A stretch of 64,000 bases of DNA, taken from positions 255,501-319,500 of the forward strand of contig NZ_LMQU01000010.1 of NCBI RefSeq assembly GCF_001425445.1, written 5' to 3'. The notes below the pieces were generated by a model that saw nothing but the letters and a program-made list of their open reading frames with translations, had not been told where the DNA came from and searched no databases. Source of the DNA: Devosia sp. Leaf420 (GTDB lineage Bacteria > Pseudomonadota > Alphaproteobacteria > Rhizobiales > Devosiaceae). Both the position numbers and the translations under genes were made by a program. Position 1 is the first letter of the stretch. The number at the start of each line of letters is the position of its first letter. Shown in pieces: positions 1-64,000 of the stretch.

Positions 1-17
1 GGCGTTCCTCCCTACTT

Positions 18-47
18 GCCCGGCAGCCAAGCCTGCCGGGCCGTTTT
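18..47 (+). terminator. rho-independent terminator of an upstream gene
   Basis: A 9-bp GC-rich inverted repeat (18-26 and 33-41) with a 6-nt loop is followed by a short T run. It probably ends a plus-strand gene left of the window. Confidence 0.55.
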
Positions 48-828
48 GGCGAATTTCCGTTTAAGGATCACGAAGCCGAAACGGTGAGGCTCGGTTGAAG
101 ATATCGCGTATGGAGCCAGAGGCGGAATTGGGCATACGGTCGTGGCTCACGCTCTGCAACCAGAGCCATCGGGTAGTTCTGTCACCTGCGGCAAGTCGGA
201 GAACCGGCTTGCAAACAACCCCGCCAACGTGGATGAAGACGTGACGTAAATGTCGAGCGTGGCCTCGACGTTACAAGGTTAAAGAAGCATCGACTGCGCT
301 TTGGGTTCCGGGCACCGTAGACCCATCGCACTTCACTCGACCGCGGCACGCAACCTGGCCCACGCCTTGTCCACCATTCAGCTTCGTCGCATAGTTGTCG
401 TCTCGAACTTCTGCGTCGTCTCGAGCTCAAAGGCCTGTTCGGGTTCCCTTTGTGCCTACGATTGAAGAGTGGTTTGGAGGGTCACTGCCGCACGATCGCC
501 ATGCTGCGAGTGTTGGGGCGTGGAAGCCACACCGGCGTTTACCACATCGCCGCAGATGCCCGCCTCTGAAATTACAATCTCGCCCGTCGATGTCGCCGAC
601 TTCATGCCCAAGCAGTAAGAGATGATGGGCTTATAATCTACCGGCCTCGCCAAATGAGACTCGGCCACAAGCTCGGGCACTCAAAGCTGCTGTGCCTGAC
701 GGTAGGCAGGCGATCGCTGCAATCAAGAAGTTATGCTCTCGAAACTCACCATTAACCAATCCGACCTATTAATTTCACTATGAAATTTATCTGGCCGATG
801 TTTTGCGGCCCAGCGCCAGTAGGTCCTC
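48..828. other. stretch with no convincing gene
   Basis: About 780 bases hold only short, mutually overlapping reading frames with no recognisable domain or good ribosome binding site. Some may be decayed gene remnants. The final 30 bases are the leader of the chemoreceptor gene. Confidence 0.5.
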
Positions 829-2868
829 ATGCTAGTCTCACTTTCGTCTATTCGCGCCAAACTAATCGGTGCCTTTGCTGTTATGACCGTGTTGATCGCG
901 ACGCTAGGAGCCGTCAGCTTCTGGGGCGCATCGCAACTCACAGGTAGCGTCAACAATCTGGCCAATGGCATCCTTCCTAGAGTTGCACTGGCCGAAACCC
1001 TGCGAGGGGATATATTCAACACGCGAGTAAGCGTCCTGTCTCACCTAGCCGCCGAGACGGATGCTGATCGCGATGCTCAGCGGAGCATATTCGACGAGCG
1101 ATCAGGCATCGTGACCACCGACATCGCCAAGTATGAAGCGATCGCACGCACCGCCGAAGAGATCGCTTTGATCGCTGAGCTTAAAGAAACTTGGAACTCA
1201 TACATCACACAAGTGCCGGACATCATGGCTATGTCGGACAATGGTCAGCAAACGTTGGCCTACCAGACGAACAATCAGCGCCTAAAGCCGCTCGCTCTGG
1301 CAAACGCGGAAGTGGCAGAGAAGCTTGCTGACCACAACCGAATCGAATCCGAGAAAGCAACAGTCGCTGCCGACCAGTTATCCAGCCTTATCAATTTGAT
1401 CCTCATCAGTGGCGTGTTGATCGCAATAGCGGTTACGTGCAGCTTTGCTACCTTGATTATTCGGACAATCGCTCGCGGGATTGACGATATCATCAGGCCT
1501 ATGCACGCCCTCGCTGCAGGAGACCTCTCGGTGGACGTGCCGATGCGCAATGCCAAGACAGAGCTAGGGAAGATCGCCGATGCGGTTGAGGTGTTCAAGC
1601 TGAACATGATCAAGGGGCGTGAGTTAGAAGACGAGAAGGTCGCTGCGCAGCACCGCAGCGCTGCCGATGCCAGGATGATGGCTGAGCTCCAGTCTGAGAT
1701 CGCTGTCGTCGTGGAAGCTGGCATAGATGGCGATTTCACAAAGCGGGTCGTATCCAGGTTCGAAGATCCAAAACTTGCCGAACTCGCAGGCGGAGTGAAC
1801 GTCTTGGTCGAAACCGTCCAGAATGGACTTGGAGAGACCAGCAGGGTTTTGTCCGCGATGGCAAACGCTGAACTCACCGAACGCGTCAACGGCAATTACA
1901 AGGGCGCTTTCGAACAGCTCAAATCCGACACCAACAGCGTCGCTCGGCGTTTGACCGACATCATGATGCAGTTGCGGGGGACGTCGGCTTCATTGAAAAC
2001 GGCGACTGGCGAGATATTGGCTGGAGCCAATGACCTGTCCGAACGGACGACCAAGCAGGCGGCGGCGATCGAAGAAACCTCTGCGGCGATCGAGCAGATC
2101 TCTTCCACCGTAAAGATCAATGCCGAGCAAGCTCAGCAGGCTTCGGTGGAAACAACCGCTGCTGCGCAAATGGCTACTGAAGGTGGCCGAGTGATGCGCG
2201 ACGCAACGCAGGCCATGGACAAAATCACGGCTTCTTCGGCCCGGATCTCCAACATCATCGAAATGATCGATGACATCGCCTTCCAGACCAACCTCCTCGC
2301 CCTGAATGCATCCGTGGAAGCTGCACGGGCAGGTGATGCTGGGAAGGGCTTCGCCGTCGTTGCCGTGGAAGTGCGCCGTCTAGCCCAGAATGCAGCCAAC
2401 GCCTCAGCCGAAATTAAGGTGCTGATCGAGCAGAGCGTCAAAGAGGTCGATGGGGGCGCACGGCTCGTGGACGAGGCATCCTCGAAGCTCAACAGCATCC
2501 TAAACGCCGTACAGCACAACAGCGAATTGATGAACTCGATCTCGATCGCAAGCCGCGAACAAGCCTCCTCCATCCAGGAAGTCATGACGGCGATTGTTCA
2601 GATGGATGAAATGACGCAGCACAACGCGGCGCTGGTTGAGGAAACCAATGCTGCGATCGAGCAGACCGAGGCTCAGGCGAACGATCTCGATAAGATAATC
2701 AACGTGTTCGTTCTTCCCGATCGCACCGCAGCCTCGACAGTATCTCATGACCAGCAGCAGCACGAACCGGGGGCTTGGCAGTTCGTGGATAAGGTCACGA
2801 CGGCTGTGAGAAGCATTGGCAACAGGGGGAGTGCAGTACTCGACATGAGGAGCTGGCGCAAAGGCTAG
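829..2868 (+). CDS. methyl-accepting chemotaxis protein
   Basis: Transmembrane chemoreceptor that would signal to the CheA/CheW array. The order seen is a first membrane segment (about residues 11-32), a periplasmic helical sensor region (about 35-185), a second membrane segment (about 187-211), a HAMP domain (about 212-265), a second HAMP-like stretch around 300-380, and a cytoplasmic signalling coiled coil. The conserved hairpin tip near residues 480-530 contains [21 protein letters not shown] and [16 protein letters not shown]. At 679 residues it is a normal length for the family. A weak AGG lies a few bases before the ATG. No che genes are nearby, so it is an orphan receptor on accessory DNA. 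The ligand cannot be predicted. Confidence 0.93.
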
Positions 2869-2878
2869 CAACTTCAGG

Positions 2879-2904
2879 AATGCCTGGGCGTCGGCCCAGG
2901 CATT
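2879..2904 (+). terminator. hairpin after the chemoreceptor gene
   Basis: A perfect 11-bp inverted repeat (2879-2889 and 2894-2904) with a 4-nt loop starts 10 bases after the chemoreceptor stop. It lacks a T run, so it may act as a weak terminator or a 3' stabilising hairpin. Confidence 0.5.
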
Positions 2905-2989
2905 TGCGCATTCAACCTACGGCTAGCACGAACAGATGAGCGTCAATCGCGGGAAGAAAAGCCTGCGACGGTCGTTGCCGCACTCGCGC

Positions 2990-3465
2990 TCAAACACGGC
3001 TAGGATAGTTTTCTGACCTTTGGATGGTCCCATCGGCAATGCGCTCTTCAAGTTCGGCCAGAGTCCTGAACTTGTAGTCGTTGTCTTTCGGCGCCACGAT
3101 GAATTTATCGTCTACCAGACGGTCGTCGTCGCTGAAGAATTTGCCATCGAGATGATCGTACTCGTGCTGGAAAATGCGCGCAGGATAACCGCTCAACTCC
3201 AACCGATTTCGATTTCCGAATTCGTCGGAAAACTCCACTTCGATCCTTTTGTGTCGACGTACGATCCCAGCATAACCTTCGATGCTCAGGCATGCCTCCA
3301 GATGATCGGCCATCCCGTCATCGCCAGGCACCATCGTGGGATTGATCACTGCGAACGTGGCGAACGGTCGCCTTTCACGATCCTCATAGGCGAGCGGGTT
3401 TGCTGCATCCTTGAACGACTGCGGGTCGGACATTACGAAGACGCGCTTCGACACGCCGATACGGC
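2990..3465 (-). pseudogene. peptide deformylase, 5'-truncated remnant
   Basis: The readable part begins around an IGVSKR stretch and carries two of the three deformylase motifs: EACLS with the metal-binding Cys (family consensus EGCLS) and HEYDH with both zinc His and the catalytic Glu. The N-terminal third, including the conserved GxGLAAPQ loop, is missing. Upstream the frame runs into unrelated residues up to 3634 that do not resemble a deformylase N-terminus. The sequence just beyond reads, in another frame, as part of a tyrosinase-like protein, so a deletion or recombination probably joined two genes here. An active enzyme is unlikely. Deformylases removing N-formyl groups from nascent proteins are essential, so another copy must exist elsewhere in the genome. 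Confidence 0.7.
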
Positions 3466-3479
3466 CCTTGGTCGTTCGT

Positions 3480-3689
3480 TCAGGAAACATACTCCAAAGC
3501 GCCGGCCGGGATGACGCCAGCACCTTGCCATCCTGGCAAATCCTCGCCGTGCACCGCCGCCAGATATGCCCAGCTCGTGCGATCGGATGGAGCTTTGGCC
3601 TGCATGGCGATGATGGCGCGAGCATACCACTCAAGCGCTGGATCCCATGGTGCCCCTAGCGTGTGCACATCCCGTCGAATGCCTGTCAT
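3480..3689 (-). pseudogene. tyrosinase-like N-terminal fragment
   Basis: About 69 residues read like the start of a bacterial tyrosinase-family copper protein: a RRDV opening, a LEWYARAI-AMQ helix, and a SW-YLAAVHG stretch that would hold a copper-binding His. The frame stops within about 20 bases of where the deformylase homology starts. No further tyrosinase sequence follows, so only the 5' end is left. The family assignment comes from recalled patterns and is moderately secure. Confidence 0.45.
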
Positions 3690-3879
3690 GGCCGAAGACC
3701 CCTTGTTTCGTACAACGCCAAGCGAATTCGAAACTCAGAGCGCCTGGCCCGGGCTTGCCGGATCGCCAAGGATACTAGGCCGACTTATTGAGGAGCGCGG
3801 CCCCTTTGAACGATTGGGCCCGGTGAAATCTAACGGAACGATAACGGTGCCGGATCGCAGTTATGAACTTCTAGGGACC

Positions 3880-5319
3880 TTAGAGAAGCAAGGATGGCGC
3901 TTCACCACGGGCTCGCCGAGGAAGTCTTTTACGCAGAAGAGCCCGGTATGTATTGAGGATCTCATACGTGCCTTGGTTCCCCACCGCGCGGACCGCATGT
4001 TCAGCGCAGTCCAAGGCTATTTCATCCTGCCCCGTTCGCTCAAAGTGGCTCAGTTCACGCCTCAAGTCGAAGTCCTTGACCGAAATGAATAGGCTGGCCA
4101 ACTCCACCTTGTCGCGGAAAGTCATGAACTTCCAGCCTACCCGATCAATGAACTCGGCAGGCTCCATCCCCCACTGCACATAGTCGTTGAACATCGAAAC
4201 ACGCCAGTCTACGTCGGTGCGCTTCAGGTACAGGCGCAGCACCAGTTCCGTCCATATGTCGCCACCAACGCGGAGCGGCGTGTGCTCGCCCGCCAGCGCT
4301 CTGACGAGGACCAGTGCCTCAAGTGGCGAGAGAGCAGTGATCGAAGCCATCAGTATCCGCTCCATAGGACTTTCTACCCGCGAATTCTTTGCGATGAGGA
4401 GGAGGGCGTCCTCCGCCGTTTTGACCTTTTCGGCAAAGATGACTTGGACCATGGAATGGTTGGCAACGACCGGGTCGAGCGTGTGCAAAATTTCTCGTAT
4501 GGAATCGCCGGAAGGCATTGCACGCAGGGCTAGGAGATCGCGATCCTTTCCGGTGCTGTATCGCGCCGCTAGTTCATGGAGGTATTCGAAGTCGGCGCTC
4601 ACCCGCATGCGGCTCCCCAATAGAACCAAGTGCTCTGGCGTGCCGAAGCGTTCGAACCGACGATAGATGTAATTGGCGGTATCAAACGTTCGGGCGACCT
4701 TAATCAGCCAACCGACTTGCCCAGGTCCATTTGGCTGGTATCCAGTCAACGCCAGCGCTTCGTCTAGGTCTTCCTTCTCGATGCCATTGGAAACCAAACG
4801 CTTTATGATGCGATAGGTCCACCGCCCAGACCAGTCGATGCGAAAAAAGCGTCGGAGGGTGCGAAGAGCAGATTCTTGCTCGGTCGCGACTTTCATCAGT
4901 GCCTCGAAAAGCACTGGGGTCCCACGACCGATCTCGTCCAATTGACCATAGAGGTCCCAGGCCTCTTCAATGAACAGGTCGCTGAGCAATTCCGCGATGG
5001 CTTTGTCGGATAGCTTCAGCAGGTCATGGGCTGCACTGGCAGAGGGTGCATCGTCGACGTAGCTGCCGAGTTGCGCTCCGAGAAGCACCGCGCCTTGCAA
5101 CTTTGCGCCATCCAGCATCGCATGACGAAGGTCGGCGCCGGTGAAATCGAATCCCTGAAGGTCCTGGTTGCGCAGGTCGACGCCCGAGAGGTCGGCAAAG
5201 CGAAAGGCGGTGCGGCGATCAAGACCTGCAATCGTGACCAACTCGACGAAGGAAGCCGCCTTCGCATTCCTCACCGCTCTAATCCTGTCGGCAAGGCTGC
5301 GCTCGTCAGTGGTCGCCAC
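3880..5319 (-). CDS. pentapeptide-repeat protein with helical C-terminal region
   Basis: About 479 residues. The GTG at 5319 is chosen because GGAGGT lies 5 bases before it. It overlaps the end of the upstream gene by 14 bp, suggesting translational coupling. Residues about 40-85 form a short run of pentapeptide repeats (A(D/N)L-type units such as FADLSGVDLRNQDLQGFDF). The rest looks entirely helical, like HEAT- or TPR-style repeats, with no catalytic motif I recognise. It pairs with the HTH protein encoded just upstream (5306-6235). No function can be assigned. Pentapeptide domains often mediate binding, and two-gene units of this kind occur among antiphage or conflict genes, but that is inference. 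Confidence 0.75.
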   Translation of the reverse strand: MATTDERSLADRIRAVRNAKAASFVELVTIAGLDRRTAFRFADLSGVDLRNQDLQGFDFTGADLRHAMLDGAKLQGAVLLGAQLGSYVDDAPSASAAHDLLKLSDKAIAELLSDLFIEEAWDLYGQLDEIGRGTPVLFEALMKVATEQESALRTLRRFFRIDWSGRWTYRIIKRLVSNGIEKEDLDEALALTGYQPNGPGQVGWLIKVARTFDTANYIYRRFERFGTPEHLVLLGSRMRVSADFEYLHELAARYSTGKDRDLLALRAMPSGDSIREILHTLDPVVANHSMVQVIFAEKVKTAEDALLLIAKNSRVESPMERILMASITALSPLEALVLVRALAGEHTPLRVGGDIWTELVLRLYLKRTDVDWRVSMFNDYVQWGMEPAEFIDRVGWKFMTFRDKVELASLFISVKDFDLRRELSHFERTGQDEIALDCAEHAVRAVGNQGTYEILNTYRALLRKRLPRRARGEAPSLLL

Positions 5320-6235
5320 GCCGCACCTCCAGCGTCTGCACGGCGAGAGTGAGCCAGCCTGGCCGGTCCTTGGCCGACGGGATGGACTGCTCGAAAAGGG
5401 CAAGAATGACGGCTTCCTGATTGGCCGAAAGATCGCCATCGCCGCTGACGATCTCAAGATCCTCGTATTTCACCTTGGCGAACAGCTTGGCGACGATGGT
5501 ATCGCCGATGTCGAGCCGCCCTAGTATGCCGAGGCTATCCTCACTGGTGGCGTACTCTCCGACCAGCACGCCGTCGGATGCCGTCAGGTGCCACTCTGGA
5601 TTTAGGTCGCCAGCCACTGCTGTCAGCACCGCTGTGCCTAGCGCATATGGTGCGTCACGCCCCAAACGGTTTTGGACCGACAGCCTTTCAGTGGACGGCA
5701 ACGTCAGCTCGACGCGCACCCGTTTGAAGCCGAATTGAACGCCACCCTCTTCGCTCGTTTCGAGGTTCACGGTCAGCAGCAGCTCTGCGCCTTCGCCTTC
5801 CTGGAATTGCTGCCCGGAGGCATCGAGCTGGAATTTGGCGAGGCGTTTGTCGAAGTGCTGCAGATTGATAGTGCTGAGTTGCGCGTTGGTGCCGCCAAGA
5901 TCGAGCGTTCGATGCATCAGCGATCGGAACGCTGCGATCGTATCGCGGCCAGGATACGATTTTTCGGGCAGTGACCTCTGCGAGATCGATATGTTGCTGT
6001 CATGCCAGCGCGTATCGGTGACGTCGAAGCCTGCGAGTTCTGCCACCTTGAGAGCATTGGCCTCGGTCAGGGAACTCTTCTGCTTCGCCGATTTGAGGGT
6101 CTGAAGATTGATGCCGGTTGCTTGCGCCAGGCCACGAAGCGAAGGGTGCGCAATTTTGTCTGCCCGGTAAAGGCAGGTCCAAATCACTTCCAGCTTGGCC
6201 CCAAGGGCATGAATGATAGTTCCCGCGGCTGGCAT
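5306..6235 (-). CDS. unknown protein with N-terminal HTH-like segment
   Basis: 309 residues from the ATG at 6235, which has AAAGGAGAG 4 bases upstream; an upstream in-frame ATG at 6286 lacks such a site. Residues about 30-60 (SLRGLAQATGINLQTLKSAKQ) resemble a helix-turn-helix. The remainder is rich in alternating hydrophobic residues consistent with beta structure (roughly 110-290), and no enzyme motif is visible. It is the first gene of a two-gene unit, its stop lying inside the start region of the pentapeptide-repeat gene. It may be a sensor or regulator for that partner. Confidence 0.7.
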   Translation of the reverse strand: MPAAGTIIHALGAKLEVIWTCLYRADKIAHPSLRGLAQATGINLQTLKSAKQKSSLTEANALKVAELAGFDVTDTRWHDSNISISQRSLPEKSYPGRDTIAAFRSLMHRTLDLGGTNAQLSTINLQHFDKRLAKFQLDASGQQFQEGEGAELLLTVNLETSEEGGVQFGFKRVRVELTLPSTERLSVQNRLGRDAPYALGTAVLTAVAGDLNPEWHLTASDGVLVGEYATSEDSLGILGRLDIGDTIVAKLFAKVKYEDLEIVSGDGDLSANQEAVILALFEQSIPSAKDRPGWLTLAVQTLEVRRGDH

Positions 6236-6437
6236 CCAACTCTCCTTTGCCCACCCACAATAGTCTTGCTTGCATTCGCCAGACACAACCTCTTGTCATC
6301 CTATTTCATCCTCCGCTTCGCCTAATGAGCGAAGATGAAACAGGACGGAACGCGGTTGCCAGGAGGCAATCAAGGAGGTGCAGCGGCCAGTGCAGGGTTG
6401 ACCCATGATCGATCAGTTCTGAAAATTGGAGATAGAC

Positions 6438-6515
6438 ATGGTTTGGTTGGAATTCCTCATCGCCCTGGTCGCTGCTGCTATTGCCTTCAAGCGTGCGGTG
6501 GACGGCGACCAATAG
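6438..6515 (+). CDS. candidate 25-residue membrane peptide
   Basis: A short frame from ATG 6438 to TAG 6515 encodes MVWLEFLIALVAAAIAFKRA and five more residues. It has a single hydrophobic helix followed by a basic patch and an acidic tail. GGAG lies 7 bases before the ATG. It sits alone between two divergent unknown genes. Size and shape resemble small membrane peptides, including type I toxins, but no antisense RNA can be shown from sequence alone. Confidence 0.4.
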   Translation: MVWLEFLIALVAAAIAFKRAVDGDQ

Positions 6516-6589
6516 ATAAGTCCACAGCTCAGCAGATCCACAGGCAACATTGTCCAGCACGTCGACCCGACTCGGTGCATGAAGTAGCG

Positions 6590-7306
6590 ATGAGCAAATC
6601 ACCCTCGCTAAAGCGCAATGATTTTATCATGGTGGATCATCTCCAAGCGGCCTGGCGGCAGGCGATAGTGGAAGGGATGGATCCGCATCTTGGCATTGAG
6701 CGCGAGAAGCGCATGTTCTCTCTAATTGGGGAATGCGATCCCAGTCCGTCGAGATGCTATCTGAGCTGGCTGTCGCGATGGCGTCGTCGGGCCTGGGCTT
6801 TGCACGGATTGCGCGAGCCTTGCTCGATCGACGACCTGCAGGAGATCAGTCACGCGCTTGCTGCTTTCGAACAAGCCCGACCGTGGATGCCTGCCGAGCA
6901 TCGTGACATCAATCGTTGCGAGACGGCTGCCGACTTGCTGGCGGCCTCGACCAAGACCAACCTCAGCTCAAGACGGATGCGCAGCATTGAACGCGACGCC
7001 GCCTTGACGCAGTGCGATATTCTTTTTGATCAAGGGAAATGGAAGCTGGTCCGGCTCTTGAGTCACGAAGCGGCCATGTGGTGGGGCAAGGGCACGCGGT
7101 GGTGCACAGCCACCGGCCGCGATGAGCACTATAAGCGCTATGTTAGCAACGGTGATCTTCTTGTGCTGCAAACGCCGAGCGGCAAGTACCAACTCGCAAC
7201 CGGCTGCGGAGAATTCCGGGACGCCAGCGACAGACCGGCCTGCTTGCATGGCGTGCTGCGAGGGGCAGCGCCCCCGCTCAAGACCTTTCTGTCGATGGCG
7301 ATGTGA
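6590..7306 (+). CDS. unknown protein with PcfJ-like WC motif
   Basis: 238 residues from the ATG at 6590; the frame is open further upstream but the extra residues look non-coding. The C-terminal part has WWGKGTRWCTA followed by a Tyr-rich HYKRYVSNGDLLVL segment. That resembles the WC-x(n)-Y signature of PcfJ-like proteins found on phages and mobile elements. The N-terminal part is basic and Trp/Arg rich. No catalytic role is known for that family. No partner gene is obvious. Confidence 0.6.
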   Translation: MSKSPSLKRNDFIMVDHLQAAWRQAIVEGMDPHLGIEREKRMFSLIGECDPSPSRCYLSWLSRWRRRAWALHGLREPCSIDDLQEISHALAAFEQARPWMPAEHRDINRCETAADLLAASTKTNLSSRRMRSIERDAALTQCDILFDQGKWKLVRLLSHEAAMWWGKGTRWCTATGRDEHYKRYVSNGDLLVLQTPSGKYQLATGCGEFRDASDRPACLHGVLRGAAPPLKTFLSMAM

Positions 7307-7563
7307 CAACCGGAAATTTACGCCAGCACTACGCTTGTGCTTCGAAGCCGTTGATCCTGCCCATCCAATAGAATGGCTGCGGATCCTGATCAGCGCCGTG
7401 TCCAGGCTCCACCATGATTAGAGTCGAGCAACGCGCTGGCCAAACACCATGAAGGGTGAGCAGTTGCTAATCGGTCGGTGAGGTTTCAGCCGCTAATATC
7501 TACACTGGATACGCGACGGAAGTTATCCCTTGGAGCCGCGTTATGTAACATGAGTGTGCTGCA

Positions 7564-8241
7564 TTGCCTTCAGCCACAGATGACGAGATTTTTACGCGGT
7601 CTTTCCACAGAGCAATGGAAGACACCCGGGAGATGCCGCTAGCGCCGCATCTACTGGAGCGAAGATTTCAATCCCTTTTTGGGTCGGAAAGCCAACTGAA
7701 CTCTATACAGGCGGGGCAACGTTCGTTCGTACTCTCAGCGAACCCCCTGCACGACCAACCTGGAGTACTTGTCGAGGAAGGTTCGGGTTTAATGGCCTGG
7801 TCCGTTCGGTCAGGTCTTGCCGATTTCGCTCAAGAGAGCCATGAACTTGTCTTTCGCTCTCTTTTCAATCTGCCCATTTTCGTCCCGTCGGGCCCTAGCG
7901 CTTCGAGGGATTTAAGGCGCGTTCCGGAAACGACTGCCGCACCGTTGAGGGCGCGGGAAGCTAGCTATCGAGACCGTGAACAGCGGAAACGAAAGACTTT
8001 CGTGGTCCGCATGGTCGTCCTTCAGGCAATCAAGATGCCAGAGAGCGAACCGGTCTCGCCGGAGCTAAGAGGATTCGGCCTGCCAGCAGCAACTCGCTGG
8101 CGAGAATGGACCGCCCTTCTGCCTGATTCTTTGGAAGCCCTTCCTCTGTGGAAATGCTACCACGTACTGCATAGGGTGGTGCACGCTCGCAGGACGTTGG
8201 ACGAAATGGAGCTGGCTCGCCTTGAAGGGTTAATCCTCTGA
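7564..8241 (+). CDS. hypothetical protein
   Basis: Up to 225 residues from a TTG at 7564, or 208 from the ATG at 7615. I recognise no domain. The sequence is soluble and mixed in charge, with a strongly basic stretch (REASYRDREQRKRKTF) near residue 135. It converges on the recombinase gene, the two stops lying one base apart. Confidence 0.5.
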   Translation: MPSATDDEIFTRSFHRAMEDTREMPLAPHLLERRFQSLFGSESQLNSIQAGQRSFVLSANPLHDQPGVLVEEGSGLMAWSVRSGLADFAQESHELVFRSLFNLPIFVPSGPSASRDLRRVPETTAAPLRAREASYRDREQRKRKTFVVRMVVLQAIKMPESEPVSPELRGFGLPAATRWREWTALLPDSLEALPLWKCYHVLHRVVHARRTLDEMELARLEGLIL

Positions 8242-8242
8242 G

Positions 8243-9571
8243 CTATGCAGCAAGCGCCATTTCTGTAATAGCGGGTGGTTTCTGGATAGGCTGGTGAACG
8301 CGATACGTCCGACCATGTCGTTCGACGAGGCTTTGTCCGCTCACTGTTGTGTTTTCTTCAGCGCTATCCACGCGACCGTTTGGCCACGATTTGCCCCCTT
8401 CCCGACGCAGTTGGATCAGATAGCCGTACATGTCCACCGTCACCTTCACATTCTTATGTCCGACGGCACTTGAAATCTCTTCTTCAGGCACTCCTGCCCA
8501 AATATTTAGAGCCACATAGGCGTGCCGCAACTGATGGAAGGAATAATGGCCAGGATAGGTTCGTGTACTGAAACCTGTTACCGGATCTTGCTTCACATTA
8601 CGCGTTGCGATGCCAAGACGGACCTGGAGCTCAAGAAGCTCGCCACTGAGCTTCGATCGGTTCAGTGGACCAGGTCGCTTAGAACTAGGGCGAAAGACGA
8701 CTTTGCTCTCTCGGTCTGCCACGACTTCCCGACGCCACCAACGTAACACCTCTTTGAGCTTCTTGGTCATTCTTACGAAGCGATGCCCTGATCGCGTCTT
8801 TGGAGGATGCCTGACGTCGTCAACAGCATCGGTTCTGGTGTCTGGATAGGGAATTGGCTCCGACGACCTGACCTCGATGAGTCCCCTCTTGAAATCGACG
8901 TCGCACCAGCGCAGGGCAAGGATCTCGCCGATACGCAGTCCAGCCCTGAGGGCGAGAAACACTGGAACACGCAACCAGTCTTCCACTCCATCGAGCATCA
9001 GATTGACTTCCTCGATCGTAGGCATGACGCGGTGCTTGCCGAGGCGTGACCATGCGATGAGGCAAGGAGTCTGCGCCGGCCGAGCCTTCGCATATGTACT
9101 CCGGCCATGTGGAAGCCAGCCTCGCTTCTCCGCAAAGCTCAAAGTTCCTTCGAACGCGGTGCGTGCAACATGCTTGCGATGAGACCCAAAACTGCGCGAC
9201 TCGATAAATGCCTCGACGCGACGATGGAACTCGGCGTCGATCTCATGCAGCCAAGTATCGCCAAATACCGGATAGATGTGCAGCCGCAGAACGCTTTCGA
9301 TAGCGGTGTGGCGGTTCTTTGCTCTGATCGAGGCGGAGAATTTCTGTCCGGCTTGAGCCAGAGTTGTCGGAAGGCCATCGGGGATACTTTTGGCCGCGGC
9401 CAGAAGGGCTTTGCGAAATGCGACTGCTTCCGGTCTGAAGCGGAAAGACTTGCGCTTCGGATCGCCCCAGCCGTCACGATATCTGACAACCCATTTGAGT
9501 TTCGAGCGAGACTTGTCGTATTTGACGGCCTGGACAGCGATCTGGCGTGTGCTAGTGGGACACGAGTTCAT
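8243..9571 (-). CDS. tyrosine recombinase (intact catalytic set)
   Basis: 442-residue site-specific recombinase of the phage-integrase family, cutting and rejoining DNA through a phosphotyrosine. The catalytic residues are all visible: Arg213 (GLRIGEI), Lys258, His346 and Arg349 (FHQLRH), His372 (GHKN) and Tyr382 (VDMYGY). An N-terminal AP2-like arm region and core-binding region precede them. Its ATG overlaps the stop of the upstream gene (ATGA at 9568-9571), so it is coupled to a recombinase-like partner lacking those residues. It is distinct from the island integrase at 45600-47207. It could move a nested element or belong to a multi-recombinase module. Confidence 0.9.
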   Translation of the reverse strand: MNSCPTSTRQIAVQAVKYDKSRSKLKWVVRYRDGWGDPKRKSFRFRPEAVAFRKALLAAAKSIPDGLPTTLAQAGQKFSASIRAKNRHTAIESVLRLHIYPVFGDTWLHEIDAEFHRRVEAFIESRSFGSHRKHVARTAFEGTLSFAEKRGWLPHGRSTYAKARPAQTPCLIAWSRLGKHRVMPTIEEVNLMLDGVEDWLRVPVFLALRAGLRIGEILALRWCDVDFKRGLIEVRSSEPIPYPDTRTDAVDDVRHPPKTRSGHRFVRMTKKLKEVLRWWRREVVADRESKVVFRPSSKRPGPLNRSKLSGELLELQVRLGIATRNVKQDPVTGFSTRTYPGHYSFHQLRHAYVALNIWAGVPEEEISSAVGHKNVKVTVDMYGYLIQLRREGGKSWPNGRVDSAEENTTVSGQSLVERHGRTYRVHQPIQKPPAITEMALAA

Positions 9572-10689
9572 TCGCGCGCTCCCTCAAGCATATCGTCAAC
9601 CGCGTCAAAAGCATCAGAACGCTGGTCGATCTCGTTGAAATAGGCGTTGAAGCGGTCGAGGCGCTCTAGCTTCTTCAATCCGCAACGCCGAAGGATTTCC
9701 TTCTTTCCAATTTTCGCAGCATACCATTCGACTACCCTCATGTCCGTGATGGCGCCCAAGGTCCATTTCGGTTCGAACAGCTGGTAGGGTTTGCGCCTGT
9801 GCTTCACATTCGCCCTTCTTTTCGGGGCGCTGACGCGGTCTACAAGCTTCATTCGGAGCCGATATTGTGCACGGCGAAGGTGAGGAACAACGGGATAATT
9901 GATGCGAGTGCCATCGGGCGCAGCAAAGATATAGGGCGAGCCCTCCGGCCGGTCAGTTCGGTTCCACCATGATCTAAGCAGTTCAGTTGTCTTGGCTGAA
10001 AGACTGACAGTGCGAAATTTCGTCGGCCGCGGCTGCATTACTTCCTCACCGCTTTCCACTCGGAACCGCACCTTCATTTCTGAGAAGTCGGTGAAATCTG
10101 AAATGCAGAGCGCCGCCAGTTCGGCTTCGCTTAAGCACCCATCCATAGCAAGGTGCAATGCAAGCTTCAGACGATCGTCGGCAATGCCGATGATTTTGTC
10201 GACATCCTCATGGGTCGCGATGCGCGTGACGCCGCGACCGTGGGCTCGGGTCAATTCCGCCAGTGCCACCTCAGCATTGTTGCCTTGCACGATGCCCAGA
10301 TCCCAAGCGGCCTCGAAGAGGCGAATGATCGAATAGGCGGTGTCTCTGACAGTGGTTGGGGCCAAAGCCTGCCATTGCAAAGGCAGCGCTTCAAGCTGCT
10401 CTACTGAGATGTCGGCGATGGCTGCGTTATTGAGTGGCCCCCACAGTCTGCGCTGATAGCGAGACTTGTCCTGCCTTGACGTGCGTGTGCCATAGCCCCG
10501 CGTCAACTGGTCCTGGCAGTACCATTCGCAGAAGGCAGCCAACTTCACCTGCCGTGCAAGGGCAATGGATCGCTTTCCGAAGTTCTCGAGAAGAAAGACT
10601 TGCGCTGAATGCTCAGTCTTAAAGATGGGGGGCGTCCTATGTCGGCCGCGCTTGTCGTAGAAGTCGAGTTTCGTAGGTCCACCAAACAT
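9568..10689 (-). CDS. degenerate tyrosine recombinase-like partner
   Basis: 373 residues from the ATG at 10689, chosen because GGAGAG lies 5 bases upstream; an ATG at 10701 has no such site. Residues about 40-150 look like a core-binding domain. The next segment (MDGCLSEAELAALCISDF ... KFRTVSLSAKTTELL) follows the start of a recombinase catalytic domain, but the position normally held by the first catalytic Arg is not Arg. No HxxR, GH or Tyr box follows. It is therefore unlikely to cut DNA and may be a structural or directionality partner of the active recombinase, whose start codon it overlaps. Confidence 0.65.
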   Translation of the reverse strand: MFGGPTKLDFYDKRGRHRTPPIFKTEHSAQVFLLENFGKRSIALARQVKLAAFCEWYCQDQLTRGYGTRTSRQDKSRYQRRLWGPLNNAAIADISVEQLEALPLQWQALAPTTVRDTAYSIIRLFEAAWDLGIVQGNNAEVALAELTRAHGRGVTRIATHEDVDKIIGIADDRLKLALHLAMDGCLSEAELAALCISDFTDFSEMKVRFRVESGEEVMQPRPTKFRTVSLSAKTTELLRSWWNRTDRPEGSPYIFAAPDGTRINYPVVPHLRRAQYRLRMKLVDRVSAPKRRANVKHRRKPYQLFEPKWTLGAITDMRVVEWYAAKIGKKEILRRCGLKKLERLDRFNAYFNEIDQRSDAFDAVDDMLEGARE

Positions 10690-10707
10690 GATGCTCTCCA
10701 TGTTCAG

Positions 10708-10728
10708 TGAGATATAACTTGTATCTCA
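10708..10728. promoter_or_regulatory. dyad between recombinase operon and HTH gene
   Basis: TGAGATA (10708-10714) and TATCTCA (10722-10728) form a perfect 7-bp inverted repeat with a 7-nt spacer, 19 bases upstream of the recombinase-like gene's ATG. It is a candidate operator for the divergent HTH protein. Confidence 0.4.
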
Positions 10729-10861
10729 TCGGGGCAAGGATCGAGCGTCGGCAAGGTTGTCGGAGGGTTAACGGCCGCTGAGACCGAGTAGGAAGACAGT
10801 GGGTTGCCGATTATTTGCTAGCTCGCCTTGATGCTCGCCGACGGGTTGGCTACCAACGATC

Positions 10862-11698
10862 ATGGCCAGGACCGAAGCCGAGAAGAACTGGATTGATGTT
10901 GCTCGCAAGGGCCTGGAGCGCCTTGCAGCTAGTGTAGAGCACGGCCGGACCATGTCGGATCGTGCCGTGGTCGCGAAAGACCTCGGCGTTTCGCGCCAAA
11001 CCTTGCGCAACTACATCGACTGCTATCGCTTTGTGAGCGAGGTTGAGACCTTTCAACCCGAGGCAGCTGATGCCCTTCGGACCTATTCAGCGACAGTGGT
11101 CGCCATCTACTCTCGTTGGGCCAAGTACGATAGACCCGGCGCGATGGAGCACGCCATCGCCGGTCAGGGGTTGCCAGCCGCCGCTATCATTGCGGCTGAG
11201 AAATCCGCTAGACGAGCCATCCGACCGACAAACGTCACGATGTTGGACGGTTCGATGGATGGTGCCCGAGGCTCGGCAGGACCATCGGTTGCATCTGCGC
11301 TGAAGCAAGCCAAGCACGCGTCACTTAATTTGGAGTCTTTTTCGGTCAAGGCCAATTCCGCACCGCTGTCTCTCGCGATGGGAGTAACGCAGGTGCTGGC
11401 TTCGGAGGAAGGCACGACCTTGGCCGTGCTCGAGTTGGACCGCGGCTCCGTGGGAGACGGGCACCGGCGCAACGCCAGAACGGTTCTTGCCAAGGCTTCG
11501 CTTGCTGCGGCTGTTCACCCGCTGGTTATCATCCTGCTGCCCGACGCCGTGGCATTGTCGGAGTTTCGCGCCATGCTCCCACCCGCAGCGGACTTTCAAA
11601 GAGTCTCGCCCTTGCCGGCGTTCGTTTTCGCCGAGGGATTAGGTTGGATCATTGCCATGACAGCGGAGCGTTTCTCGCAGGACTGGGCATCGGCCTAG
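10862..11698 (+). CDS. HTH-containing protein beside the recombinase pair
   Basis: 278 residues. Residues about 32-62 (MSDRAVVAKDLGVSRQTLRNYIDCYRFV) read as a helix-turn-helix. The C-terminal half (about 150-270) is an alpha/beta domain ending in hydrophobic strands, with no motif I recognise. It diverges from the recombinase pair across about 170 bp that contain an inverted repeat, so it may regulate or assist them. No clear ribosome binding site precedes the ATG. Its function is otherwise unknown. Confidence 0.65.
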   Translation: MARTEAEKNWIDVARKGLERLAASVEHGRTMSDRAVVAKDLGVSRQTLRNYIDCYRFVSEVETFQPEAADALRTYSATVVAIYSRWAKYDRPGAMEHAIAGQGLPAAAIIAAEKSARRAIRPTNVTMLDGSMDGARGSAGPSVASALKQAKHASLNLESFSVKANSAPLSLAMGVTQVLASEEGTTLAVLELDRGSVGDGHRRNARTVLAKASLAAAVHPLVIILLPDAVALSEFRAMLPPAADFQRVSPLPAFVFAEGLGWIIAMTAERFSQDWASA

Positions 11699-12215
11699 CA
11701 GTGCGGCTGGGACTGGCTTCAGCCTCCAATTCCCCGCGTCGGTATTGCCAAGTAACGGTCTGAACAGCGTCGCAGGCCCTTCGATCTGCTGCGCCCGGCC
11801 TTGCCTGGACCGGCTCGAAGGGCACTTTTGATCAGCGCCTCGATGCTCCTATTTGCGTAACAAAACCCAGATTCCGCCGGAGTCGCCAGCATTTCCGGGG
11901 GGTTTTTACATTACGATTTGGTAAAATATGTTATCACGTCGACGCCTTATTCTGCATCTAACCACCTGATATGAAAGAAGAAATTGCCAGTGCCGAACAG
12001 GCCCTATTGTTACGCGCCATACCCCGGGAAACCCCAGGAAACCCCGGCCCACCCCTACTGACCATTATTTTCGGAGCAAAGATTTTCCGAGCGCAGGACG
12101 TCAGGAATCGACGTTCGGCAGTGCGGACATGGAGTCGCACGACTTGAGCTTGGTTCGGGCCCGGACATTGCTTATCTAGCCCGCATGCTCGGTGACGGGG
12201 CGAAGGGGGTAGGGA
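11699..12215. other. 517-bp intergenic region
   Basis: No supportable gene. It contains an AT-rich patch near 11900-11945, plausible as promoter DNA for the gene at 12216, and a short tandem GGAAACCCC-type repeat near 12024-12045. Confidence 0.4.
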
Positions 12216-13523
12216 ATGCCGGTGGACATCGAGGAATGGATGAAGGAAGGGCGCAAATCGCGCTTCCCGAACACCGGCATGCTGGCGCATTTCTCGCCAG
12301 CGTCGCAGATGATCACCCTCGATGCCTATACCGGCGATGACCTGCCCAAGGCCATGGCGGCGAACGACCACGATCGTGCTCGAGAGATCATGGCGACCAT
12401 GAGCCATGAACTGACCCACTGGGCCGACACCATCGGCACCTTGTGGGGACGGGAACATCTCGAACGCGTCTACGGTCTGTACGACTTGATGCCCAGAGCG
12501 ACGGAACCTGACTTCCCACGCTTCGTCGAACTGCACGACGAGAACCGTCGACTGTCTTTCCCGCAATACTATCATACAGTCCGCGAGGCGGTGCAGTCCC
12601 ATGACACGAAACGGCCGTGGCGCATCCATTTCAGCGCGGGCCGCGAAATCGATCCGATGGGTCGGATGGACGAGACCCGACCCATCCTATTCGTGAATTT
12701 CTCTGATCACGACACTGGCGATCTGCTGATCAGGCAGCCGATGACCGTGGGCGCCCTGCTGGAGACGACCGCTGTGGCGTCCGAGAGCCATGCGAGTGTC
12801 CATTACATCCTGGGCAAGGTCCCCGAAGCCGAGCGAATGGTGGCCTTCCACCATGCCGGCCAAGACCTCTCGTCGAGGCTCTATGCGCCAAGCCTGACGC
12901 TCTACACCGCTCCGGTGCACATGTTCGCAAGAATGTCACGCCTGACCGACCCGATGATCGCCTACGATCATGCCTCCTGCCTTGCCCATCTTTGCCTCAA
13001 CCTGAACGACCAGCACTTCCCTGGTTTGCTGCTCCCCACTGGCATGGCGGATTGGGAAGTGCTGTTCCCGAACTTCAAGTGTCGTCGCGACCGCGCTTTC
13101 GCGTTTGCCGTGGTCTGCTTCAATCTTGAACCATGGCAAAGCGGCTTCAAGCTCGAGGCGTGGCTCGACGACGCGCTTGCCAAGTCGGGATTGCCGAAGG
13201 CGGAAGTGATCATGGCCGATGCCATCGCTGCCATGACCCAACAAGCCGCTGATCACCAAGCCGCAGCATTGAACGATGCACACGGCTACATGCTCGAGCT
13301 TGGCCTAGCTGTTGCCAAGTCGCGAGTGAACGGACCAGCGTTCAGCATCGGCCACTCCATGAAAGCTTTGGGCCTGTTGCCGCCGATGCTCGACAAGGAG
13401 GGTCACCTCATCCGGTTCCCGGGCAAGAAGTTCGACGAGGCCCGTTTCGCACCGATCGACGTTATCGACCTCGACTGGGCGCTCGAAGGCTACATCCGCA
13501 ATCTGTTGACGGGGTGCCGTTGA
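12216..13523 (+). CDS. HExxH metallopeptidase-like protein
   Basis: 435 residues starting at an ATG directly preceded by a G-rich site (GGGGGTAGGGA). Residues 63-67 are HELTH in the context MSHELTHWADT, a zinc-peptidase signature with two His ligands and a catalytic Glu. A third ligand is not certain; Glu or His residues near 190-200 (TTAVASESHASVHYI) are candidates. There is no signal peptide, so it should be cytoplasmic. The rest does not match a peptidase family I know. It is followed by a plus-strand gene with a nuclease-like domain, probably in the same transcript. It could be a toxin, a processing protease of a conflict system, or a non-proteolytic relative. Confidence 0.7.
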   Translation: MPVDIEEWMKEGRKSRFPNTGMLAHFSPASQMITLDAYTGDDLPKAMAANDHDRAREIMATMSHELTHWADTIGTLWGREHLERVYGLYDLMPRATEPDFPRFVELHDENRRLSFPQYYHTVREAVQSHDTKRPWRIHFSAGREIDPMGRMDETRPILFVNFSDHDTGDLLIRQPMTVGALLETTAVASESHASVHYILGKVPEAERMVAFHHAGQDLSSRLYAPSLTLYTAPVHMFARMSRLTDPMIAYDHASCLAHLCLNLNDQHFPGLLLPTGMADWEVLFPNFKCRRDRAFAFAVVCFNLEPWQSGFKLEAWLDDALAKSGLPKAEVIMADAIAAMTQQAADHQAAALNDAHGYMLELGLAVAKSRVNGPAFSIGHSMKALGLLPPMLDKEGHLIRFPGKKFDEARFAPIDVIDLDWALEGYIRNLLTGCR

Positions 13524-13607
13524 GGCATCTTCCGCTGCGCGTTGCCAAGATGGTCGGAATCGCCCAGCCTTCCCAATGTCGCGCCAGAAGATTGAGGGAA
13601 CAGTCTA

Positions 13608-15134
13608 TTGAATCTCACTTCCGAACAATTGGGCGAGGAAGGCGAAGGCGTGTTCGCTTCGCTCTGCAACAAGGCTGGACTGACGGCGAACAAGAGCAGC
13701 AAGGATGCCTTCGGCTGGGACTATGTCGTCGAACGCATGAACGACGAAGATCCAGCGGTGCCACTCGACCGGAGGTCGAAGTCCACCGCCCGGGTGCAAG
13801 TCAAATGCAGCGCCGCGCGGGGTTCGGCCGTGCTGTCGCTATCGGCAGCCGAACGCCTGGCAAAGGACCCGAACCCTTCCTTCATCGTGTTCTTCCGCAT
13901 GAAGGACGATGGCACCCCCGTTCGCGGCCATCTCATCCACATCATAGGCGACAATCTCGCCCGCGTTCTCAAACGGCTGCGCACGGCGCACGCTTTGAAG
14001 AAGCGCGACTTGAACAAGCAGTCGATCAGCTTCGACCCAGCTCGGGACGGCAAGGTCTTCGAGCTGTCGCCGCAAGGATTGAAATCCGCATTCGATACCG
14101 CGTGGGGGCAAGACCCATCTGCCTATGCCCAGCACAAGCTGATGGAGCAGGCAAACCTGGGCTACGAAGAAGGCGGCTTTGCTGCTGAAGCCTTCGTTCG
14201 CTTCGAGAACGAGGACCATCTCTCCCGAGTGCTGATGGGAATCGAACCCTTGAGGCCAGAGAGATACCGGACCTATGATGTGCGCTTCGGCATCGCATTG
14301 CCGCATCCAACCAACGACATATTCGACAATGCAGACATCTACCTATCCCCGCGAAGGATCGACACCTGTCGCCTGACCGTGCGGGGCAAAGGCATGATCA
14401 CGCCGGCCGTCTTCGATACGGAAGTGTCGTTTCCATGGATCGAAGCCGGGCTCGGCAACCCCACCATGCTGATAAAGCACGCCGACTTCCACTTGCGCAT
14501 GACCAACGAAGCCGAGATCAACTTCGAGACGACCGACATCTTCCGCAATGAGCGATCTCTCGACGAATGGATCGGCTTGATCACGCTGCTGACCGCGCTG
14601 CGAGAACCTGCCCGTATCGTGCTTGAATTCGGCCGGATGGGCGTTTTCGATTTCCCGATGACTGGATCGTTTCCGTTCACCGGACCATATGACGCCGAGC
14701 TGCCGAAGATTTTGGAGTTCCTTCGAGGATGGCGGGCAATGGCCCAGATGGCGGGAATAGACCGATCAAAGCCGTTCAAGTTCGACGAAATCTGGGATGG
14801 ACATTTTGCCGCCTTGGCGGTCGAGATGAACAAGCCAGTTTCTTCTGCCAAGCTCGAATGGGCGCCCGGTTCCTTCGATCCGCATGAAGCGCCAGTCGAG
14901 TGCCTCACCTATCTACACTTCAGCTTCCTCGGCCACGACCTGTTCCTGTCAGCCAGGGCTTCTATCGACGAAGACGAGGGTCAGCTCGTCTCCTCACGTT
15001 TCTCCATCCTCGACCTGCGCCAGGCTGGCACCGATATCGAGGCCTATGCCGAGGAGATAGGACGTGAGCACGACATCGACCTGCGGATAGATATCGGAAA
15101 TCTGATGCGCCAACAGCCGATGCTGCCGCCATGA
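13608..15134 (+). CDS. DUF4365-like / PD-(D/E)XK-like N-terminal domain protein
   Basis: 508 residues from a TTG at 13608 with GAGGG about 9 bases upstream. The N-terminus (about 8-70) has GEEGEGVFASLCNKAG, then DAFGWDYVVE, then VQVKCS. This is the Glu ... Asp ... QxK pattern of DUF4365 and related PD-(D/E)XK nuclease-fold domains. The remaining 400 residues are unfamiliar and mostly soluble, with no helicase or ATPase motif. It lies 84 bp after the metallopeptidase-like gene on the same strand, so the two probably work together. Nuclease activity is inferred from the motif. Confidence 0.65.
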   Translation: MNLTSEQLGEEGEGVFASLCNKAGLTANKSSKDAFGWDYVVERMNDEDPAVPLDRRSKSTARVQVKCSAARGSAVLSLSAAERLAKDPNPSFIVFFRMKDDGTPVRGHLIHIIGDNLARVLKRLRTAHALKKRDLNKQSISFDPARDGKVFELSPQGLKSAFDTAWGQDPSAYAQHKLMEQANLGYEEGGFAAEAFVRFENEDHLSRVLMGIEPLRPERYRTYDVRFGIALPHPTNDIFDNADIYLSPRRIDTCRLTVRGKGMITPAVFDTEVSFPWIEAGLGNPTMLIKHADFHLRMTNEAEINFETTDIFRNERSLDEWIGLITLLTALREPARIVLEFGRMGVFDFPMTGSFPFTGPYDAELPKILEFLRGWRAMAQMAGIDRSKPFKFDEIWDGHFAALAVEMNKPVSSAKLEWAPGSFDPHEAPVECLTYLHFSFLGHDLFLSARASIDEDEGQLVSSRFSILDLRQAGTDIEAYAEEIGREHDIDLRIDIGNLMRQQPMLPP

Positions 15135-15183
15135 ACGACGATGGCCGATATGGCGACAGCACGGGTAATGTCGTTTTGCTCGA

Positions 15184-15957
15184 TTAGAACGCTGGCTTCG
15201 GAGCGGCAGCATCGGCCGCGTCAACCGCTGCTTCGAGTGCATTTTGCAGGCCGGCTTGATCGGCGGTTTCGGCAGCAAGCTTGATCCGCAGATCGGCCGA
15301 GGAGATCCGGAACATGCCCACGCGCTCTGGGTCGCTCGGCCTAGGAGCCACGGCCGCGTAGATCAAGACGTCGAAGTCGAGCGCGCTCTGCTCGATCATG
15401 GTGAACGCCGCATCTGTGGAAAGGCACTGGGGTGCCTCCTGCTTATGGCAAACCACTTGCTGGCCGTCCTTGAACGTCCAGACCAGTACAGTGGCATTAA
15501 AACCTTGCTCGACGAATGAAGGCTCGCCGTACTTGCCCCGGAGGGACTGTACGAAATCGGCAACCTTCGGTGCGCCAGCGCTGCCGTATTCGCCTTGCCG
15601 ACGGATCATCAGCAGTTGATTGCCGCTCGAAAGACCGGAGAAGAACAACTCGAACGCTTCGTCATTTGCCTCGCCACTCAGGCCGGAGACGAAGGGGACA
15701 CTCGTGACGGACACGCCTCCATCGCGAAGCATGGTCTGGGACTGGCTCGCATAGGGTTTTTCACCCAGGATCTCGGTGAGAACAGGTATCGCCTCTTCAG
15801 GCGTCATGCCTGGCACAAGGCCGATAACGTCGATCTGCCGACCCGGGATGGCGGATTGCGACGCCTCCATAAGCCTGTCTGGTACGATGTCGTCTGCTCG
15901 TAGTCCGGGCGCAACCATGGCCAGTGCCATGGCGGTGATAATGCCGATCGCTTTCAT
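15184..15957 (-). CDS. exported hypothetical protein
   Basis: 257 residues from the ATG at 15957 (GAGGG upstream). The N-terminus is a Sec signal peptide (MKAIGIITAMALAMVAPGLRADD) with likely cleavage after ALRA-type residues. The mature protein has two Cys about 10 residues apart (VVCHKQEAPQCLS) that could form a disulfide, and an Ala-rich C-terminus. I recognise no domain. It is transcribed away from the XRE gene and converges on the DUF4365-like gene. Confidence 0.65.
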   Translation of the reverse strand: MKAIGIITAMALAMVAPGLRADDIVPDRLMEASQSAIPGRQIDVIGLVPGMTPEEAIPVLTEILGEKPYASQSQTMLRDGGVSVTSVPFVSGLSGEANDEAFELFFSGLSSGNQLLMIRRQGEYGSAGAPKVADFVQSLRGKYGEPSFVEQGFNATVLVWTFKDGQQVVCHKQEAPQCLSTDAAFTMIEQSALDFDVLIYAAVAPRPSDPERVGMFRISSADLRIKLAAETADQAGLQNALEAAVDAADAAAPKPAF

Positions 15958-16035
15958 TTTTTCCCTCTTCGTGGAGGTGCCGTCCTCCATCGCTAGGCCT
16001 GCGTAACACCTGCGGCGCACAGCCCTCCACTGCAG

Positions 16036-16070
16036 TTACATACTATAGTTGATAAACTTATAGTATGTAA
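16036..16070. promoter_or_regulatory. 12-bp inverted repeat, likely XRE operator/promoter
   Basis: TTACATACTATA (16036-16047) and TATAGTATGTAA (16059-16070) are perfect inverse copies with an 11-nt spacer. They lie between the divergent secreted-protein and XRE genes. The right arm includes TATAGT, a good -10 box for the XRE gene, so the regulator probably controls itself here. Confidence 0.65.
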
Positions 16071-16088
16071 TCGCGGCAGTTTGGGCGC

Positions 16089-16307
16089 ATGGACATGCGC
16101 TCTCTCGTCGGTCGGAACTTCGCTCGTCTTCGTCGGGAAAAGGGTCTGACGCAGGAGGAGATCGAACGTCGCTCGGGCTATAGCCAGCAGTACCTAAGCG
16201 GCCTCGAGCAGGGAAAACGCAACCCGACCGTCATCACTTTGTACGAGTTGGCTCAGGCGCTAGGCGTCGATCACGTCGAGCTTGTGATGACCGATCAGGA
16301 AAAATGA
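16089..16307 (+). CDS. small XRE-family transcriptional regulator
   Basis: 72-residue protein that is almost entirely one Cro/C1-type helix-turn-helix (RREKGLTQEEIERRSGYSQQYLSGLEQGKRNPT). It has no ligand or effector domain. The ATG lies only 19 bases after the large inverted repeat with no clear ribosome binding site, so the mRNA may be nearly leaderless. It is probably an autoregulated repressor acting on its own promoter and perhaps on the divergent secreted-protein gene. Confidence 0.85.
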   Translation: MDMRSLVGRNFARLRREKGLTQEEIERRSGYSQQYLSGLEQGKRNPTVITLYELAQALGVDHVELVMTDQEK

Positions 16308-16466
16308 CGCGCAAGGCGCGGCAGCCTTCGCCGCCGTGGCATTGCCGCGGGTTCGTCTAAAAACAGTCCCTTGGCCCTGACGGCCAGTGCTCAGACAAAG
16401 CCGCAGAGTTCGAGATTGATCGGCAGGCCAGGAGACTTATCAAAGGTTCAAGCCGGCTCCCCGACA

Positions 16467-16754
16467 TCACACGCGCGACCGTCTCCACCCGGCGGCCTTC
16501 GCCTCTTCTTCAGAACAGAACCATCGCTCGCCATGTGATGGACTGATACGGGTCTCATCGTAATATTTCTGGCCAGGCAGGTGGTAGATGCGCTCGCCTC
16601 TCGTGCTGACATTGCCCTTGATATTGCACTCGCCGCCGTCCTGGGCCGAGCTTGGGCCAATCGCCGTGAACCAAACGGTCAGCCAAAGGGCCGCGAGCGA
16701 CCAAAACCTTCGGCTGATGGGCTTATTGCTCTTCATCGGAAACTCATTCGACAT
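16467..16754 (-). CDS. exported sunset-domain protein
   Basis: 95 residues with a signal-anchor or signal peptide (about 15-38), then a compact domain [49 protein letters not shown]. This is the sunset domain common in exported rhizobial proteins and thermonuclease-associated proteins. Two Cys (about positions 43 and 80) may pair. Its start overlaps the end of the helicase gene by 11 bp (an alternative ATG lies at 16736), so it may be co-transcribed with it. Its role is unknown. Confidence 0.75.
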   Translation of the reverse strand: [95 protein letters not shown]

Positions 16755-19700
16755 GTTCGACTGAGGGAACGGCGAGTATGTGATCCTCGAGCTTCAAGCG
16801 CCCGGAAGACTTGAGCGTCTCAATGCGCTTGCCGATGGCGTCCCTCAGCTGAGCGCTCGTCGCCTTGTAGCCCAACTGCCTGGATAGCGCCTGAACGACC
16901 TCGTCCTCGGTTGCACCGAAGTTCTCCTCTACAAGGGTCAGAATGCCCCGGTCGATCTCCGATGGAGGCAGATAATCCCAGCGGCGAAGGCCGGCCGATT
17001 GCACGTTCGAGCGATCCCGCACCAACACCTCGCGTGTCTGTGTCGTGACGAAGTCGCCTTCGCGCACGATGGTGCCTCTTGCTGAGGCCATCTCGATCGC
17101 CCGTTCGACGTGAGCGTCTATCCGTCCACCCGCACGCATGAGACCCCAGGCGGTACGCAGGCGTGTCACCACTTCATCGCGATGAACGGGACCCTCGGCC
17201 TCTGCGACCTGGCGGACCAATTCGGCCAGTACCGCCAGCGGCGTCTCATGCAGCTCGGTATTCAGGCCACTTATGCTCGCCTCAACATAGGCTGGTATAG
17301 AAGGCTCCTCGGTGTGAGCCAAATCGATGATGTCCACGTCGTGGCGTTCGATGGTGACGATATCGACCGGTACCGCGCGACGCTGCGCTTCCAGCCGTTC
17401 CTCGCGGCTGTCCAGCTCCACCTTTGCACGCTCGATCGCTGCGATGACCTTTTCCAATTCGGCCCTGGGTCGCTGGAACCAGTCCGAGCTCCAGACCCGA
17501 TGGATGATCCAACCATGGTCCTCGAGGACAGCTTGACGCAATCGGTCGCGGTCACGTGCGGATCTGGCATCGTGATACGATGCTCCATCGCATTCGATGC
17601 CGAGGATGTACCGGCCGGGCCGTTCGGGGTCTGCGATGGCCAGATCGATGAAGAACCCGGCAATGCCAACCTGCGGATGAACTTGATAGCCTCGGGCCTG
17701 CAGTGCCGAAGCCACCTGCTCCTCGAAGACGCTGTCCATGTCGCGGCCGGATCTCTCCGATAGGCCGAGCTTCCCAGTGCGCGCATAGTGCAGGAACAGC
17801 TTGAAGGCGATAACGCCCTTGCCCTTCCCGCGCTCGAGGTCGATATCGTCATCGGTGATGGAGGCATAGACTTCGCAACGCCGTTTCGCGCGGCTGATGA
17901 GGACGTTCAGTCGACGTTCGCCACCGTCGGCGCTGAGGGGGCCGAACCGCATGGCCATATAGCCCTGCTTGTTCTTGGCGTAGCCAACCGAGATCAGGAT
18001 GACATCGCGCTCGTCGCCCTGCACGTTCTCCAGATTTTTGATGAAGAACGGCTCGCTTGGATGCGACTGAAAGAATTGCTCGGTATCTGGGTTGGCCCGA
18101 CGCAGCAGTTCGACCTGGTCCTGGATCTCGCGCCGCTGCTTGAGCGAGAAGGTGGCGACGCCCAAGGATTGTTCCGGCGAGACCTTGGCGTGGCGAATAA
18201 TCGCTTCGGCCACCGCCATCGCTTCCACCTTATTGACGCTCTCGTCGAAAACGCCGTTCTCGATGTAGTGGAACCGCAACCCCATGCCTGCTTCGGCCGT
18301 ATAAGGGCTCGGGACGATGAACAGCTTGTTCTCGTAGAATTCCCGATTGGAGACTGCGATGAGGGATTGATGCCGGCTTCGATAGTGCCAACGCAACATT
18401 CTTTGCGGCAGGCCCCGAGCTGAGAAGAGGCCAAGGATGCTTTCGATATCGGAGACCTGAGCCCCATCGTCGCCCTCGTCCTCGGCCTCGCCCGATGTCA
18501 TCTTCGAGAAGAAGCGAGTCGGTGGGAGCTGGCGCTCGTCGCCAACGACGACCACCTGCTTGGCGCGGGCGACAGCGCCGATCGCATCGATAGGCTGGAT
18601 CTGGCTGGCCTCGTCCATCACCACTAGATCAAAGACGAACTGCCCCGGCGGCAGGAACTGGGCAATCGAGAGCGGGCTCATCATGAATACAGGCTTCAAT
18701 GCCTGGATCGCGGGTGCAGCGCGCGACATCAGTTGGCGGATCGGCATGTGATTGCGTCGACGGGCGATCTCGGCCTTCAAGACGCCCACCGGTCCCAAGC
18801 CACCGGCGCTCGACGGTATCCCAGCATGATGCGCGTTAACCGCTTCAAAGCGTGATGCTTTCATGCGTTCGAGATCGAGGGCCGCGAACTCTTGGGCCAG
18901 CCTGCCATGCTGCTCGCCATCGAAACGGCCCAGCTCGGGATCATGAGATGTCTGCGAACGGAAAAGCGCTTCGTAGTAGGCCATGTCGAAATACTGGACG
19001 AGGTCGTTCGGCAACGTTCGACCGTCTTCCAGTCGTCCGACCAGCGCTTCGGCGCCCAATTCCTCAGCCCTATTGGCTCGAACCTTGTAGTTGAGCCACT
19101 GCGAAAGCTTTTCCTCCGAGCCTCGCCACGCGCTCAGGCGTTGTTCGATCGCTTCGAGCGGCGTGGATGAAACGCTCTCAGTGTCGAATAGGATCGCAGG
19201 ATCCGCCTCTAGCGAGAGCAGGATGGCGTCGATATCGGCGAGGAGCTGCATAACAGCCGCCTGTACAGTGGATGCGACGTTGCCGACGTTCTGCCGATCG
19301 GGCACCCGAGCAGCGAGAGCGCGAATGTCTTCGTTCTTCGAAACCCACAGCACCGCCGCATCGAGGCGGGCCCAGTCAGATTGCAGATCGGCCCATGCGG
19401 ATCCGAATGCCATGGTGCCCAGCTCACCTGCGGCGACCAGAGTAGCGCGCGCGGAGATCCCGGTCTGGAGCAACTTGAGCCGTTCGATGCGTTGCCCGGC
19501 TGTCGCATTTTGGTCGAGCGCTTCAGAGGCGTAGAGTCGGTTGACCACGGCCATATTCTCAAGCGTCGACACGGTCGCGCGTAGATCGATGGATTCGACG
19601 CCCGGTGGGTTGCCGAGCATTTCCCGGGCTGTGGTGCCTAGGCCGGACCACAGGCGGTTGTAGAGAATTCTTGCCCGATCAAGGAAGGTCCTAACCTGGG

Positions 19701-22305
19701 CAGATCTTTCCGATAGCTGACCCTTGTTGGGCAGTCTCCCGGCAATGAGCCTTGCCTCGGCGGCGACACCCTTGAGGCTTCGCATCCAACTGACCAGGTC
19801 CTCGAGGGGTTGAGGGTCCGTACGTTCTCCACGCCAATCCGAACCAAAGGCGGCTCGACCGAGAGCGTCCCCCTCCCTGACCACTCGACGGGCTTCCTTG
19901 CCTTTCGCCAGCAGATCAAGCAATCGGATGCTCTCATCGGGCGGTATGTTGGGGTCGGTCAGAAGTGTCTTGATCAGCTTGTCGGCCTTCCTCCAGTCGC
20001 CGTTGGCGAACTTGAGGAAGCTTTTGCCGTGCATGGCGATGGCTGTTCGCGCAGCAGAAGTGTCTGTTTCCCAAGCGGCATCGGCAACCTTGCCGGATAG
20101 TTCCTGGCGTGTGCGAGACAATGTGTCGACCGCTTCTGCCAGATCGCCGGCCTGATCCAGTCCGCGCTCCCAAATCGCTGCCGCGAAGGCCTCCGGACTG
20201 ACATCAGGCGCAACGGCCACTCGATCCGCGGTGGTCACGAGCTTGTCGATGCCGCCGAACGTGCTCAGTGGATCCGTAGTCCCGAGCTGCTGCTGCAAGT
20301 CGGTGGCGGCACGCAGAAGTTCGGGGATCAGGGTCGACAACTCGCCGAAGACTGCAAGGTCGGCATCGGTGTGTTCGGGCGGCACGATCCCGTACCACCC
20401 GATCAGCCGATCGACAGGCCAATTCCATGCCGGTGCCTTGAACTGTCGGTCGAGCTCGTTGCGCAGCTCGGATAGCGTCCTGCCTTGAGCAACGAGTGCT
20501 CCAACCTCATCAAGGCGGGATGTCCAGGCCGGACTGGCCAGCGCAGCATCATCGAGCTCAGGAGCCGTGCTGACCCGCTTTGCCAGTTGCACCATGTCTG
20601 CGACGCGCTCGGCATCGGCCGAAGGGACAGTTTCAAGATTGCGATCGAGCTCTGCGATGCGCGAACGAAGTTGAGGCAGTTGCTCGAGTGCGGAGCCAAT
20701 ACGCTTCATCAATCGCTCGAGATCCATCGGGCTGATGCCCTCGACCCCAACCCCGTACCACGGGTGCCGAATGGGCAATCCGATCTCGGTCACGCGTTCC
20801 GCCAGTTCTCCAAGCAGACGGCGGAGCTCCCCTGCATGATCGGCATCCCATGCCGCAGCAGTGCTAAGTTCGATGTCGACTGGTGCTTGGCCAAGCTGCC
20901 TCAGCCGTGTCAGTTGCCCCATGACTTGGAACGGAGACAAACCATAGGGCTGGAAGCGGCGGTGCAGGCGAACGGGATGCGAGTTCAAACGATCGCGCGC
21001 AGTCGTGAGTCTTGCGTCGAGGCTTTCGGCCGTCGTTCTTCTCGGCGCGCCGAGATCCCAAGTGCGCTGCAGCTCCATCAACAGCGATCGCTTGTTGGCT
21101 TTGTTGGAATGGAGCTCCAGGCACGCGTCGCCTACGCCGGCCTGGTCGAGCCTACGTTTGACCACTTCCAATGCGGCCATTTTCTCTGCGACGAACAACA
21201 CCGTTCGGCCATCGGCGATGGCTGCGGCAATGATATTGGCGATAGTCTGGGACTTGCCGGTGCCCGGCGGCCCTTGGATGACCAGATCCCGGCCCTTGCG
21301 AGCTTCATGGATCGCCATGGTCTGCGAGCTGTCGGCATCGACGATGTGGAGCATTTGCTGAGGCGCAATATGGTCGTCCACCCGCGCGTCCTCGGACAAC
21401 ATGGGCTCGCCGCTGTCGAAGCCATCTGCCAAAAGACCCCGCACCAGCGGCCTGTCGATGAAGCTGTTCCCGGCGGGCCAAAGCTTGGGATCAAGGTCCC
21501 GGTACATCAGAAACTTGGCGAACGAGAAAAAGCCAAGGACCATGTCGTCGGTCTCGACCGACCAGTCGACCTTCGTTGCGATCGCTGCACGAACGCTCTC
21601 GATATAGGCGACGGGATCGAATTCATCGGTGACGTCGAAGGTGGGTAGCTTGATAGCGTGAACGCGGTCAAGGAAAGCTTCCAACGAAAGGTTGGACGCA
21701 AAGTCCTCAGGCCTGGCGCGCAGCCTGAACCTTTCGGCAGCAGTGCTCCGTTCGAGCGATACGGGGACGAGGATCAGAGGAGCATAGCGAATGTTCTCGG
21801 CGTTGGTGGGGTCGACCCACTTCAAGAGACCCATCGCCAGATAGAGAATGTTGACGCCCTGTTCCTCCTCGAGCGTGCGAGCGTCGAAGTAAAGATCGAG
21901 CAAGCGCTTCTGCAGGCCGTTCGGCGTCATCCTGGTCTGCAACTTGGTGTCGCGGTGGCGAAGCAGCCTGCCATCGCCGTCGCGCTCATCATCGTCCGGG
22001 AACGCGATCTCGATGGCTTCGGCCTCGTCCTCCTCCTCGGGATTGTCCCGGCCCTTGGCGCCTGCGAGGAAAGTCATCGGTTTGGAGTCGCCGACGAGGA
22101 TCCGAAAGACTTCGCTGGTGCTCTCTCCAACGATGTCGATCGTCTTCGCGCTCTTCGAGAAACGTGGGACGTTTAGAAGCCTGTTCCGTGCCGAAAGATC
22201 GAGCAGCTCCGTCCTGGCCCTCTCAATCTTATCGGTGATGGAGAGGTTGCTTTGAAAAACGGAAGACTCGGAAGTTTCCTTAGCGGCTGCAGCGTCGTCG
22301 ATCAT
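16744..22305 (-). CDS. DUF4011-type SF1 helicase with C-terminal Vsr-like nuclease
   Basis: About 1853 residues from the ATG at 22305 (GGGAGAGA upstream; an earlier in-frame ATG at 22344 has no such site). Order: N-terminal DUF4011 region; Walker A GPPGTGKSQT near residue 347; a long helical insertion (about 420-1100); Walker B DEASQIQP near 1230; later SF1 motifs (WHYRSRHQSLI, LENVQGDERDVILISVGY, NVLISRAKRR); a Vsr/MTES_1575-type nuclease domain (about 1520-1620, FIDLAI ... GIECDGASYH ... RDRDRLRQ); and a C-terminal DUF3320-like region. Proteins with this build occur in defence islands, where they probably unwind and cut foreign DNA. Here it stands nearly alone, with only the small sunset-domain gene downstream. 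Antiphage activity is inferred. Confidence 0.88.
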   Translation of the reverse strand: MIDDAAAAKETSESSVFQSNLSITDKIERARTELLDLSARNRLLNVPRFSKSAKTIDIVGESTSEVFRILVGDSKPMTFLAGAKGRDNPEEEDEAEAIEIAFPDDDERDGDGRLLRHRDTKLQTRMTPNGLQKRLLDLYFDARTLEEEQGVNILYLAMGLLKWVDPTNAENIRYAPLILVPVSLERSTAAERFRLRARPEDFASNLSLEAFLDRVHAIKLPTFDVTDEFDPVAYIESVRAAIATKVDWSVETDDMVLGFFSFAKFLMYRDLDPKLWPAGNSFIDRPLVRGLLADGFDSGEPMLSEDARVDDHIAPQQMLHIVDADSSQTMAIHEARKGRDLVIQGPPGTGKSQTIANIIAAAIADGRTVLFVAEKMAALEVVKRRLDQAGVGDACLELHSNKANKRSLLMELQRTWDLGAPRRTTAESLDARLTTARDRLNSHPVRLHRRFQPYGLSPFQVMGQLTRLRQLGQAPVDIELSTAAAWDADHAGELRRLLGELAERVTEIGLPIRHPWYGVGVEGISPMDLERLMKRIGSALEQLPQLRSRIAELDRNLETVPSADAERVADMVQLAKRVSTAPELDDAALASPAWTSRLDEVGALVAQGRTLSELRNELDRQFKAPAWNWPVDRLIGWYGIVPPEHTDADLAVFGELSTLIPELLRAATDLQQQLGTTDPLSTFGGIDKLVTTADRVAVAPDVSPEAFAAAIWERGLDQAGDLAEAVDTLSRTRQELSGKVADAAWETDTSAARTAIAMHGKSFLKFANGDWRKADKLIKTLLTDPNIPPDESIRLLDLLAKGKEARRVVREGDALGRAAFGSDWRGERTDPQPLEDLVSWMRSLKGVAAEARLIAGRLPNKGQLSERSAQVRTFLDRARILYNRLWSGLGTTAREMLGNPPGVESIDLRATVSTLENMAVVNRLYASEALDQNATAGQRIERLKLLQTGISARATLVAAGELGTMAFGSAWADLQSDWARLDAAVLWVSKNEDIRALAARVPDRQNVGNVASTVQAAVMQLLADIDAILLSLEADPAILFDTESVSSTPLEAIEQRLSAWRGSEEKLSQWLNYKVRANRAEELGAEALVGRLEDGRTLPNDLVQYFDMAYYEALFRSQTSHDPELGRFDGEQHGRLAQEFAALDLERMKASRFEAVNAHHAGIPSSAGGLGPVGVLKAEIARRRNHMPIRQLMSRAAPAIQALKPVFMMSPLSIAQFLPPGQFVFDLVVMDEASQIQPIDAIGAVARAKQVVVVGDERQLPPTRFFSKMTSGEAEDEGDDGAQVSDIESILGLFSARGLPQRMLRWHYRSRHQSLIAVSNREFYENKLFIVPSPYTAEAGMGLRFHYIENGVFDESVNKVEAMAVAEAIIRHAKVSPEQSLGVATFSLKQRREIQDQVELLRRANPDTEQFFQSHPSEPFFIKNLENVQGDERDVILISVGYAKNKQGYMAMRFGPLSADGGERRLNVLISRAKRRCEVYASITDDDIDLERGKGKGVIAFKLFLHYARTGKLGLSERSGRDMDSVFEEQVASALQARGYQVHPQVGIAGFFIDLAIADPERPGRYILGIECDGASYHDARSARDRDRLRQAVLEDHGWIIHRVWSSDWFQRPRAELEKVIAAIERAKVELDSREERLEAQRRAVPVDIVTIERHDVDIIDLAHTEEPSIPAYVEASISGLNTELHETPLAVLAELVRQVAEAEGPVHRDEVVTRLRTAWGLMRAGGRIDAHVERAIEMASARGTIVREGDFVTTQTREVLVRDRSNVQSAGLRRWDYLPPSEIDRGILTLVEENFGATEDEVVQALSRQLGYKATSAQLRDAIGKRIETLKSSGRLKLEDHILAVPSVEHVE

Positions 22306-22344
22306 GGTCTCTCCCTCTGTGGCTATAGAGGTCGTTCCATGCAC

Positions 22345-22708
22345 ATCTGTCCAGTCCGAACCCTAATCTCCACGGCGAACATATGTGCACACCGCAATGT
22401 CGAAAATGTTCGCTCGGATTAAATGTGGCGGTAGGAGCAAAGAAACGGACCAGTAGATCGGAGCGCTCGACCATTCGAATTACGGTCAACGCGAACCCAC
22501 CTGCTCAAGGGCTTAGGCGTGATCGGCTGTGCCACAAGGGATACTGCGTGGTACGCGCAGATCGAAGCAGTTAGGCTATCCAGGATCGTGTCATTGCCTA
22601 ATGAATGGCGGCACCCTGCCCGTGGGCTGGGTGCCGCTCGATCCAACAGAATGATCGGCTCAATTAATGTGGATCGCGAAATCTACCGGATCAGGTGGCG
22701 TGCTGATG
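22345..22708. other. 364-bp intergenic region
   Basis: Nothing supportable as a gene. It should hold the promoter of the large helicase gene at its left end. Confidence 0.4.
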
Positions 22709-23578
22709 TCAGCGATTAGGGGCTGATGAGCCAAGCGAGTTTGCCAGCCAGGTCTCGACACTATCAGGCTCCAAGCCCATCAAGGCCTGGGCACTCGTGG
22801 AGGGATCAATCGTGTTTGCCGGAGCCTGCCAGTGCAAGTTGTAAAAGCCCACCACGCCAGCGTAAGCGGGCCCAAAAAATGGCTCGATGAGATCACCAAA
22901 CGCTTGTGGAGTAAGGGATTCGAATTTCACATCCCGGCCGAAATGGCGTGCGAAGCCGGCTGCCAAATCTGATCCGACCAATCCAGGCAGGTGACCAACG
23001 CCAACCACACCTGTCACAGTGGCATCCTGCAGCAACCGCTCTGAAACCTTCGCCACATCAGAATGAGAGCTCCAGGAAACGGCATAGTCGCTCCGCACCG
23101 GATAGCGCAGTGCGCCTTCCTCGGTGACGGGCGCTGAGACCATGGGGAGCAGAAGGTTCTCCAGATACAGTCGTGGCGCGACCACTGCGTTTGAAATGCC
23201 GCTGTCCTTCACGCCGTTGATCAGCGTCATGATGGCTGACGTTGGAGGAGCCTGCAGTTGACTGTTCGGTGAATCCACGACTGAACCACTCGTCGAAATG
23301 ACGACACGCGAAGGGCGAGCCACGCCGATCGCCGAGACGATGTTGTTCGCATAACTCAGACGCACTTCTTCTGGAGCCTGTGGCAGATGCACGAAGATGG
23401 CGTCCGCCCCATCATATGCTTTTGAAAGAGAAGTCGCCGAGGCGATGTCCGCAGTCACCGCGTATTCGCCATTTAGCGAATTGCGCGACGCCGCCTTGAC
23501 AGATTTTCCTGCCGCTTTGAGGCGCTCGAACAAGGGGGCGCCTTGTGCGCCGGTAGCTCCGTGGATGATGAAGGACAT
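22709..23578 (-). CDS. NmrA-like NAD(P)-binding oxidoreductase
   Basis: 289-residue atypical short-chain dehydrogenase of the NmrA/YtfG group. It has an N-terminal Rossmann motif GATGAQG (residues 8-14), a SR basic pair near residue 32 suggesting NADPH preference, and a VVAPRLYLENLL segment typical of the family. It lacks the YxxxK pair of classical dehydrogenases, as is usual for NmrA proteins, which act as quinone reductases or redox sensors. It diverges from an HxlR regulator, a pairing often seen in quinone or electrophile responses. Confidence 0.88.
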   Translation of the reverse strand: MSFIIHGATGAQGAPLFERLKAAGKSVKAASRNSLNGEYAVTADIASATSLSKAYDGADAIFVHLPQAPEEVRLSYANNIVSAIGVARPSRVVISTSGSVVDSPNSQLQAPPTSAIMTLINGVKDSGISNAVVAPRLYLENLLLPMVSAPVTEEGALRYPVRSDYAVSWSSHSDVAKVSERLLQDATVTGVVGVGHLPGLVGSDLAAGFARHFGRDVKFESLTPQAFGDLIEPFFGPAYAGVVGFYNLHWQAPANTIDPSTSAQALMGLEPDSVETWLANSLGSSAPNR

Positions 23579-23614
23579 GGAATTCTTCTCGCTAAACTGT
23601 TAGACGGCCGCATC

Positions 23615-23649
23615 AGTGCATTCTCTGCATCGGTTACGTCAAATGCACT
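23615..23649. promoter_or_regulatory. inverted repeat between oxidoreductase and HxlR genes
   Basis: AGTGCATT (23615-23622) and AATGCACT (23642-23649) are perfect 8-bp inverse copies with a 19-nt spacer in the divergent promoter. They are a likely HxlR binding site. Confidence 0.5.
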
Positions 23650-23687
23650 AATGGACACTGCGGCAAATTTTTTAGAGGAGATTTCGG

Positions 23688-24017
23688 GTGGAGGAACGAT
23701 GCCTACCGGAGTGCGGCGTTGAGCGCTTTTTGCTGTTGTTGGACGGTCCTTGGGCAACGCTGATCGTTCGCGAACTGCTGGTTGGTCCCCAACGTTTCAC
23801 CGAGCTCAAATCGCGTCTGGGAAGCATCAGCGCACATACATTGACGCATCGGCTCAAACGATTTGAGAAGCACGGCATCGTAAGAAGAACGGCATATGCC
23901 GAGACGCCGCCAAGAGTGGTCTACGAGCTGACTGAGCTGGGCATGACCCTCAATGAGGTGCTGAAAGCCATGAATGCTTGGGGCATTTCAGTTGCAGACG
24001 AGAAGCTCGCGGGATGA
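23688..24017 (+). CDS. HxlR-family transcriptional regulator
   Basis: 109-residue winged-helix regulator. The family hallmark is the N-terminal Cys-rich entry (Cys5, Cys9) into VERFLLLLDGPWATLIVRELLVGPQRFTEL, followed by the recognition helix and the wing with EYxLTE-like residues (VVYELTELG). It starts at a GTG with AGGAGA 8 bases upstream. HxlR proteins often sense electrophiles or quinones through a conserved Cys. The neighbour and the dyad between them suggest that it controls the oxidoreductase and itself. Confidence 0.9.
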   Translation: MEERCLPECGVERFLLLLDGPWATLIVRELLVGPQRFTELKSRLGSISAHTLTHRLKRFEKHGIVRRTAYAETPPRVVYELTELGMTLNEVLKAMNAWGISVADEKLAG

Positions 24018-24135
24018 GATCTCGATAGTCGCCAAGGCCCTGTCGATCTGGTGCATTCGCAGATTGCAAAGGATCGGGATACCGACCGTCCCGACGGCAG
24101 GATCGTCGAACCATGGACAACTGGCGCCCGATCAA

Positions 24136-27100
24136 TCAGTGAAAGTTCCGTCCTTTGATCTTGAGCGTGTCGATGTGCAAATCCGGGATGTAGATGTCGC
24201 GTTGGCGAAACCCATCTCTTTCCCGAGTTCGCGAATCACCGGAGGACCCGCCGTGTGCGAGTTCGTCGCCGCGGCCTGGGCGAACGGAAAACTGTCCATC
24301 CCTGCCGCCAACGGTTGCGAGTTCGGGCGTCATGTCCGTCATCGACCGGGCGATCAGGTGTACTACCTCACCTTCGCGCTGCAGCTTGCCGTATATCGAC
24401 ATCATCGATGAGCCGAGGACGATCCGACGGTGCTGCTCGAAAACCTTGGGCCAGACGATGAGATTGGCGGTGCCTGTCTCGTCTTCGATGGTGATAAACA
24501 TAACACCTTTAGCGCTGCCAGGCATTTGCCTGACGAGCACCAGCCCTGCCGTTGAAATCCAATGGTTGTTCCGTGTCGCCATTGCCTCGGCGCAGGAAAG
24601 AATGCGTCGGCTTGCGAGCTCATTACGCAAGAACGCCACTGGGTGTGATCGAAGGCTGAGGCTGACGCTTGAATAGTCCTGAACGACCTCACCCCCAGCC
24701 GTCATAGGTTTGACCGTAAACTCTGGCTCGGACAATTCGGTGATAAACCGCTTTTCGGCCTCGGCCGCTGCAGCGAACAAAGGCAGCGGCTCGTCGCGAA
24801 GCGCCCGAATGCTCCAAAGTGCCTGTCGACGGGTCACTGCCATGGAAGGGTGGAAAGCGTCAGCCTTGGCCAGAAGCACTAAGGTGCGGGCTGGCACCCC
24901 GGCCCGGTGCCAGAGTTCGTCGATGGACTGATACCCACGATTGGGGCGTGACCCGATAAGGGCGGCCGCATCTACATTGGGCAGTCCTTTGATCATCCGA
25001 AAGCCCAAGCGGATCGCAAAACGGTCATCGCCCAGCGGCTCCAGGGTACAGTCCCACCGAGATGCGTTGACGCAGATCGGTCTGACTTCGACACCATGCT
25101 CGATCGCATCGCGAACAATCTGGGCAGGGGCGTAGAATCCCATCGGCTGGCTGTTGAGCAGTGCAGCACAAAAGATCTCTGGATGGTGGCATTTCATCCA
25201 AGAGGAGGCGTAGGCGATCAAAGCAAAGCTCGCCGCATGGCTCTCAGGAAACCCGTATGAGCCAAAGCCCTCGAGCTGTTTGAAGGTGCGTTCGGCATAG
25301 TCCTGGTCATAGCCGTTGGCGACCATGCCGCCGACCAGTTTATCCCGGAAGTGCGAGACGCCACCGGTGAACTTGAACGTCGCCATGGCACGCCGGAGCT
25401 GGTCGGCTTCGCCCGGCGTGAACCCCGCGCATTCGATTGCAACCCGCATCGCCTGCTCTTGAAACAAAGGCACGCCGAGTGTTTTGCCCAACACCTTTTC
25501 CAGCTCTGGTTTTGGATAGACGATCTCTTCATTGCCTTCGCGGCGTCGAAGGTAAGGATGGACCATATCGCCCTGGATTGGCCCGGGACGAACGATGGCG
25601 ACCTCGATGACGAGATCGTAAAAGGTCCGCGGCTTGATCCGTGGCAGCATCGACATCTGCGCCCGGCTCTCGATCTGGAAGACACCCAAAGTGTCCGCCC
25701 GGCGGATCATTGCGTAAGTTTTGGGATCTTCAGGCGGGATCGTCGCCATATCGAGAGCGATGCCCTTGTGCTCGACGAGAAGATCGAAGCTCCGCTTCAT
25801 GCAGGTCATCATACCTAGAGCAAGGATATCGACCTTCATGAACTTCAGAGCATCTATATCGTCCTTGTCCCATTCGATGACCTGGCGATTGACCATTCGA
25901 GCGGGTTCGATGGGTACAAGTTCATCGAGCCGATCGTTGGTAAGAACGAATCCGCCAGGATGCTGGCTGAGATGCCGCGGCGCGCCCATGAGCTGTTTGG
26001 CGAGCTCCAGCGCCAACACCAGACGGCGGTCGCCTAGATTGAAATTGAGTTCTTCAGCCTGTTTTTGGCTCACGCCATCCCTGGACCAGCCCCAGACCTG
26101 ACTCGATAGCAGCTTGATCATGTCCTCGGGCAAGCCGAGCGCTTTGCCGACATCGCGAAGAGCGCCTTTCGAGCGATAGCGGATTACCGTCGAGGTGAGC
26201 GCCGCGTGATCCCGCCCATAGGTCTCGTACACCCACTGCATGACGATCTCCCGCCGCTCGTGTTCGAAGTCGACGTCGATATCGGGCGGTTCGCGTCGCT
26301 CCATCGAGACGAAACGCTCGAACAGCAGGTCGTTGCGGTCAGGATCGATGCTGGTGATCCCCAGCACGAAACAGACCGCGGAATTTGCGGCGGATCCTCG
26401 CCCTTGGCATAGAATGTCCCGACTGCGGGCGAAGGCGACGATCGAGTTCACGGTGAGGAAATATGGCGCGTAGTTGAGCTTCTCGATCAGATCGAGCTCA
26501 TGCTTGATGATGCCAACAACCCGTTCAGGAACACCTTCTGGATACCGCTTTTGGGCTCCTTCCCAGGTCAGCTTTGCCAACGCCTGCTGTGGTGTGAGCC
26601 CTGGGATCGCTGCTTCCTCTGGATACTGATAGGCGAGCTCTTCAAGATTGAAGCGACATTTCTCCATCACCGCGATAGTTCGCGCCACAGCATCCCTATT
26701 CCGAGGAAACAGACGAACCATTTCAGCCGGCGGCTTCAAGTATCGGTCCGCATGACGCTCGCGGTCAAAGCCCACATCGTCGATGGTTGCGCCGGTGCGG
26801 ATGCAGGTGACCACGTCCTGAAGGATGCGACGCGAGGGCTCGTGGAACAGAACGTCGTTGGTCACGACCGTGGAAACGCCCGAGGCGTCAGCCATGGTTT
26901 GCAGCTCATGCAGCCGAAGCTGGTCGTTGGGCCTCCGCCGCAGGGTCAGGGCAAGGTAGCCATCGTGCCCAAAGTGCTCCTTGAGACGTCGCAATTGCAT
27001 CGCCGCGGTTTCGTCGGCCTCGTCGGGTACGAGGATGGCCACCAGTCCTTCGGCATAAGTGGCGACATCGGACCAATGGAGTTCACACTTGCCTTTGCCC

Positions 27101-27396
27101 GCGCGCGCCTTGCCGAGGGAGAGCAGCCGGCAGAGCCGGCCATAGGCTGGTCGATTTTTGGGATAGACAAGAACCGACATCCCGTCGACGAGATCAAGTC
27201 GGCACCCAACGATCAACCTGACGCCAGTGGTCTTTGCAGCCTCATGCGCTCTGACGATGCCGGCAAGGCTATTGCGGTCGACAACAGCGAGTGCCTCAAT
27301 GCCAAGCACGGCAGCGGTCGCAAACAGTTCGTCGGCCGAACTGGCGCCCCTCAGAAAGCTGAAGTGACTGGTGACATGGAGTTCGGCGTATCTCAT
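24136..27396 (-). CDS. dnaE2: error-prone DNA polymerase DnaE2
   Basis: C-family polymerase alpha homologue used for damage-induced mutagenic translesion synthesis. The start is the ATG at 27396, which overlaps the imuB stop (ATGA) and begins [17 protein letters not shown], the typical DnaE2 PHP-domain opening. About 1086 residues, normal for the family. PHP domain about 1-270; polymerase palm with [12 protein letters not shown] and the [17 protein letters not shown] segment in the middle; helix-hairpin-helix and OB-fold regions toward the C-terminus; ending KGRNFH as in other DnaE2 proteins. It is third in an imuA-imuB-dnaE2 operon behind a LexA box, so it should be SOS-induced. Confidence 0.95.
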
Positions 27397-28823
27397 CCAA
27401 AGACGCCATGCAGATACCATTTGAGACTGCCGGTCTCAGGGTCCACACCGTCGCCAGAACGGTAGATCCAGTAGCGCTCGCCAGTCTCGTCCTCGACGCG
27501 AAAATAGTCGCGCACTGCAGCGATCTCAAAATCGGTCTTCCACCACTCGCCGAAAATGCGTTCGGGACCATCTGCTGCCTTGATCCGACGGCGGACACCG
27601 CGCCAGGTGAACCAGACCGGCGGGTGGTCCGGCAGCAGCGCCATGGTCTCGATCGGCTCGGGATACGGAAGGAGCCGTGTAGGGCGCGGCCACTTGCTGG
27701 GCCAGTCGCCAATCGTCTCCTCAGAAAGAGGAGGAATCTTCTGGAAGGAGCGCTCTGGAATATCGCTCGCGACTGGCGCGAAACGGTAAAGCGCGCCCTG
27801 CCCCATTCTGTTGCTCAGGACATCGATTAATGCGGCGACGTCCTGATCGGCATCATCAACGAGTGAGTTGATCATCTGAGCTGGATCGAGCGACTCGGCC
27901 TGGACGGCGCGTAGCCGCAATTGCTCAATGCCGAAGCCGGGATCGATTTTTTCGATCTTGTCCGTAAGAAGCCGGGTCAGCCGCTTAGTGTCCCTGATCG
28001 GCAAAGCGGTGCCGACGCGAACCGTCACTGTCGTATTGTCAACGCGATGCGCCAAAAGATCGAGGCGCCTGGCACCCAGTCCCTTCTTTTCAAGATCGCT
28101 GACAAGACGCTCGACCAGTTGGCGGATATACTTTGCGATAGTATCGGCGGCGCCAATCGGTTCGCCGAACGGTCGAGCGACCTCGATGATTTCTGGTAGC
28201 TCGACTGGCTCGATCGGTTCTCCCACCAGACCCATGGCTTGGTCGATGCGCCGACCGATTTCCGGGCCGAACCGGAGCGTTAGGGTGGCTCGCGGTGCGG
28301 AGGCGAGGTCCCTTATGGTCTCAAAACCCAGAGTTCTCAAGGCCGCTACAGTGGCTTCCGGCAATCGCAGGGCAGGCAGTGGCAGGTCGCGAATGATCGA
28401 AGCCCCCTGTCCCGGCTCAATTAGAACAGCTGGATGCTTGTGGTAGCGCGCCAGCGCGTGGGCCTGGCCCCAGGTGTCTGCCAAGGCTGCCTTTCTCGAG
28501 AGCTCGGCGGCCTTGAACTGCGACAGGATTTTCTTGAGCACCATTTCTTCCCCGCCATGGAGATGATCGGCACCCGCAATATCCATGACGATGCCGTCAG
28601 GCTGGTCAGCCGCTACCAACGGCGAAAAGCGCTGCAGCGCCCAAAGAGCCAGGCGCTCGATTGCCTCCCGATCGCCAGCCGCGTCGAGGTCTGAAACATG
28701 CAGTGACTTGATCATGGCCTGTGCCTTGCTCACCGGCATGCCCTTGCGGAGCCCGACCGAAATGGCAACATGATCGAGGGCCGCAATTTCGCGACGGCTG
28801 CCGCGACGCGTCACGAGCACCAC
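27393..28823 (-). CDS. imuB: ImuB, Y-family polymerase-like protein, 5'-truncated
   Basis: Catalytically inactive Y-family homologue that links DnaE2 to the beta clamp and ImuA in the mutasome. It is recognisable from [18 protein letters not shown], through the thumb and helix-hairpin-helix region ([17 protein letters not shown]), to the C-terminal ImuB-specific domain ([24 protein letters not shown]). The usual first 20-25 residues (a YLSLWFPRLATDR-like strand and helix) are absent. The frame is closed by a TGA at 28881-28883, and the 19 codons between it and the first GTG (28823) look like genuine ImuB sequence but contain no start codon. Possible starts are GTG 28823, 28820 or 28814, the last overlapping the imuA stop as GTGA. 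Function may be impaired. Confidence 0.85.
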
Positions 28824-29527
28824 GGGCTCTTCAGCCGGCGGCGCTGCGCTTCCCCGAACGCGTCGACGAAATCGGCCGCTTCAGCGCCACGGCACCTGAT
28901 GAGTTCCACTTGCCAGCGGGCTCTCCCCACGCCCGGCACCGGCAATGGACGCGATGGCAGGCTGCTGATACGCCATCGGGTGACGGCCGCCGTCGGCTGT
29001 CCAAAATCGGCTGCCTCCGTTTGACGTCGCCAACGTCTGATGGCGATGCCAATGGCTCCGGAAGTCTCAGCTGCCAGTTGAAGCCTGCGAGACGCGGTCA
29101 TCGTCAGCTTGGCAACCTCGGCAACGATCCCACCTAATCCGCCATACCGCATACCCTCTTCGAATGCCTCGAGGACCGATTGCTCGTCGCCGGCCTCGAC
29201 ATAGATGACCCGGTTCGCGCTCAACCCGACTTGGGCTATGGCTGGTGCAAATAGGTCCTGTCGCGTGACGCACCAGAGAACCTTGCCTTTGGTTCGCGCG
29301 ACGATGCCTGCTGCGAAAAGGGCCGCCGCTGCACCATCGATGGCGCCATTCCCGCCTGCTGCGACTTCATGCAGGGCACCCAGGGACAAACCACCACCCG
29401 GCAAGTGCCGATCAATGACATCGACCCCAAATGGAAGGACTACCCGTTGCGAGGCAGGCCTGCCTTCAAGACGTCCGATCTTCTCGCGAAGCTCGGCGAT
29501 CATCGCACTGTCGATGGCCTGGTTCAT
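28811..29527 (-). CDS. imuA: ImuA, RecA-like mutasome protein
   Basis: 238-residue RecA-fold protein of the ImuA/ImuB/DnaE2 mutasome. The N-terminal helix (ELREKIGRLEG) and the core PFGVDVIDRHLPGGGLSLGALHEVAAGG match the family. So do TAAVTRWRISSLPSRPLPVPGVGRARWQVELIRCRGAEAAD near the C-terminus. After that point the frame reads [19 protein letters not shown], which is imuB 5' DNA read out of frame. The usual last 30-40 residues are therefore replaced, and the gene runs straight into imuB. The promoter lies upstream with a LexA box at 29581-29595. Confidence 0.85.
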   Translation of the reverse strand: MNQAIDSAMIAELREKIGRLEGRPASQRVVLPFGVDVIDRHLPGGGLSLGALHEVAAGGNGAIDGAAAALFAAGIVARTKGKVLWCVTRQDLFAPAIAQVGLSANRVIYVEAGDEQSVLEAFEEGMRYGGLGGIVAEVAKLTMTASRRLQLAAETSGAIGIAIRRWRRQTEAADFGQPTAAVTRWRISSLPSRPLPVPGVGRARWQVELIRCRGAEAADFVDAFGEAQRRRLKSPWCS

Positions 29528-29580
29528 TTTTCAATTCGTATTTCTCCACCCGCCTTTTCAAGCGTGCAGACAGGGAATAT

Positions 29581-29595
29581 GTTCCCTCTTTGTTC
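29581..29595. promoter_or_regulatory. LexA (SOS) box between imuA and dinB
   Basis: GTTCCCTCTTTGTTC matches the alphaproteobacterial LexA consensus GTTC-N7-GTTC exactly. It lies 54 bp before the imuA start and 82 bp before dinB in the shared divergent promoter, so one box may control both transcripts. Confidence 0.85.
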
Positions 29596-29676
29596 TATAA
29601 GACTCGGGTAGGAGTCAATGCGGTTTGCCTTACCGTTGGGTCGAACTGCTCTGCGTTGCACTCTTGGTGGATGATC

Positions 29677-30810
29677 ATGTCAGAGGATTCAGTGGCTTGC
29701 GGCTCAGAGCGGCTTGGGGAAAACCCGCCGAACGAAGAGCGCATCCGGAAAATCGTCCATGTCGACATGGATGCCTTTTTCGCATCGGTCGAACAGCGGG
29801 ATGATCCGAGCCTTCGGGGCAAGCCCGTCGCCGTTGGTGGTGCGCGCCAGCGTGGTGTCGTTGCTGCCGCCAGTTATGAGGCCAGGGTTTTCGGTGTTCG
29901 ATCGGCCATGCCGTCGGTGACCGCAGCACGGAAATGCCCTGACCTGATTTTCGTAAAACCGCGCTTTGACGTCTACAAATCGGTCTCGGCTCAGATCCAT
30001 GAGATTTTTGCAGAGTACACGCCTCTCATCGAGCCACTCTCGCTCGACGAAGCCTATCTCGATGTGACCGAGAATTTAAAAGGCATGGCCATAGCAAGTG
30101 AAATCGCCGAAGAGATCCGCGCAAAAATCCTCGATAGAACGGGGCTGACGGCCTCGGCGGGCATATCCTACAACAAGTTCCTCGCCAAGATGGCCTCGGG
30201 CCACAACAAGCCCAATGGCCAGTTCGTTATCCCACCGGCCAAAGGGCAAGCTTTCGTGCGGACCTTGCCTGTCGCGAAATTCCACGGCGTGGGACCAGCG
30301 ACAGCGACGAAAATGCAGGCACTCGGCATAAAAACCGGTGCGGATCTTGAAGCGCAAAGCCTTGAATTCCTGCAGCGCCATTTCCGCTCAGGTGGAGAGT
30401 ACTATTATTGGATTGCGCGCGGTATCGATCATCGCCGGGTCAAGCCAGACCGCGTTCGGAAGAGCGTGGGAGGCGAAAACACCTTTTTCGATGACGTCCA
30501 TGATCTACCAGGGGCATTGGAGAAGCTCTCGCCGATCATCGATAAGGTCTGGCGACACGCAGAGCAGAAGAGCCTTTATGGGCGCACCCTGACCCTTAAA
30601 GTGAAGTTCGCCGATTTCGAAATCATCACCCGCAGCCGAACGGAACAGGCGCCGTTCGCAACCAAGGTGGCAGTTGAGCGTACCGCACATTCGTTGCTGG
30701 CGCCGGTGTTTCCTACCTCGAAGGGCATACGCTTGCTGGGTATCTCGATTTCTGGTTTTGAGCCGGCGAGCAGATCGGATGGCGTGGAGCAGCTGGCGCT
30801 CGCATTGTGA
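29677..30810 (+). CDS. dinB: DNA polymerase IV (DinB), Y family
   Basis: 377-residue translesion polymerase. The ATG at 29677 is chosen because GGTGG precedes it by about 7 bases; the frame stays open further upstream through the promoter. Catalytic signatures are present: VHVDMDAFFASVEQRD near the start (first metal Asp), the fingers segment KPVAVGG, SLDEAYLDVT (catalytic Asp-Glu), then little-finger sequence toward the C-terminus. The end lacks an obvious strong clamp-binding QLxLF but has QLALAL, a weak version. It shares the LexA box with imuA and ends 3 bp from the convergent SRAP gene. Confidence 0.93.
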   Translation: MSEDSVACGSERLGENPPNEERIRKIVHVDMDAFFASVEQRDDPSLRGKPVAVGGARQRGVVAAASYEARVFGVRSAMPSVTAARKCPDLIFVKPRFDVYKSVSAQIHEIFAEYTPLIEPLSLDEAYLDVTENLKGMAIASEIAEEIRAKILDRTGLTASAGISYNKFLAKMASGHNKPNGQFVIPPAKGQAFVRTLPVAKFHGVGPATATKMQALGIKTGADLEAQSLEFLQRHFRSGGEYYYWIARGIDHRRVKPDRVRKSVGGENTFFDDVHDLPGALEKLSPIIDKVWRHAEQKSLYGRTLTLKVKFADFEIITRSRTEQAPFATKVAVERTAHSLLAPVFPTSKGIRLLGISISGFEPASRSDGVEQLALAL

Positions 30811-30813
30811 CCA

Positions 30814-31614
30814 TCAGAGCAACAGCTTTTCCGGCTCCCCGATCGTGCTGGAGGGTGGATCTTCCTTTTTGCCGACGGAGACGATCTCAAGGACATCGTT
30901 TGGCAATGGCCTTTGCAGGAGGATGGCTTCTTCCTTAGAGGCCGTGAGCCAAATGTCGATCTCATCCGGGGTGGTCAAGATTACCGGCATCGCCTTCATG
31001 TGTATGCTGCCGACAATGTTGTTCGGCGTGCAGGTAAGGAAGCCGAAAAGATCGAGGTTTTCTTCTCGCCCCGTTTTCATCTTCCTCACGCCGCTCCATC
31101 CCTGGACCCAAATCCCAGCAAACAAAGCCAATGGTCTCGATTGGTCAAAAGCAAACCATGTGTCGCCCTTTTTCCGCCCCGCATCGTCGACGGTATTGTC
31201 GAATTCGGAGAATGAGGTGAAGGGCACAACGCAGCGGTTGTCGACGCCCATCCATCTGTTCCAATGGGCATTCCACCGGCCAGTGTCGGATCGGATGTTC
31301 CGGACGTTCGTGGTGCCGTTATCAGGCTCGGCAGCAAGCAGCGCGTCGAAATCGACCTCTTTGCCTTTGGCGCGCAATTTGTCCGCGCGCTTGGCTGCAC
31401 TGTCGTAGAGCGCCTTGCCGGAGGACGGCAGACCCCAGCGCAACTTGGTGAGCTCCCTGCCTGCCGGAGTGTTTCGCACGACGGGAGCAAGATAGTCTGG
31501 AAAGATGCCGGTCTGCGGCGCGAAGTTGCCTAGGTTGTCCGAGAAGAGGCCCAACTCTCGCACCAGAGCAGCTATGGCATCGCGATTAGAGGTATGGCTA
31601 TAGAGATTGCACAT
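30814..31614 (-). CDS. SRAP-domain protein (HMCES/YedK family)
   Basis: 266-residue member of the SRAP family, which crosslinks to abasic sites in single-stranded DNA through its N-terminal Cys and protects them. The family residues are visible: Cys2 (MCNLYS), Asn103, Glu137 (SFSEF) and His205 (HMKAMPVIL). The length is slightly above the usual 220-240. It lies tail to tail with dinB next to the SOS mutasome, consistent with a DNA-damage role. Such genes often travel with SOS cassettes on mobile DNA. Confidence 0.9.
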   Translation of the reverse strand: MCNLYSHTSNRDAIAALVRELGLFSDNLGNFAPQTGIFPDYLAPVVRNTPAGRELTKLRWGLPSSGKALYDSAAKRADKLRAKGKEVDFDALLAAEPDNGTTNVRNIRSDTGRWNAHWNRWMGVDNRCVVPFTSFSEFDNTVDDAGRKKGDTWFAFDQSRPLALFAGIWVQGWSGVRKMKTGREENLDLFGFLTCTPNNIVGSIHMKAMPVILTTPDEIDIWLTASKEEAILLQRPLPNDVLEIVSVGKKEDPPSSTIGEPEKLLL

Positions 31615-31650
31615 CGCGGGTATCCTTCGAGCTCGACTGGCGGGTTCACC

Positions 31651-31950
31651 CTAGAATGCTTTCGGCAGCTGAATGCTAAGTCCGCCTCCCGCCGCCCCGC
31701 AGATCGGACATCTCATTGCCAGCTTGAATTCATAATCCACTGCCACGTTCCCAAGCCGGCCAATGACTTCGTCGTAATCGATCTTATGGGAATGCTCGTA
31801 GTCATCTGAGCAAAAGCTCGTCAAAACGCATCCCGCGTCACGATGGTCAACGAGCGTCTCAATTTTGTCTATTGGATCAGGCGGTTTCCCTGGATAGTCC
31901 GGTACCCTCAAAGTCCGCCCCGCTCCATGCTCGACCAACTGACGTGACAT
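31651..31950 (-). CDS. small hypothetical protein with CPIC motif
   Basis: 99 residues, acidic in the middle, with a single C-terminal MRCPICGAAGG motif like half a zinc ribbon and further Cys at about residues 41 and 47. It reads as coding sequence (Asp/Glu-rich, no odd composition). No good ribosome binding site precedes the ATG. Function unknown. Confidence 0.5.
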   Translation of the reverse strand: MSRQLVEHGAGRTLRVPDYPGKPPDPIDKIETLVDHRDAGCVLTSFCSDDYEHSHKIDYDEVIGRLGNVAVDYEFKLAMRCPICGAAGGGLSIQLPKAF

Positions 31951-32090
31951 TCTAAGTCCGTCGCTGACATAACGGCAGTGACAATCGGCCAGTTAGAGCT
32001 CGTTAAGCCCCGCATATAGCCGTAGCCTTGGTGCCACTCTTACACTGATCGCCGAGATAGCGAATACCTTCCACATCAACTCAATTTTTG

Positions 32091-32480
32091 AATTTGCCAT
32101 GACGATCTGCAAGGTCAGTCGGTAGTTCACCATAGAGGCTCAGTTTGCGAGCGATCGCACATTTTGAGTTTGTGAATTCGATGACAATCGCGAACTGCCT
32201 CCTGGTCCCTTTGGTAGTTATCCAGCCATTGGATGCTCCAATCTTTCCATGGCTGATGGCGTGAAGTATTTCGATTTCTGAGACGCCATCGGTCGCCTTT
32301 GGAAGAGACGAAACGTCCTCTGTCTTTGACGAGAGATCCTCACCCGTCAGAAATTCCAGAGTGAACGCTTCAACGGCGGCGTTTTTCGGAGAATTGTTGC
32401 AGTCGTCGCTTCGTTTGATTTTCAGTTTGGTTGCTCCCGTTGATAAAGTGACGAACAGCGATCTCGCATTTCGACACCAA
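32091..32480 (-). pseudogene. startless open frame, probable gene remnant
   Basis: A minus-strand frame ending at TGA 32091-32093 reads for over 120 codons like real protein (for example KNAAVEAFTLEFLTGEDL and FAIVIEFTNSKCAIARKLSL). It has no ATG, GTG or TTG before it runs under the neighbouring plus-strand gene. This suggests a gene whose 5' end was lost, or a non-standard start. No family recognised. Confidence 0.35.
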
Positions 32481-32500
32481 GACCGAGCGAAAAGATCAGA

Positions 32501-33049
32501 GTGACCTTGTCTCCACAGACCCTGAGTTACAACGACCGCCGCTTGGTGGCGGATTGGGCGGCCGCATGCGCTGAGCGCGTGCTGTCCTTGTTCGAAGTGG
32601 AATGTCCAGAGGACAGCAGACCTCGAGATGCAATCGCTCGAACCAGGGCGTTTGCTCGAGGGGAATTAGACACCGCGTCCCAGATTCGACGCCGGTTCGG
32701 AGGCGGCAGCACATCTCGGGACGCGCGTTCTCCCGCAGCGGTCGCGGCAGCCAGATCTGCAGGCCAATCGTCGGCTGTTTGCCATATGGGCGCACACGCA
32801 TTGGGAGCAGCCGCCTTTGCTGCAAAGGCTATGAGCATTGCCAATCCAGACAAACCTCTTGCAGCTGATGAAGAAATTAGCTGGCAGATGGATCAGATGA
32901 CATCAGAGGTCCGGAACGCGCTCAGCTCGCTTCCGCCGGTCGGTGAACATGTCTCCGGCCCACTTGGTCCTAGACTACTGGCTCGAGGGCAGATCGGCGA
33001 GATCATCCGGAAACTACAAGCGGCCATAGCAGTGGCCAAGAAATCTTAA
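32501..33049 (+). CDS. putative immunity protein (Imm5-like)
   Basis: 182 residues beginning at a GTG. The helical pattern YNDRRLVADWAAACAERVLSLFE ... PRDAIARTRAFARGE ... ARSAGQSSAVCHMGAHALGAAAFAAKA is that of the Imm-5-like putative immunity proteins found near polymorphic toxin genes and as orphans. These are cytoplasmic and all-helical. No toxin gene is nearby, so it may be an orphan immunity gene or serve another role. Confidence 0.65.
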   Translation: MTLSPQTLSYNDRRLVADWAAACAERVLSLFEVECPEDSRPRDAIARTRAFARGELDTASQIRRRFGGGSTSRDARSPAAVAAARSAGQSSAVCHMGAHALGAAAFAAKAMSIANPDKPLAADEEISWQMDQMTSEVRNALSSLPPVGEHVSGPLGPRLLARGQIGEIIRKLQAAIAVAKKS

Positions 33050-33335
33050 TCTCGATTGCTTGAAGCTGCAGATGGCGACGTGCGCGATTAGGACATCGAG
33101 CTAGGTGCCGTGAGTGCGCGGTTAGCGGAGCTACCGCATATGGTCTGGAATCAAGGATATGCTCCCTTGCCAGCTTCCTGCGAGACATCGGCGGAATCGA
33201 TAACGAAGCCTGCGCGTCATGCAATAAGAGCTGCTCAATAATGTCGCGCTTGCTGCGTGCTAAGGCCGTCCGGACAATATCGGAGTTGCCGCTTGATGCC
33301 GGGGCTCTAAGCTTGCTTCTTGTCAACCTGGTCGC
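33050..33335. other. intergenic region, no supported gene
   Basis: Under 300 bp. A minus-strand frame (33003-33326) has protein-like residues in its first half but a poor second half and no ribosome binding site. It was not accepted. Confidence 0.35.
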
Positions 33336-34265
33336 TCAGCCGTGAGCTTGGAAACGCTTGCGAAATTGAGAGGGGGACAGGCCTACGATCTGAAGGAAAA
33401 CTTTGCGGAAAGCGCTTGGATCTCTGTACCCGACACTCCATGCAACAGCGTCGATTGGATCTCTGCTGAACTGAAGTTTTTCGCGAGCTTTGTTGATGCG
33501 AAACCGTTGAAGATACTCGGTGGCTGTCATGCTCGTAGTCCTCCGGAAGCGCCGCAAGAACGTCCTTTCCTCTAACCCGGACTTCGCCGTCATGTCCGAG
33601 AGACTAATGCTTTCCGCGTATTGCGAATGAAGCCAGTGTTGCACTACCAGAACGGCCGCATCACCATGATTTAGGCGCGGGACGAATGAGCTGTAATAGC
33701 GTTGCTCTCTTCCGGGAGGATCTATCAGCAACGTGGCTGCAGTGGCTTGCATCGCTGTCGTGCCCAGGTATCTATCGACCAGCTTCAGACCCAAGTCTGT
33801 CCAAGCCATCATGCCCCCTGCGGTGATTATGTCTCCATCGTCGATCACCAGTCGGTCCACGTCGAGATTCACCAGGGGAAAGCGAGACCTGAAGGCGTCT
33901 GCGGTTGCCCAATGCGTCGTCGCAGATCGGCCGTTCAGAAGCCCCGTTTCTCCTAGGATGAATGCACCAACGCAGACGGATGCGAGGGTGGTTCCCCTAC
34001 CGTGAAGATCCCGCAAGGCAGGCATCATCGGGCGAGCTACACTATAATCAACCGGCCCTCCCAACCCTGGTGGAATTATCAGGACACGCGGATCGCCAGT
34101 CTCTCCGGTCGGTGAAATGCTGTTTGAATCTGCTTGCCATCGAGTTGCCCGGATCTGAGGTCGATCCGATCGATTGGCAATTGCGAAAAGGTCTGCCAAG
34201 CCGAGCAGAGCCGCCTCCTGAGCGCCTGGATACACGACCAGTGCAATTTCGATCTTGTCGTCCAT
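33336..34265 (-). CDS. GlxA-type AraC-family transcriptional regulator
   Basis: 309 residues from the ATG at 34265 (MDDKIEIALVVYPGAQ); the frame extends upstream without coding character. The N-terminal half is a DJ-1/PfpI-like amidotransferase-fold domain with the nucleophile-elbow sequence ASVCVGAFILGETGLL. The C-terminal 100 residues are a double helix-turn-helix AraC domain (SLSDMTAKSGLEERTFLRRFRRTT ... DAVAWSVGYRDPSAFRKVF). It diverges from a cysteine hydrolase gene, with a large dyad between, so it probably activates or represses that gene. Confidence 0.92.
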   Translation of the reverse strand: MDDKIEIALVVYPGAQEAALLGLADLFAIANRSDRPQIRATRWQADSNSISPTGETGDPRVLIIPPGLGGPVDYSVARPMMPALRDLHGRGTTLASVCVGAFILGETGLLNGRSATTHWATADAFRSRFPLVNLDVDRLVIDDGDIITAGGMMAWTDLGLKLVDRYLGTTAMQATAATLLIDPPGREQRYYSSFVPRLNHGDAAVLVVQHWLHSQYAESISLSDMTAKSGLEERTFLRRFRRTTSMTATEYLQRFRINKAREKLQFSRDPIDAVAWSVGYRDPSAFRKVFLQIVGLSPSQFRKRFQAHG

Positions 34266-34276
34266 GTGTCGGTTCC

Positions 34277-34311
34277 GACCCGCTATTTGTCGGTGTCGCC
34301 AATAGCGGGTC
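34277..34311. promoter_or_regulatory. 11-bp inverted repeat in divergent promoter
   Basis: GACCCGCTATT (34277-34287) and AATAGCGGGTC (34301-34311) are perfect inverse copies with a 13-nt spacer between the GlxA-type regulator and the hydrolase. Likely operator. Confidence 0.55.
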
Positions 34312-34354
34312 GTTCGGTGAACGTCCATATTGCGTGCACGAAAGGATCTTATTC

Positions 34355-34897
34355 ATGAGCAAGCAAGCAGTCATCGTCATAGACTTTCAGAACGACTACC
34401 TGGCATCCGGATCATGGCCGCTGGTCGGCATTGATGCCGCAGTTCAGAATGCGAAAAATGTTATCGCCCACGCTCGGAGCCAGGGCATACCGGTCATCAA
34501 TGTTCGGCATGAGAACCCCCCAGGCTCTCCATTCTTCGTCGCCGGAACGCCTGGCGCTGAAATCATATCAGCAGTGGCGCCAGAAGATGGCGAGGAGGTT
34601 GTCGTGAAGCATTTCCCAAATGCATTCCGCGACACCGGCCTCAAGGGGTTGCTGGTTGAAATTGGCATTGAGGACGTGATCATCATCGGTGCGATGAGCC
34701 ACATGTGCATCGATGCCACAGCCCGGGCCGCCGCTGATTTCGGGTTCAACGTGACTATTGTCGAAGACGCTGCCGCTACTCGCGATGCCGAGTTCGACGG
34801 CTTGAAAGTTCCTGCTGACCATGTGCACGCAGCATTCATGTCGGCACTAGGCTTTGCTTATGCAAAGATCGTCAAAACAGAAGCCTACCTCGGATAA
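34355..34897 (+). CDS. isochorismatase-family cysteine hydrolase
   Basis: 180-residue alpha/beta hydrolase of the isochorismatase/nicotinamidase superfamily. The triad is visible: Asp in VIDFQNDYL, Lys in VVKHFPNAF, and Cys in MSHMCIDATARAA. AAGGA lies 8 bases before the ATG. It is the only target adjacent to the divergent GlxA-type regulator. Substrates in the family are small amides or carbamates; the actual one cannot be told from sequence. Confidence 0.9.
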   Translation: MSKQAVIVIDFQNDYLASGSWPLVGIDAAVQNAKNVIAHARSQGIPVINVRHENPPGSPFFVAGTPGAEIISAVAPEDGEEVVVKHFPNAFRDTGLKGLLVEIGIEDVIIIGAMSHMCIDATARAAADFGFNVTIVEDAAATRDAEFDGLKVPADHVHAAFMSALGFAYAKIVKTEAYLG

Positions 34898-34904
34898 TAA
34901 CCCG

Positions 34905-34936
34905 ATGGCCCGCACTGAAGTTCGCGGGCCATTTTC
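34905..34936 (+). terminator. terminator after the cysteine hydrolase
   Basis: A 9-bp inverted repeat (34905-34913 and 34924-34932) with a 10-nt loop runs into TTTC, 8 bases after the stop codon. Confidence 0.65.
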
Positions 34937-35040
34937 TGATCTAGGTGGAAGCGCGCTGAGTCGTACACACGGTAATGCAACAGCGCCTCTGATCTAATTT
35001 CTTTGAGCAAATCCGGCTTGCTCTGAGAGCGCCAATGCGC

Positions 35041-38000
35041 TCACGCAAGTTCATGTACGCGAACCTCTGGCACCACAGCTTGAGCGATTTCACAAAGATG
35101 CCGGTGATGCGTGAGATAGATGACCTGCCCAACCGTTGCCATCTCACCGAAGAGCCGAAAGACCTCCTCGGAGCGGACATGATCGAACGTCTCCATGATG
35201 TCATCTGCGATAAATGGGACCGGTGCGCGCGCCTGGGCAAACTCGTAGTATCCAGCGAGCCTCAGAGCGAGGTACAGTTGAAACCTGGCGCCCTTGCTCA
35301 GAGCGTCCGCAACCTTGGACGGACCATCCTTCTGAATGGCGATCAAGACCTCGCCATTCTTCGACGGTTGCGTCGCGAGGCCCGAGTAATGACCTCTCGT
35401 CATGAGTGAGAAGGCCTGAGACGCCTTGTCCATCATCGCCGATCGATGCTGATCCCGATAAGTTCGAAGAGCATGGCTCGCCGAAAGAATTCCCAGACGC
35501 AGGCGGACATATCGTGCTGCTGCCTCTTCCATTTCAAGGACAACTGTCCGCCGTTGAGCATCCAGTCGGGCGACGGCGCTGTCGCTGCCGATGGCGTCAA
35601 GTTTATCGATGGCACGCGTTTGCCGGACGAGGTGCTCCTTGAGGGCATCCGTGCTATTCTCAAGTCGTTGCTCAAGCTGCACCTTCTCCAAAAGAACAGC
35701 ATCCTCGTCCAAGCCATCGAGCGTGTCGGCAGCTTCGTCCAAAGATCTAACGGCAAGTTCAGCGGTCAGTCTGATCTCTAGGTCGGATATATCTTTCCGT
35801 ACTCGATCCCTGTCCTTGAGGAGCTCTTCCTGCTCCGCTACCTGCATCAGATTATCGGCTGCGAATGCACGAAGAACCTCGGTTCTGGCCGATATGAAGG
35901 CTTTCTCTTCAGCTAGCAGAACATCACGTGCTATCATCGCAGCCTCGATGTCCCCGCTCACGCCATCCCTATTCGCACGTGCTCTTTCTGCCAGTTCCAA
36001 TCGCCGGACCAGTGCTGCTGCCATTTGTTCGGGGGCATCGAGATCGAGGGGATGAGCGCATGCTTCGGCAATGGCCACGACCTCATTCCTGAATAGCTGT
36101 TGATCGGCTTCCATCTTCTCGATCCGTAGACCCATGGCATCACGGTCTACAAGAGCCTGAGCTAAGAGGTCGAGCTGGTCGAGCACTCCGCCGATCGCTG
36201 CTGCTGGAAGACCTCGCTGAAGCCACGTTGCCGCCAAGGCGTTGGTAATCGCTTCGACCCATTCTTCCTCGCGGCGCATGGCCGTATCGACAGCCCGCTT
36301 CCTGGCAGCGAGTTCTTCCTCCCGCTCAGCAAGAGTGCGCAACGCCTCTGTATGTTCGGCATCCAACTTCGCCTGTCTGGTCAAGAAAGTTTCGGCGAGT
36401 GCGACTACTTCTTCGAGGCTGCCGGAGGTGTCGGCCGTAAGTCCGACGCGGGCCAACGCCTCGATGATGTCGGAACGAAACTGCACAATTTCGCCCTCAA
36501 CGCGAGTGAGGGAGCTTTTCGCGGCCCCCGCTCGCGTGAAGGCATCAAGGGACTCTTCACGCGCTACTACGATTTCTTCAATCGCGGACAACAGATGTTC
36601 AGGATCCACCAGATCCAGTGACAACCTCCCCAACGAGGTCGATTGGCGCATAGCGCGAACAATCGCGCCCTGTTCCTCGTCGATGGCATCCAGTTCCCTT
36701 TTGACAGATGCCTTGGAGCTTTCAGCGACTGCGAGCGAAGCCAGAGTTGCACGTCGCTCTTCCAAAGCTCGCGCGTTTTGCGAACGAGCGGCTGAAACCG
36801 CATCGTCTTCGCGCAGAGTTTCTGCAAAGACATCTGCTGATTGCGGGAGCAGATCTTGCCGGTGCGCTTTCCATGCCGTGTCACGCGCGACGCGCACCCG
36901 CAACGCTTCCGCGTCATCTGGGATTTTCCCATTGGCATCGAACGCTTCTCGACGTCCCAGCAATTCGCGAATCGTCGCGTCATGGCTTGAGATTTGATCC
37001 GCGAGAACGGTCCTCCTAGACCGAAGGTCTGCCGATGAATTGCGCCAGCTGCTTATCTGTTGCTTGTTCGGTACCGCGCTACTAGCCAAAGACTCGCCGT
37101 CACCGGTCCACGGCCGCAACCGCATCGATGAAGTTTGCCACTCAAGCGTGCAATCTTCCAAACGCTTGATCGTCTGACGCCTTTCCTGAGCAAGCCCACT
37201 CTGCGCGATCTTTGACCGCAATGCTTCCAAACGAGCCCTGCTTGCGGCTGGCACTGCCCGTTCCTCAGCAACGCGCTCCTTCGCCGCTTCGAGCGCCACT
37301 GCGGCCAAAGCCAACTCGTCGCGTGCAGAACTTATCGCCGCGCTCAGACTGGTTCGCTGCTCGAATAGACCGCGTACCACCCCCATCGTTGCGGCCGGAA
37401 TGAGGAGGCCTCGAGGATCTTGATGACCTGTCCGGCCCAGTGCGGCCAAATTGACCGCGACGGCTTCATCGAGAATTTTCAGCTCTGACCGACGGGCTGG
37501 CAAGTCTAGCCCGGCGGCGACGTGTCGAGCTTTTCGATCGCCCAAGGCATTGATGCGCTCGGATACCGTGATGATCAGGTCGTCGCCCACAAGATCCGAT
37601 AGGCGATCACGAAGCCTTTCCAGTTCGGCAGTATTGGCTGCCAGACGCGCGGCGATGTCGGCTTCCTGAACCAGCATTTCCGCGACAGAACCCGTCCAAG
37701 TCTTCGGCGGAGTCGGCAGAGTAGGCATGGTCGACAGGATCTCTGCCTTGCGACGATGGTCCGCCAACATTGGCAACGCGCGCAGCAGCTTTAGAATTGC
37801 TTCTCGACGCGCGACCATCACAGCGTGTTCCGCCAGCGCCTGGTCGTATTTCTCCGTCGCCTCAATACGCTCTGCCTCGAGGGACTCGTACTTGGACCCC
37901 TGCGTGTCGATGGCATCGCGTTCGGCTTTGAGTTCCGCCAACCGCTTCTTCAATACCGCTAGTGCAGTTCCCTGGGCATGTTTGCGATAGATACTATCGG

Positions 38001-38511
38001 CCTCCACCTCGAGCGATTGGAGCGTTTCGCTAGCGCCTGACAGGCCAGCGCTGGCGGTGAACAGCAGCTTGCCTAGGTCGCCTTTGGACTCAAGGATGGC
38101 CTTTCCACCGTCTTCCAGGGTCTCGTCGTCCAGCGAAAACATATGGCCGTAGCTGTCACGCGACAGGCCTGCGAGGTGAGCGGAGAGTGCGACTTCGGCA
38201 ACTGGCTGATTGTCGGCATCAAACAAAGAATTGCTACGCTGCTTGGTCCGCAGAAAGGAGCGTTCCAGACCGTCGGCTTCCAACACGCCGCCTACCCGCA
38301 TGCTGGCGTATTCATGAAGGAAATTGTAGCGACTTCGCTCTTCGATACCGAACAGCAAGTCGAGATATCCGGACAACGCTGTTGATTTACCGGCCTCGTT
38401 CAAGCCGAAAATGATGTGCAGGTCCGCGCCCGAAGTCGGCGCCGGTCCGAAATCAATGGTCCTATCGGTGAACTTCCCATATCGAGTTAGATCAAGTCGG
38501 CGTAGCCTCAT
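35041..38511 (-). CDS. YhaN-like SMC-type ATPase
   Basis: 1156-residue ATPase of the Rad50/SbcC-like YhaN group. The N-terminal head has Walker A FGLNEAGKST (residues 35-44) and a Q-loop region. Long coiled-coil arms fill the middle (Glu/Ala/Arg-rich, about 180-1000). The C-terminal head has the signature region GARFQLYLALRLAGYYEF and Walker B PFIADDIMETFD, then a YLTHHRHL H-loop. The start overlaps the stop of the phosphoesterase gene (ATGA), the usual arrangement for SbcD/SbcC-type pairs. The complex would process DNA ends or structures. It is last in the long minus-strand gene train. Confidence 0.92.
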   Translation of the reverse strand: MRLRRLDLTRYGKFTDRTIDFGPAPTSGADLHIIFGLNEAGKSTALSGYLDLLFGIEERSRYNFLHEYASMRVGGVLEADGLERSFLRTKQRSNSLFDADNQPVAEVALSAHLAGLSRDSYGHMFSLDDETLEDGGKAILESKGDLGKLLFTASAGLSGASETLQSLEVEADSIYRKHAQGTALAVLKKRLAELKAERDAIDTQGSKYESLEAERIEATEKYDQALAEHAVMVARREAILKLLRALPMLADHRRKAEILSTMPTLPTPPKTWTGSVAEMLVQEADIAARLAANTAELERLRDRLSDLVGDDLIITVSERINALGDRKARHVAAGLDLPARRSELKILDEAVAVNLAALGRTGHQDPRGLLIPAATMGVVRGLFEQRTSLSAAISSARDELALAAVALEAAKERVAEERAVPAASRARLEALRSKIAQSGLAQERRQTIKRLEDCTLEWQTSSMRLRPWTGDGESLASSAVPNKQQISSWRNSSADLRSRRTVLADQISSHDATIRELLGRREAFDANGKIPDDAEALRVRVARDTAWKAHRQDLLPQSADVFAETLREDDAVSAARSQNARALEERRATLASLAVAESSKASVKRELDAIDEEQGAIVRAMRQSTSLGRLSLDLVDPEHLLSAIEEIVVAREESLDAFTRAGAAKSSLTRVEGEIVQFRSDIIEALARVGLTADTSGSLEEVVALAETFLTRQAKLDAEHTEALRTLAEREEELAARKRAVDTAMRREEEWVEAITNALAATWLQRGLPAAAIGGVLDQLDLLAQALVDRDAMGLRIEKMEADQQLFRNEVVAIAEACAHPLDLDAPEQMAAALVRRLELAERARANRDGVSGDIEAAMIARDVLLAEEKAFISARTEVLRAFAADNLMQVAEQEELLKDRDRVRKDISDLEIRLTAELAVRSLDEAADTLDGLDEDAVLLEKVQLEQRLENSTDALKEHLVRQTRAIDKLDAIGSDSAVARLDAQRRTVVLEMEEAAARYVRLRLGILSASHALRTYRDQHRSAMMDKASQAFSLMTRGHYSGLATQPSKNGEVLIAIQKDGPSKVADALSKGARFQLYLALRLAGYYEFAQARAPVPFIADDIMETFDHVRSEEVFRLFGEMATVGQVIYLTHHRHLCEIAQAVVPEVRVHELA

Positions 38512-39761
38512 TGTAGGTCTCTTTCCCGCAGACGCGCCGTGACGAGATCGGTTCCTTCAGAAAGCGCTCGCTCAAGGAAGTCGTTCGCCTCGCTCTCATC
38601 CTTTCCAGCGAAGTCCCTCACTTCCGGCGGCAATTCATCGACGAGTCGGTGGATCAATGCGCGTGCTTGCTCGCGAAAAGCCTCCGACCGAGCGTTCGAT
38701 CGCATGGTCTGCGCGAGCTCTTGCACCGGATCCGCACCATCGACGAACTCCTCAAGCGTCCGGACATCGATGTCGAGTTTCTCTAGCCAAACAGAGCCAG
38801 TTCGTTCACCGATCTGTTCGGCTTCGGCGAGCAGAAGATCCTGATCTCTTATTATCTGCCAAGCGAGCGATGTGTTCCCGACCAGCTTCAGGCGAACGAC
38901 TAGGTGCGGCGAGAAGATCGAGCTTCGCAACTCTTCCAGCGCAGATCGAATGGCATGGACTACGTCATGCCATTCGATTGCGCCGCTGATATTGACGTCC
39001 AGGCGTTCGAATTGTGCGATGCTGGTGGCACGTTCTTCGATTTCGATGCTGCGATCGTCTCGGACCGTTACCAGCGATACCGACTTCTGGCCGCTCTCAT
39101 TGATGTCCCGGCCTTGGGGCATGCCGGGCATCACGACCTTTCGGCTTCCTGCGTGAATTGTGCGTGAATGGATATGGCCCAATGCCCAGTAGTCGAAACC
39201 ATGTCCGTGAAGGTCCGCAACATTGCAAGGAGCATAAACGTCATGACCGGGTGCGCCGGCGAGGCTGGTGTGCATGATGCCGACGTTCACCATGCCATCG
39301 CTGGGCCCAGCATATTTGGACAGCAGACTTTCGGGGGCTCTCGTCTGAGAGAAGCTCAAGCCGTGAAACGCGACGTCGTTCCCTGGCGCACGAAGGATCA
39401 CTGCGGACGCACGTCCACCGAAAATTGTGACGCTGTCGGGGAAAACCAATTGCTTGCTTATGCGCGACAAGGCGTCGTGGTTGCCACGAACCTTCAAGAC
39501 TTTGATCCCCGCTTCATGCAGGCGCGACATCTGCGTGGCGAGGAACCGGGCCGTCTTCATGGATGTCTGGTCGCCGTCGTAAAGGTCGCCTGCGATGATC
39601 AGGGCGTCGACGCGTTCAGAGAGGCAAAGGTCAACGATCGCGATGAGCGCCTTTCGGCTGGCATCGCCTACCACTTCAGCGAGCTCAGGGTTGCGAAGAG
39701 CAAGAGACCGCAGAGGGGAGTCGAGATGGATATCGGCGGTGTGGACGAAGCGAAAAGCCAA
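38508..39761 (-). CDS. YhaO-like metallophosphoesterase (SbcD/Mre11 type)
   Basis: 417 residues from a TTG at 39761, chosen because GGAGGA lies 4 bases upstream. It then begins AFRFVHTADIHLDSPL. The Mre11/SbcD metal motifs are all present: DIH near residue 9, GDLYD, GNHD, and HTS and GHIHSR. The C-terminal region would bind the ATPase partner. Its stop overlaps the start of the YhaN-like gene. The pair would form an ATP-dependent nuclease. A gap of 109 bp separates it from the upstream HTH gene, so it could belong to that operon or have its own promoter. Confidence 0.92.
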   Translation of the reverse strand: MAFRFVHTADIHLDSPLRSLALRNPELAEVVGDASRKALIAIVDLCLSERVDALIIAGDLYDGDQTSMKTARFLATQMSRLHEAGIKVLKVRGNHDALSRISKQLVFPDSVTIFGGRASAVILRAPGNDVAFHGLSFSQTRAPESLLSKYAGPSDGMVNVGIMHTSLAGAPGHDVYAPCNVADLHGHGFDYWALGHIHSRTIHAGSRKVVMPGMPQGRDINESGQKSVSLVTVRDDRSIEIEERATSIAQFERLDVNISGAIEWHDVVHAIRSALEELRSSIFSPHLVVRLKLVGNTSLAWQIIRDQDLLLAEAEQIGERTGSVWLEKLDIDVRTLEEFVDGADPVQELAQTMRSNARSEAFREQARALIHRLVDELPPEVRDFAGKDESEANDFLERALSEGTDLVTARLRERDLQ

Positions 39762-39870
39762 GAAGTCCTCCAAGTCAGCGGTTTCGAAGAGTGTATCAGT
39801 CTGTCGGCTAGCGGCTAGCGTGCGGCAAGAACTAACACGTCAAACTTTCAAGGGGTCGAGAAGCTGGCTA

Positions 39871-40140
39871 CTAAGGACTAGGAGCCTGTGTCTCTTGTCT
39901 TCTGATCCACTCCGCCAGTGTGGATCGTCGCATGCAGACGATCTTGCCGACACGGAATGTCGGCAGGTGACCACGCCAGATGTGCGCAGCAGCCTGCTTG
40001 TGGGACATCCCCATATACTTTGCGATGGCATCGATGCCGATCAGCGCATCGAGACTCGTTGATGGCTCATGGGCCACAAGATCGTGCTGACTCAAAGGCT
40101 GAGCTCCAGGATGCGAGTGGATGGGGCAAGGCGCTGCCAT
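39871..40140 (-). CDS. excisionase/MerR-like HTH protein
   Basis: Up to 89 residues. The core LIGIDAIAKYMGMSHKQAAAHIWRGHLPTFRVGKIVCMRRSTLAEWIRRQE is a winged helix-turn-helix of the excisionase/AlpA type. The ATG at 40140 overlaps the end of the GIY-YIG gene by 49 bp; an internal GTG at 40077 would avoid this but lacks a ribosome binding site. Such proteins bend DNA for recombinases or regulate island genes. Confidence 0.75.
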   Translation of the reverse strand: MAAPCPIHSHPGAQPLSQHDLVAHEPSTSLDALIGIDAIAKYMGMSHKQAAAHIWRGHLPTFRVGKIVCMRRSTLAEWIRRQETQAPSP

Positions 40141-41006
40141 ACGCCTTTGTTGGAAATGTGCGCGCCGGTTATGACCTTGGCGGCCAGCAGAGGTGACGGG
40201 AAGCGAACGTTGGCAAGAAGACGCCAGCGGTCCTGAAGGCCAGGCATGTCAGCGAGCACACCTAATTGCGTAAGCTTGCGACGGCGCATTGCGATTGGGG
40301 GCAGCAGTGCCTGGTTCTCGCGCATCCGCATGTCCGAGCCTGCTCTGACGACGAAACTGCCATCCGCCAAAAGGTATCCCCAAGCGCTTATCCCATCGTA
40401 GCTGAGGTAATGATCGTCCTGGGCTCCGGTGAAATCCACGATCTCCACATCTGGATCTTCGCGCTCGTCGGTAACCTGCGGGCTTTGGGTTCGATAAGCG
40501 TCCAATGCTCGACAGCCAGCAACATATAGAAGGTCCCGCGACTGTTCGATCAGCCCCTCCAAAGCGGCTTTTTCTCCGAGCTGACGAGAATAGAGCGGTG
40601 GGATTTGATTGACCTCAAGCACTGCGTGTGTCGATGCGGCCACCATTTCGTGCAGTCGGGACTCCGCATATTTCACGTCGTCCTTGGTCAGTCTCAGATC
40701 GACCGCCGTTACGCAGAAAACCTCCTCGAAGTGATGCTTAGAGGCATCGGCCTTGTGCTCGAGGAGGCGGCGACGCACATCCCCGGCCTCACCAGGGCGA
40801 ACGCATAGCCTATTGTCCGTCTTGGATCTCGTGGTGAGGAGATAGAAGCCCGGAGTAGCCGGCAGTCCGGCAACCATGAGGTCGTCTAATCGCGTCCATG
40901 GTGCCGCGTGGACCCGCAGCACCGATGTCCGGCACTCGATCACTCGGGGACCATCTCGATCGCCATCAAAAAGGTGCGTCGAAAGGGTTGTACCGATCTT
41001 GTTCAT
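40092..41006 (-). CDS. GIY-YIG-like nuclease with C-terminal DUF4357
   Basis: 304 residues from the ATG at 41006, which overlaps the upstream stop (ATGA); GGGGAAG lies 8 bases before. Residues about 50-130 follow the GIY-YIG fold (GFYLLTT ... RLCVRPGEAGDVRRRLLEHK ... HFEEVFCVTA), with the Tyr of GFY and Arg of RRRLLEH in catalytic positions. The second Tyr of the motif is not obvious, so activity is uncertain. The C-terminal region (LLADGSFVVRAGSDMR ... ISNKGVWQ) matches DUF4357, a common partner of GIY-YIG domains in restriction and defence genes. Confidence 0.75.
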   Translation of the reverse strand: MNKIGTTLSTHLFDGDRDGPRVIECRTSVLRVHAAPWTRLDDLMVAGLPATPGFYLLTTRSKTDNRLCVRPGEAGDVRRRLLEHKADASKHHFEEVFCVTAVDLRLTKDDVKYAESRLHEMVAASTHAVLEVNQIPPLYSRQLGEKAALEGLIEQSRDLLYVAGCRALDAYRTQSPQVTDEREDPDVEIVDFTGAQDDHYLSYDGISAWGYLLADGSFVVRAGSDMRMRENQALLPPIAMRRRKLTQLGVLADMPGLQDRWRLLANVRFPSPLLAAKVITGAHISNKGVWQRLAPSTRILELSL

Positions 41007-41308
41007 GCTCGCCGCTTCCCCAAAAGATAGAAACGATTGAGGGTGCGGGCGCATCCCAGTTGCTCATCCAGGAAGAAGAGAGTCGAGGTCGTCACTGGTC
41101 CACCACAAAGGCCGGGACGGCCTTCCACCTGTCCCGTAAGAGCAAGCTCGAGGCGGTAGGTGATCTCCCAGTCCGTGATGAGAGGAGCGCCGATGCGATC
41201 CTCGAAGGACGGAGCAGCCCGGCTTTCAAGTCGCCGGAGATCGCCCGAAAGGGTATGCACGAGTTCCGAATGTCGTCGCACGAAATCGCTATTGAAGGTC
41301 AGGTCCAT
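41003..41308 (-). CDS. DUF6634-like small protein
   Basis: 101 residues. The pattern APLITDWEITYRLELALTGQVEGRPGLCGGPVTTSTLFFLDEQLGCARTLNRFYLLG fits DUF6634, a small family of unknown function recurrent in rhizobial islands. It is translationally coupled to the GIY-YIG gene. Confidence 0.6.
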   Translation of the reverse strand: MDLTFNSDFVRRHSELVHTLSGDLRRLESRAAPSFEDRIGAPLITDWEITYRLELALTGQVEGRPGLCGGPVTTSTLFFLDEQLGCARTLNRFYLLGKRRA

Positions 41309-41358
41309 CCTGAAGCTCCATTAGAAAGTGTTTTTTGATCTTTGGGGCGGGTGACGCG

Positions 41359-41589
41359 CTAGGCCGGCTCGTCCATAGCGCTTGCGCGATCACGAACCGT
41401 CGCGCGTGGGAACAACTGGATCACCTCAGCATCGTGTCTGGTCGAGCAAGAGGCAATCGCATCCTCAACCCTGAGCTGAGCAATCACGAGCAGTGAGCGC
41501 GTGGCGGCGGTCTCAAAGGCCTCTGGACCAAGGTCTTCATGGACCCGAACGAGCGCTGTGATCACCCGGATAACGAGATCATCCACCAT
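41359..41589 (-). CDS. small hypothetical protein
   Basis: 76 residues, helical in its first half (VDDLVIRVITALVRVHEDLG). It overlaps the end of the AAA protease gene by 11 bp, suggesting coupled translation. No domain recognised. Confidence 0.55.
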   Translation of the reverse strand: MVDDLVIRVITALVRVHEDLGPEAFETAATRSLLVIAQLRVEDAIASCSTRHDAEVIQLFPRATVRDRASAMDEPA

Positions 41590-43522
41590 GGCGCATCTCC
41601 TGCTTGATGACGTCGAGAAATTCCTCCCGCTTGAGAAAGCGCTTCTCGAGCAAGGCGTCCGCGACAGCCGTAATCAGCTCGGCATTTTGAACCACAACGG
41701 CATCAGTGCGTTCGTGCAGTTCCTTCAGATCTGCTTCGACGGATGCGAAGAGCGACCCGTTCATCCGAAGCAGCATTCCCATTTCTTCTGGCTCGCCACG
41801 AAATGCGAGGGTGTCTCCCAACCCCTGAGAGGCCTGCAACGAGGCGATCAAAGTGGTCGCTCGCCCAAGATCGCTGTCGGGGTGGCCTCCGCTGCCGGTG
41901 CCAATGCTGCCCAACAAGATCTTCTCGGCCGAACGACCGGCAAGGAGCGTAACCACGCGTTTTTCGATCTGATCTCGTGTGGCGACGATGTCATGCTGCT
42001 CGAAGGTGACCTGTCCTCCTGCCGCACCCGACTGGATGAGCGAAACGGAACGAAGGACGCCGGACCCGATGACATGGGTGATGACCGCGTGACCCGCTTC
42101 GTGCGTCGCGATGCGCCGGAGCATTTGCAAAGGGCGATCTTCCGGAGGGGCCACGATCGACATCAGGTCGTCCGATGTCATCCTGGATCCACTACGTCGT
42201 GCCAAGGCTCTTGCCCGCTTGACCGCATCCGCAACCATTGCCCCAGTGGCGTTGGCCATCATGGTCGCGAAGAGACCGAGATCCGTGTTCTGCAGGTCAT
42301 CTTTTAGGTGCTGGCGGAGGATGAGTTCCACCTCTTCCGTGGAAGGAAACCCGATCTGGACCACCCGAGACAATCGCCCGGGTCGGATCAGAGCTTCGTC
42401 CAGGCGCTCAGGGTAATTCGTGGCGCCGATGATGATTAGGTTGCGATTTGCCTCGGTGGCGCCGTCCAGCAAGGTGAGCAGGTGGGCGATGACCGGCAGC
42501 CACCAATCCCGCCCTCGATTGGAAAGGGTTGAACGATCGGGAACACTGTCGATTTCATCGATCAGGATGCAGGCGGGGGCTTCGGCCCGCGCTGCAGCGA
42601 AGACGGAATCCATCTGCTTGATGACGCCATCCAGATTCCCGGAGCTATTCAAGAACCAGGCAGCTGCGCTGGTATCAAAAAGCGGGATTCCAGCTGATTG
42701 GGCAACTGAACGAGCGAAGCTTGTCTTGCCTGTACCGGGAGGACCTCCGAGCACGATCCGCGATTCAAGTGCATCGAAATCCGTTTCCCCGCGGCGCCAC
42801 GCCGACAGATCCTGGATGAGATTCGTTGCCCATTCCTTCGCAGGCCCATAGCCGATCAAGTCCTGCACAGGCACAGCGGGGATCGGACGGCGCTTCTCGG
42901 TCTGCTTGCGGTCGACAATCGCCTTCAACCGGTCAGCACAATCTTGGCCAGTTGATCCGAGGCGCAAAGAGGTCGCGAACTCGTCAAAGCTGACGTCATC
43001 GAAGCTGAGGTCGGAAAGGTCGACGCCCTCGCCAGTGATTGTCTCAATGACCATTTCCAGGATTTCCGCACTGGGCTGGGCGATTTCTACCCATAGGTCA
43101 TGGGATGCGAGCATGATCGATGGCAGCATCTCTTTCGGGTCTTGGGACACCCCGAATACCTTGGCCCCGCAGGCAAGCTGAACCGAGATTTCCGATGTCC
43201 GGTCGTCTTCCCTGCGCTTTACTTTCTCGCGCGCGGTAATCTTTCCAGAGAAGGTAGTGAAGCTTCGTAGATGCCGCGCGACTGGATCGACCCAGGAGCC
43301 GTCGGGAACTTTTACCACGATGCACTGGACGCCCCCATGCTTGATCTTCGCAATGGCGTCCAGTCCCGCCGCTTGCTCCAGAGCCAGACGTGGCAAGAGT
43401 GTGATTGCCGTTTCGGGACATGCCTCGTTGGGCTCGTCAGACGTTTCCTCGTCGTGGCGGTCGTTCGCCTTGATGGTCATTCTGATCCTCGTTCGTAGGG
43501 CTTGTTCGGTCATGACGTTCAT
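41579..43522 (-). CDS. FtsH-like AAA zinc protease without membrane anchor
   Basis: 647 residues from the ATG at 43522; ATGs at 43513 and 43480 are alternatives, and the frame upstream overlaps the previous gene. The N-terminal 215 residues are unlike FtsH and contain no membrane segment. Then AAA: Walker A GGPPGTGKTS (about 259-268), Walker B CILIDEIDS (about 318-326), and second region of homology with ATNYPERLDEALIRPGRLSR including the Arg finger. The M41 peptidase has HEAGH (about 474-478) with a later Asp as probable third ligand (HPDSDLGRATTLI). It should be a soluble ATP-dependent protease. It is second in a regulator-controlled gene train with nuclease-like genes. Confidence 0.88.
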   Translation of the reverse strand: MNVMTEQALRTRIRMTIKANDRHDEETSDEPNEACPETAITLLPRLALEQAAGLDAIAKIKHGGVQCIVVKVPDGSWVDPVARHLRSFTTFSGKITAREKVKRREDDRTSEISVQLACGAKVFGVSQDPKEMLPSIMLASHDLWVEIAQPSAEILEMVIETITGEGVDLSDLSFDDVSFDEFATSLRLGSTGQDCADRLKAIVDRKQTEKRRPIPAVPVQDLIGYGPAKEWATNLIQDLSAWRRGETDFDALESRIVLGGPPGTGKTSFARSVAQSAGIPLFDTSAAAWFLNSSGNLDGVIKQMDSVFAAARAEAPACILIDEIDSVPDRSTLSNRGRDWWLPVIAHLLTLLDGATEANRNLIIIGATNYPERLDEALIRPGRLSRVVQIGFPSTEEVELILRQHLKDDLQNTDLGLFATMMANATGAMVADAVKRARALARRSGSRMTSDDLMSIVAPPEDRPLQMLRRIATHEAGHAVITHVIGSGVLRSVSLIQSGAAGGQVTFEQHDIVATRDQIEKRVVTLLAGRSAEKILLGSIGTGSGGHPDSDLGRATTLIASLQASQGLGDTLAFRGEPEEMGMLLRMNGSLFASVEADLKELHERTDAVVVQNAELITAVADALLEKRFLKREEFLDVIKQEMRHGG

Positions 43523-43533
43523 CGATCTGGTTG

Positions 43534-44148
43534 TCAGATGTTGGAGGTGACCCACGTCGAAGTGGTGATCGGCTTGCTGCGGTCGATATCGATGAGCCCC
43601 GAGGCGCCCATCGCCAGCACTGCCCCAAAAGGATCGCGATGGCCCCCAAGGGCAAAAGCGCATTCGTGCAACGTGCTGATGCGCGCTGAGCGCAGGTGCT
43701 GCAGAACCACGTCGATCTCTTTGCCCGAATAGGTAGCCTTACGACCCAAGCTGATCGCATTCGCAACCATGCCACGCACGCCCCTTGTCAAAGACGATTG
43801 CGGGAGCAAAAGACACCGCGTCCGCTCGGCAGATGCCTGCCGCTTTACTTCAAGCGCCAAATGGCGCAGTTCAGCGTCCTTCCAGACGGTGTCGATCAAG
43901 GCGATGCCGGTGATCTTGCTGCCCGCGGACGCAAATCGCTTCGCGACGTAGCTGCGCTCATCGAAACCAACGGCGCTCATCATCTGCTGAACAAGAGGAT
44001 CGTCGCCCAGGGCGACCACATCCGGGGTCGCATAGAGCAAGTTATTCACCGCCGTGAGAAGGGCACTGTAACGCCAGCTGGAGCGCTGATCCTGGAGCGC
44101 ATCCGGACGCAAAAAAGCATCCGCCGCCCATGCATGGGTTGCGAGCAT
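43534..44148 (-). CDS. unknown protein, first gene of the train
   Basis: 204 residues, cytoplasmic. One segment, GIALIDTVWKDAELRHLALEVKRQ, has an Asp after a hydrophobic strand and EVK 14 residues later, which resembles a PD-(D/E)XK nuclease core; this is only suggestive. The C-terminus (ALGGHRDPFGAVLAMGASGLIDID) is Gly-rich. An AAAGG lies about 10 bases before the ATG. It starts the minus-strand train opposite the XRE gene and ends 11 bp before the AAA protease. Confidence 0.65.
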   Translation of the reverse strand: MLATHAWAADAFLRPDALQDQRSSWRYSALLTAVNNLLYATPDVVALGDDPLVQQMMSAVGFDERSYVAKRFASAGSKITGIALIDTVWKDAELRHLALEVKRQASAERTRCLLLPQSSLTRGVRGMVANAISLGRKATYSGKEIDVVLQHLRSARISTLHECAFALGGHRDPFGAVLAMGASGLIDIDRSKPITTSTWVTSNI

Positions 44149-44233
44149 CGTGGTTTAACCTTTCGTCTTGTTCGGGCGCGTTGAGCCTCGGCAACCAGGC
44201 CTTGGGAAAAATCCCATCGTCTGGATGAACCTA

Positions 44234-44297
44234 ACATAGCGGATTTCTATGGTGATAAAAGCCCCATATGGGGATATCGTCACCATAGATGCTATGT
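44234..44297. promoter_or_regulatory. nested inverted-repeat operator array
   Basis: Three symmetrical elements share one centre: a perfect 12-bp palindrome CCCCATATGGGG (44262-44273); TCTATGGTGA/TCACCATAGA (44246-44255 and 44280-44289); and ACATAGC/GCTATGT (44234-44240 and 44291-44297). They lie between the divergent XRE gene and the 8-gene train, as expected of a tightly controlled bidirectional promoter. Confidence 0.7.
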
Positions 44298-44403
44298 ATG
44301 GTTAACGAGCGGTTTGCTACTCATCAGTTTCCCCTAGCACAAACCCTCGAAGTTGGATGACCCGGACTTGCGCCCTTGGGGGCCACGCAGGACAATACCG
44401 GCC

Positions 44404-44667
44404 ATGGATTCTTTCGCGCGGGCAGACCACACGCAGGTCACTTCGGATCAGATACGTGCAGCCCGGGCATTGCTGGGCTGGACGCTGGTCGAAGCCGCGG
44501 AGCACATGGGCGTGGGAAAGAACACGCTCAACAGAATTGAAACTGGCAAGGGCAATGCCGGGGACAGGACACTGAAGGAACTGGTCGCAGTTTTTGAGGC
44601 CGCTGGAATTACGTTCGTCACTTCGGGTAGCACCGTCGGCGTGCTGTTCACGCCGGCTCTTCAGTAG
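44404..44667 (+). CDS. XRE-family transcriptional regulator
   Basis: 87 residues from the ATG at 44404 (AGGA upstream); a TTG at 44353 would add 17 residues. The helix-turn-helix is QIRAARALLGWTLVEAAEHMGVGKNTLNRIETGKGNAGDRTLKELVAVFEAAGITF, the short XRE type used by phage-like and island repressors. It diverges from the minus-strand train across a large nested dyad. It probably represses the train and itself. Confidence 0.88.
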   Translation: MDSFARADHTQVTSDQIRAARALLGWTLVEAAEHMGVGKNTLNRIETGKGNAGDRTLKELVAVFEAAGITFVTSGSTVGVLFTPALQ

Positions 44668-44701
44668 CGCCCCGCACAATCGGCGCTGATGGCAGCTGAC
44701 G

Positions 44702-44732
44702 AAAAAGCCCAGCAGTGGACAACTGCTGGGCT
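44702..44732 (-). terminator. minus-strand rho-independent terminator
   Basis: AGCCCAGCAGT/ACTGCTGGGCT (44706-44716 and 44722-44732) is a perfect 11-bp hairpin with a 5-nt loop. On the minus strand it is followed by TTTTTC. It would end the integrase operon (last stop at 44887). Confidence 0.75.
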
Positions 44733-44886
44733 AGGTCGTCGGGAGTGGAGGGTGGATAGACCCTCAATGACTTAATATCAGACTGAAAATAATTAGGAAG
44801 CCTCTTTCCGCGCTTCTTTGTTTCGGATCATTGCGGGATCGATGCGTTGTTGGATCGAACGGCCCGCCCCGGCGCCCTCTCACCCG

Positions 44887-45603
44887 TCAAAGAATAAGGT
44901 CGTCGAGTTCTGATGGTGAAAATGGGATGTCCTCGTGCTCTTCCGGAAGTGACACGGGCGAGAACGCATCGATGACGTGGTTGATCTGAATCAGTCGATA
45001 AAGGGGAAGGTGACGCACGAAGCCTTCAAGCTCTTCGAGCAACTGCCAGCCGAATTCGATCTGTCTGCCTTCGGGTTCGAATGCGCTGGCGGCCAAGCGA
45101 CAGTTCTTTCCCTGGTGCTCGATATAGATCTCCATGAAACGGATCTGCAAATCCGAGGCCTGTTTCAGCTTGCGCGCGCGATAGCTGGACTCCCTAGATG
45201 CCAGAGCGTCGATTGAAAGACCCTTCAAAAGGGGTTCGGCTGTGCGAACATCCGCTGATAGGGTGACACGGGGAATAAAGGTCACCCCTTGCCGGATACG
45301 GCGCCAGGAAAAGGTTTCGCCTTCGCAGCTGCGCTCTACGATGCCCTGGCCCTCGGCCCAAGACAGCAGTTTTGCCGCGCCTTGAGGATCATAGTGATAT
45401 TCCTCAATAGCAAGGTACCGCTCGATTGCCTGTTTGACATCGATGCGTGCTGCACCTTGGAACAGCCTGTCCAATTGTCGATCCAACACGTAGAGCTCGG
45501 AACGTGCCTCCGGAAAGAAGCGCCGCCAACGGCCGATCTCGAAGGTGAAATCGAACGCCCGGATGTCCCAACTATCTACGCCCTCGTGAGGCTTTCCTCT
45601 CAT
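44887..45603 (-). CDS. hypothetical protein coupled to the integrase
   Basis: 238 residues. Its ATG overlaps the integrase stop (ATGA at 45600-45603), so the two are translated together. It has no recognisable domain. A helical, winged-helix-like middle (VKQAIERYLAIEEYHYDPQGAAKLLSWAEGQGIVE) and an acidic C-terminus (EEHEDIPFSPSELDDLIL) are visible. It may assist integration or excision. Confidence 0.65.
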   Translation of the reverse strand: MRGKPHEGVDSWDIRAFDFTFEIGRWRRFFPEARSELYVLDRQLDRLFQGAARIDVKQAIERYLAIEEYHYDPQGAAKLLSWAEGQGIVERSCEGETFSWRRIRQGVTFIPRVTLSADVRTAEPLLKGLSIDALASRESSYRARKLKQASDLQIRFMEIYIEHQGKNCRLAASAFEPEGRQIEFGWQLLEELEGFVRHLPLYRLIQINHVIDAFSPVSLPEEHEDIPFSPSELDDLIL

Positions 45604-47207
45604 TTCAATTCCTCTACGCGATATGCCGGGATCTTCGAGATCGCGGCGAGCATGACTTCCGGCCAGGCCGTGCCGTAGCTCTGGCCCACGGTCTTGCTCG
45701 CATGGCCGTCGATGCGGTCGATGATCTGTTCCTGAATGCCAGCAGCAAGGAGGCTGGAGCGGAAGAGATGGCGCCAGCCATGATTGGGATCGACGCCGGT
45801 GTCGGTGATGCCAACGGTGTTCCGTACCCAGTGCGCGAGGCTCTCGCCCACCTTCTTGTACTGAGGATTGGCGTCCGAGCCGTCGCGACGGCGACTGGGG
45901 TCATAGAAGAGATGCCGACCCTCGCGCGCCTTAACGTAGTCAATGAACCCTTGATCAAGAAGATCAGGATGCAGAGCCACCCATCTTGCCTTGCCGTTCT
46001 TGATCGTCCCTGCCTCCGGTGTCAGCCTGATGCACCAGACCTTCTCGCCGTTTCGCGACTTGCGTTCCTGCACATCCTCCGCCCGAGCCTGGGACACCTC
46101 GTTCACACGCGCCCCGGTGTAGCAGAGGATCCAGGGAATCCACCGCCGCGCTGCCAGCCCTTCGTCGGTAAGGTTCTTCGTGCGCGGCAGTCGGGTCGCG
46201 GCAAGGATGCGCTCAGCCTCGTCCTGATCAAATTCGCGATCTCGAAGGATAGCCTCGTCAGGCACCGTGACCTTGGCGTTCTCGAACGGCTGGTGGCCGA
46301 CGCGCTTTTTTCGCTTGGCCCAGATGAACAGCGTCTTTGGATGAGCCATGTCGGCGTCACGGACAGTCCGTGGGGACACCAGGGTCAGCCGGTGCTCGAT
46401 CCAGCGTTCGGCGTCGGCTTCGCTGACAAGTCTCATGTCGTCATGGCCAAGGAAGCTGAAGAAGGCCACCAGGACCCCGGTCTGACGCTTGATGCTCGAT
46501 GCCGCCGGCTTCACGTCCGCCAAATAGGCTTGATGCACCTCGCGCCATGGGACCGGCGTGAGCGCGGCCCGGCCTTTTTCCATGTTGGCCAAAGCCGGAA
46601 AGCGCCCAGCATCGGGATCCGGACTCAAGTCCCCGCTCGCCCGCTTGGCCAGCTCGCGATAGGCTTGTGCCAGTGCTCTCGTGGCGGCCATGTGCAGCCG
46701 CGAAAGCGACTGCTGGTCGATCCGCAGCTCGAGCAAATCCAGCATCTCGCTCACCCGTCCGCCAACAAGGCGCGCGGCCATGCTCGGCGGCGTGAAGGCG
46801 AAGCTCGCACCAAACGGTCTCCGGGATGGTTCGCTGGCAGGCATCAGGACCGCTTGGGCCTGGCCCAACTTTCCGAGCCAGTAGTCGCGATCGACCGGAT
46901 CGTCGCCATATCTGGACATGTGGGAATGATAGAGCCGGCCGGCCAGTGCTTCGATTTCCTGCACAGAAAGGGTCTTGGGCGGCGTCTGTCCCATGGCGGC
47001 TGCCAGCTCGCGCTCGGCCCAGTCCGCGTCCACCCGGGCGGCGACTTCGGCATGCAGCCGGCGCGCGGTCGCAGGGTCCTTCGTGCCGAGCGAGATCTTG
47101 ACCTCGCGCTTGCCGATCAAGGCGCGAAGGCGCTCAGGGACGACCTTTCGAAACTGATAGATTCCAGTGCGCGGATGCACCGAAGGACGCGCTGCGGCCA
47201 AGACCAC
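45600..47207 (-). CDS. island tyrosine integrase
   Basis: 535-residue site-specific recombinase with an N-terminal DUF6538-like arm domain (about 1-60: RTGIYQFRKVVPERLRALIGKREVKISLGT), a core-binding domain (about 220-300), and a catalytic domain. Catalytic residues: Arg367 (CYTGARVNE), Lys403, His476/Arg479 (HGWRH), His502 (DGHAS) and Tyr511 (GQSYG). It starts at a GTG; AAAGGAG lies about 10 bases upstream inside a direct repeat. The gene begins 87 bp from the 3' end of tRNA-Ser and reads away from it, the classic position of a tRNA-targeting integrase. Confidence 0.93.
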   Translation of the reverse strand: MVLAAARPSVHPRTGIYQFRKVVPERLRALIGKREVKISLGTKDPATARRLHAEVAARVDADWAERELAAAMGQTPPKTLSVQEIEALAGRLYHSHMSRYGDDPVDRDYWLGKLGQAQAVLMPASEPSRRPFGASFAFTPPSMAARLVGGRVSEMLDLLELRIDQQSLSRLHMAATRALAQAYRELAKRASGDLSPDPDAGRFPALANMEKGRAALTPVPWREVHQAYLADVKPAASSIKRQTGVLVAFFSFLGHDDMRLVSEADAERWIEHRLTLVSPRTVRDADMAHPKTLFIWAKRKKRVGHQPFENAKVTVPDEAILRDREFDQDEAERILAATRLPRTKNLTDEGLAARRWIPWILCYTGARVNEVSQARAEDVQERKSRNGEKVWCIRLTPEAGTIKNGKARWVALHPDLLDQGFIDYVKAREGRHLFYDPSRRRDGSDANPQYKKVGESLAHWVRNTVGITDTGVDPNHGWRHLFRSSLLAAGIQEQIIDRIDGHASKTVGQSYGTAWPEVMLAAISKIPAYRVEELK

Positions 47208-47229
47208 TTTGTACCACTCCTTTGTACCA
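47207..47229. repeat. 10-bp direct repeat before the integrase
   Basis: TGGTACAAAG occurs twice in tandem on the minus strand, separated by GAG and immediately preceding the integrase GTG. It could bind a regulator or be an integrase arm-type site. Confidence 0.5.
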
Positions 47230-47293
47230 AAGGCGGCTCAGAAGGTCCTTGATTTCCAGGCTTTCTAGCGTTTCCGCGGCTTTCAGGCGGAAG

Positions 47294-47383
47294 TGGCGGA
47301 GAGAGAGGGATTCGAACCCCCGATGGAGTTGCCCCCATGCCGCATTTCGAGTGCGGTGCATTCAACCGCTCTGCCATCTCTCC
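47294..47383 (-). tRNA. tRNA-Ser (anticodon CGA)
   Basis: 90 nt including an encoded CCA. The acceptor stem GGAGAGA/TCTCTCC, the anticodon stem-loop with loop CTCGAAA (CGA, reads UCG), a long variable arm typical of serine tRNAs, and the T arm with GGTTCGAATCC are all visible on the minus strand. The gene is intact, and the island integrase lies just downstream, making its 3' end the likely attachment site. Confidence 0.95.
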
Positions 47384-47593
47384 GCGAGATCGAAAAGGGA
47401 GTGTTTAAACTCCCGGCCGGTCGATACGGGGCGGCTTATGGCATAGGCCGCGCCGGGCTGCAACACCCCTTGTTGAGTGCACGCACAGAAACGCGCGGAT
47501 CCTTGCCTGATAACAATCTCGTGCTGCCCGATCTTATCGCGCGCTATCACGTTGAGGTTCCGTCAAATAGTGTCACATTTGAGAGAGAACCCG

Positions 47594-48373
47594 ATGTTCA
47601 CGCGCCGCTCTGTGGTTGCCGGTCTCGCCAGCTTGCCAATGGCCGGACTTGCCGCCAATCTCCTGGCCCCCACCTTTGCCTCAGCCCAGGATCAAACCAT
47701 GCCTGAAACCATCGCCACCAGCGAAGGCGACCTGATCATTCACCCGGTCGAACATGCCAGTCTCGTCCTCGAATGGGGTGGCAAGGTCATCTATGTCGAT
47801 CCCGTCGGCGGCGCGGCCCTTTATGAAGCCCTGCCCAAGCCAACCGCCGTTCTCATCACCCATGGTCATGGCGACCATTTTGACGTGCCGACGCTCGAAG
47901 CCATCGCCGGCTCGGTGCCGCTCCTCACCAATCAGGATGTGTTCGACAAGCTGCCCGAAGCCCTCAAAGCCAATGCCAAATCCATCGCTAATGGCGAAGA
48001 TGGCGAACTCGATGGCATCAAACTCAAGGCCATCGCCGCGCACAACACCACTGCCGACCGCATGAACTACCACCCCGTCGGCGTCGGCAACGGCTACGTT
48101 CTGACCCTCGGCGACAAGCAGGTCTACATCGCCGGCGACACCGAGCCGACCGAGGAAATGCTGGCCCTCAAGGCCATCGACGTCGCCTTCCTCCCGATGA
48201 ACCTGCCCTACACCATGACCCCCGACCAGGCCGTCGAGGCGATCAACACCTTCAAGCCGGGCATCGTTTACCCCTACCACTATGGCGAGAGCGATCTCTC
48301 CCCGCTCGAAACCGGCGTCGGCGACCACACCGAAGTGCGCCTCCGCAACTGGTATCCCAACGGGCAAGGCTGA
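47594..48373 (+). CDS. Tat-exported MBL-fold metallohydrolase
   Basis: 259 residues from the ATG at 47594 (GAGAGA upstream). The N-terminus has a twin-arginine signal (FTRRSVVAGLASLPMAGLAA) with cleavage near SAQ. The metallo-beta-lactamase fold shows HGHGDHFD (HxHxDH metal ligands), IAGDTEPT and PYHYGES as further metal-binding loops. It resembles UlaG-like or YtkL-like hydrolases. The substrate is unknown. It is the first chromosomal gene beyond the tRNA. Confidence 0.88.
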   Translation: MFTRRSVVAGLASLPMAGLAANLLAPTFASAQDQTMPETIATSEGDLIIHPVEHASLVLEWGGKVIYVDPVGGAALYEALPKPTAVLITHGHGDHFDVPTLEAIAGSVPLLTNQDVFDKLPEALKANAKSIANGEDGELDGIKLKAIAAHNTTADRMNYHPVGVGNGYVLTLGDKQVYIAGDTEPTEEMLALKAIDVAFLPMNLPYTMTPDQAVEAINTFKPGIVYPYHYGESDLSPLETGVGDHTEVRLRNWYPNGQG

Positions 48374-48380
48374 ACCCTCC

Positions 48381-48408
48381 AAGCGCCGTTCAATCCCATA
48401 CGGCGCTT
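48381..48408 (+). terminator. possible terminator after the MBL-fold gene
   Basis: AAGCGCCG/CGGCGCTT (48381-48388 and 48401-48408) with a 12-nt loop begins 8 bases after the stop. A TTTTT run lies about 15 bases further on, so termination may be weak. Confidence 0.45.
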
Positions 48409-48618
48409 GACTCTTCCGGCCTTTTTCACGATAAGCCCTCGATCCCACGCGCACCGGTCCCACCTGTGCGCTGGTTTTGTTTGAAAACGCTGCTCGAGGC
48501 TGCCGGCCAAAATCTTGGCCTACACCCGTAAAAACCGCGAAAAAGCTGGCATGAAAGCCGCGGTGCCGCAGGGCGCGACAGAAAAGGGACCGGGCGTCAA
48601 AAACGCTCGGTTGTGCAT

Positions 48619-49155
48619 ATGACTTTTGCAGTCATCAAGACGGGCGGCAAGCAGTACAAGGTTGCTGCCAATGACGTCATCAAGATCGAAAAGCTCGACG
48701 CCGAAGCCGGCGACATCGTCACCTTTGACGAAGTCCTCATGGTTGGCGACGTGATTGGTGCTCCGCTGGTGGAAGGCGCACTCGTTGCTGCCGAGCTGGT
48801 CGAGACCCGTAAGCAGAAGACCGTCATCATCTTCAAGAAGCGTCGCCGCCACAATTCGCGTCGCCGCAACGGTCACCGCCAGCTGCTGACCACCGTGCGC
48901 ATCACGGAAATCCTGACCGGCGGCGCCAAGCCAACGATCCAGGCTGCTGCCAAGGCCGACACGACTGACTCCGTGACCGAAAAGGCCCCGGCCAAGAAGT
49001 CGGCTCCCAAGGCTGATGCCACGGACGCAACCGAAGCCAAGGCCGCTCCGAAGAAGGCTGCGCCCAAGAAGGCCGCTGCCGCTGAAGGCGAAACGGCTGA
49101 CAAGCCGAAGAAGGCCCCGGCCAAGAAGGCCGCTCCCAAGGCCGATCAGGAATAA
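48619..49155 (+). CDS. rplU: 50S ribosomal protein bL21 with long C-terminal tail
   Basis: Ribosomal protein of the large subunit that binds 23S rRNA. Residues 1-100 are standard bL21 ([24 protein letters not shown] ... [27 protein letters not shown]). The remaining 78 residues form an Ala/Lys/Pro-rich tail with repeated KKAAPK-type units, much longer than in E. coli (103 aa) but seen in other alphaproteobacteria. The ATG at 48619 matches the family start. It is followed 14 bp later by rpmA, the usual pair. Confidence 0.95.
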
Positions 49156-49169
49156 GAGGAAGCTAGACC

Positions 49170-49436
49170 ATGGCACATAAGAAAGCAGGCGGTTCATCCC
49201 GCAACGGTCGTGATACCGCTGGCCGTCGTCTCGGCGTGAAGAAGTTCGGTGGCGAAGCTGTCATCGCCGGCAACATCATCATCCGTCAACGCGGCACCAA
49301 GTGGGCTGTCGGCACCGGTGTCGGCCTCGGCAAGGATCACACGATCTTTGCTCTGGTCGATGGCACCGTGGCGTTCCGCACCCGCGCGAACAATAAAGTA
49401 CACGTGTCTGTCCTCCCGGCAGAGGCCGCCGAATAA
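49170..49436 (+). CDS. rpmA: 50S ribosomal protein bL27
   Basis: 88 residues, normal length. It begins [20 protein letters not shown], the conserved N-terminal arm that reaches toward the peptidyl transferase centre; no cleaved N-terminal extension is present. AGAGGAAG lies upstream. It is co-transcribed with rplU and followed by a strong terminator. Confidence 0.97.
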
Positions 49437-49505
49437 TCCGGCAGGCCTGACCAACCCGCCGGTGACCAGTTCCCCGGCAGCGTTTGGCGACACACCAGAA
49501 CAGCG

Positions 49506-49540
49506 AAGGGGAACCGGCCAACCGGTTCCCCTTTTCGTTT
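49506..49540 (+). terminator. terminator after rplU-rpmA
   Basis: A perfect 12-bp hairpin (49506-49517 and 49522-49533) with a 4-nt loop is followed by T-rich sequence, 70 bases after rpmA. Confidence 0.85.
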
Positions 49541-49553
49541 CTGGAGAAATCTC

Positions 49554-49697
49554 ATGACTATTGCTGCCCGCCGTCTCGCCGCCCCCGCCCGCCCAGCCGC
49601 CGCTGCAGCAATGGCCACCACCCAAAATGCCGTGATCTCGACCAAATGGTCGGTCAGCCTCGTCGGTCTATCGTGCCTCAGGGACATATCCAGATGA
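49554..49697 (+). CDS. candidate 47-residue coupled small protein
   Basis: ATG 49554 to TGA 49697, with GGAGA 7 bases upstream. The TGA overlaps the start of the first acetyltransferase (ATGA). The product is Ala/Arg-rich at first (MTIAARRLAAPARPAAAAAM), then TTQNAVIST and a short hydrophobic end. It could be a leader peptide that couples ribosomes into the acetyltransferase operon, or a real small protein. Confidence 0.45.
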   Translation: MTIAARRLAAPARPAAAAAMATTQNAVISTKWSVSLVGLSCLRDISR

Positions 49698-50224
49698 CCG
49701 CGCTAAAGCACCGCCTGCCTGAACGGCTATCGACCGAGCGTCTGGTTCTCGTCACGCCCGACCTCACCCATGTCCCGCGCATTGCCGCACTCGCCAATAA
49801 TGAGCGGGTCCATCGCGTCATGTCGCGCCTGCCCTTCCCCTATAGCGAAGACGACGCGCTTTTCTTCATCAACGAGGTCGTGCCCGACCCGCAGGAAAAG
49901 TGCTTCGCCATTACCCTTGGCGGCCAGTTTATCGGCGTCGTTGGCCTCAGCATGGGCCCGGACACCGCGCCGGAGCTCGGCTATTGGCTGGGCGAAGCCT
50001 ATTGGAACCATGGCTATGCCACCGAAGCCGCCCGCGCGGTGATCGCGGCGGCCAAGGAGGCCGGAGCCACGAGCCTCAAATCCCGCGCCCTCATGAGCAA
50101 TGCGCCCTCGCGAAACGTCCTCAAGAAGCTTGGCTTTATCGAGATCGGCGAAGGCACCGACCAGCAGGGCACGCTCATGGGCCAGTCCATAATGTTCATG
50201 CGGCTGGAGCTCGATCGGGAATGA
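49694..50224 (+). CDS. GNAT N-acetyltransferase 1
   Basis: 176-residue RimJ/RimL-type acetyltransferase. It opens LPERLSTERLVLVTPDL (the beta1 strand typical of the type) and has the acetyl-CoA-binding region ELGYWLGEAYWNHGYATEAARAV near residues 95-120, then NAPSRNVLKKLGF. It overlaps both the small ORF upstream and the next acetyltransferase by ATGA. Substrate unknown; family members acetylate protein N-termini or antibiotics. Confidence 0.88.
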   Translation: MTALKHRLPERLSTERLVLVTPDLTHVPRIAALANNERVHRVMSRLPFPYSEDDALFFINEVVPDPQEKCFAITLGGQFIGVVGLSMGPDTAPELGYWLGEAYWNHGYATEAARAVIAAAKEAGATSLKSRALMSNAPSRNVLKKLGFIEIGEGTDQQGTLMGQSIMFMRLELDRE

Positions 50225-50748
50225 GCGAACTCCTCACTGATCGCTTGATCCTCCGCGCGCCGCGGCCCGAAGATGCGCCATGCTATGCCCTGGGCGTCAG
50301 CGAATTTGCCGTTGCCCGCTGGCTGACCCCGGTGCCATGGCCCTATACGCTCACCATGGCGCAGGATTTTCTCCGGACAGCGCCAGCACCCACGCCCGAA
50401 AAGTCGTTCTTCATCATCGAACACAAAACCAAGGGCCTGATCGGCTGCGTCACGCTCGTTGATGAATTGGGCTTCTGGATTTCGCGCCCCCATTGGCATC
50501 GCGGCTATGGGTGCGAGGCCGCGACCGCGCTCATCGATTGGCATTTTGCCGAAACGAAGAACGAGGCGATCGCCTCGAGCGCCCATCGCAACAATACCGC
50601 GTCCCTTCGTCTCAAGACCAAGCTCGGCTTTGTCGTCACCGGCAAGGAGATGCGGTTTTCCCAGGCGCTGCAGCACAATGTCGAACATGTAACGACCGCA
50701 TTGAGCCGGCAAACCTGGACGGCGAAAAGGATCGATTTATGCGCCTGA
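50221..50748 (+). CDS. GNAT N-acetyltransferase 2
   Basis: 175 residues, RimJ-like ([17 protein letters not shown]). The CoA-binding segment reads FWISRPHWHRGYGCEAATALIDW, with RGYG in place of the canonical Q/RxxGxG/A. The N-to-N+4 region NNTASLRLKTKLGF matches the family. The start overlaps the previous stop (ATGA). Confidence 0.88.
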   Translation: MSELLTDRLILRAPRPEDAPCYALGVSEFAVARWLTPVPWPYTLTMAQDFLRTAPAPTPEKSFFIIEHKTKGLIGCVTLVDELGFWISRPHWHRGYGCEAATALIDWHFAETKNEAIASSAHRNNTASLRLKTKLGFVVTGKEMRFSQALQHNVEHVTTALSRQTWTAKRIDLCA

Positions 50749-51263
50749 GAGATGCCCTGCCCGGCGTAATCGCCACGAAACGCTTGCGCCTGCGCCAGCC
50801 GGTCCTGACCGATCTCGATGCCCTTGTCGAAGGCGTCAATAACTGGAAAGTGGTCGAGCCCACCGCCAGCCTGCCTTTCCCCTATCTGCCCGAGCACGGC
50901 ATCGGCTTTATCGAACGGTTTGCCAAAAACCCCGAGCAACGGCCCTATGCCATTGCTCGCGCAGATGATGATCGGCTGATCGGCATTGTCGGCCTCAAGT
51001 TTAGCGATGGCAATCCGCCCGAGCTGGGCTATTGGGTCGCCGAATCTCATTGGGGCCAGGGCTTTGCGCCCGAAGCGGTCGGCGGTCTTCTTGCCGCCGC
51101 GCGGCAAACGGGCATCGAGGCCATTCGCGCCCGGGTTTTGGTCTCCAACCCCGCCTCGCAACGCGTCCTCGAAAAATCGGGCTTTGCCGTCATCGAACAT
51201 ACCGAAAGCGTCGTCGAGCGTCATCGCGGCAAACCGCTCCTTGTGCTGGAGTGGCGCGGATGA
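50739..51263 (+). CDS. GNAT N-acetyltransferase 3
   Basis: 174 residues, RimJ-like (TKRLRLRQPVLTDLDAL). CoA-binding segment ELGYWVAESHWGQGFAPEAVGGLL, then NPASQRVLEKSGF. AAGGA precedes the ATG, and the start lies 10 bp inside the previous gene. Confidence 0.88.
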   Translation: MRLRDALPGVIATKRLRLRQPVLTDLDALVEGVNNWKVVEPTASLPFPYLPEHGIGFIERFAKNPEQRPYAIARADDDRLIGIVGLKFSDGNPPELGYWVAESHWGQGFAPEAVGGLLAAARQTGIEAIRARVLVSNPASQRVLEKSGFAVIEHTESVVERHRGKPLLVLEWRG

Positions 51264-51799
51264 TGTTGCCCATCATCGAGACCGACCGGCTGATCCTCCG
51301 CGCGCCGCGCGCTCAGGATGCAGAGCCGATCGCCCATTACCTCAATGATTTCGACGTCGCGGGCAATCTCGCGCGCGTGCCGCATCCCTATTATCTCTCC
51401 GATGCCCAGGCCTGGCTCCGCACGCGCCATGTTGACGTCGATGTCGCCGATGCCAATTTCAGCATCGACGTGAAGGGCCAGGGCTATGCCGGCCATATCG
51501 GCTTTCATTCCGGCGCACTTGGCCCGGTGATCGGCTATTGGCTCGGCAAGCCCTTTTGGGGGCGCGGCATCATGACCGAAGCGATGATCTCGGCGCTCGA
51601 TTGGTTCTTCGCCACGAGCCGCGCACCGATCGTTTATTCCGGCGTTTTTCATTTCAACCAGGCTTCGCTGGCCATCCAGCACAAGCTCGGCTTTACCGAA
51701 ACAGGACGAAGCGCCCTCCTCTGCCTTGCGCGCGAGGCCGAGGTGGAGCATATCGACACACAATTGACGCTTGGCGTCTGGAAGGCACGACGCACATGA
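51260..51799 (+). CDS. GNAT N-acetyltransferase 4
   Basis: 179 residues, RimJ-like ([17 protein letters not shown]). CoA-binding segment [24 protein letters not shown], then [18 protein letters not shown] overlaps join it to the previous gene and to obgE, so all four acetyltransferases are probably co-translated with obgE. Confidence 0.88.
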
Positions 51800-52839
51800 A
51801 ATTTCTCGATCAGGCCAAGATCTATATCAAGTCCGGTGATGGCGGCGGCGGCTCCGTCAGCTTTCACCGCGAGAAGTTCATCGAATTCGGCGGCCCCGAT
51901 GGCGGCAATGGCGGCCGCGGCGGCGATGTCGTCGCCGTCTGCTCGGAAGGCCTCAATACGCTGATCGACTTCCGCTACGCCCAGCACTTCCGTGCCCCGA
52001 CCGGTACCCATGGCATGGGCAAGAACCGCGCTGGCGCCAATGGCGAAGACATCGTCTTGCGCGTGCCCAAGGGCACCCAGATTTTCGAGGAAGACCAGGA
52101 AACCCTGATCGCCGATTTCACCGAAATCGGCCAGCGCGTCGTGCTGCTTAAAGGCGGCAATGGCGGCTTCGGCAACGCTTACTTCAAGACCTCGTCCAAT
52201 CAGGCGCCCCGCCACGCCAATCCCGGCCAGTTGGGCACCGAAAAGGGCATCTGGCTGCGCCTCAAACTGATCGCCGATGCGGGTCTCGTCGGCCAGCCCA
52301 ATGCCGGCAAGTCGACCTTCCTTGCATCGGTCTCGGCCGCCAAGCCCAAAATTGCCGATTACCCCTTTACGACCCTTCACCCCAATCTCGGCGTGGTTCG
52401 CGTCGGTGAGCGTGAATTCGTTCTCGCTGACATTCCCGGCCTCATCGAGGGCGCCAGCGAAGGCATCGGCATCGGTGACCGCTTCCTTGGCCATATCGAG
52501 CGCTGCGGTGTACTCATCCATCTGATCGATGGCACCAATGAAGACGTCGCCCACGTCTATAAGGCCGTGCGCTACGAACTCGCCGCCTATGCCGATGTGC
52601 TTGCCGACAAGCCCGAAATCGTCGTCCTCAACAAGATCGACGCCCTGACGCCCGAAGAGCTCAAGGACAAGGTCAAGGCGCTCAAAAAAGCCAGCAAGGC
52701 CGAAGTCCACACCATCTCCGGCGCCACCGGCGAAGGCGTCGAAAAAGTCCTCTTCGCCGTCCTATCCGTCATCGACGAAAGCCGCGCCGAAGAAGTCGAG
52801 GCCCTCGCGCCCAAGACGGAAGAAAAGTGGACCCCCTGA
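51796..52839 (+). CDS. obgE: GTPase ObgE
   Basis: 347-residue essential Obg GTPase involved in 50S assembly and stress control. The Gly-rich Obg domain is residues 1-160 ([26 protein letters not shown]). The G domain has GQPNAGKST (G1), [12 protein letters not shown] (G3), NKID (G4) and SGATGEG (G5). There is no C-terminal OCT-type extension beyond a short acidic tail. The start overlaps the fourth acetyltransferase (ATGA). Confidence 0.97.
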
Positions 52840-52899
52840 TGGGCAAAGCCGCAGCATTTGGACTGGATATCAGCACGAGCGGCCAGCCCCTCCTCTCTT

Positions 52900-53041
52900 A
52901 TTCCTCTCCCACTTGGGGAGAGGTGGCCCGGCCCTTGGCCGGGTCGGTGAGGGGTCTTCCTCTTGCTCAGTGTCTGCGACACGCCCCCTCACCCGTCTCG
53001 CCCTGCGGGCGATCCACCCTCTCCCCAAGTGGGAGAGGAAT
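52900..53041. repeat. 142-bp palindromic intergenic repeat
   Basis: Perfect 24-bp inverted arms (52900-52923 and 53018-53041) built on CTCTCCC-ACTT-GGGGAGAG flank a central part with nested GGTGAGGGG/CCCCTCACC copies and a CCCGGCC-TT-GGCCGGG hairpin. This fits a family of dispersed palindromic repeats in alphaproteobacteria. It sits between obgE and proB. Confidence 0.8.
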
Positions 53042-53144
53042 AGACGGTATGCGCCGCACCATTCTTCTCCCTCTCGGGCAGAAGGTGGCGCGCAGTTCAC
53101 CGAATTCACATTTGCGAATTCGGTTGGGATGAGCGGACCCTGAC

Positions 53145-54281
53145 ATGACTAACGCCCTCGCCCCCTATCGCCGCATCACCATCAAAATCGGCTCTGCGCT
53201 GCTCGTCGATAAATCCGGCAAGCTGCGCAAAGCCTGGCTCGATGATCTCGCCGAAGACATCGCCGCTCTCAAATCCGAGGGCCGCGATATCGTCGTCGTC
53301 TCCTCGGGCGCCATCGCCCTTGGCCGCGGGCTCCTTGGCCTCTCCGCCCTCTCCCTCACGCTCGAACAATCCCAGGCCGCTGCCAGCGCCGGGCAAATCG
53401 CGCTGTCCCAGGCCTGGGCCGAGGCCCTCGAGCGCCATTCCATCGTCACCGGCCAGATCCTCATCACCCCAAACATCACCGAAGAGCGCCGCTATTATCT
53501 CAATGCGCGCACCACGGTAACGACCCTTCTCGGCCTCGGCGCCATCCCGATTTTCAACGAGAACGACAGCGTCGCCACAGCCGAAATCCGCTATGGCGAC
53601 AATGATCGCCTCTCGGCCCGTGTCGCGACCATGATCGAAGCCGATTGCCTCGTGCTCCTCTCCGACATCGACGGTCTCTACACCGCCCCGCCGGCCAAGG
53701 ACCCGAACGCCCAGCATATTCCCGTGGTCGAAGCCATCACGCCCGCCATAGAAGCCATGGCCGGGGGCGCCGCCAGCCATCTCTCGCGCGGCGGCATGAC
53801 CACGAAGGTCGAAGCCGGCAAGATCGCGACCCTCGCCGGCACGGCCATGATCATCGCCAAGGGCACCGAAACCCATCCGCTCAAGATCCTGACGGAAGGC
53901 GGCCGTCATACGCTCTTCCACCCCGCCCGCTCGCGCGCTCAGGCGCGAAAGCGCTGGATCATGGGCACGCTCACCGTCGCCGGTAGTTTGCAGGTCGATG
54001 CGGGCGCTGCGGGTGCCCTCAAAAATGGCCGCTCGCTGCTGCCGATCGGTGTCACCAAGATTAACGGCACATTTGATCGTGGCGATGCCCTTGCCATTCT
54101 CGATCCCGATGGCCGCGAAATCGCCCGCGGCCTTGCTGGGCTCGATAGCGAGGATGCGCGGCTCGTCATGGGCAAGCGAAGCGATGCGATGGTCGAACTG
54201 CTCGGCAGCGGCAATCGCGCAACAATGATCCATCGCGACGACATGGTACTCACGGCCGCCGTCGAGGAGATGACCCAATGA
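53145..54281 (+). CDS. proB: glutamate 5-kinase
   Basis: 378 residues. Catalyses ATP-dependent phosphorylation of glutamate, the first step of proline synthesis. Amino-acid-kinase domain 1-260 ([63 protein letters not shown]), then a PUA domain about 275-370 ([28 protein letters not shown]). The stop overlaps the proA start (ATGA). Confidence 0.96.
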
Positions 54282-55561
54282 TCTCAGCCGAAATCCTGTC
54301 GAGCGACCTCCCCGCCCTGATGCTCGATCTCGGGCGCAAGGCGCGCGCCGCGGCCTCAAAGCTTGCGACGGCCAGTGCCGAGCGCAAGCATGCCGCCCTT
54401 ATCGGTGCCGCTCAGGCAGTCAATGACCACCAGGCCGAAATCCTCGCCGCCAATGCGCTCGACATGGAAAACGCCCGCGCCAAGGGCATGACCCAGGCTT
54501 TCCAGGATCGCCTGCTTCTCACCGAAGCGCGCCTCAATGGCATTGTCGACGCGCTTCGGACCATTGCCGAACTGCCCGATCCCGTCGGCTCGATCATCGC
54601 CGAATGGGACCGGCCCAATGGCCTTCACATCGAGCGCGTCCGCACTCCGCTCGGCGTTATCGGCGTCATCTATGAAAGCCGCCCCAATGTCACGGCCGAT
54701 GCCGGCGCGCTGTGCCTCAAGTCGGGCAATGCCGTCATCCTCCGTGGCGGCAGTGACAGCGCCAATTCTTCCCGCGCCCTCGTCGACTGCCTTCGCCTCG
54801 GCCTCAAGCAAGCCGGCCTTCCCGAAGACGGCATCCAGCTCGTCCCCACCACCGATCGCGCCGCCGTCGGCGAAATGCTGACGGGCCTCTCGGGCAATAT
54901 CGACGTCATCGTGCCGCGCGGCGGCAAGTCGCTCGTTGCCCGCGTCCAGTCCGAAGCGCGTGTCCCGGTCTTTGCCCATCTCGAAGGGCTCGTCCACGTC
55001 TATATCGATCGATCAGCCGATCTCGAAAAGGCCGTCTCGATTACGCTCAATTCCAAGATGCGCCGCACCGGCATTTGCGGCGCCGCCGAGACCCTCCTCG
55101 TCCACAAGGACGTGGTCTCGACCCACCTCAAGCCCGTCCTTGACGCCCTTGCAACCAAAGGGTGCCAAATTCGCGGTGATGCGACGCTCAACGCTACCGG
55201 AATGGTAACGGTTTTGGCCACCGAGGAAGATTGGCGCACCGAATACGAAGACGCCATCATTTCAGTGAAGGTCGTCGACAGCATCGAAGACGCCATCGCC
55301 CATATCGAACATTATTCCAGCCATCACACCGAAGCGATCATCGCTGAAGACCCTGTCACCGTTGAGAAATTCTTCAACGAGATCGATAGTGCCATCCTCA
55401 TGCACAACGCCTCGACCCAGTTCGCCGATGGCGGGGAATTCGGTTTCGGCGGCGAAATCGGCATCGCCACCGGCAAGATGCACGCCCGCGGCCCCGTCGG
55501 CGTCGAACAGCTCACATCCTTCAAATATCGCGTCCGCGGCACCGGCCAAGTCAGACCATAA
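54278..55561 (+). CDS. proA: gamma-glutamyl phosphate reductase
   Basis: 427 residues, aldehyde-dehydrogenase fold. It reduces gamma-glutamyl phosphate to the semialdehyde with NADPH, the second proline step. Visible motifs: [29 protein letters not shown] and the catalytic Cys in [15 protein letters not shown], then the C-terminal [24 protein letters not shown]. Coupled to proB. Confidence 0.96.
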
Positions 55562-55565
55562 ACCA

Positions 55566-56180
55566 TTGAGTAATCAGTCCTTTACGCGCGTCCCGCCCTC
55601 CGCGGCCGGCATGCGCATCGGCCTCTTCGGCGGCAGCTTCAATCCCATCCATGCCGGCCATGTGCTGGTCATGGAAGAAACCCTCCGCCGCCTCGAACTC
55701 GACGCGCTATGGGTGCTCGTCACGCCCGGTAACCCGCTGAAAAATCACGACGATCTAGCGCCACTCAGTCAGCGCGTTGATGCCGCCCGCGCCGCCATTG
55801 CCAATCCACGGATCCACGTCACCGGCTTCGAGGCCCAGAAAAACTTCCGCTACACCTGGCAAACCGTCCGGTTTCTCGCCCAATCCCTGCCCGACCGGCA
55901 CTTCGTCTGGATCATGGGCGCCGATAGTCTCGCCGGCTTTCACCAATGGGAACGCTGGCAGGACATCGCGGCAACGCTCCCCATCGCCGTCTATGCCCGG
56001 CCCGGCTCCTCGCGCCGCGCCCTTGCCTCGCGCGTTGCCCTGGCCCTTTCCCGCTCCCAGGTCGATCAGGAAGACGCACCTATTCTTGCAAGTCTCCCGG
56101 CTCCCGCCTGGGTCTACTTCCACGGGCGGCAATCACCACTGTCTTCGAGCGCTATCCGCGCGGCCGGCAAGCATAAATAA
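55566..56180 (+). CDS. nadD: nicotinate-nucleotide adenylyltransferase
   Basis: Adenylates nicotinate mononucleotide in NAD synthesis. The nucleotide-binding motif is GLFGGSFNPIHAGH, followed by WIMGADSLAGFHQWERW and SSSAIR near the end. The TTG at 55566 gives 204 residues with an N-terminal extension like that of other rhizobial NadD proteins; ATG 55611 (189 residues) is the alternative. It lies 4 bp after proA. Confidence 0.88.
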   Translation: MSNQSFTRVPPSAAGMRIGLFGGSFNPIHAGHVLVMEETLRRLELDALWVLVTPGNPLKNHDDLAPLSQRVDAARAAIANPRIHVTGFEAQKNFRYTWQTVRFLAQSLPDRHFVWIMGADSLAGFHQWERWQDIAATLPIAVYARPGSSRRALASRVALALSRSQVDQEDAPILASLPAPAWVYFHGRQSPLSSSAIRAAGKHK

Positions 56181-56364
56181 CAAGAATCAACCGTGACCTT
56201 GCGAAAAACCCTGCGAAAGGGCATATTCAACGCAATGATCGTGTCTTCGGAACAGGAACTAACGGCTTGCCGTTTGCCAAGACGCCGCAATATTCCGGTC
56301 AACAACCAAGGATGCTGAACCAACGCATGACCCATGCTCGCGCATGGGCGGAAGGCCGTTTCTG

Positions 56365-56757
56365 ATGGCCGCGCTGCCCACCGATACCGTTTCGACCCCT
56401 GCTGTTCCGACAATGTCTTCGGAAAAGTCCCCCGTCGAACTCATTCTCAATATTCTCGATGATGCCAAGGCAGAAGAGACCGTGGCGGTGGATATCACCG
56501 GCAAGTCCTCGCTCGCCGATCACATGATCGTGACTTCCGGCCGCTCGCAGCGCCACGTTGGCGCCGTCGCCGACCAGATCATCCGCGCCCTGCGCGAAAA
56601 TGGTTTCGGCAAGCCACGGGTCGAGGGTCTGCCGCATTGCGATTGGGTCCTGGTCGATACGGGCGACGTCATCGTCCACATCTTCCGCCCCGAAGTGCGC
56701 GAATTCTACAACATCGAAAAGATGTGGCAGGCCGACTTCGCCGCTGACGCGCACTAG
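56365..56757 (+). CDS. rsfS: ribosome silencing factor RsfS
   Basis: About 130 residues from ATG 56365 (GGAAGG upstream; 56344 and 56413 also possible). RsfS binds ribosomal protein uL14 and blocks subunit joining in stationary phase. The conserved core is ILDDAKAEETVAVDITGKSSLADHMIVTSGRSQRHVGAVAD ... GDVIVHIFRPEVREFYNIEKMW. It precedes rlmH as in many bacteria. Confidence 0.94.
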   Translation: MAALPTDTVSTPAVPTMSSEKSPVELILNILDDAKAEETVAVDITGKSSLADHMIVTSGRSQRHVGAVADQIIRALRENGFGKPRVEGLPHCDWVLVDTGDVIVHIFRPEVREFYNIEKMWQADFAADAH

Positions 56758-56784
56758 GCCACTCGGCGTCTTCGAGAGCAATTC

Positions 56785-57267
56785 ATGCGTATCGCCATAG
56801 CCGCTGTGGGCCGGATGAAGTCCGGCCCCGAACGCGAACTCGTCTCCCGGTATCTGGAAAGAGCAGTGGCGAGTGGCAAACCGTTGGCACTGACGGGATT
56901 TGATGTTTCAGAGCTTAACGAGTCTCGCGCCGGGTCTGCTGCGTCCCGCAAAAGTGAAGAGGCCAAGGGCCTCCGCGCCGCGCTGCCCGATGGCATTCTC
57001 GTCACGCTGGACGAACGCGGCAAATCCATAGGCTCGGAAGCGTTTGCCAATCTCCTCGCGCGTTGGCGCGATGAAGGTCGCCCCGCCGTGTCCTTCGTAA
57101 TCGGTGGCGCCGATGGCATCGATCCCGACTTCGTCCGATCAGCGGAAATGTCACTGAGCTTTTCGCCCATGGTCTGGCCGCATCAATTGGTGCGCATCAT
57201 GTTGGCTGAGCAGCTTTATCGCGCGACCACGATCCTCTCTGGCCACCCCTATCATCGCGGCGACTGA
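56785..57267 (+). CDS. rlmH: 23S rRNA pseudouridine-1915 N3-methyltransferase
   Basis: 160-residue SPOUT methyltransferase acting on helix 69 of 70S ribosomes. Typical features: IAAVGRMKSGPERELVSRYLER at the start, LDERGKSIGSEAFA, the SAM-binding knot FVIGGADGIDPDF, and the C-terminal LAEQLYRATTILSGHPYHRG. Normal length. Confidence 0.96.
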   Translation: MRIAIAAVGRMKSGPERELVSRYLERAVASGKPLALTGFDVSELNESRAGSAASRKSEEAKGLRAALPDGILVTLDERGKSIGSEAFANLLARWRDEGRPAVSFVIGGADGIDPDFVRSAEMSLSFSPMVWPHQLVRIMLAEQLYRATTILSGHPYHRGD

Positions 57268-57335
57268 AATCGCTGTGACTGCCTTAGTTTAAGCTCAACC
57301 TCAGGCTAGCTCGGCCCAAGACAGCCGGACCGAAC

Positions 57336-57359
57336 ATGGTTAAGCGAAGTTAACCTATG
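57336..57359. promoter_or_regulatory. CtrA-like paired half sites
   Basis: ATGGTTAA (the reverse of TTAACCAT) at 57336-57343 and TTAACC at 57350-57355 are separated by 6 bp, about 70 bp before the LytM-like gene. They resemble CtrA half sites, though the spacing differs by one from the TTAA-N7-TTAA consensus. Confidence 0.4.
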
Positions 57360-57427
57360 GTTTTCTTCCCGCTTGCTAATCTGCGCGTCAGTGATTCGGG
57401 GCCAGCGGCCTCAGCGACGGAGAAAAC

Positions 57428-58873
57428 ATGCCGGTGAGGCCGGAGATTTTGGTCAAGGCAGTGGTCGGCAGCATGCTGCTGACCGCGGGTCTCGCCATTC
57501 CGCTTCTGGCACAAACGGCTGTTCCCGCGCCGTCGACGACCCAGCCAACAACGCCTCCGACAACCACAACGCCGGCGCCTGCGACCACGGACGCCGTACC
57601 GGAAACGACGCCGGTTCCCATTTCCGAAGCGCCCGCCGCCACGCCGCCGGCAGGCGATCCTGCCGCAGCTGCAGAACCCGACACAGCCACCTCCAGCGCC
57701 GCCGATCTTGCCGAAGTGGAAGCGACCCTGCAGCTCAGCCGTGAGCGCATCGACGAGCTCAAGGCCGAAATCGCCGAAATGGAAGGCGATCGCACTAAGC
57801 AGAATGCCGCCCTGATTGCGGCGGGCCAGCGCGTCAAACTCGCCGAAATCGAAGTGACCGATGTCGAAGATCGGCTCTCCAATCTCATCGTCGAAGAACT
57901 TGAAGTGCGCGGCCGCCTCGATGGCGCTGATGCCGAGATCGCCAATGTGCTTGCCGCGCTCGAGCGCATCTCGCTCAATCCGCCGCCTGCTCTCGTGGTT
58001 GATCCGAGCGACGCCCTGGGGTCTGCCCGCGGCGCCATGCTGATCGCCGCCATCGTACCGCAATTGCGCAAAAGAGCTGAGACCGTCTCAGCCGACCTCA
58101 AACAGTTGATGACTATCAAGGAGCAGGCGCTGGCCGAAGAGCAAACGCTCAAGGCCAATTATGCGGTGCTTGAAGAAGAGCAATTGCGCATTGCGACACT
58201 CATCGCTGCGCGCAAACAAGGCATCCAACAGGTCGGCGCCCAGCTCGATACCGAAGAAGCCGCAGCACTCGAACTCGCCGAGCGGGCCAGCACCCTCCGC
58301 GAATTGATCGACGCACTTTCGGCCCGCGCCAATCAGGCGACGACGCCGACGACCACCACGTCGCCAGATATGCCGCAGCTTTCGCCTGAAGCCATTCAGG
58401 TTGCCTTTGCCAATGCGGCGCGCACCGAACCTGCCGTGCCTTTCCCGATGGCGCGCGGCTACCTGACCCAGCCGGCCAATGGCGTCACGGTAGTGCAATT
58501 CGGCGCCGGCGACGGCTTCGGGGGTATTGCGCAGGGGCAGTCGGTCGTCACCCGAGCCGAAGCACAGGTGGTCTCCCCAGCCGATGGCTGGGTGCTCTAT
58601 AAGGGCCCTTACCTCAATTATGGCCAGATCATCATTCTCAATACCGGTCAGGGCTATACGGCATTGCTGGCCGGGCTCGACAGCATCTCGGTCGATATCG
58701 GCCAGTTTGTGCTGATGGGCGAACCTTTGGGCCAGATGGGATCACGCACAATTGGACGGACCGTGACCACCAATGCTGGCAACGCCCAGCCGACCCTCTA
58801 TATTGAGCTGCGACAGAACAACCAACCCATCGACCCGGAAACTTGGTGGGCCCAGAGTGAACAGACGGGATAA
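57428..58873 (+). CDS. EnvC-like murein hydrolase activator, degenerate LytM
   Basis: 481 residues. Signal peptide (about 10-30), Pro/Thr/Ala-rich linker (about 31-95), long coiled coil (about 96-300), then a C-terminal LytM/M23 fold (about 345-475). The zinc ligands of active M23 peptidases are absent: where HxH is expected the sequence is GYTALLAGL, and no HxxxD is seen. Like EnvC it probably activates amidases at division rather than cutting peptidoglycan. It is followed 6 bp later by ctpA, the usual order in alphaproteobacteria. Confidence 0.9.
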   Translation: MPVRPEILVKAVVGSMLLTAGLAIPLLAQTAVPAPSTTQPTTPPTTTTPAPATTDAVPETTPVPISEAPAATPPAGDPAAAAEPDTATSSAADLAEVEATLQLSRERIDELKAEIAEMEGDRTKQNAALIAAGQRVKLAEIEVTDVEDRLSNLIVEELEVRGRLDGADAEIANVLAALERISLNPPPALVVDPSDALGSARGAMLIAAIVPQLRKRAETVSADLKQLMTIKEQALAEEQTLKANYAVLEEEQLRIATLIAARKQGIQQVGAQLDTEEAAALELAERASTLRELIDALSARANQATTPTTTTSPDMPQLSPEAIQVAFANAARTEPAVPFPMARGYLTQPANGVTVVQFGAGDGFGGIAQGQSVVTRAEAQVVSPADGWVLYKGPYLNYGQIIILNTGQGYTALLAGLDSISVDIGQFVLMGEPLGQMGSRTIGRTVTTNAGNAQPTLYIELRQNNQPIDPETWWAQSEQTG

Positions 58874-58879
58874 TATTCC

Positions 58880-60280
58880 ATGCGCTTGACCACCCTTCGC
58901 GCTGCCCTGCTTGGCGCGGCATTGCTTGTGCCGACCGCCAGGCTGCTTGCACAGGATCAGACCCCTGCGCCCGCCGCGCCGGAAACGCCGGTGGAGCAAC
59001 CCAATCCCAGTGGCGAACAGCCTGCGCCGGCGCCTGAGGATCTCAAGAAGGAACCGCGCGACCCGCTGGAAGTCTATTCCGACCTCAATCTCTTCGGCGA
59101 GATTTTCGACCGTATCCGCGCCGAATATGTCGATCCCCCGGATGAGCAGGAACTGATCCGCGCCGCCATCCAGGGCATGCTCACCTCGCTCGATCCGCAC
59201 TCCGGCTATTTGCCGCCGGCTGATTACGATGAGATGCGCGAAGACACATCGGGCGAATTCGGCGGCCTCGGCATCGAAGTGACGATGGAAGAAGGGGCCA
59301 TCAAGGTCATCTCTCCGATCGATGACACACCTGCCGCAAAGGCTGGTATTCTCGCCAATGACTTCATTGTCGAGCTCGACGGCACCTCGATCCAGGGCCT
59401 GTCGCTCGATGAGGCAGTTGCCAAGATGCGCGGGCCGATCGGCACGGATATCACCGTGACCGTGGTGCGCGAAGGCGTGACCGATCCGCTAAAGTTCACC
59501 CTGACCCGTGCTACGATCGCCATGCGCGCCGTGCGCTGGAGCATGGATGGCGATGTTGCCGTGCTGCGTCTCTCGCGCTTTTCGGCCCAGGCCTATATCG
59601 GCATCGAAAACGCCATCAAGGACATCTATGCCGAACGCGACGGCAAGGCGCCAAAGGGCATCATTCTCGATCTGCGCAACAATCCCGGCGGTCTCGTTGA
59701 TCAGGCCGTCTATGTCGCCGACGCCTTCCTCAAGCAGGGTGCCGTTGTTCTGACGCGCGGCCGGACGGAAGCCGAAAGCGCCCGTTATGACGCCCAGCCT
59801 GATCCGCTCGATGCGCAACTCGCCGATGTGCCTCTGGTCGTCCTGATCAATGGTGGCTCGGCTTCGGCTTCGGAAATCGTCGCCGGCGCGCTCCAGGACC
59901 ATAAGCGCGCGACGCTTGTTGGCACCCGTTCGTTCGGCAAGGGCTCGGTCCAGTCGATCATCTCGCTCGGCCCCGACGGCGCCATGCGTCTCACCACGGC
60001 GCGCTACTACACGCCGGACAACCGCTCGATCCAGGCGCTCGGGATCACACCCGATATCGAGATCCATCAGGTCGTGCCCGAGGAACTCCAGGGCCGCGAT
60101 GAGATCGTTGGTGAAGCCGGGCTTGCCGGTCACATCAAGATCGAAGGCCAGGAAGAAAGCACGGTCGGCTCGTCCGTCTACGTGCCGCCTGAAGCGGCCG
60201 ACGATGCTCAGCTTCAATACGCGATCAAGCTGATCAATGGCGGAGAGACCAACGCTGCCTATCCGCCGAAGGCGGAGTAG
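58880..60280 (+). CDS. ctpA: carboxy-terminal processing protease (S41)
   Basis: 466 residues, periplasmic. Signal peptide 1-24, PDZ domain about 110-200 (GGLGIEVTMEEGAIKVISPIDDTPAAKAGI), S41 catalytic domain with LDLRNNPGG, catalytic Ser in NGGSASASEIVAG (about residue 328), and Lys in SFGKGSVQ (about 353). CtpA proteins trim lipoproteins and peptidoglycan hydrolases. Followed by a strong terminator. Confidence 0.95.
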   Translation: MRLTTLRAALLGAALLVPTARLLAQDQTPAPAAPETPVEQPNPSGEQPAPAPEDLKKEPRDPLEVYSDLNLFGEIFDRIRAEYVDPPDEQELIRAAIQGMLTSLDPHSGYLPPADYDEMREDTSGEFGGLGIEVTMEEGAIKVISPIDDTPAAKAGILANDFIVELDGTSIQGLSLDEAVAKMRGPIGTDITVTVVREGVTDPLKFTLTRATIAMRAVRWSMDGDVAVLRLSRFSAQAYIGIENAIKDIYAERDGKAPKGIILDLRNNPGGLVDQAVYVADAFLKQGAVVLTRGRTEAESARYDAQPDPLDAQLADVPLVVLINGGSASASEIVAGALQDHKRATLVGTRSFGKGSVQSIISLGPDGAMRLTTARYYTPDNRSIQALGITPDIEIHQVVPEELQGRDEIVGEAGLAGHIKIEGQEESTVGSSVYVPPEAADDAQLQYAIKLINGGETNAAYPPKAE

Positions 60281-60301
60281 TGGTCGCTCCATGCTAAACT
60301 G

Positions 60302-60337
60302 AAAGCGCGACGGCGTGATTCGCCGTCGCGCTTTTTC
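60302..60337 (+). terminator. terminator after ctpA
   Basis: A perfect 14-bp hairpin (60302-60315 and 60321-60334) with a 5-nt loop is followed by Ts, 21 bases after the ctpA stop. Confidence 0.9.
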
Positions 60338-60369
60338 GTTGTGACACTGACCTATAGGGCCGGCTGCCG

Positions 60370-61503
60370 ATGGCCAATGATCTGAGCACCCCCTTGAAAG
60401 GCCGCAAGCAACGCGCGCAGGAGGCCAAGGCCCGTCCGCGCCTGCCAATCGGTCGCGCGCTCTTTGGGCTGATCGCGCTGATGGGCATCGGTGTTGCAGC
60501 GCGCCTGATCCTTGTTGACGACCCTATGGGCGGGCGTCCGAGCCAGGAAGTCGCCATTGTCGATAACAAGGCGGCAAATCCTGTCGCTGAGACGGCGGCT
60601 ACTGGCCCTGTCACTATCACGGCCGATCCCCAGCAATACGCGGCCAACGGGTCCGATGGTGCAGCGCCTCTGGCTGCCGGATCGCCGGCCTCTACCGGCG
60701 CAACGCCTGACGCATCCGGAATTGTGCCTGATCTTTCCGAGGAAACGGCCAATGGCCCGATCCCGCGCATGTCCGGCACTGGCGAGACCCCCTATGCCGC
60801 TTATCGGCACCCCTTCGATGCCGCCAGCGTCGGCAATGGTCCCCGCGTCGCACTGATTGTGACGGGGCTTGGCATCAACGAGCAGGGCTCGCTCGACGCC
60901 ATTGGCCAATTGCCCGATTTCGTGACGTTGGCCTTTGCGCCATACGGCAAGGGCTTGGCCAATACCGTGGCCGCCGCGCGCAATGGTGGCCATGAGGTCA
61001 TGCTCGAAGTCCCTCTCGAGCCCTTCGATTTTCCGCAAAACGATCCCGGCCCGCATACGCTCCTGACCGGCGAGGCGCCGCGCGAAAATCTCGACAAACT
61101 TTTCTGGCTCATGGCCCGCTTTGGTGGCTATTTCGGCGTCATCAACAATATGGGCGCGCGATTCACCGCTTCGGCCGGTGATTTCGGCCCCATCATGGAA
61201 GAGCTTGGCGCGCGCGGCATCGGCTATATCGACGACGGCTCCTCCAACCGGTCCGTGTCGGAGCAATTGGCCCATGCCAATAAAGTGCCCTTTGCCCGGG
61301 CCAACCTCTTGATCGATGCCAACCCTGCCCGAACATCTATTTTGTCAGCGCTCGCCAGCCTTGAGACGGAAGCGTTGGAAAATGGAAGTGCGATCGGTAT
61401 TGTGAGTGCCTTGCCCATTTCCATTCAGGCCATCTCCGAATGGTCTGCGAGCCTTGACGGCAAGGGTATTGCGCTGGTGCCTGCCAGCGCGCTGATGCAA
61501 TAA
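60370..61503 (+). CDS. divergent polysaccharide deacetylase family protein
   Basis: 377 residues. One N-terminal membrane segment (about 26-48), a low-complexity Ala/Pro/Thr linker to about 150, then a YibQ-like deacetylase-fold domain (VALIVTGLGINEQGSLDAIGQLPDFVTLAFAPYG, EVMLEVPLEPFDFPQNDPGPHTLL, IGYIDDGSS). A family metal site may be present but catalysis is unproven. It commonly neighbours envC/ctpA and is probably envelope related. Confidence 0.88.
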   Translation: MANDLSTPLKGRKQRAQEAKARPRLPIGRALFGLIALMGIGVAARLILVDDPMGGRPSQEVAIVDNKAANPVAETAATGPVTITADPQQYAANGSDGAAPLAAGSPASTGATPDASGIVPDLSEETANGPIPRMSGTGETPYAAYRHPFDAASVGNGPRVALIVTGLGINEQGSLDAIGQLPDFVTLAFAPYGKGLANTVAAARNGGHEVMLEVPLEPFDFPQNDPGPHTLLTGEAPRENLDKLFWLMARFGGYFGVINNMGARFTASAGDFGPIMEELGARGIGYIDDGSSNRSVSEQLAHANKVPFARANLLIDANPARTSILSALASLETEALENGSAIGIVSALPISIQAISEWSASLDGKGIALVPASALMQ

Positions 61504-61551
61504 AGCGCCGCTCGCCTGTCCGGCACGGTGCCCAAAACAGACTGCGAAACC

Positions 61552-62088
61552 ATGTCCCAATTGCCTGACCGTGAAGCCATGCCCTATCGCGACTGCGTCG
61601 GCGTCGCCGTGTTCAACGCGATGGGCAATGTCTTTGTGGGGCACCGCAAATCCGAAGGCGATCCCGATCAATCGGCCGCCAAAGGCTTTGCCTGGCAGAT
61701 GCCCCAGGGCGGCATCGATCAGGGCGAGGATCCGTTGCGCGCCGCTTTGCGCGAACTGCAGGAAGAAACGAACATCACGTCCGTCAGTTTGATCGCTGAA
61801 GCGCCTGAGTGGATCTACTATGATCTGCCCGATGATCTGCTTGGTATTGGCTTTAAAGGAAAATATCGCGGTCAGCGCCAGCGCTGGTTCGCCTTTGCTT
61901 TTACCGGCGACGACGGCGAAATCGACGTCGATGCGCCCGGTGGCGGCAAGTTCAAGCCTGAGTTCAACGCCTGGCGCTGGGAGCGGCTAAGCAAGACACC
62001 ATCACTCATCGTGCCGTTCAAACGGGACGCCTATGAGAAGGTCGTTGAAGCCTTTTCAGATATTCCGCAACGCTTTACCCACGTCTGA
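61552..62088 (+). CDS. rppH: RNA pyrophosphohydrolase (Nudix)
   Basis: 178 residues from ATG 61552 (61528 also possible). It removes pyrophosphate from 5' ends of RNA, starting decay. It opens with YRDCVGVAVFNAMGNVFVGHR and has the Nudix box GGIDQGEDPLRAALRELQEET, followed by the family segment YDLPDDLLG--FKGKYRGQRQRWF. Length and order match NudH/RppH. Confidence 0.94.
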   Translation: MSQLPDREAMPYRDCVGVAVFNAMGNVFVGHRKSEGDPDQSAAKGFAWQMPQGGIDQGEDPLRAALRELQEETNITSVSLIAEAPEWIYYDLPDDLLGIGFKGKYRGQRQRWFAFAFTGDDGEIDVDAPGGGKFKPEFNAWRWERLSKTPSLIVPFKRDAYEKVVEAFSDIPQRFTHV

Positions 62089-62091
62089 ACC

Positions 62092-62778
62092 ATGAAAACC
62101 ATCGGCCTTATCGGCGGCATGAGCTGGGAATCGACCGCCCACTATTATCGCGTGCTGAACCAGGAAACGGCGCGCCTCCGGGGCGGCCTTCATTCGGCGC
62201 CGGTCCTGATAGACTCCGTCGATTTTGCGCCGATTGCCGAGATGCAGTCTGCGGGCAAATGGGACGACGCAGGCGATGCGCTCAAGCTGTCGGCCAAGCG
62301 CCTCGTTGGTGCAGGCTCAGAAATCCTGGGCCTGGCGACCAACACCATGCACGTGGTGGCTGATCGTATGCTCGATGGGATCAACGCCACGTTCGTTCAT
62401 ATTGCTGATCCCACGGCCGATGCCCTCCTTGCGGACGGCTACACAAAGGTTGGTCTCCTTGGTACGCGCTTCACCATGGAGATGAGCTTTTACCGCGATC
62501 GCCTGAGCGCCCGCGGTCTTGAATCGCTCATTCCCGAAGTGGATCGGACCAATCTCAACGGCATCATCTACGATGAACTTTGCCGCGGCATTGTGCGCGA
62601 AGAGTCACGCCGAATCTATATTGATGCGATTTCGAGGCTTGCGGCGCGTGGGGCAGAAGCCGTTATTCTAGGCTGCACCGAAATCGGCATGTTGATCGAT
62701 GATGCGGTCAGTCCCCTGCCCGTCTTTGACACGACGGACCTTCACGCTAAGGCTTTGGTGGCTGCAGCGCTGCAATAA
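62092..62778 (+). CDS. YgeA-type aspartate/glutamate racemase family protein
   Basis: 228 residues. It opens MKTIGLIGGMSWESTAHYYR, the aspartate racemase signature. The two catalytic positions read Thr (GLATNTMH) and Cys (LGCTEIGML), the Thr/Cys pair of YgeA-type racemases rather than the Cys/Cys pair of classical ones. It starts 3 bp after rppH and converges on the atp operon. Confidence 0.9.
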   Translation: MKTIGLIGGMSWESTAHYYRVLNQETARLRGGLHSAPVLIDSVDFAPIAEMQSAGKWDDAGDALKLSAKRLVGAGSEILGLATNTMHVVADRMLDGINATFVHIADPTADALLADGYTKVGLLGTRFTMEMSFYRDRLSARGLESLIPEVDRTNLNGIIYDELCRGIVREESRRIYIDAISRLAARGAEAVILGCTEIGMLIDDAVSPLPVFDTTDLHAKALVAAALQ

Positions 62779-62782
62779 TAAA

Positions 62783-62805
62783 AAGGCCGCCCGTAAGGCG
62801 GCCTT
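62783..62805. terminator. bidirectional terminator, racemase / atp operon
   Basis: A 9-bp hairpin (62783-62791 and 62797-62805) lies between convergent genes. On the minus strand it is followed by TTTTTATT, a strong end for the atp operon; on the plus strand the T run is short. Confidence 0.85.
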
Positions 62806-62828
62806 CGTCATTCCGGATCAGACAATGC

Positions 62829-63251
62829 TTAGTGGATATGCGTGTCGTTGAGCTGCTCGGCTTCAAGCGCAAGGTTCAATAGGCCGCTGACAAACTGCTG
62901 AGCGTAGGACTTGTCATCAGGCGTTTCGGCCCGGGTGAGTTCGCCCTGCGCTGCCGCGATCTGGGTCTGGAGGTCTGCGCGGTCAAATTCCGAGAATGGC
63001 ACCGATTCTTCAGCCAGAATGGTCAGACCTGCCGGCGACACGTCGGCAAAGCCGCCGCGCACGAAAAAGATCTCGCTTTTGCCATCGCTGTTGACGGTGA
63101 TGAAACCGGCCCGCAGTGTCGTCATGAAGGGCGCATGGTCAGCCATGACCGTGAAATAGCCTTCCGTACCCGGAACGGTAACCGAATTGACGGTCTGCGA
63201 AACGAGGAGACGCTCGGGCGAAACGATCTCGATCTTGAGGCCTTCAGCCAT
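62829..63251 (-). CDS. atpC: ATP synthase F1 epsilon subunit
   Basis: 140 residues. Stalk subunit that couples rotation and inhibits hydrolysis. The N-terminal beta sandwich is typical (KIEIVSPERLLVSQTVNSVTVPGTEGYFTVMADHAPFMTTL). The C-terminal helical part is present but short. Last gene of the operon. Confidence 0.96.
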   Translation of the reverse strand: MAEGLKIEIVSPERLLVSQTVNSVTVPGTEGYFTVMADHAPFMTTLRAGFITVNSDGKSEIFFVRGGFADVSPAGLTILAEESVPFSEFDRADLQTQIAAAQGELTRAETPDDKSYAQQFVSGLLNLALEAEQLNDTHIH

Positions 63252-63299
63252 ATTTTTGGTCCCTTAGCGGAGAAAACCCGAAAGACCGGGCTTAGCGCT

Positions 63300-63323
63300 G
63301 GGTCCGTCGCGGACGACGGACCC
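63300..63323 (-). other. hairpin between atpD and atpC
   Basis: GGGTCCGTCG/CGACGGACCC (63300-63309 and 63314-63323), a perfect 10-bp stem without a T run, lies in the 84-bp gap. It could stabilise the upstream mRNA or tune atpC expression. Confidence 0.5.
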
Positions 63324-63335
63324 AAGTGGCAAAGA

Positions 63336-64000
<665 letters not shown>

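Follow-up and report, generated by a model that had tools for sequence, protein, structure and literature searches.

The transposon Mu depends on the host unfoldase ClpX, as does at least one type I-F CRISPR-associated transposon (CAST). The MuA protein is a substrate of ClpXP (PMC5415555), a type I-F CAST requires ClpX (PMC12326709), and I-F3 CASTs carry XRE regulators (PMC11406308). The part of the Tn7 literature covered here names no soluble AAA+ protease as a component. Below, we describe a locus from Devosia sp. Leaf420 that encodes such a protease within a small conserved core, relatives of which are frequently found beside the genes of Tn7-like transposons within the same bacterial family.

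Results

The window analyzed is the whole stretch of 64,000 nucleotides of contig NZ_LMQU01000010.1 (positions 255,501 to 319,500). All ORFs named in an earlier note on this DNA were found again with the same coordinates and strands, confirming a train of eight minus-strand genes (A through H) that extends from 44148 down to 35041 on a genome island. The train lies opposite a divergent XRE-family HTH regulator gene (44353..44667, plus strand; HTH_3 41.2 bits, cut-off 23), whose likely ATG, as judged by eye, is near 44404. What had been called an unusual operator between the two is a 44-bp loop-free inverted repeat (44246..44289; 18 of 22 pairs) and a candidate XRE operator; shuffling the 255-nt stretch between XRE and A 200 times with dinucleotides preserved never produced one as good. 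Given the divergent regulator and this repeat, it is plausible that the train is regulator controlled, as had been proposed. Copper-carrying relatives have a different motif, CTATAGTGACTAGAG, in the XRE–A interval; we take it to be a probable MerR-type operator, judging from MerR promoters, and did not use it as evidence.

Joints A–B, B–C, D–E, E–F, and G–H are close or overlapping. Between 34900 and 44700, promoter-like sites (2 versus 2.6 expected) and terminator-like sites (4 versus 7.8 expected) are not present beyond chance, so that the train, too, shows no promoter of the sigma-70 type. In a Pfam scan of 10 ORFs, AAA and Peptidase_M41, Metallophos (YhaO), AAA_27 (YhaN), and HTH_3 scored above their cut-offs, and HTH_17, DUF6634, and DUF4357 scored below them. 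The train is a composite, and its conserved core consists of the XRE gene (with homologues in 16 of 28 stretches surrounding relatives), gene A, the soluble FtsH-like AAA+ M41 protease gene B, and the DUF6634 gene D. Gene C is perhaps part of this module as well.

Gene B (41579..43522, minus strand) carries an AAA domain (94.5 bits) and a Peptidase_M41 domain with HExxH (59.3 bits) and has no clear hydrophobic anchor. The ORF is open from 43663, with its first start inside gene A, and the likely ATG at 43522, located 11 nt past the gene A stop, yields a protein of 647 aa. Walker A, HExxH, third zinc ligand, and arginine-finger positions are invariant across 14 relatives, and both the ATPase and protease motifs appear to be intact. 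We rejected assignment as a canonical FtsH because the protein scores 168.9 bits against the equivalog model TIGR01241, for which the cut-off is 600. In a tree of FtsH-like proteins, gene B clusters with four relatives, two of them linked to TnsB and two not (SH-aLRT 96). This tree omitted duplicate loci (L048, L060, L062, L063, L066, L071, L079, L120, and L134), proteins of 480 aa or fewer, and those containing X, and the labels of L033 through L059 were assigned by hand.

Gene A (43534..44148, minus strand; 204 aa) is a TnsA homologue without the catalytic E, D, and K residues. Profile–profile comparison by hhalign matched it to TnsA over its full length (probability 96.3 over 197 columns), with other families below 1% and 30 shuffles scoring at most 16 versus 66.9; the probability drops to 65–71% with smaller alignments and is 1.1% for one TnsA group. 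The catalytic positions E, E, D, and K are kept in 0, 2, 1, and 0 of 37 gene A proteins, versus 13, 13, 15, and 14 of 15 TnsA-like proteins. A possible EVK nuclease core had been suggested for this gene. However, this supposed core lies after the columns aligned to the TnsA catalytic residues, which are themselves lost, and so it is not an active site; we rejected a nuclease of this kind. Speaking against the TnsA assignment, a sequence search of the PDB with gene A found no TnsA. That search gave a single match to an unrelated enzyme (E 0.013), and the TnsA-like alignment A3 gave nothing below E 0.9; neither outcome was used.

We then examined where relatives of the core reside. Across 136 genomes of the family, a soluble FtsH-like gene lies within 12 kb of 31 of 49 TniQ loci (0.63 expected), in 27 of the 31 on the same strand and upstream with gaps of 4.7–9.1 kb; no such gene was near the other 18. 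TniQ matches themselves occurred in 35 of these 136 genomes and in none of 14 control genomes. Similarly, among the matches listed, 37 of 53 TnsB loci have an FtsH-like gene within 10 kb (0.64 expected), of which 31 share the strand of TnsB, all with FtsH upstream, and six are on the opposite strand. Conversely, 74 of the 111 FtsH-like genes listed for the family, including the two copies in the window, are more than 10 kb from any TnsB match. The TnsB counts, and the 3-kb count for DUF6634 below, used FtsH matches of at least 282 bits among at most nine candidates scored per genome, which left out canonical FtsH (approximately 240–247 bits) and a few fragments of up to 254 bits.

In many elements the FtsH-like gene is found at a nearly constant position immediately upstream of tnsA. 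In genome G033, the core is contained in a 37.8-kb Tn7-like transposon with defined boundaries, which adjoins tRNA-Met and has a 27/30 terminal match and a 5-bp duplication. This was the one element of nine tried that had clear ends; the search in the other eight returned noise only. The Bosea plasmid pB32-2, which is from outside the family, shows the same linkage in its annotation. The window module is not itself an intact Tn7-like element, which we define by TnsB and TnsC with TnsA and/or TniQ: 69 tns/tniQ proteins gave no match to the window at 1e-3. Because the window's own genome likewise has no TnsB or TniQ match, the copy in the window is an orphan, here beside a tyrosine integrase. 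We therefore favor, with a probability of roughly one half, the reading that the core is an accessory module of Tn7-like transposons, present here without transposition genes, in which a transposon-derived AAA+ protease and its adaptors act on DNA-bound protein complexes.

Gene D (41003..41308, minus strand; aligned with 10 relatives) scores just under the DUF6634 cut-off (26.8 versus 27 bits). Of 80 named DUF6634 loci, 46 have an FtsH-like gene no more than 5 kb away and 34 have none nearby, and DUF6634 lies within 3 kb of an FtsH-like gene in 47 of 71 places among the matches listed (0.34 expected). Gene C (41359..41589, minus strand; 76 aa) has no family match and shows weak BLASTP likeness, in single comparisons, to small genes in the equivalent position of L043 (E 8e-5) and L050 (E 0.001). 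Gene E (40092..41054, minus strand) matches the PADLOC profile PDC-S14 over residues 13–308 of 320 (125.4 bits, E 5.3e-37; PADLOC sets no cut-off here), and it has an alternative start codon (41006) that shares the sequence ATGA with the DUF6634 stop. Its earlier GIY-YIG/DUF4357 label fared less well, with no Pfam GIY-YIG match at 0.1 and a DUF4357 score far under the cut-off (13.9 versus 38.4 bits), although a homologue in L205 has a weak GIY-YIG match (E 0.0027; 18.4 bits, cut-off 22.6). A gene of this type adjoins DUF6634 in six of 16 other loci, all in a single other genus. Elsewhere, gene E homologues have what we take to be type I restriction–modification genes beside them (L204, L208, L210, L213, and L214) and an AAA protein that is presumably Lon-like.

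The last two genes are YhaO-like (gene G, 38508..39773, minus strand; calcineurin-type phosphoesterase, Metallophos 54.7 bits) and YhaN-like (gene H, 35041..38511, minus strand; ATPase, AAA_27 221.7 bits), and they form an adjacent pair with a 4-nt overlap. Gene H homologues are present in 68 of 297 genomes of the order, including this one. In 20 stretches around YhaN, the adjacent YhaO–YhaN pair was found in 17 and the core was beside it in none; elsewhere it is a free-standing pair, and we do not count it as a member of a conserved unit. Thus, the earlier note's grouping of FtsH-like, DUF6634, GIY-YIG/DUF4357-type, and YhaO–YhaN genes stands for the first two, extends to the third in a single genus, and fails for the pair; independent occurrence of the genes had been named as grounds for refuting it. 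The window YhaO is also distinct from a phosphoesterase that accompanies DUF6634, in that the profile of that subfamily does not detect it.

These distributions bear on whether the core, the GIY-YIG-type gene, and the YhaO–YhaN pair simply have separate functions and became codirectional on the island by chance. The independence of the pair in relatives, the confinement of the E–DUF6634 adjacency to one genus, and the finding that C, E, F, G, and H have no tblastn match at 1e-4 in 107 stretches (L033–L139) all agree with this idea. The tight joints, the lack of internal promoter or terminator signals above chance, and the recurrence of E beside DUF6634 argue against it, and we judge it unlikely.

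The train adjoins a tyrosine integrase gene (45600..47207, minus strand; DUF6538 and Phage_integrase) beside tRNA-Ser(CGA) (47294–47383). As repressor–protease pairs do in other integrating elements, the XRE regulator, the protease, and gene F (39871..40140, minus strand), an excisionase-type HTH whose HTH_17 score is just under the cut-off (24.9 versus 27 bits), might govern integration and excision by this integrase. Related integrases do occur near relatives of A in L033, L034, and L035, and beside gene E homologues in L201, L202, and L207. However, for most transposon-borne relatives the stretch examined contains no integrase of this kind, and gene F has no tblastn match beside the core elsewhere (L033–L139); we regard this arrangement as quite improbable. 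No island att repeats (exact matches of at least 14 nt) were found in the window; a 24-nt segment of tRNA-Ser has a second exact copy 411 kb away, which may be another tRNA gene.

The locus had been proposed to be a defense or exclusion system. Under such a scheme, the AAA+ protease and DUF6634 protein would sense or disable phages or plasmids together with GIY-YIG-type, phosphoesterase, exonuclease, and YhaO–YhaN proteins, with XRE as the repressor and transposons carrying the set as cargo. In favor of this idea, gene E is a PDC-S14 match, and a PDC-S37/Hhe-like gene, a strong candidate defense gene (16744–22344; 1882.7 and 760.1 bits), lies 12.7 kb past the downstream end of the train; no PADLOC defense system covers the core. 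Moreover, on pCMU01, two TIR-domain genes are followed by DUF6634, phosphoesterases, an AAA ATPase, and an exonuclease, and 28 of 112 stretches have, no more than 1 kb from DUF6634/FtsH, a phosphoesterase belonging to a single subfamily (by a profile built from 19 of those loci). The AAA part of B matches IetA models with up to 59.9 bits, but this reflects a general AAA domain, as TRIP13 and proteasome ATPases score alike. We rejected B as the IetA of IetAS (50.4 bits versus 510 for the curated model); IetS is presumably subtilisin-like, and none of the 10 ORFs scanned matches peptidase S8. The near-fixed spot upstream of tnsA and the TnsA-like partner are also unlike free cargo. Defense is possible but on balance doubtful; the Tn7-like setting of the relatives had not been suspected.

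Discussion

If the core is indeed an accessory module of Tn7-like transposons, we infer that its parts would work as follows, from adaptors and their targets to control of the operon and what the module does today. The product of gene B would be a soluble AAA+ protease that unfolds or degrades protein–DNA complexes, to which the TnsA-like protein A, devoid of nuclease residues, and the DUF6634 protein would deliver their targets as adaptors. Within a transposon, the substrates might be TnsA/B/C complexes or a repressor, such that B would do the job that host ClpX performs for Mu and the type I-F CAST. The XRE protein, acting via the 44-bp inverted repeat, could repress the operon until entry or stress occurs. 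Here, where the module is codirectional with a GIY-YIG-type gene and YhaO–YhaN beside the integrase and tRNA-Ser, its present target may be recombination of the island itself or elements that arrive from outside.

A more speculative version, which we regard as improbable, holds that the orphan module confers immunity against Tn7-like transposons. Inactive TnsA (A) would mimic the transposase subunit, dock to incoming TnsB/TnsC, and, together with DUF6634, deliver the complex to the FtsH-like protease; when carried by intact elements, these components would provide self-control and exclusion of rivals.

Returning to the accessory-module reading, a set of alphaproteobacterial Tn7-like elements appears to carry an AAA+ protease of its own, frequently partnered by a relative of TnsA that is inactive. 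If true, disassembly and restraint of Tn7-family complexes would become directly testable via element-encoded parts, and orphan copies would show how other islands put the control module of a transposon to new use.

The locus resembles several known systems in part. IetAS has an AAA ATPase that falls into the same general class as B and shares the protease theme, yet it includes a subtilisin-type partner that the train does not have. PDC-S14 is a single-gene PADLOC candidate, whereas gene E sits beside DUF6634 and the protease. Genes G and H share the order and overlap of the SbcCD-like YhaO–YhaN pair, which is usually free-standing, and instead end a longer train. Like B, bacterial FtsH combines AAA and M41 domains with HExxH, and FtsH2 of Pseudomonas aeruginosa PACGI-1 is also encoded on a genomic island (PMC6629908); bacterial FtsH and PACGI-1 FtsH2 are membrane-anchored, in contrast to B with no clear hydrophobic anchor. 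Tn7-like transposons (TnsABC–TniQ) have relatives of the core beside or inside them and supply the homologue of gene A, but TnsB, TnsC, and TniQ are absent from the window, and its gene A is without catalytic residues. Finally, ClpX acting on MuA or type I-F CASTs offers, by analogy only, a pairing of AAA+ unfoldase and DDE-type transposon as proposed for B, although ClpX is host-encoded and works with a separate ClpP, whereas B is an element-encoded, single-chain FtsH-like protease.

Organization of the gene train

The earlier note's description of eight minus-strand genes opposite a short XRE gene was borne out, with the train running from 44148 down to 35041. Its first gene (A) encodes a 204-aa protein with no Pfam match and is followed by B, a soluble FtsH-like protein matching Pfam AAA and Peptidase_M41; C, of 76 aa; D, a DUF6634 protein with a borderline score; E, assigned to PADLOC PDC-S14 with a weak DUF4357 match; F, with HTH_17 slightly below the cut-off; G, a YhaO-like Metallophos protein; and H, a YhaN-like AAA_27 protein. 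The first possible start of B lies inside gene A, and the likely start is the ATG at 43522, 11 nt past the stop of A; E has an ATGA-type start overlapping the DUF6634 stop codon. No promoter-like or terminator-like signals above chance level were found within 34900–44700. Between XRE and A, a 44-bp loop-free inverted repeat (44246–44289; 18 of 22 pairs) was matched by none of 200 shuffles.

Beyond XRE come a tyrosine integrase and tRNA-Ser(CGA). The genome repeats a 24-nt tRNA-Ser segment exactly at G000:C10:714151–714174, 411 kb away from the island. Another tyrosine integrase is encoded at 8243–10701 (minus strand), its gene overlapping that of a 377-aa partner that lacks a Pfam match, so more than one element may be present inside the window. 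By sequence the genus is Devosia, since same-genus genomes of the survey hold stretches that match named Devosia contigs at 100% identity.

Association of the FtsH-like gene with DUF6634 and Tn7-like transposons

We read XRE, A, B and DUF6634, perhaps with C, as the core of an accessory protease module of Tn7-like transposons, and the window copy as an orphan on an integrase-bearing island. A survey of 136 family genomes yielded 111 soluble FtsH-like matches (at least 282 bits, which excludes canonical FtsH at ~240–247 bits), 71 DUF6634 places, and 53 TnsB loci. An FtsH-like gene lay within 3 kb of DUF6634 at 47 of 71 places versus 0.34 expected, where all expected values presume 4.1-Mb genomes and random placement. 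It lay within 10 kb of TnsB at 37 of 53 loci versus 0.64 expected, an association biased by TnsB queries taken from module-bearing loci; 31 of these 37 genes were on the same strand, with FtsH upstream in 31 of 31, and the remaining 6 were on the opposite strand. In a control that used Pfam TniQ alone, an FtsH-like gene was present within 12 kb at 31 of 49 loci versus 0.63 expected, and 27 of the 31 were same-strand with FtsH upstream, at gaps of 4.7–9.1 kb. Restricting the control to loci above the Pfam cut-off gave 26 of 39.

No nearby TnsB match accompanied 74 of the 111 FtsH-like genes. Among the 44 highest-scoring, 30 were near TnsB and 14 were not, the window genome's two copies included. 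A quick 62-protein tree, with SH-aLRT rather than bootstrap support, placed window B beside two TnsB-linked relatives and two unlinked ones (SH-aLRT 96); on this tree, TnsB linkage required 6 changes versus a shuffled mean of ~18. The second FtsH-like/DUF6634 pair of this genome lies at 59 kb on contig C16 (G000:C16:58809–60994, L056); it carries HEAAH and sits on a long tree branch. TnsB and TniQ had no match in the window's own genome, and 69 tns/tniQ proteins gave zero matches to the window; the TniQ model matched 0 of 14 control genomes and 35 of 136 family genomes.

One rival explanation is that the core may be a defence system. It is kept alive by a PDC-S37/Hhe-like gene at 16744–22344 (minus strand), which encodes a 1866-aa helicase-nuclease protein (DUF4011, MTES_1575, DUF3320) scoring 1882.7 bits for PDC-S37 and 760.1 bits for Hhe.

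Conservation of the core and of the remaining genes

Homologues of A occurred in 21 of 136 family genomes, its own counted. Among 28 sequences (the window and 27 stretches of up to 20 kb around A or FtsH-like matches), shared clusters comprised FtsH-like (26) and A (22), both inflated by that choice of stretches, XRE (16), and DUF6634 (13). In several stretches, proteins matching Mu-transposase C-terminal, rve, TniB, and TniQ were encoded 3′ of the FtsH-like gene. C bore only a weak resemblance to small genes that adjoin the FtsH-like genes of L043 and L050.

As a check, the earlier note had suggested looking for co-occurrence of the FtsH-like, DUF6634, and GIY-YIG/DUF4357-type (E) genes. For the first two it was frequent: in a DUF6634 alignment scan of genome contigs, an FtsH-like gene lay within 5 kb at 46 of the 80 best loci out of 113 confirmed and was absent nearby in 34; TnsB lay within 10 kb in 18 of these 80, and both in 14. 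Many loci without the FtsH-like gene were of Brucella/Ochrobactrum type, often with an adjoining metallophosphoesterase. E, which 19 of 297 order genomes encode (own genome counted), adjoined DUF6634 in 6 of 16 fetched stretches (L200–L203, L205, L206), with an AAA protein adjoining that lacks the M41 domain in L205, the one tested. Because these six loci come from one genus (four genomes), we gave E's membership less weight and left the odds of the main reading unchanged.

No match to C, E, F, G, or H was found by tblastn at 1e-4 in 107 stretches (L033–L139). YhaN homologues occurred in 68 of 297 order genomes (own genome counted), with an adjacent YhaO–YhaN pair in 17 of 20 fetched stretches, none of which had the core beside the pair; in L199, however, a 263-aa ORF lying five genes away somewhat resembles B. 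In 28 of 112 stretches, a metallophosphoesterase of one subfamily was no more than 1 kb from DUF6634/FtsH; since 19 of those loci went into its profile, this is a description rather than a test.

The annotation of Bosea plasmid pB32-2 reads AAA ATPase, hypothetical, metallophosphoesterase, DUF6634, Xre/MbcA, TnsA, Mu transposase, AAA ATPase, TniQ. That of pCMU01 reads TIR, TIR, HTH (opposite strand), DUF6634, hypothetical, metallophosphoesterase, AAA ATPase, 3′-5′ exonuclease, metallophosphoesterase. In Methylobacterium loci (L078 8885–10306, L073, L081, L101, L107), a far longer ORF has DUF6634 at its end, and phosphoesterase and PolB-type exonuclease genes are also present.

Several arrangements vary. 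A shorter second A paralogue precedes A in L043, L046, L047, L048, L050, and L053. In relatives of the window's A (L034, L036, L037), A is flanked by two FtsH-like genes; in L035 the second is truncated. Adjacent FtsH-profile ORFs (~550–620 and 245–272 aa) precede DUF6634 in L084, L086, L089, L091, L094, L102, and L109, as if the ATPase and protease parts were split into two genes.

Gene A and protease B

Over 197 columns, a profile of 37 A proteins aligned with 15 TnsA-like proteins that these elements encode (probability 96.3, P 1.9e-9, score 66.9, against a maximum of 16 in 30 column shuffles); DUF6634, TnsB, TnsC, and XRE profiles gave <1%. A second TnsA group gave 91.6% across 96 C-terminal columns. 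With smaller alignments, the match was weaker (65.4% and 70.7%; second group 1.1%). The catalytic E, E, D, and K are held by 13, 13, 15, and 14 of the TnsA-like proteins and by 0, 2, 1, and 0 of the A proteins, a mapping that depends on a single profile alignment. Judged by sequence, A is related to TnsA but lacks its active site.

Protease B appears to be active: a 14-row alignment shows no variation at the Walker A residues, HE..H, D598, or the arginine-finger positions, and 28 of 30 family members carry HExxH, the misses being one 255-aa piece and one full-length protein. In a hydropathy scan, which is not a membrane-helix predictor, the highest 19-residue value among 22 proteins was 2.04 and that of the window protein 1.31; 5 of 22 exceeded 1.6, past residue 450 in 4 of those 5.

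A delimited element

Of nine elements tried, one gave a convincing end pair. In relative G033, three adjacent stretches contain an element whose ends, at 3500 and 41287, agree at 27 of 30 terminal bases; it has a 5-bp duplication (GGCGT) and CGACTC/GAGTCG clusters confined to both ends within 59.9 kb. Inside, XRE-A-A2-DUF6634-FtsH lies between other genes and tnsABC-tniQ. The left end follows the 3′ terminus of a tRNA-Met gene by 12 nt (region L216 3412–3500), a possible attachment site. L053 of this genome and L060 (Devosia oryzisoli) are 100% identical across 19,575 nt. Copper-carrying elements have a motif between XRE and A (L053 8716, L055 11381, L060 8390, L061 8377) that is probably a MerR-like operator, a possible link between the module and metal response.

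Proposed role and comparison with known systems

By analogy with ClpX acting on MuA and on type I-F CASTs, we propose that the element-encoded protease would remodel or degrade transposition complexes or their repressor, with A and DUF6634 serving as adaptors. In the window, its target would have to differ and may be recombination of the island itself, an element that enters the cell, or proteins of phages or plasmids.

Literature searches, with preprint servers and most subscription journals outside coverage, gave no match for DUF6634. Those on Tn7-like with FtsH, TnsA, or protease, on cargo or defence, on M41/FtsH-like, and on metalloprotease held no such module among the matches listed; as far as searched, a Tn7-like-linked protease module is absent from print. 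FtsH, protease, and peptidase have 0 occurrences in the main text of PMC8649781, "protease" occurs 5 times in PMC10293859 (one instance in a reagent list), and the sole FtsH mention in PMC10910872 is a figure-legend gloss on HflK. The island FtsH described in PMC6629908 is membrane-anchored. Other papers describe XRE regulators of I-F3 transposition (PMC11406308), list MuA among ClpXP substrates (PMC5415555), and report that ClpX increases type I-F CAST insertion, hypothetically by aiding disassembly of the post-transposition complex (PMC12326709).
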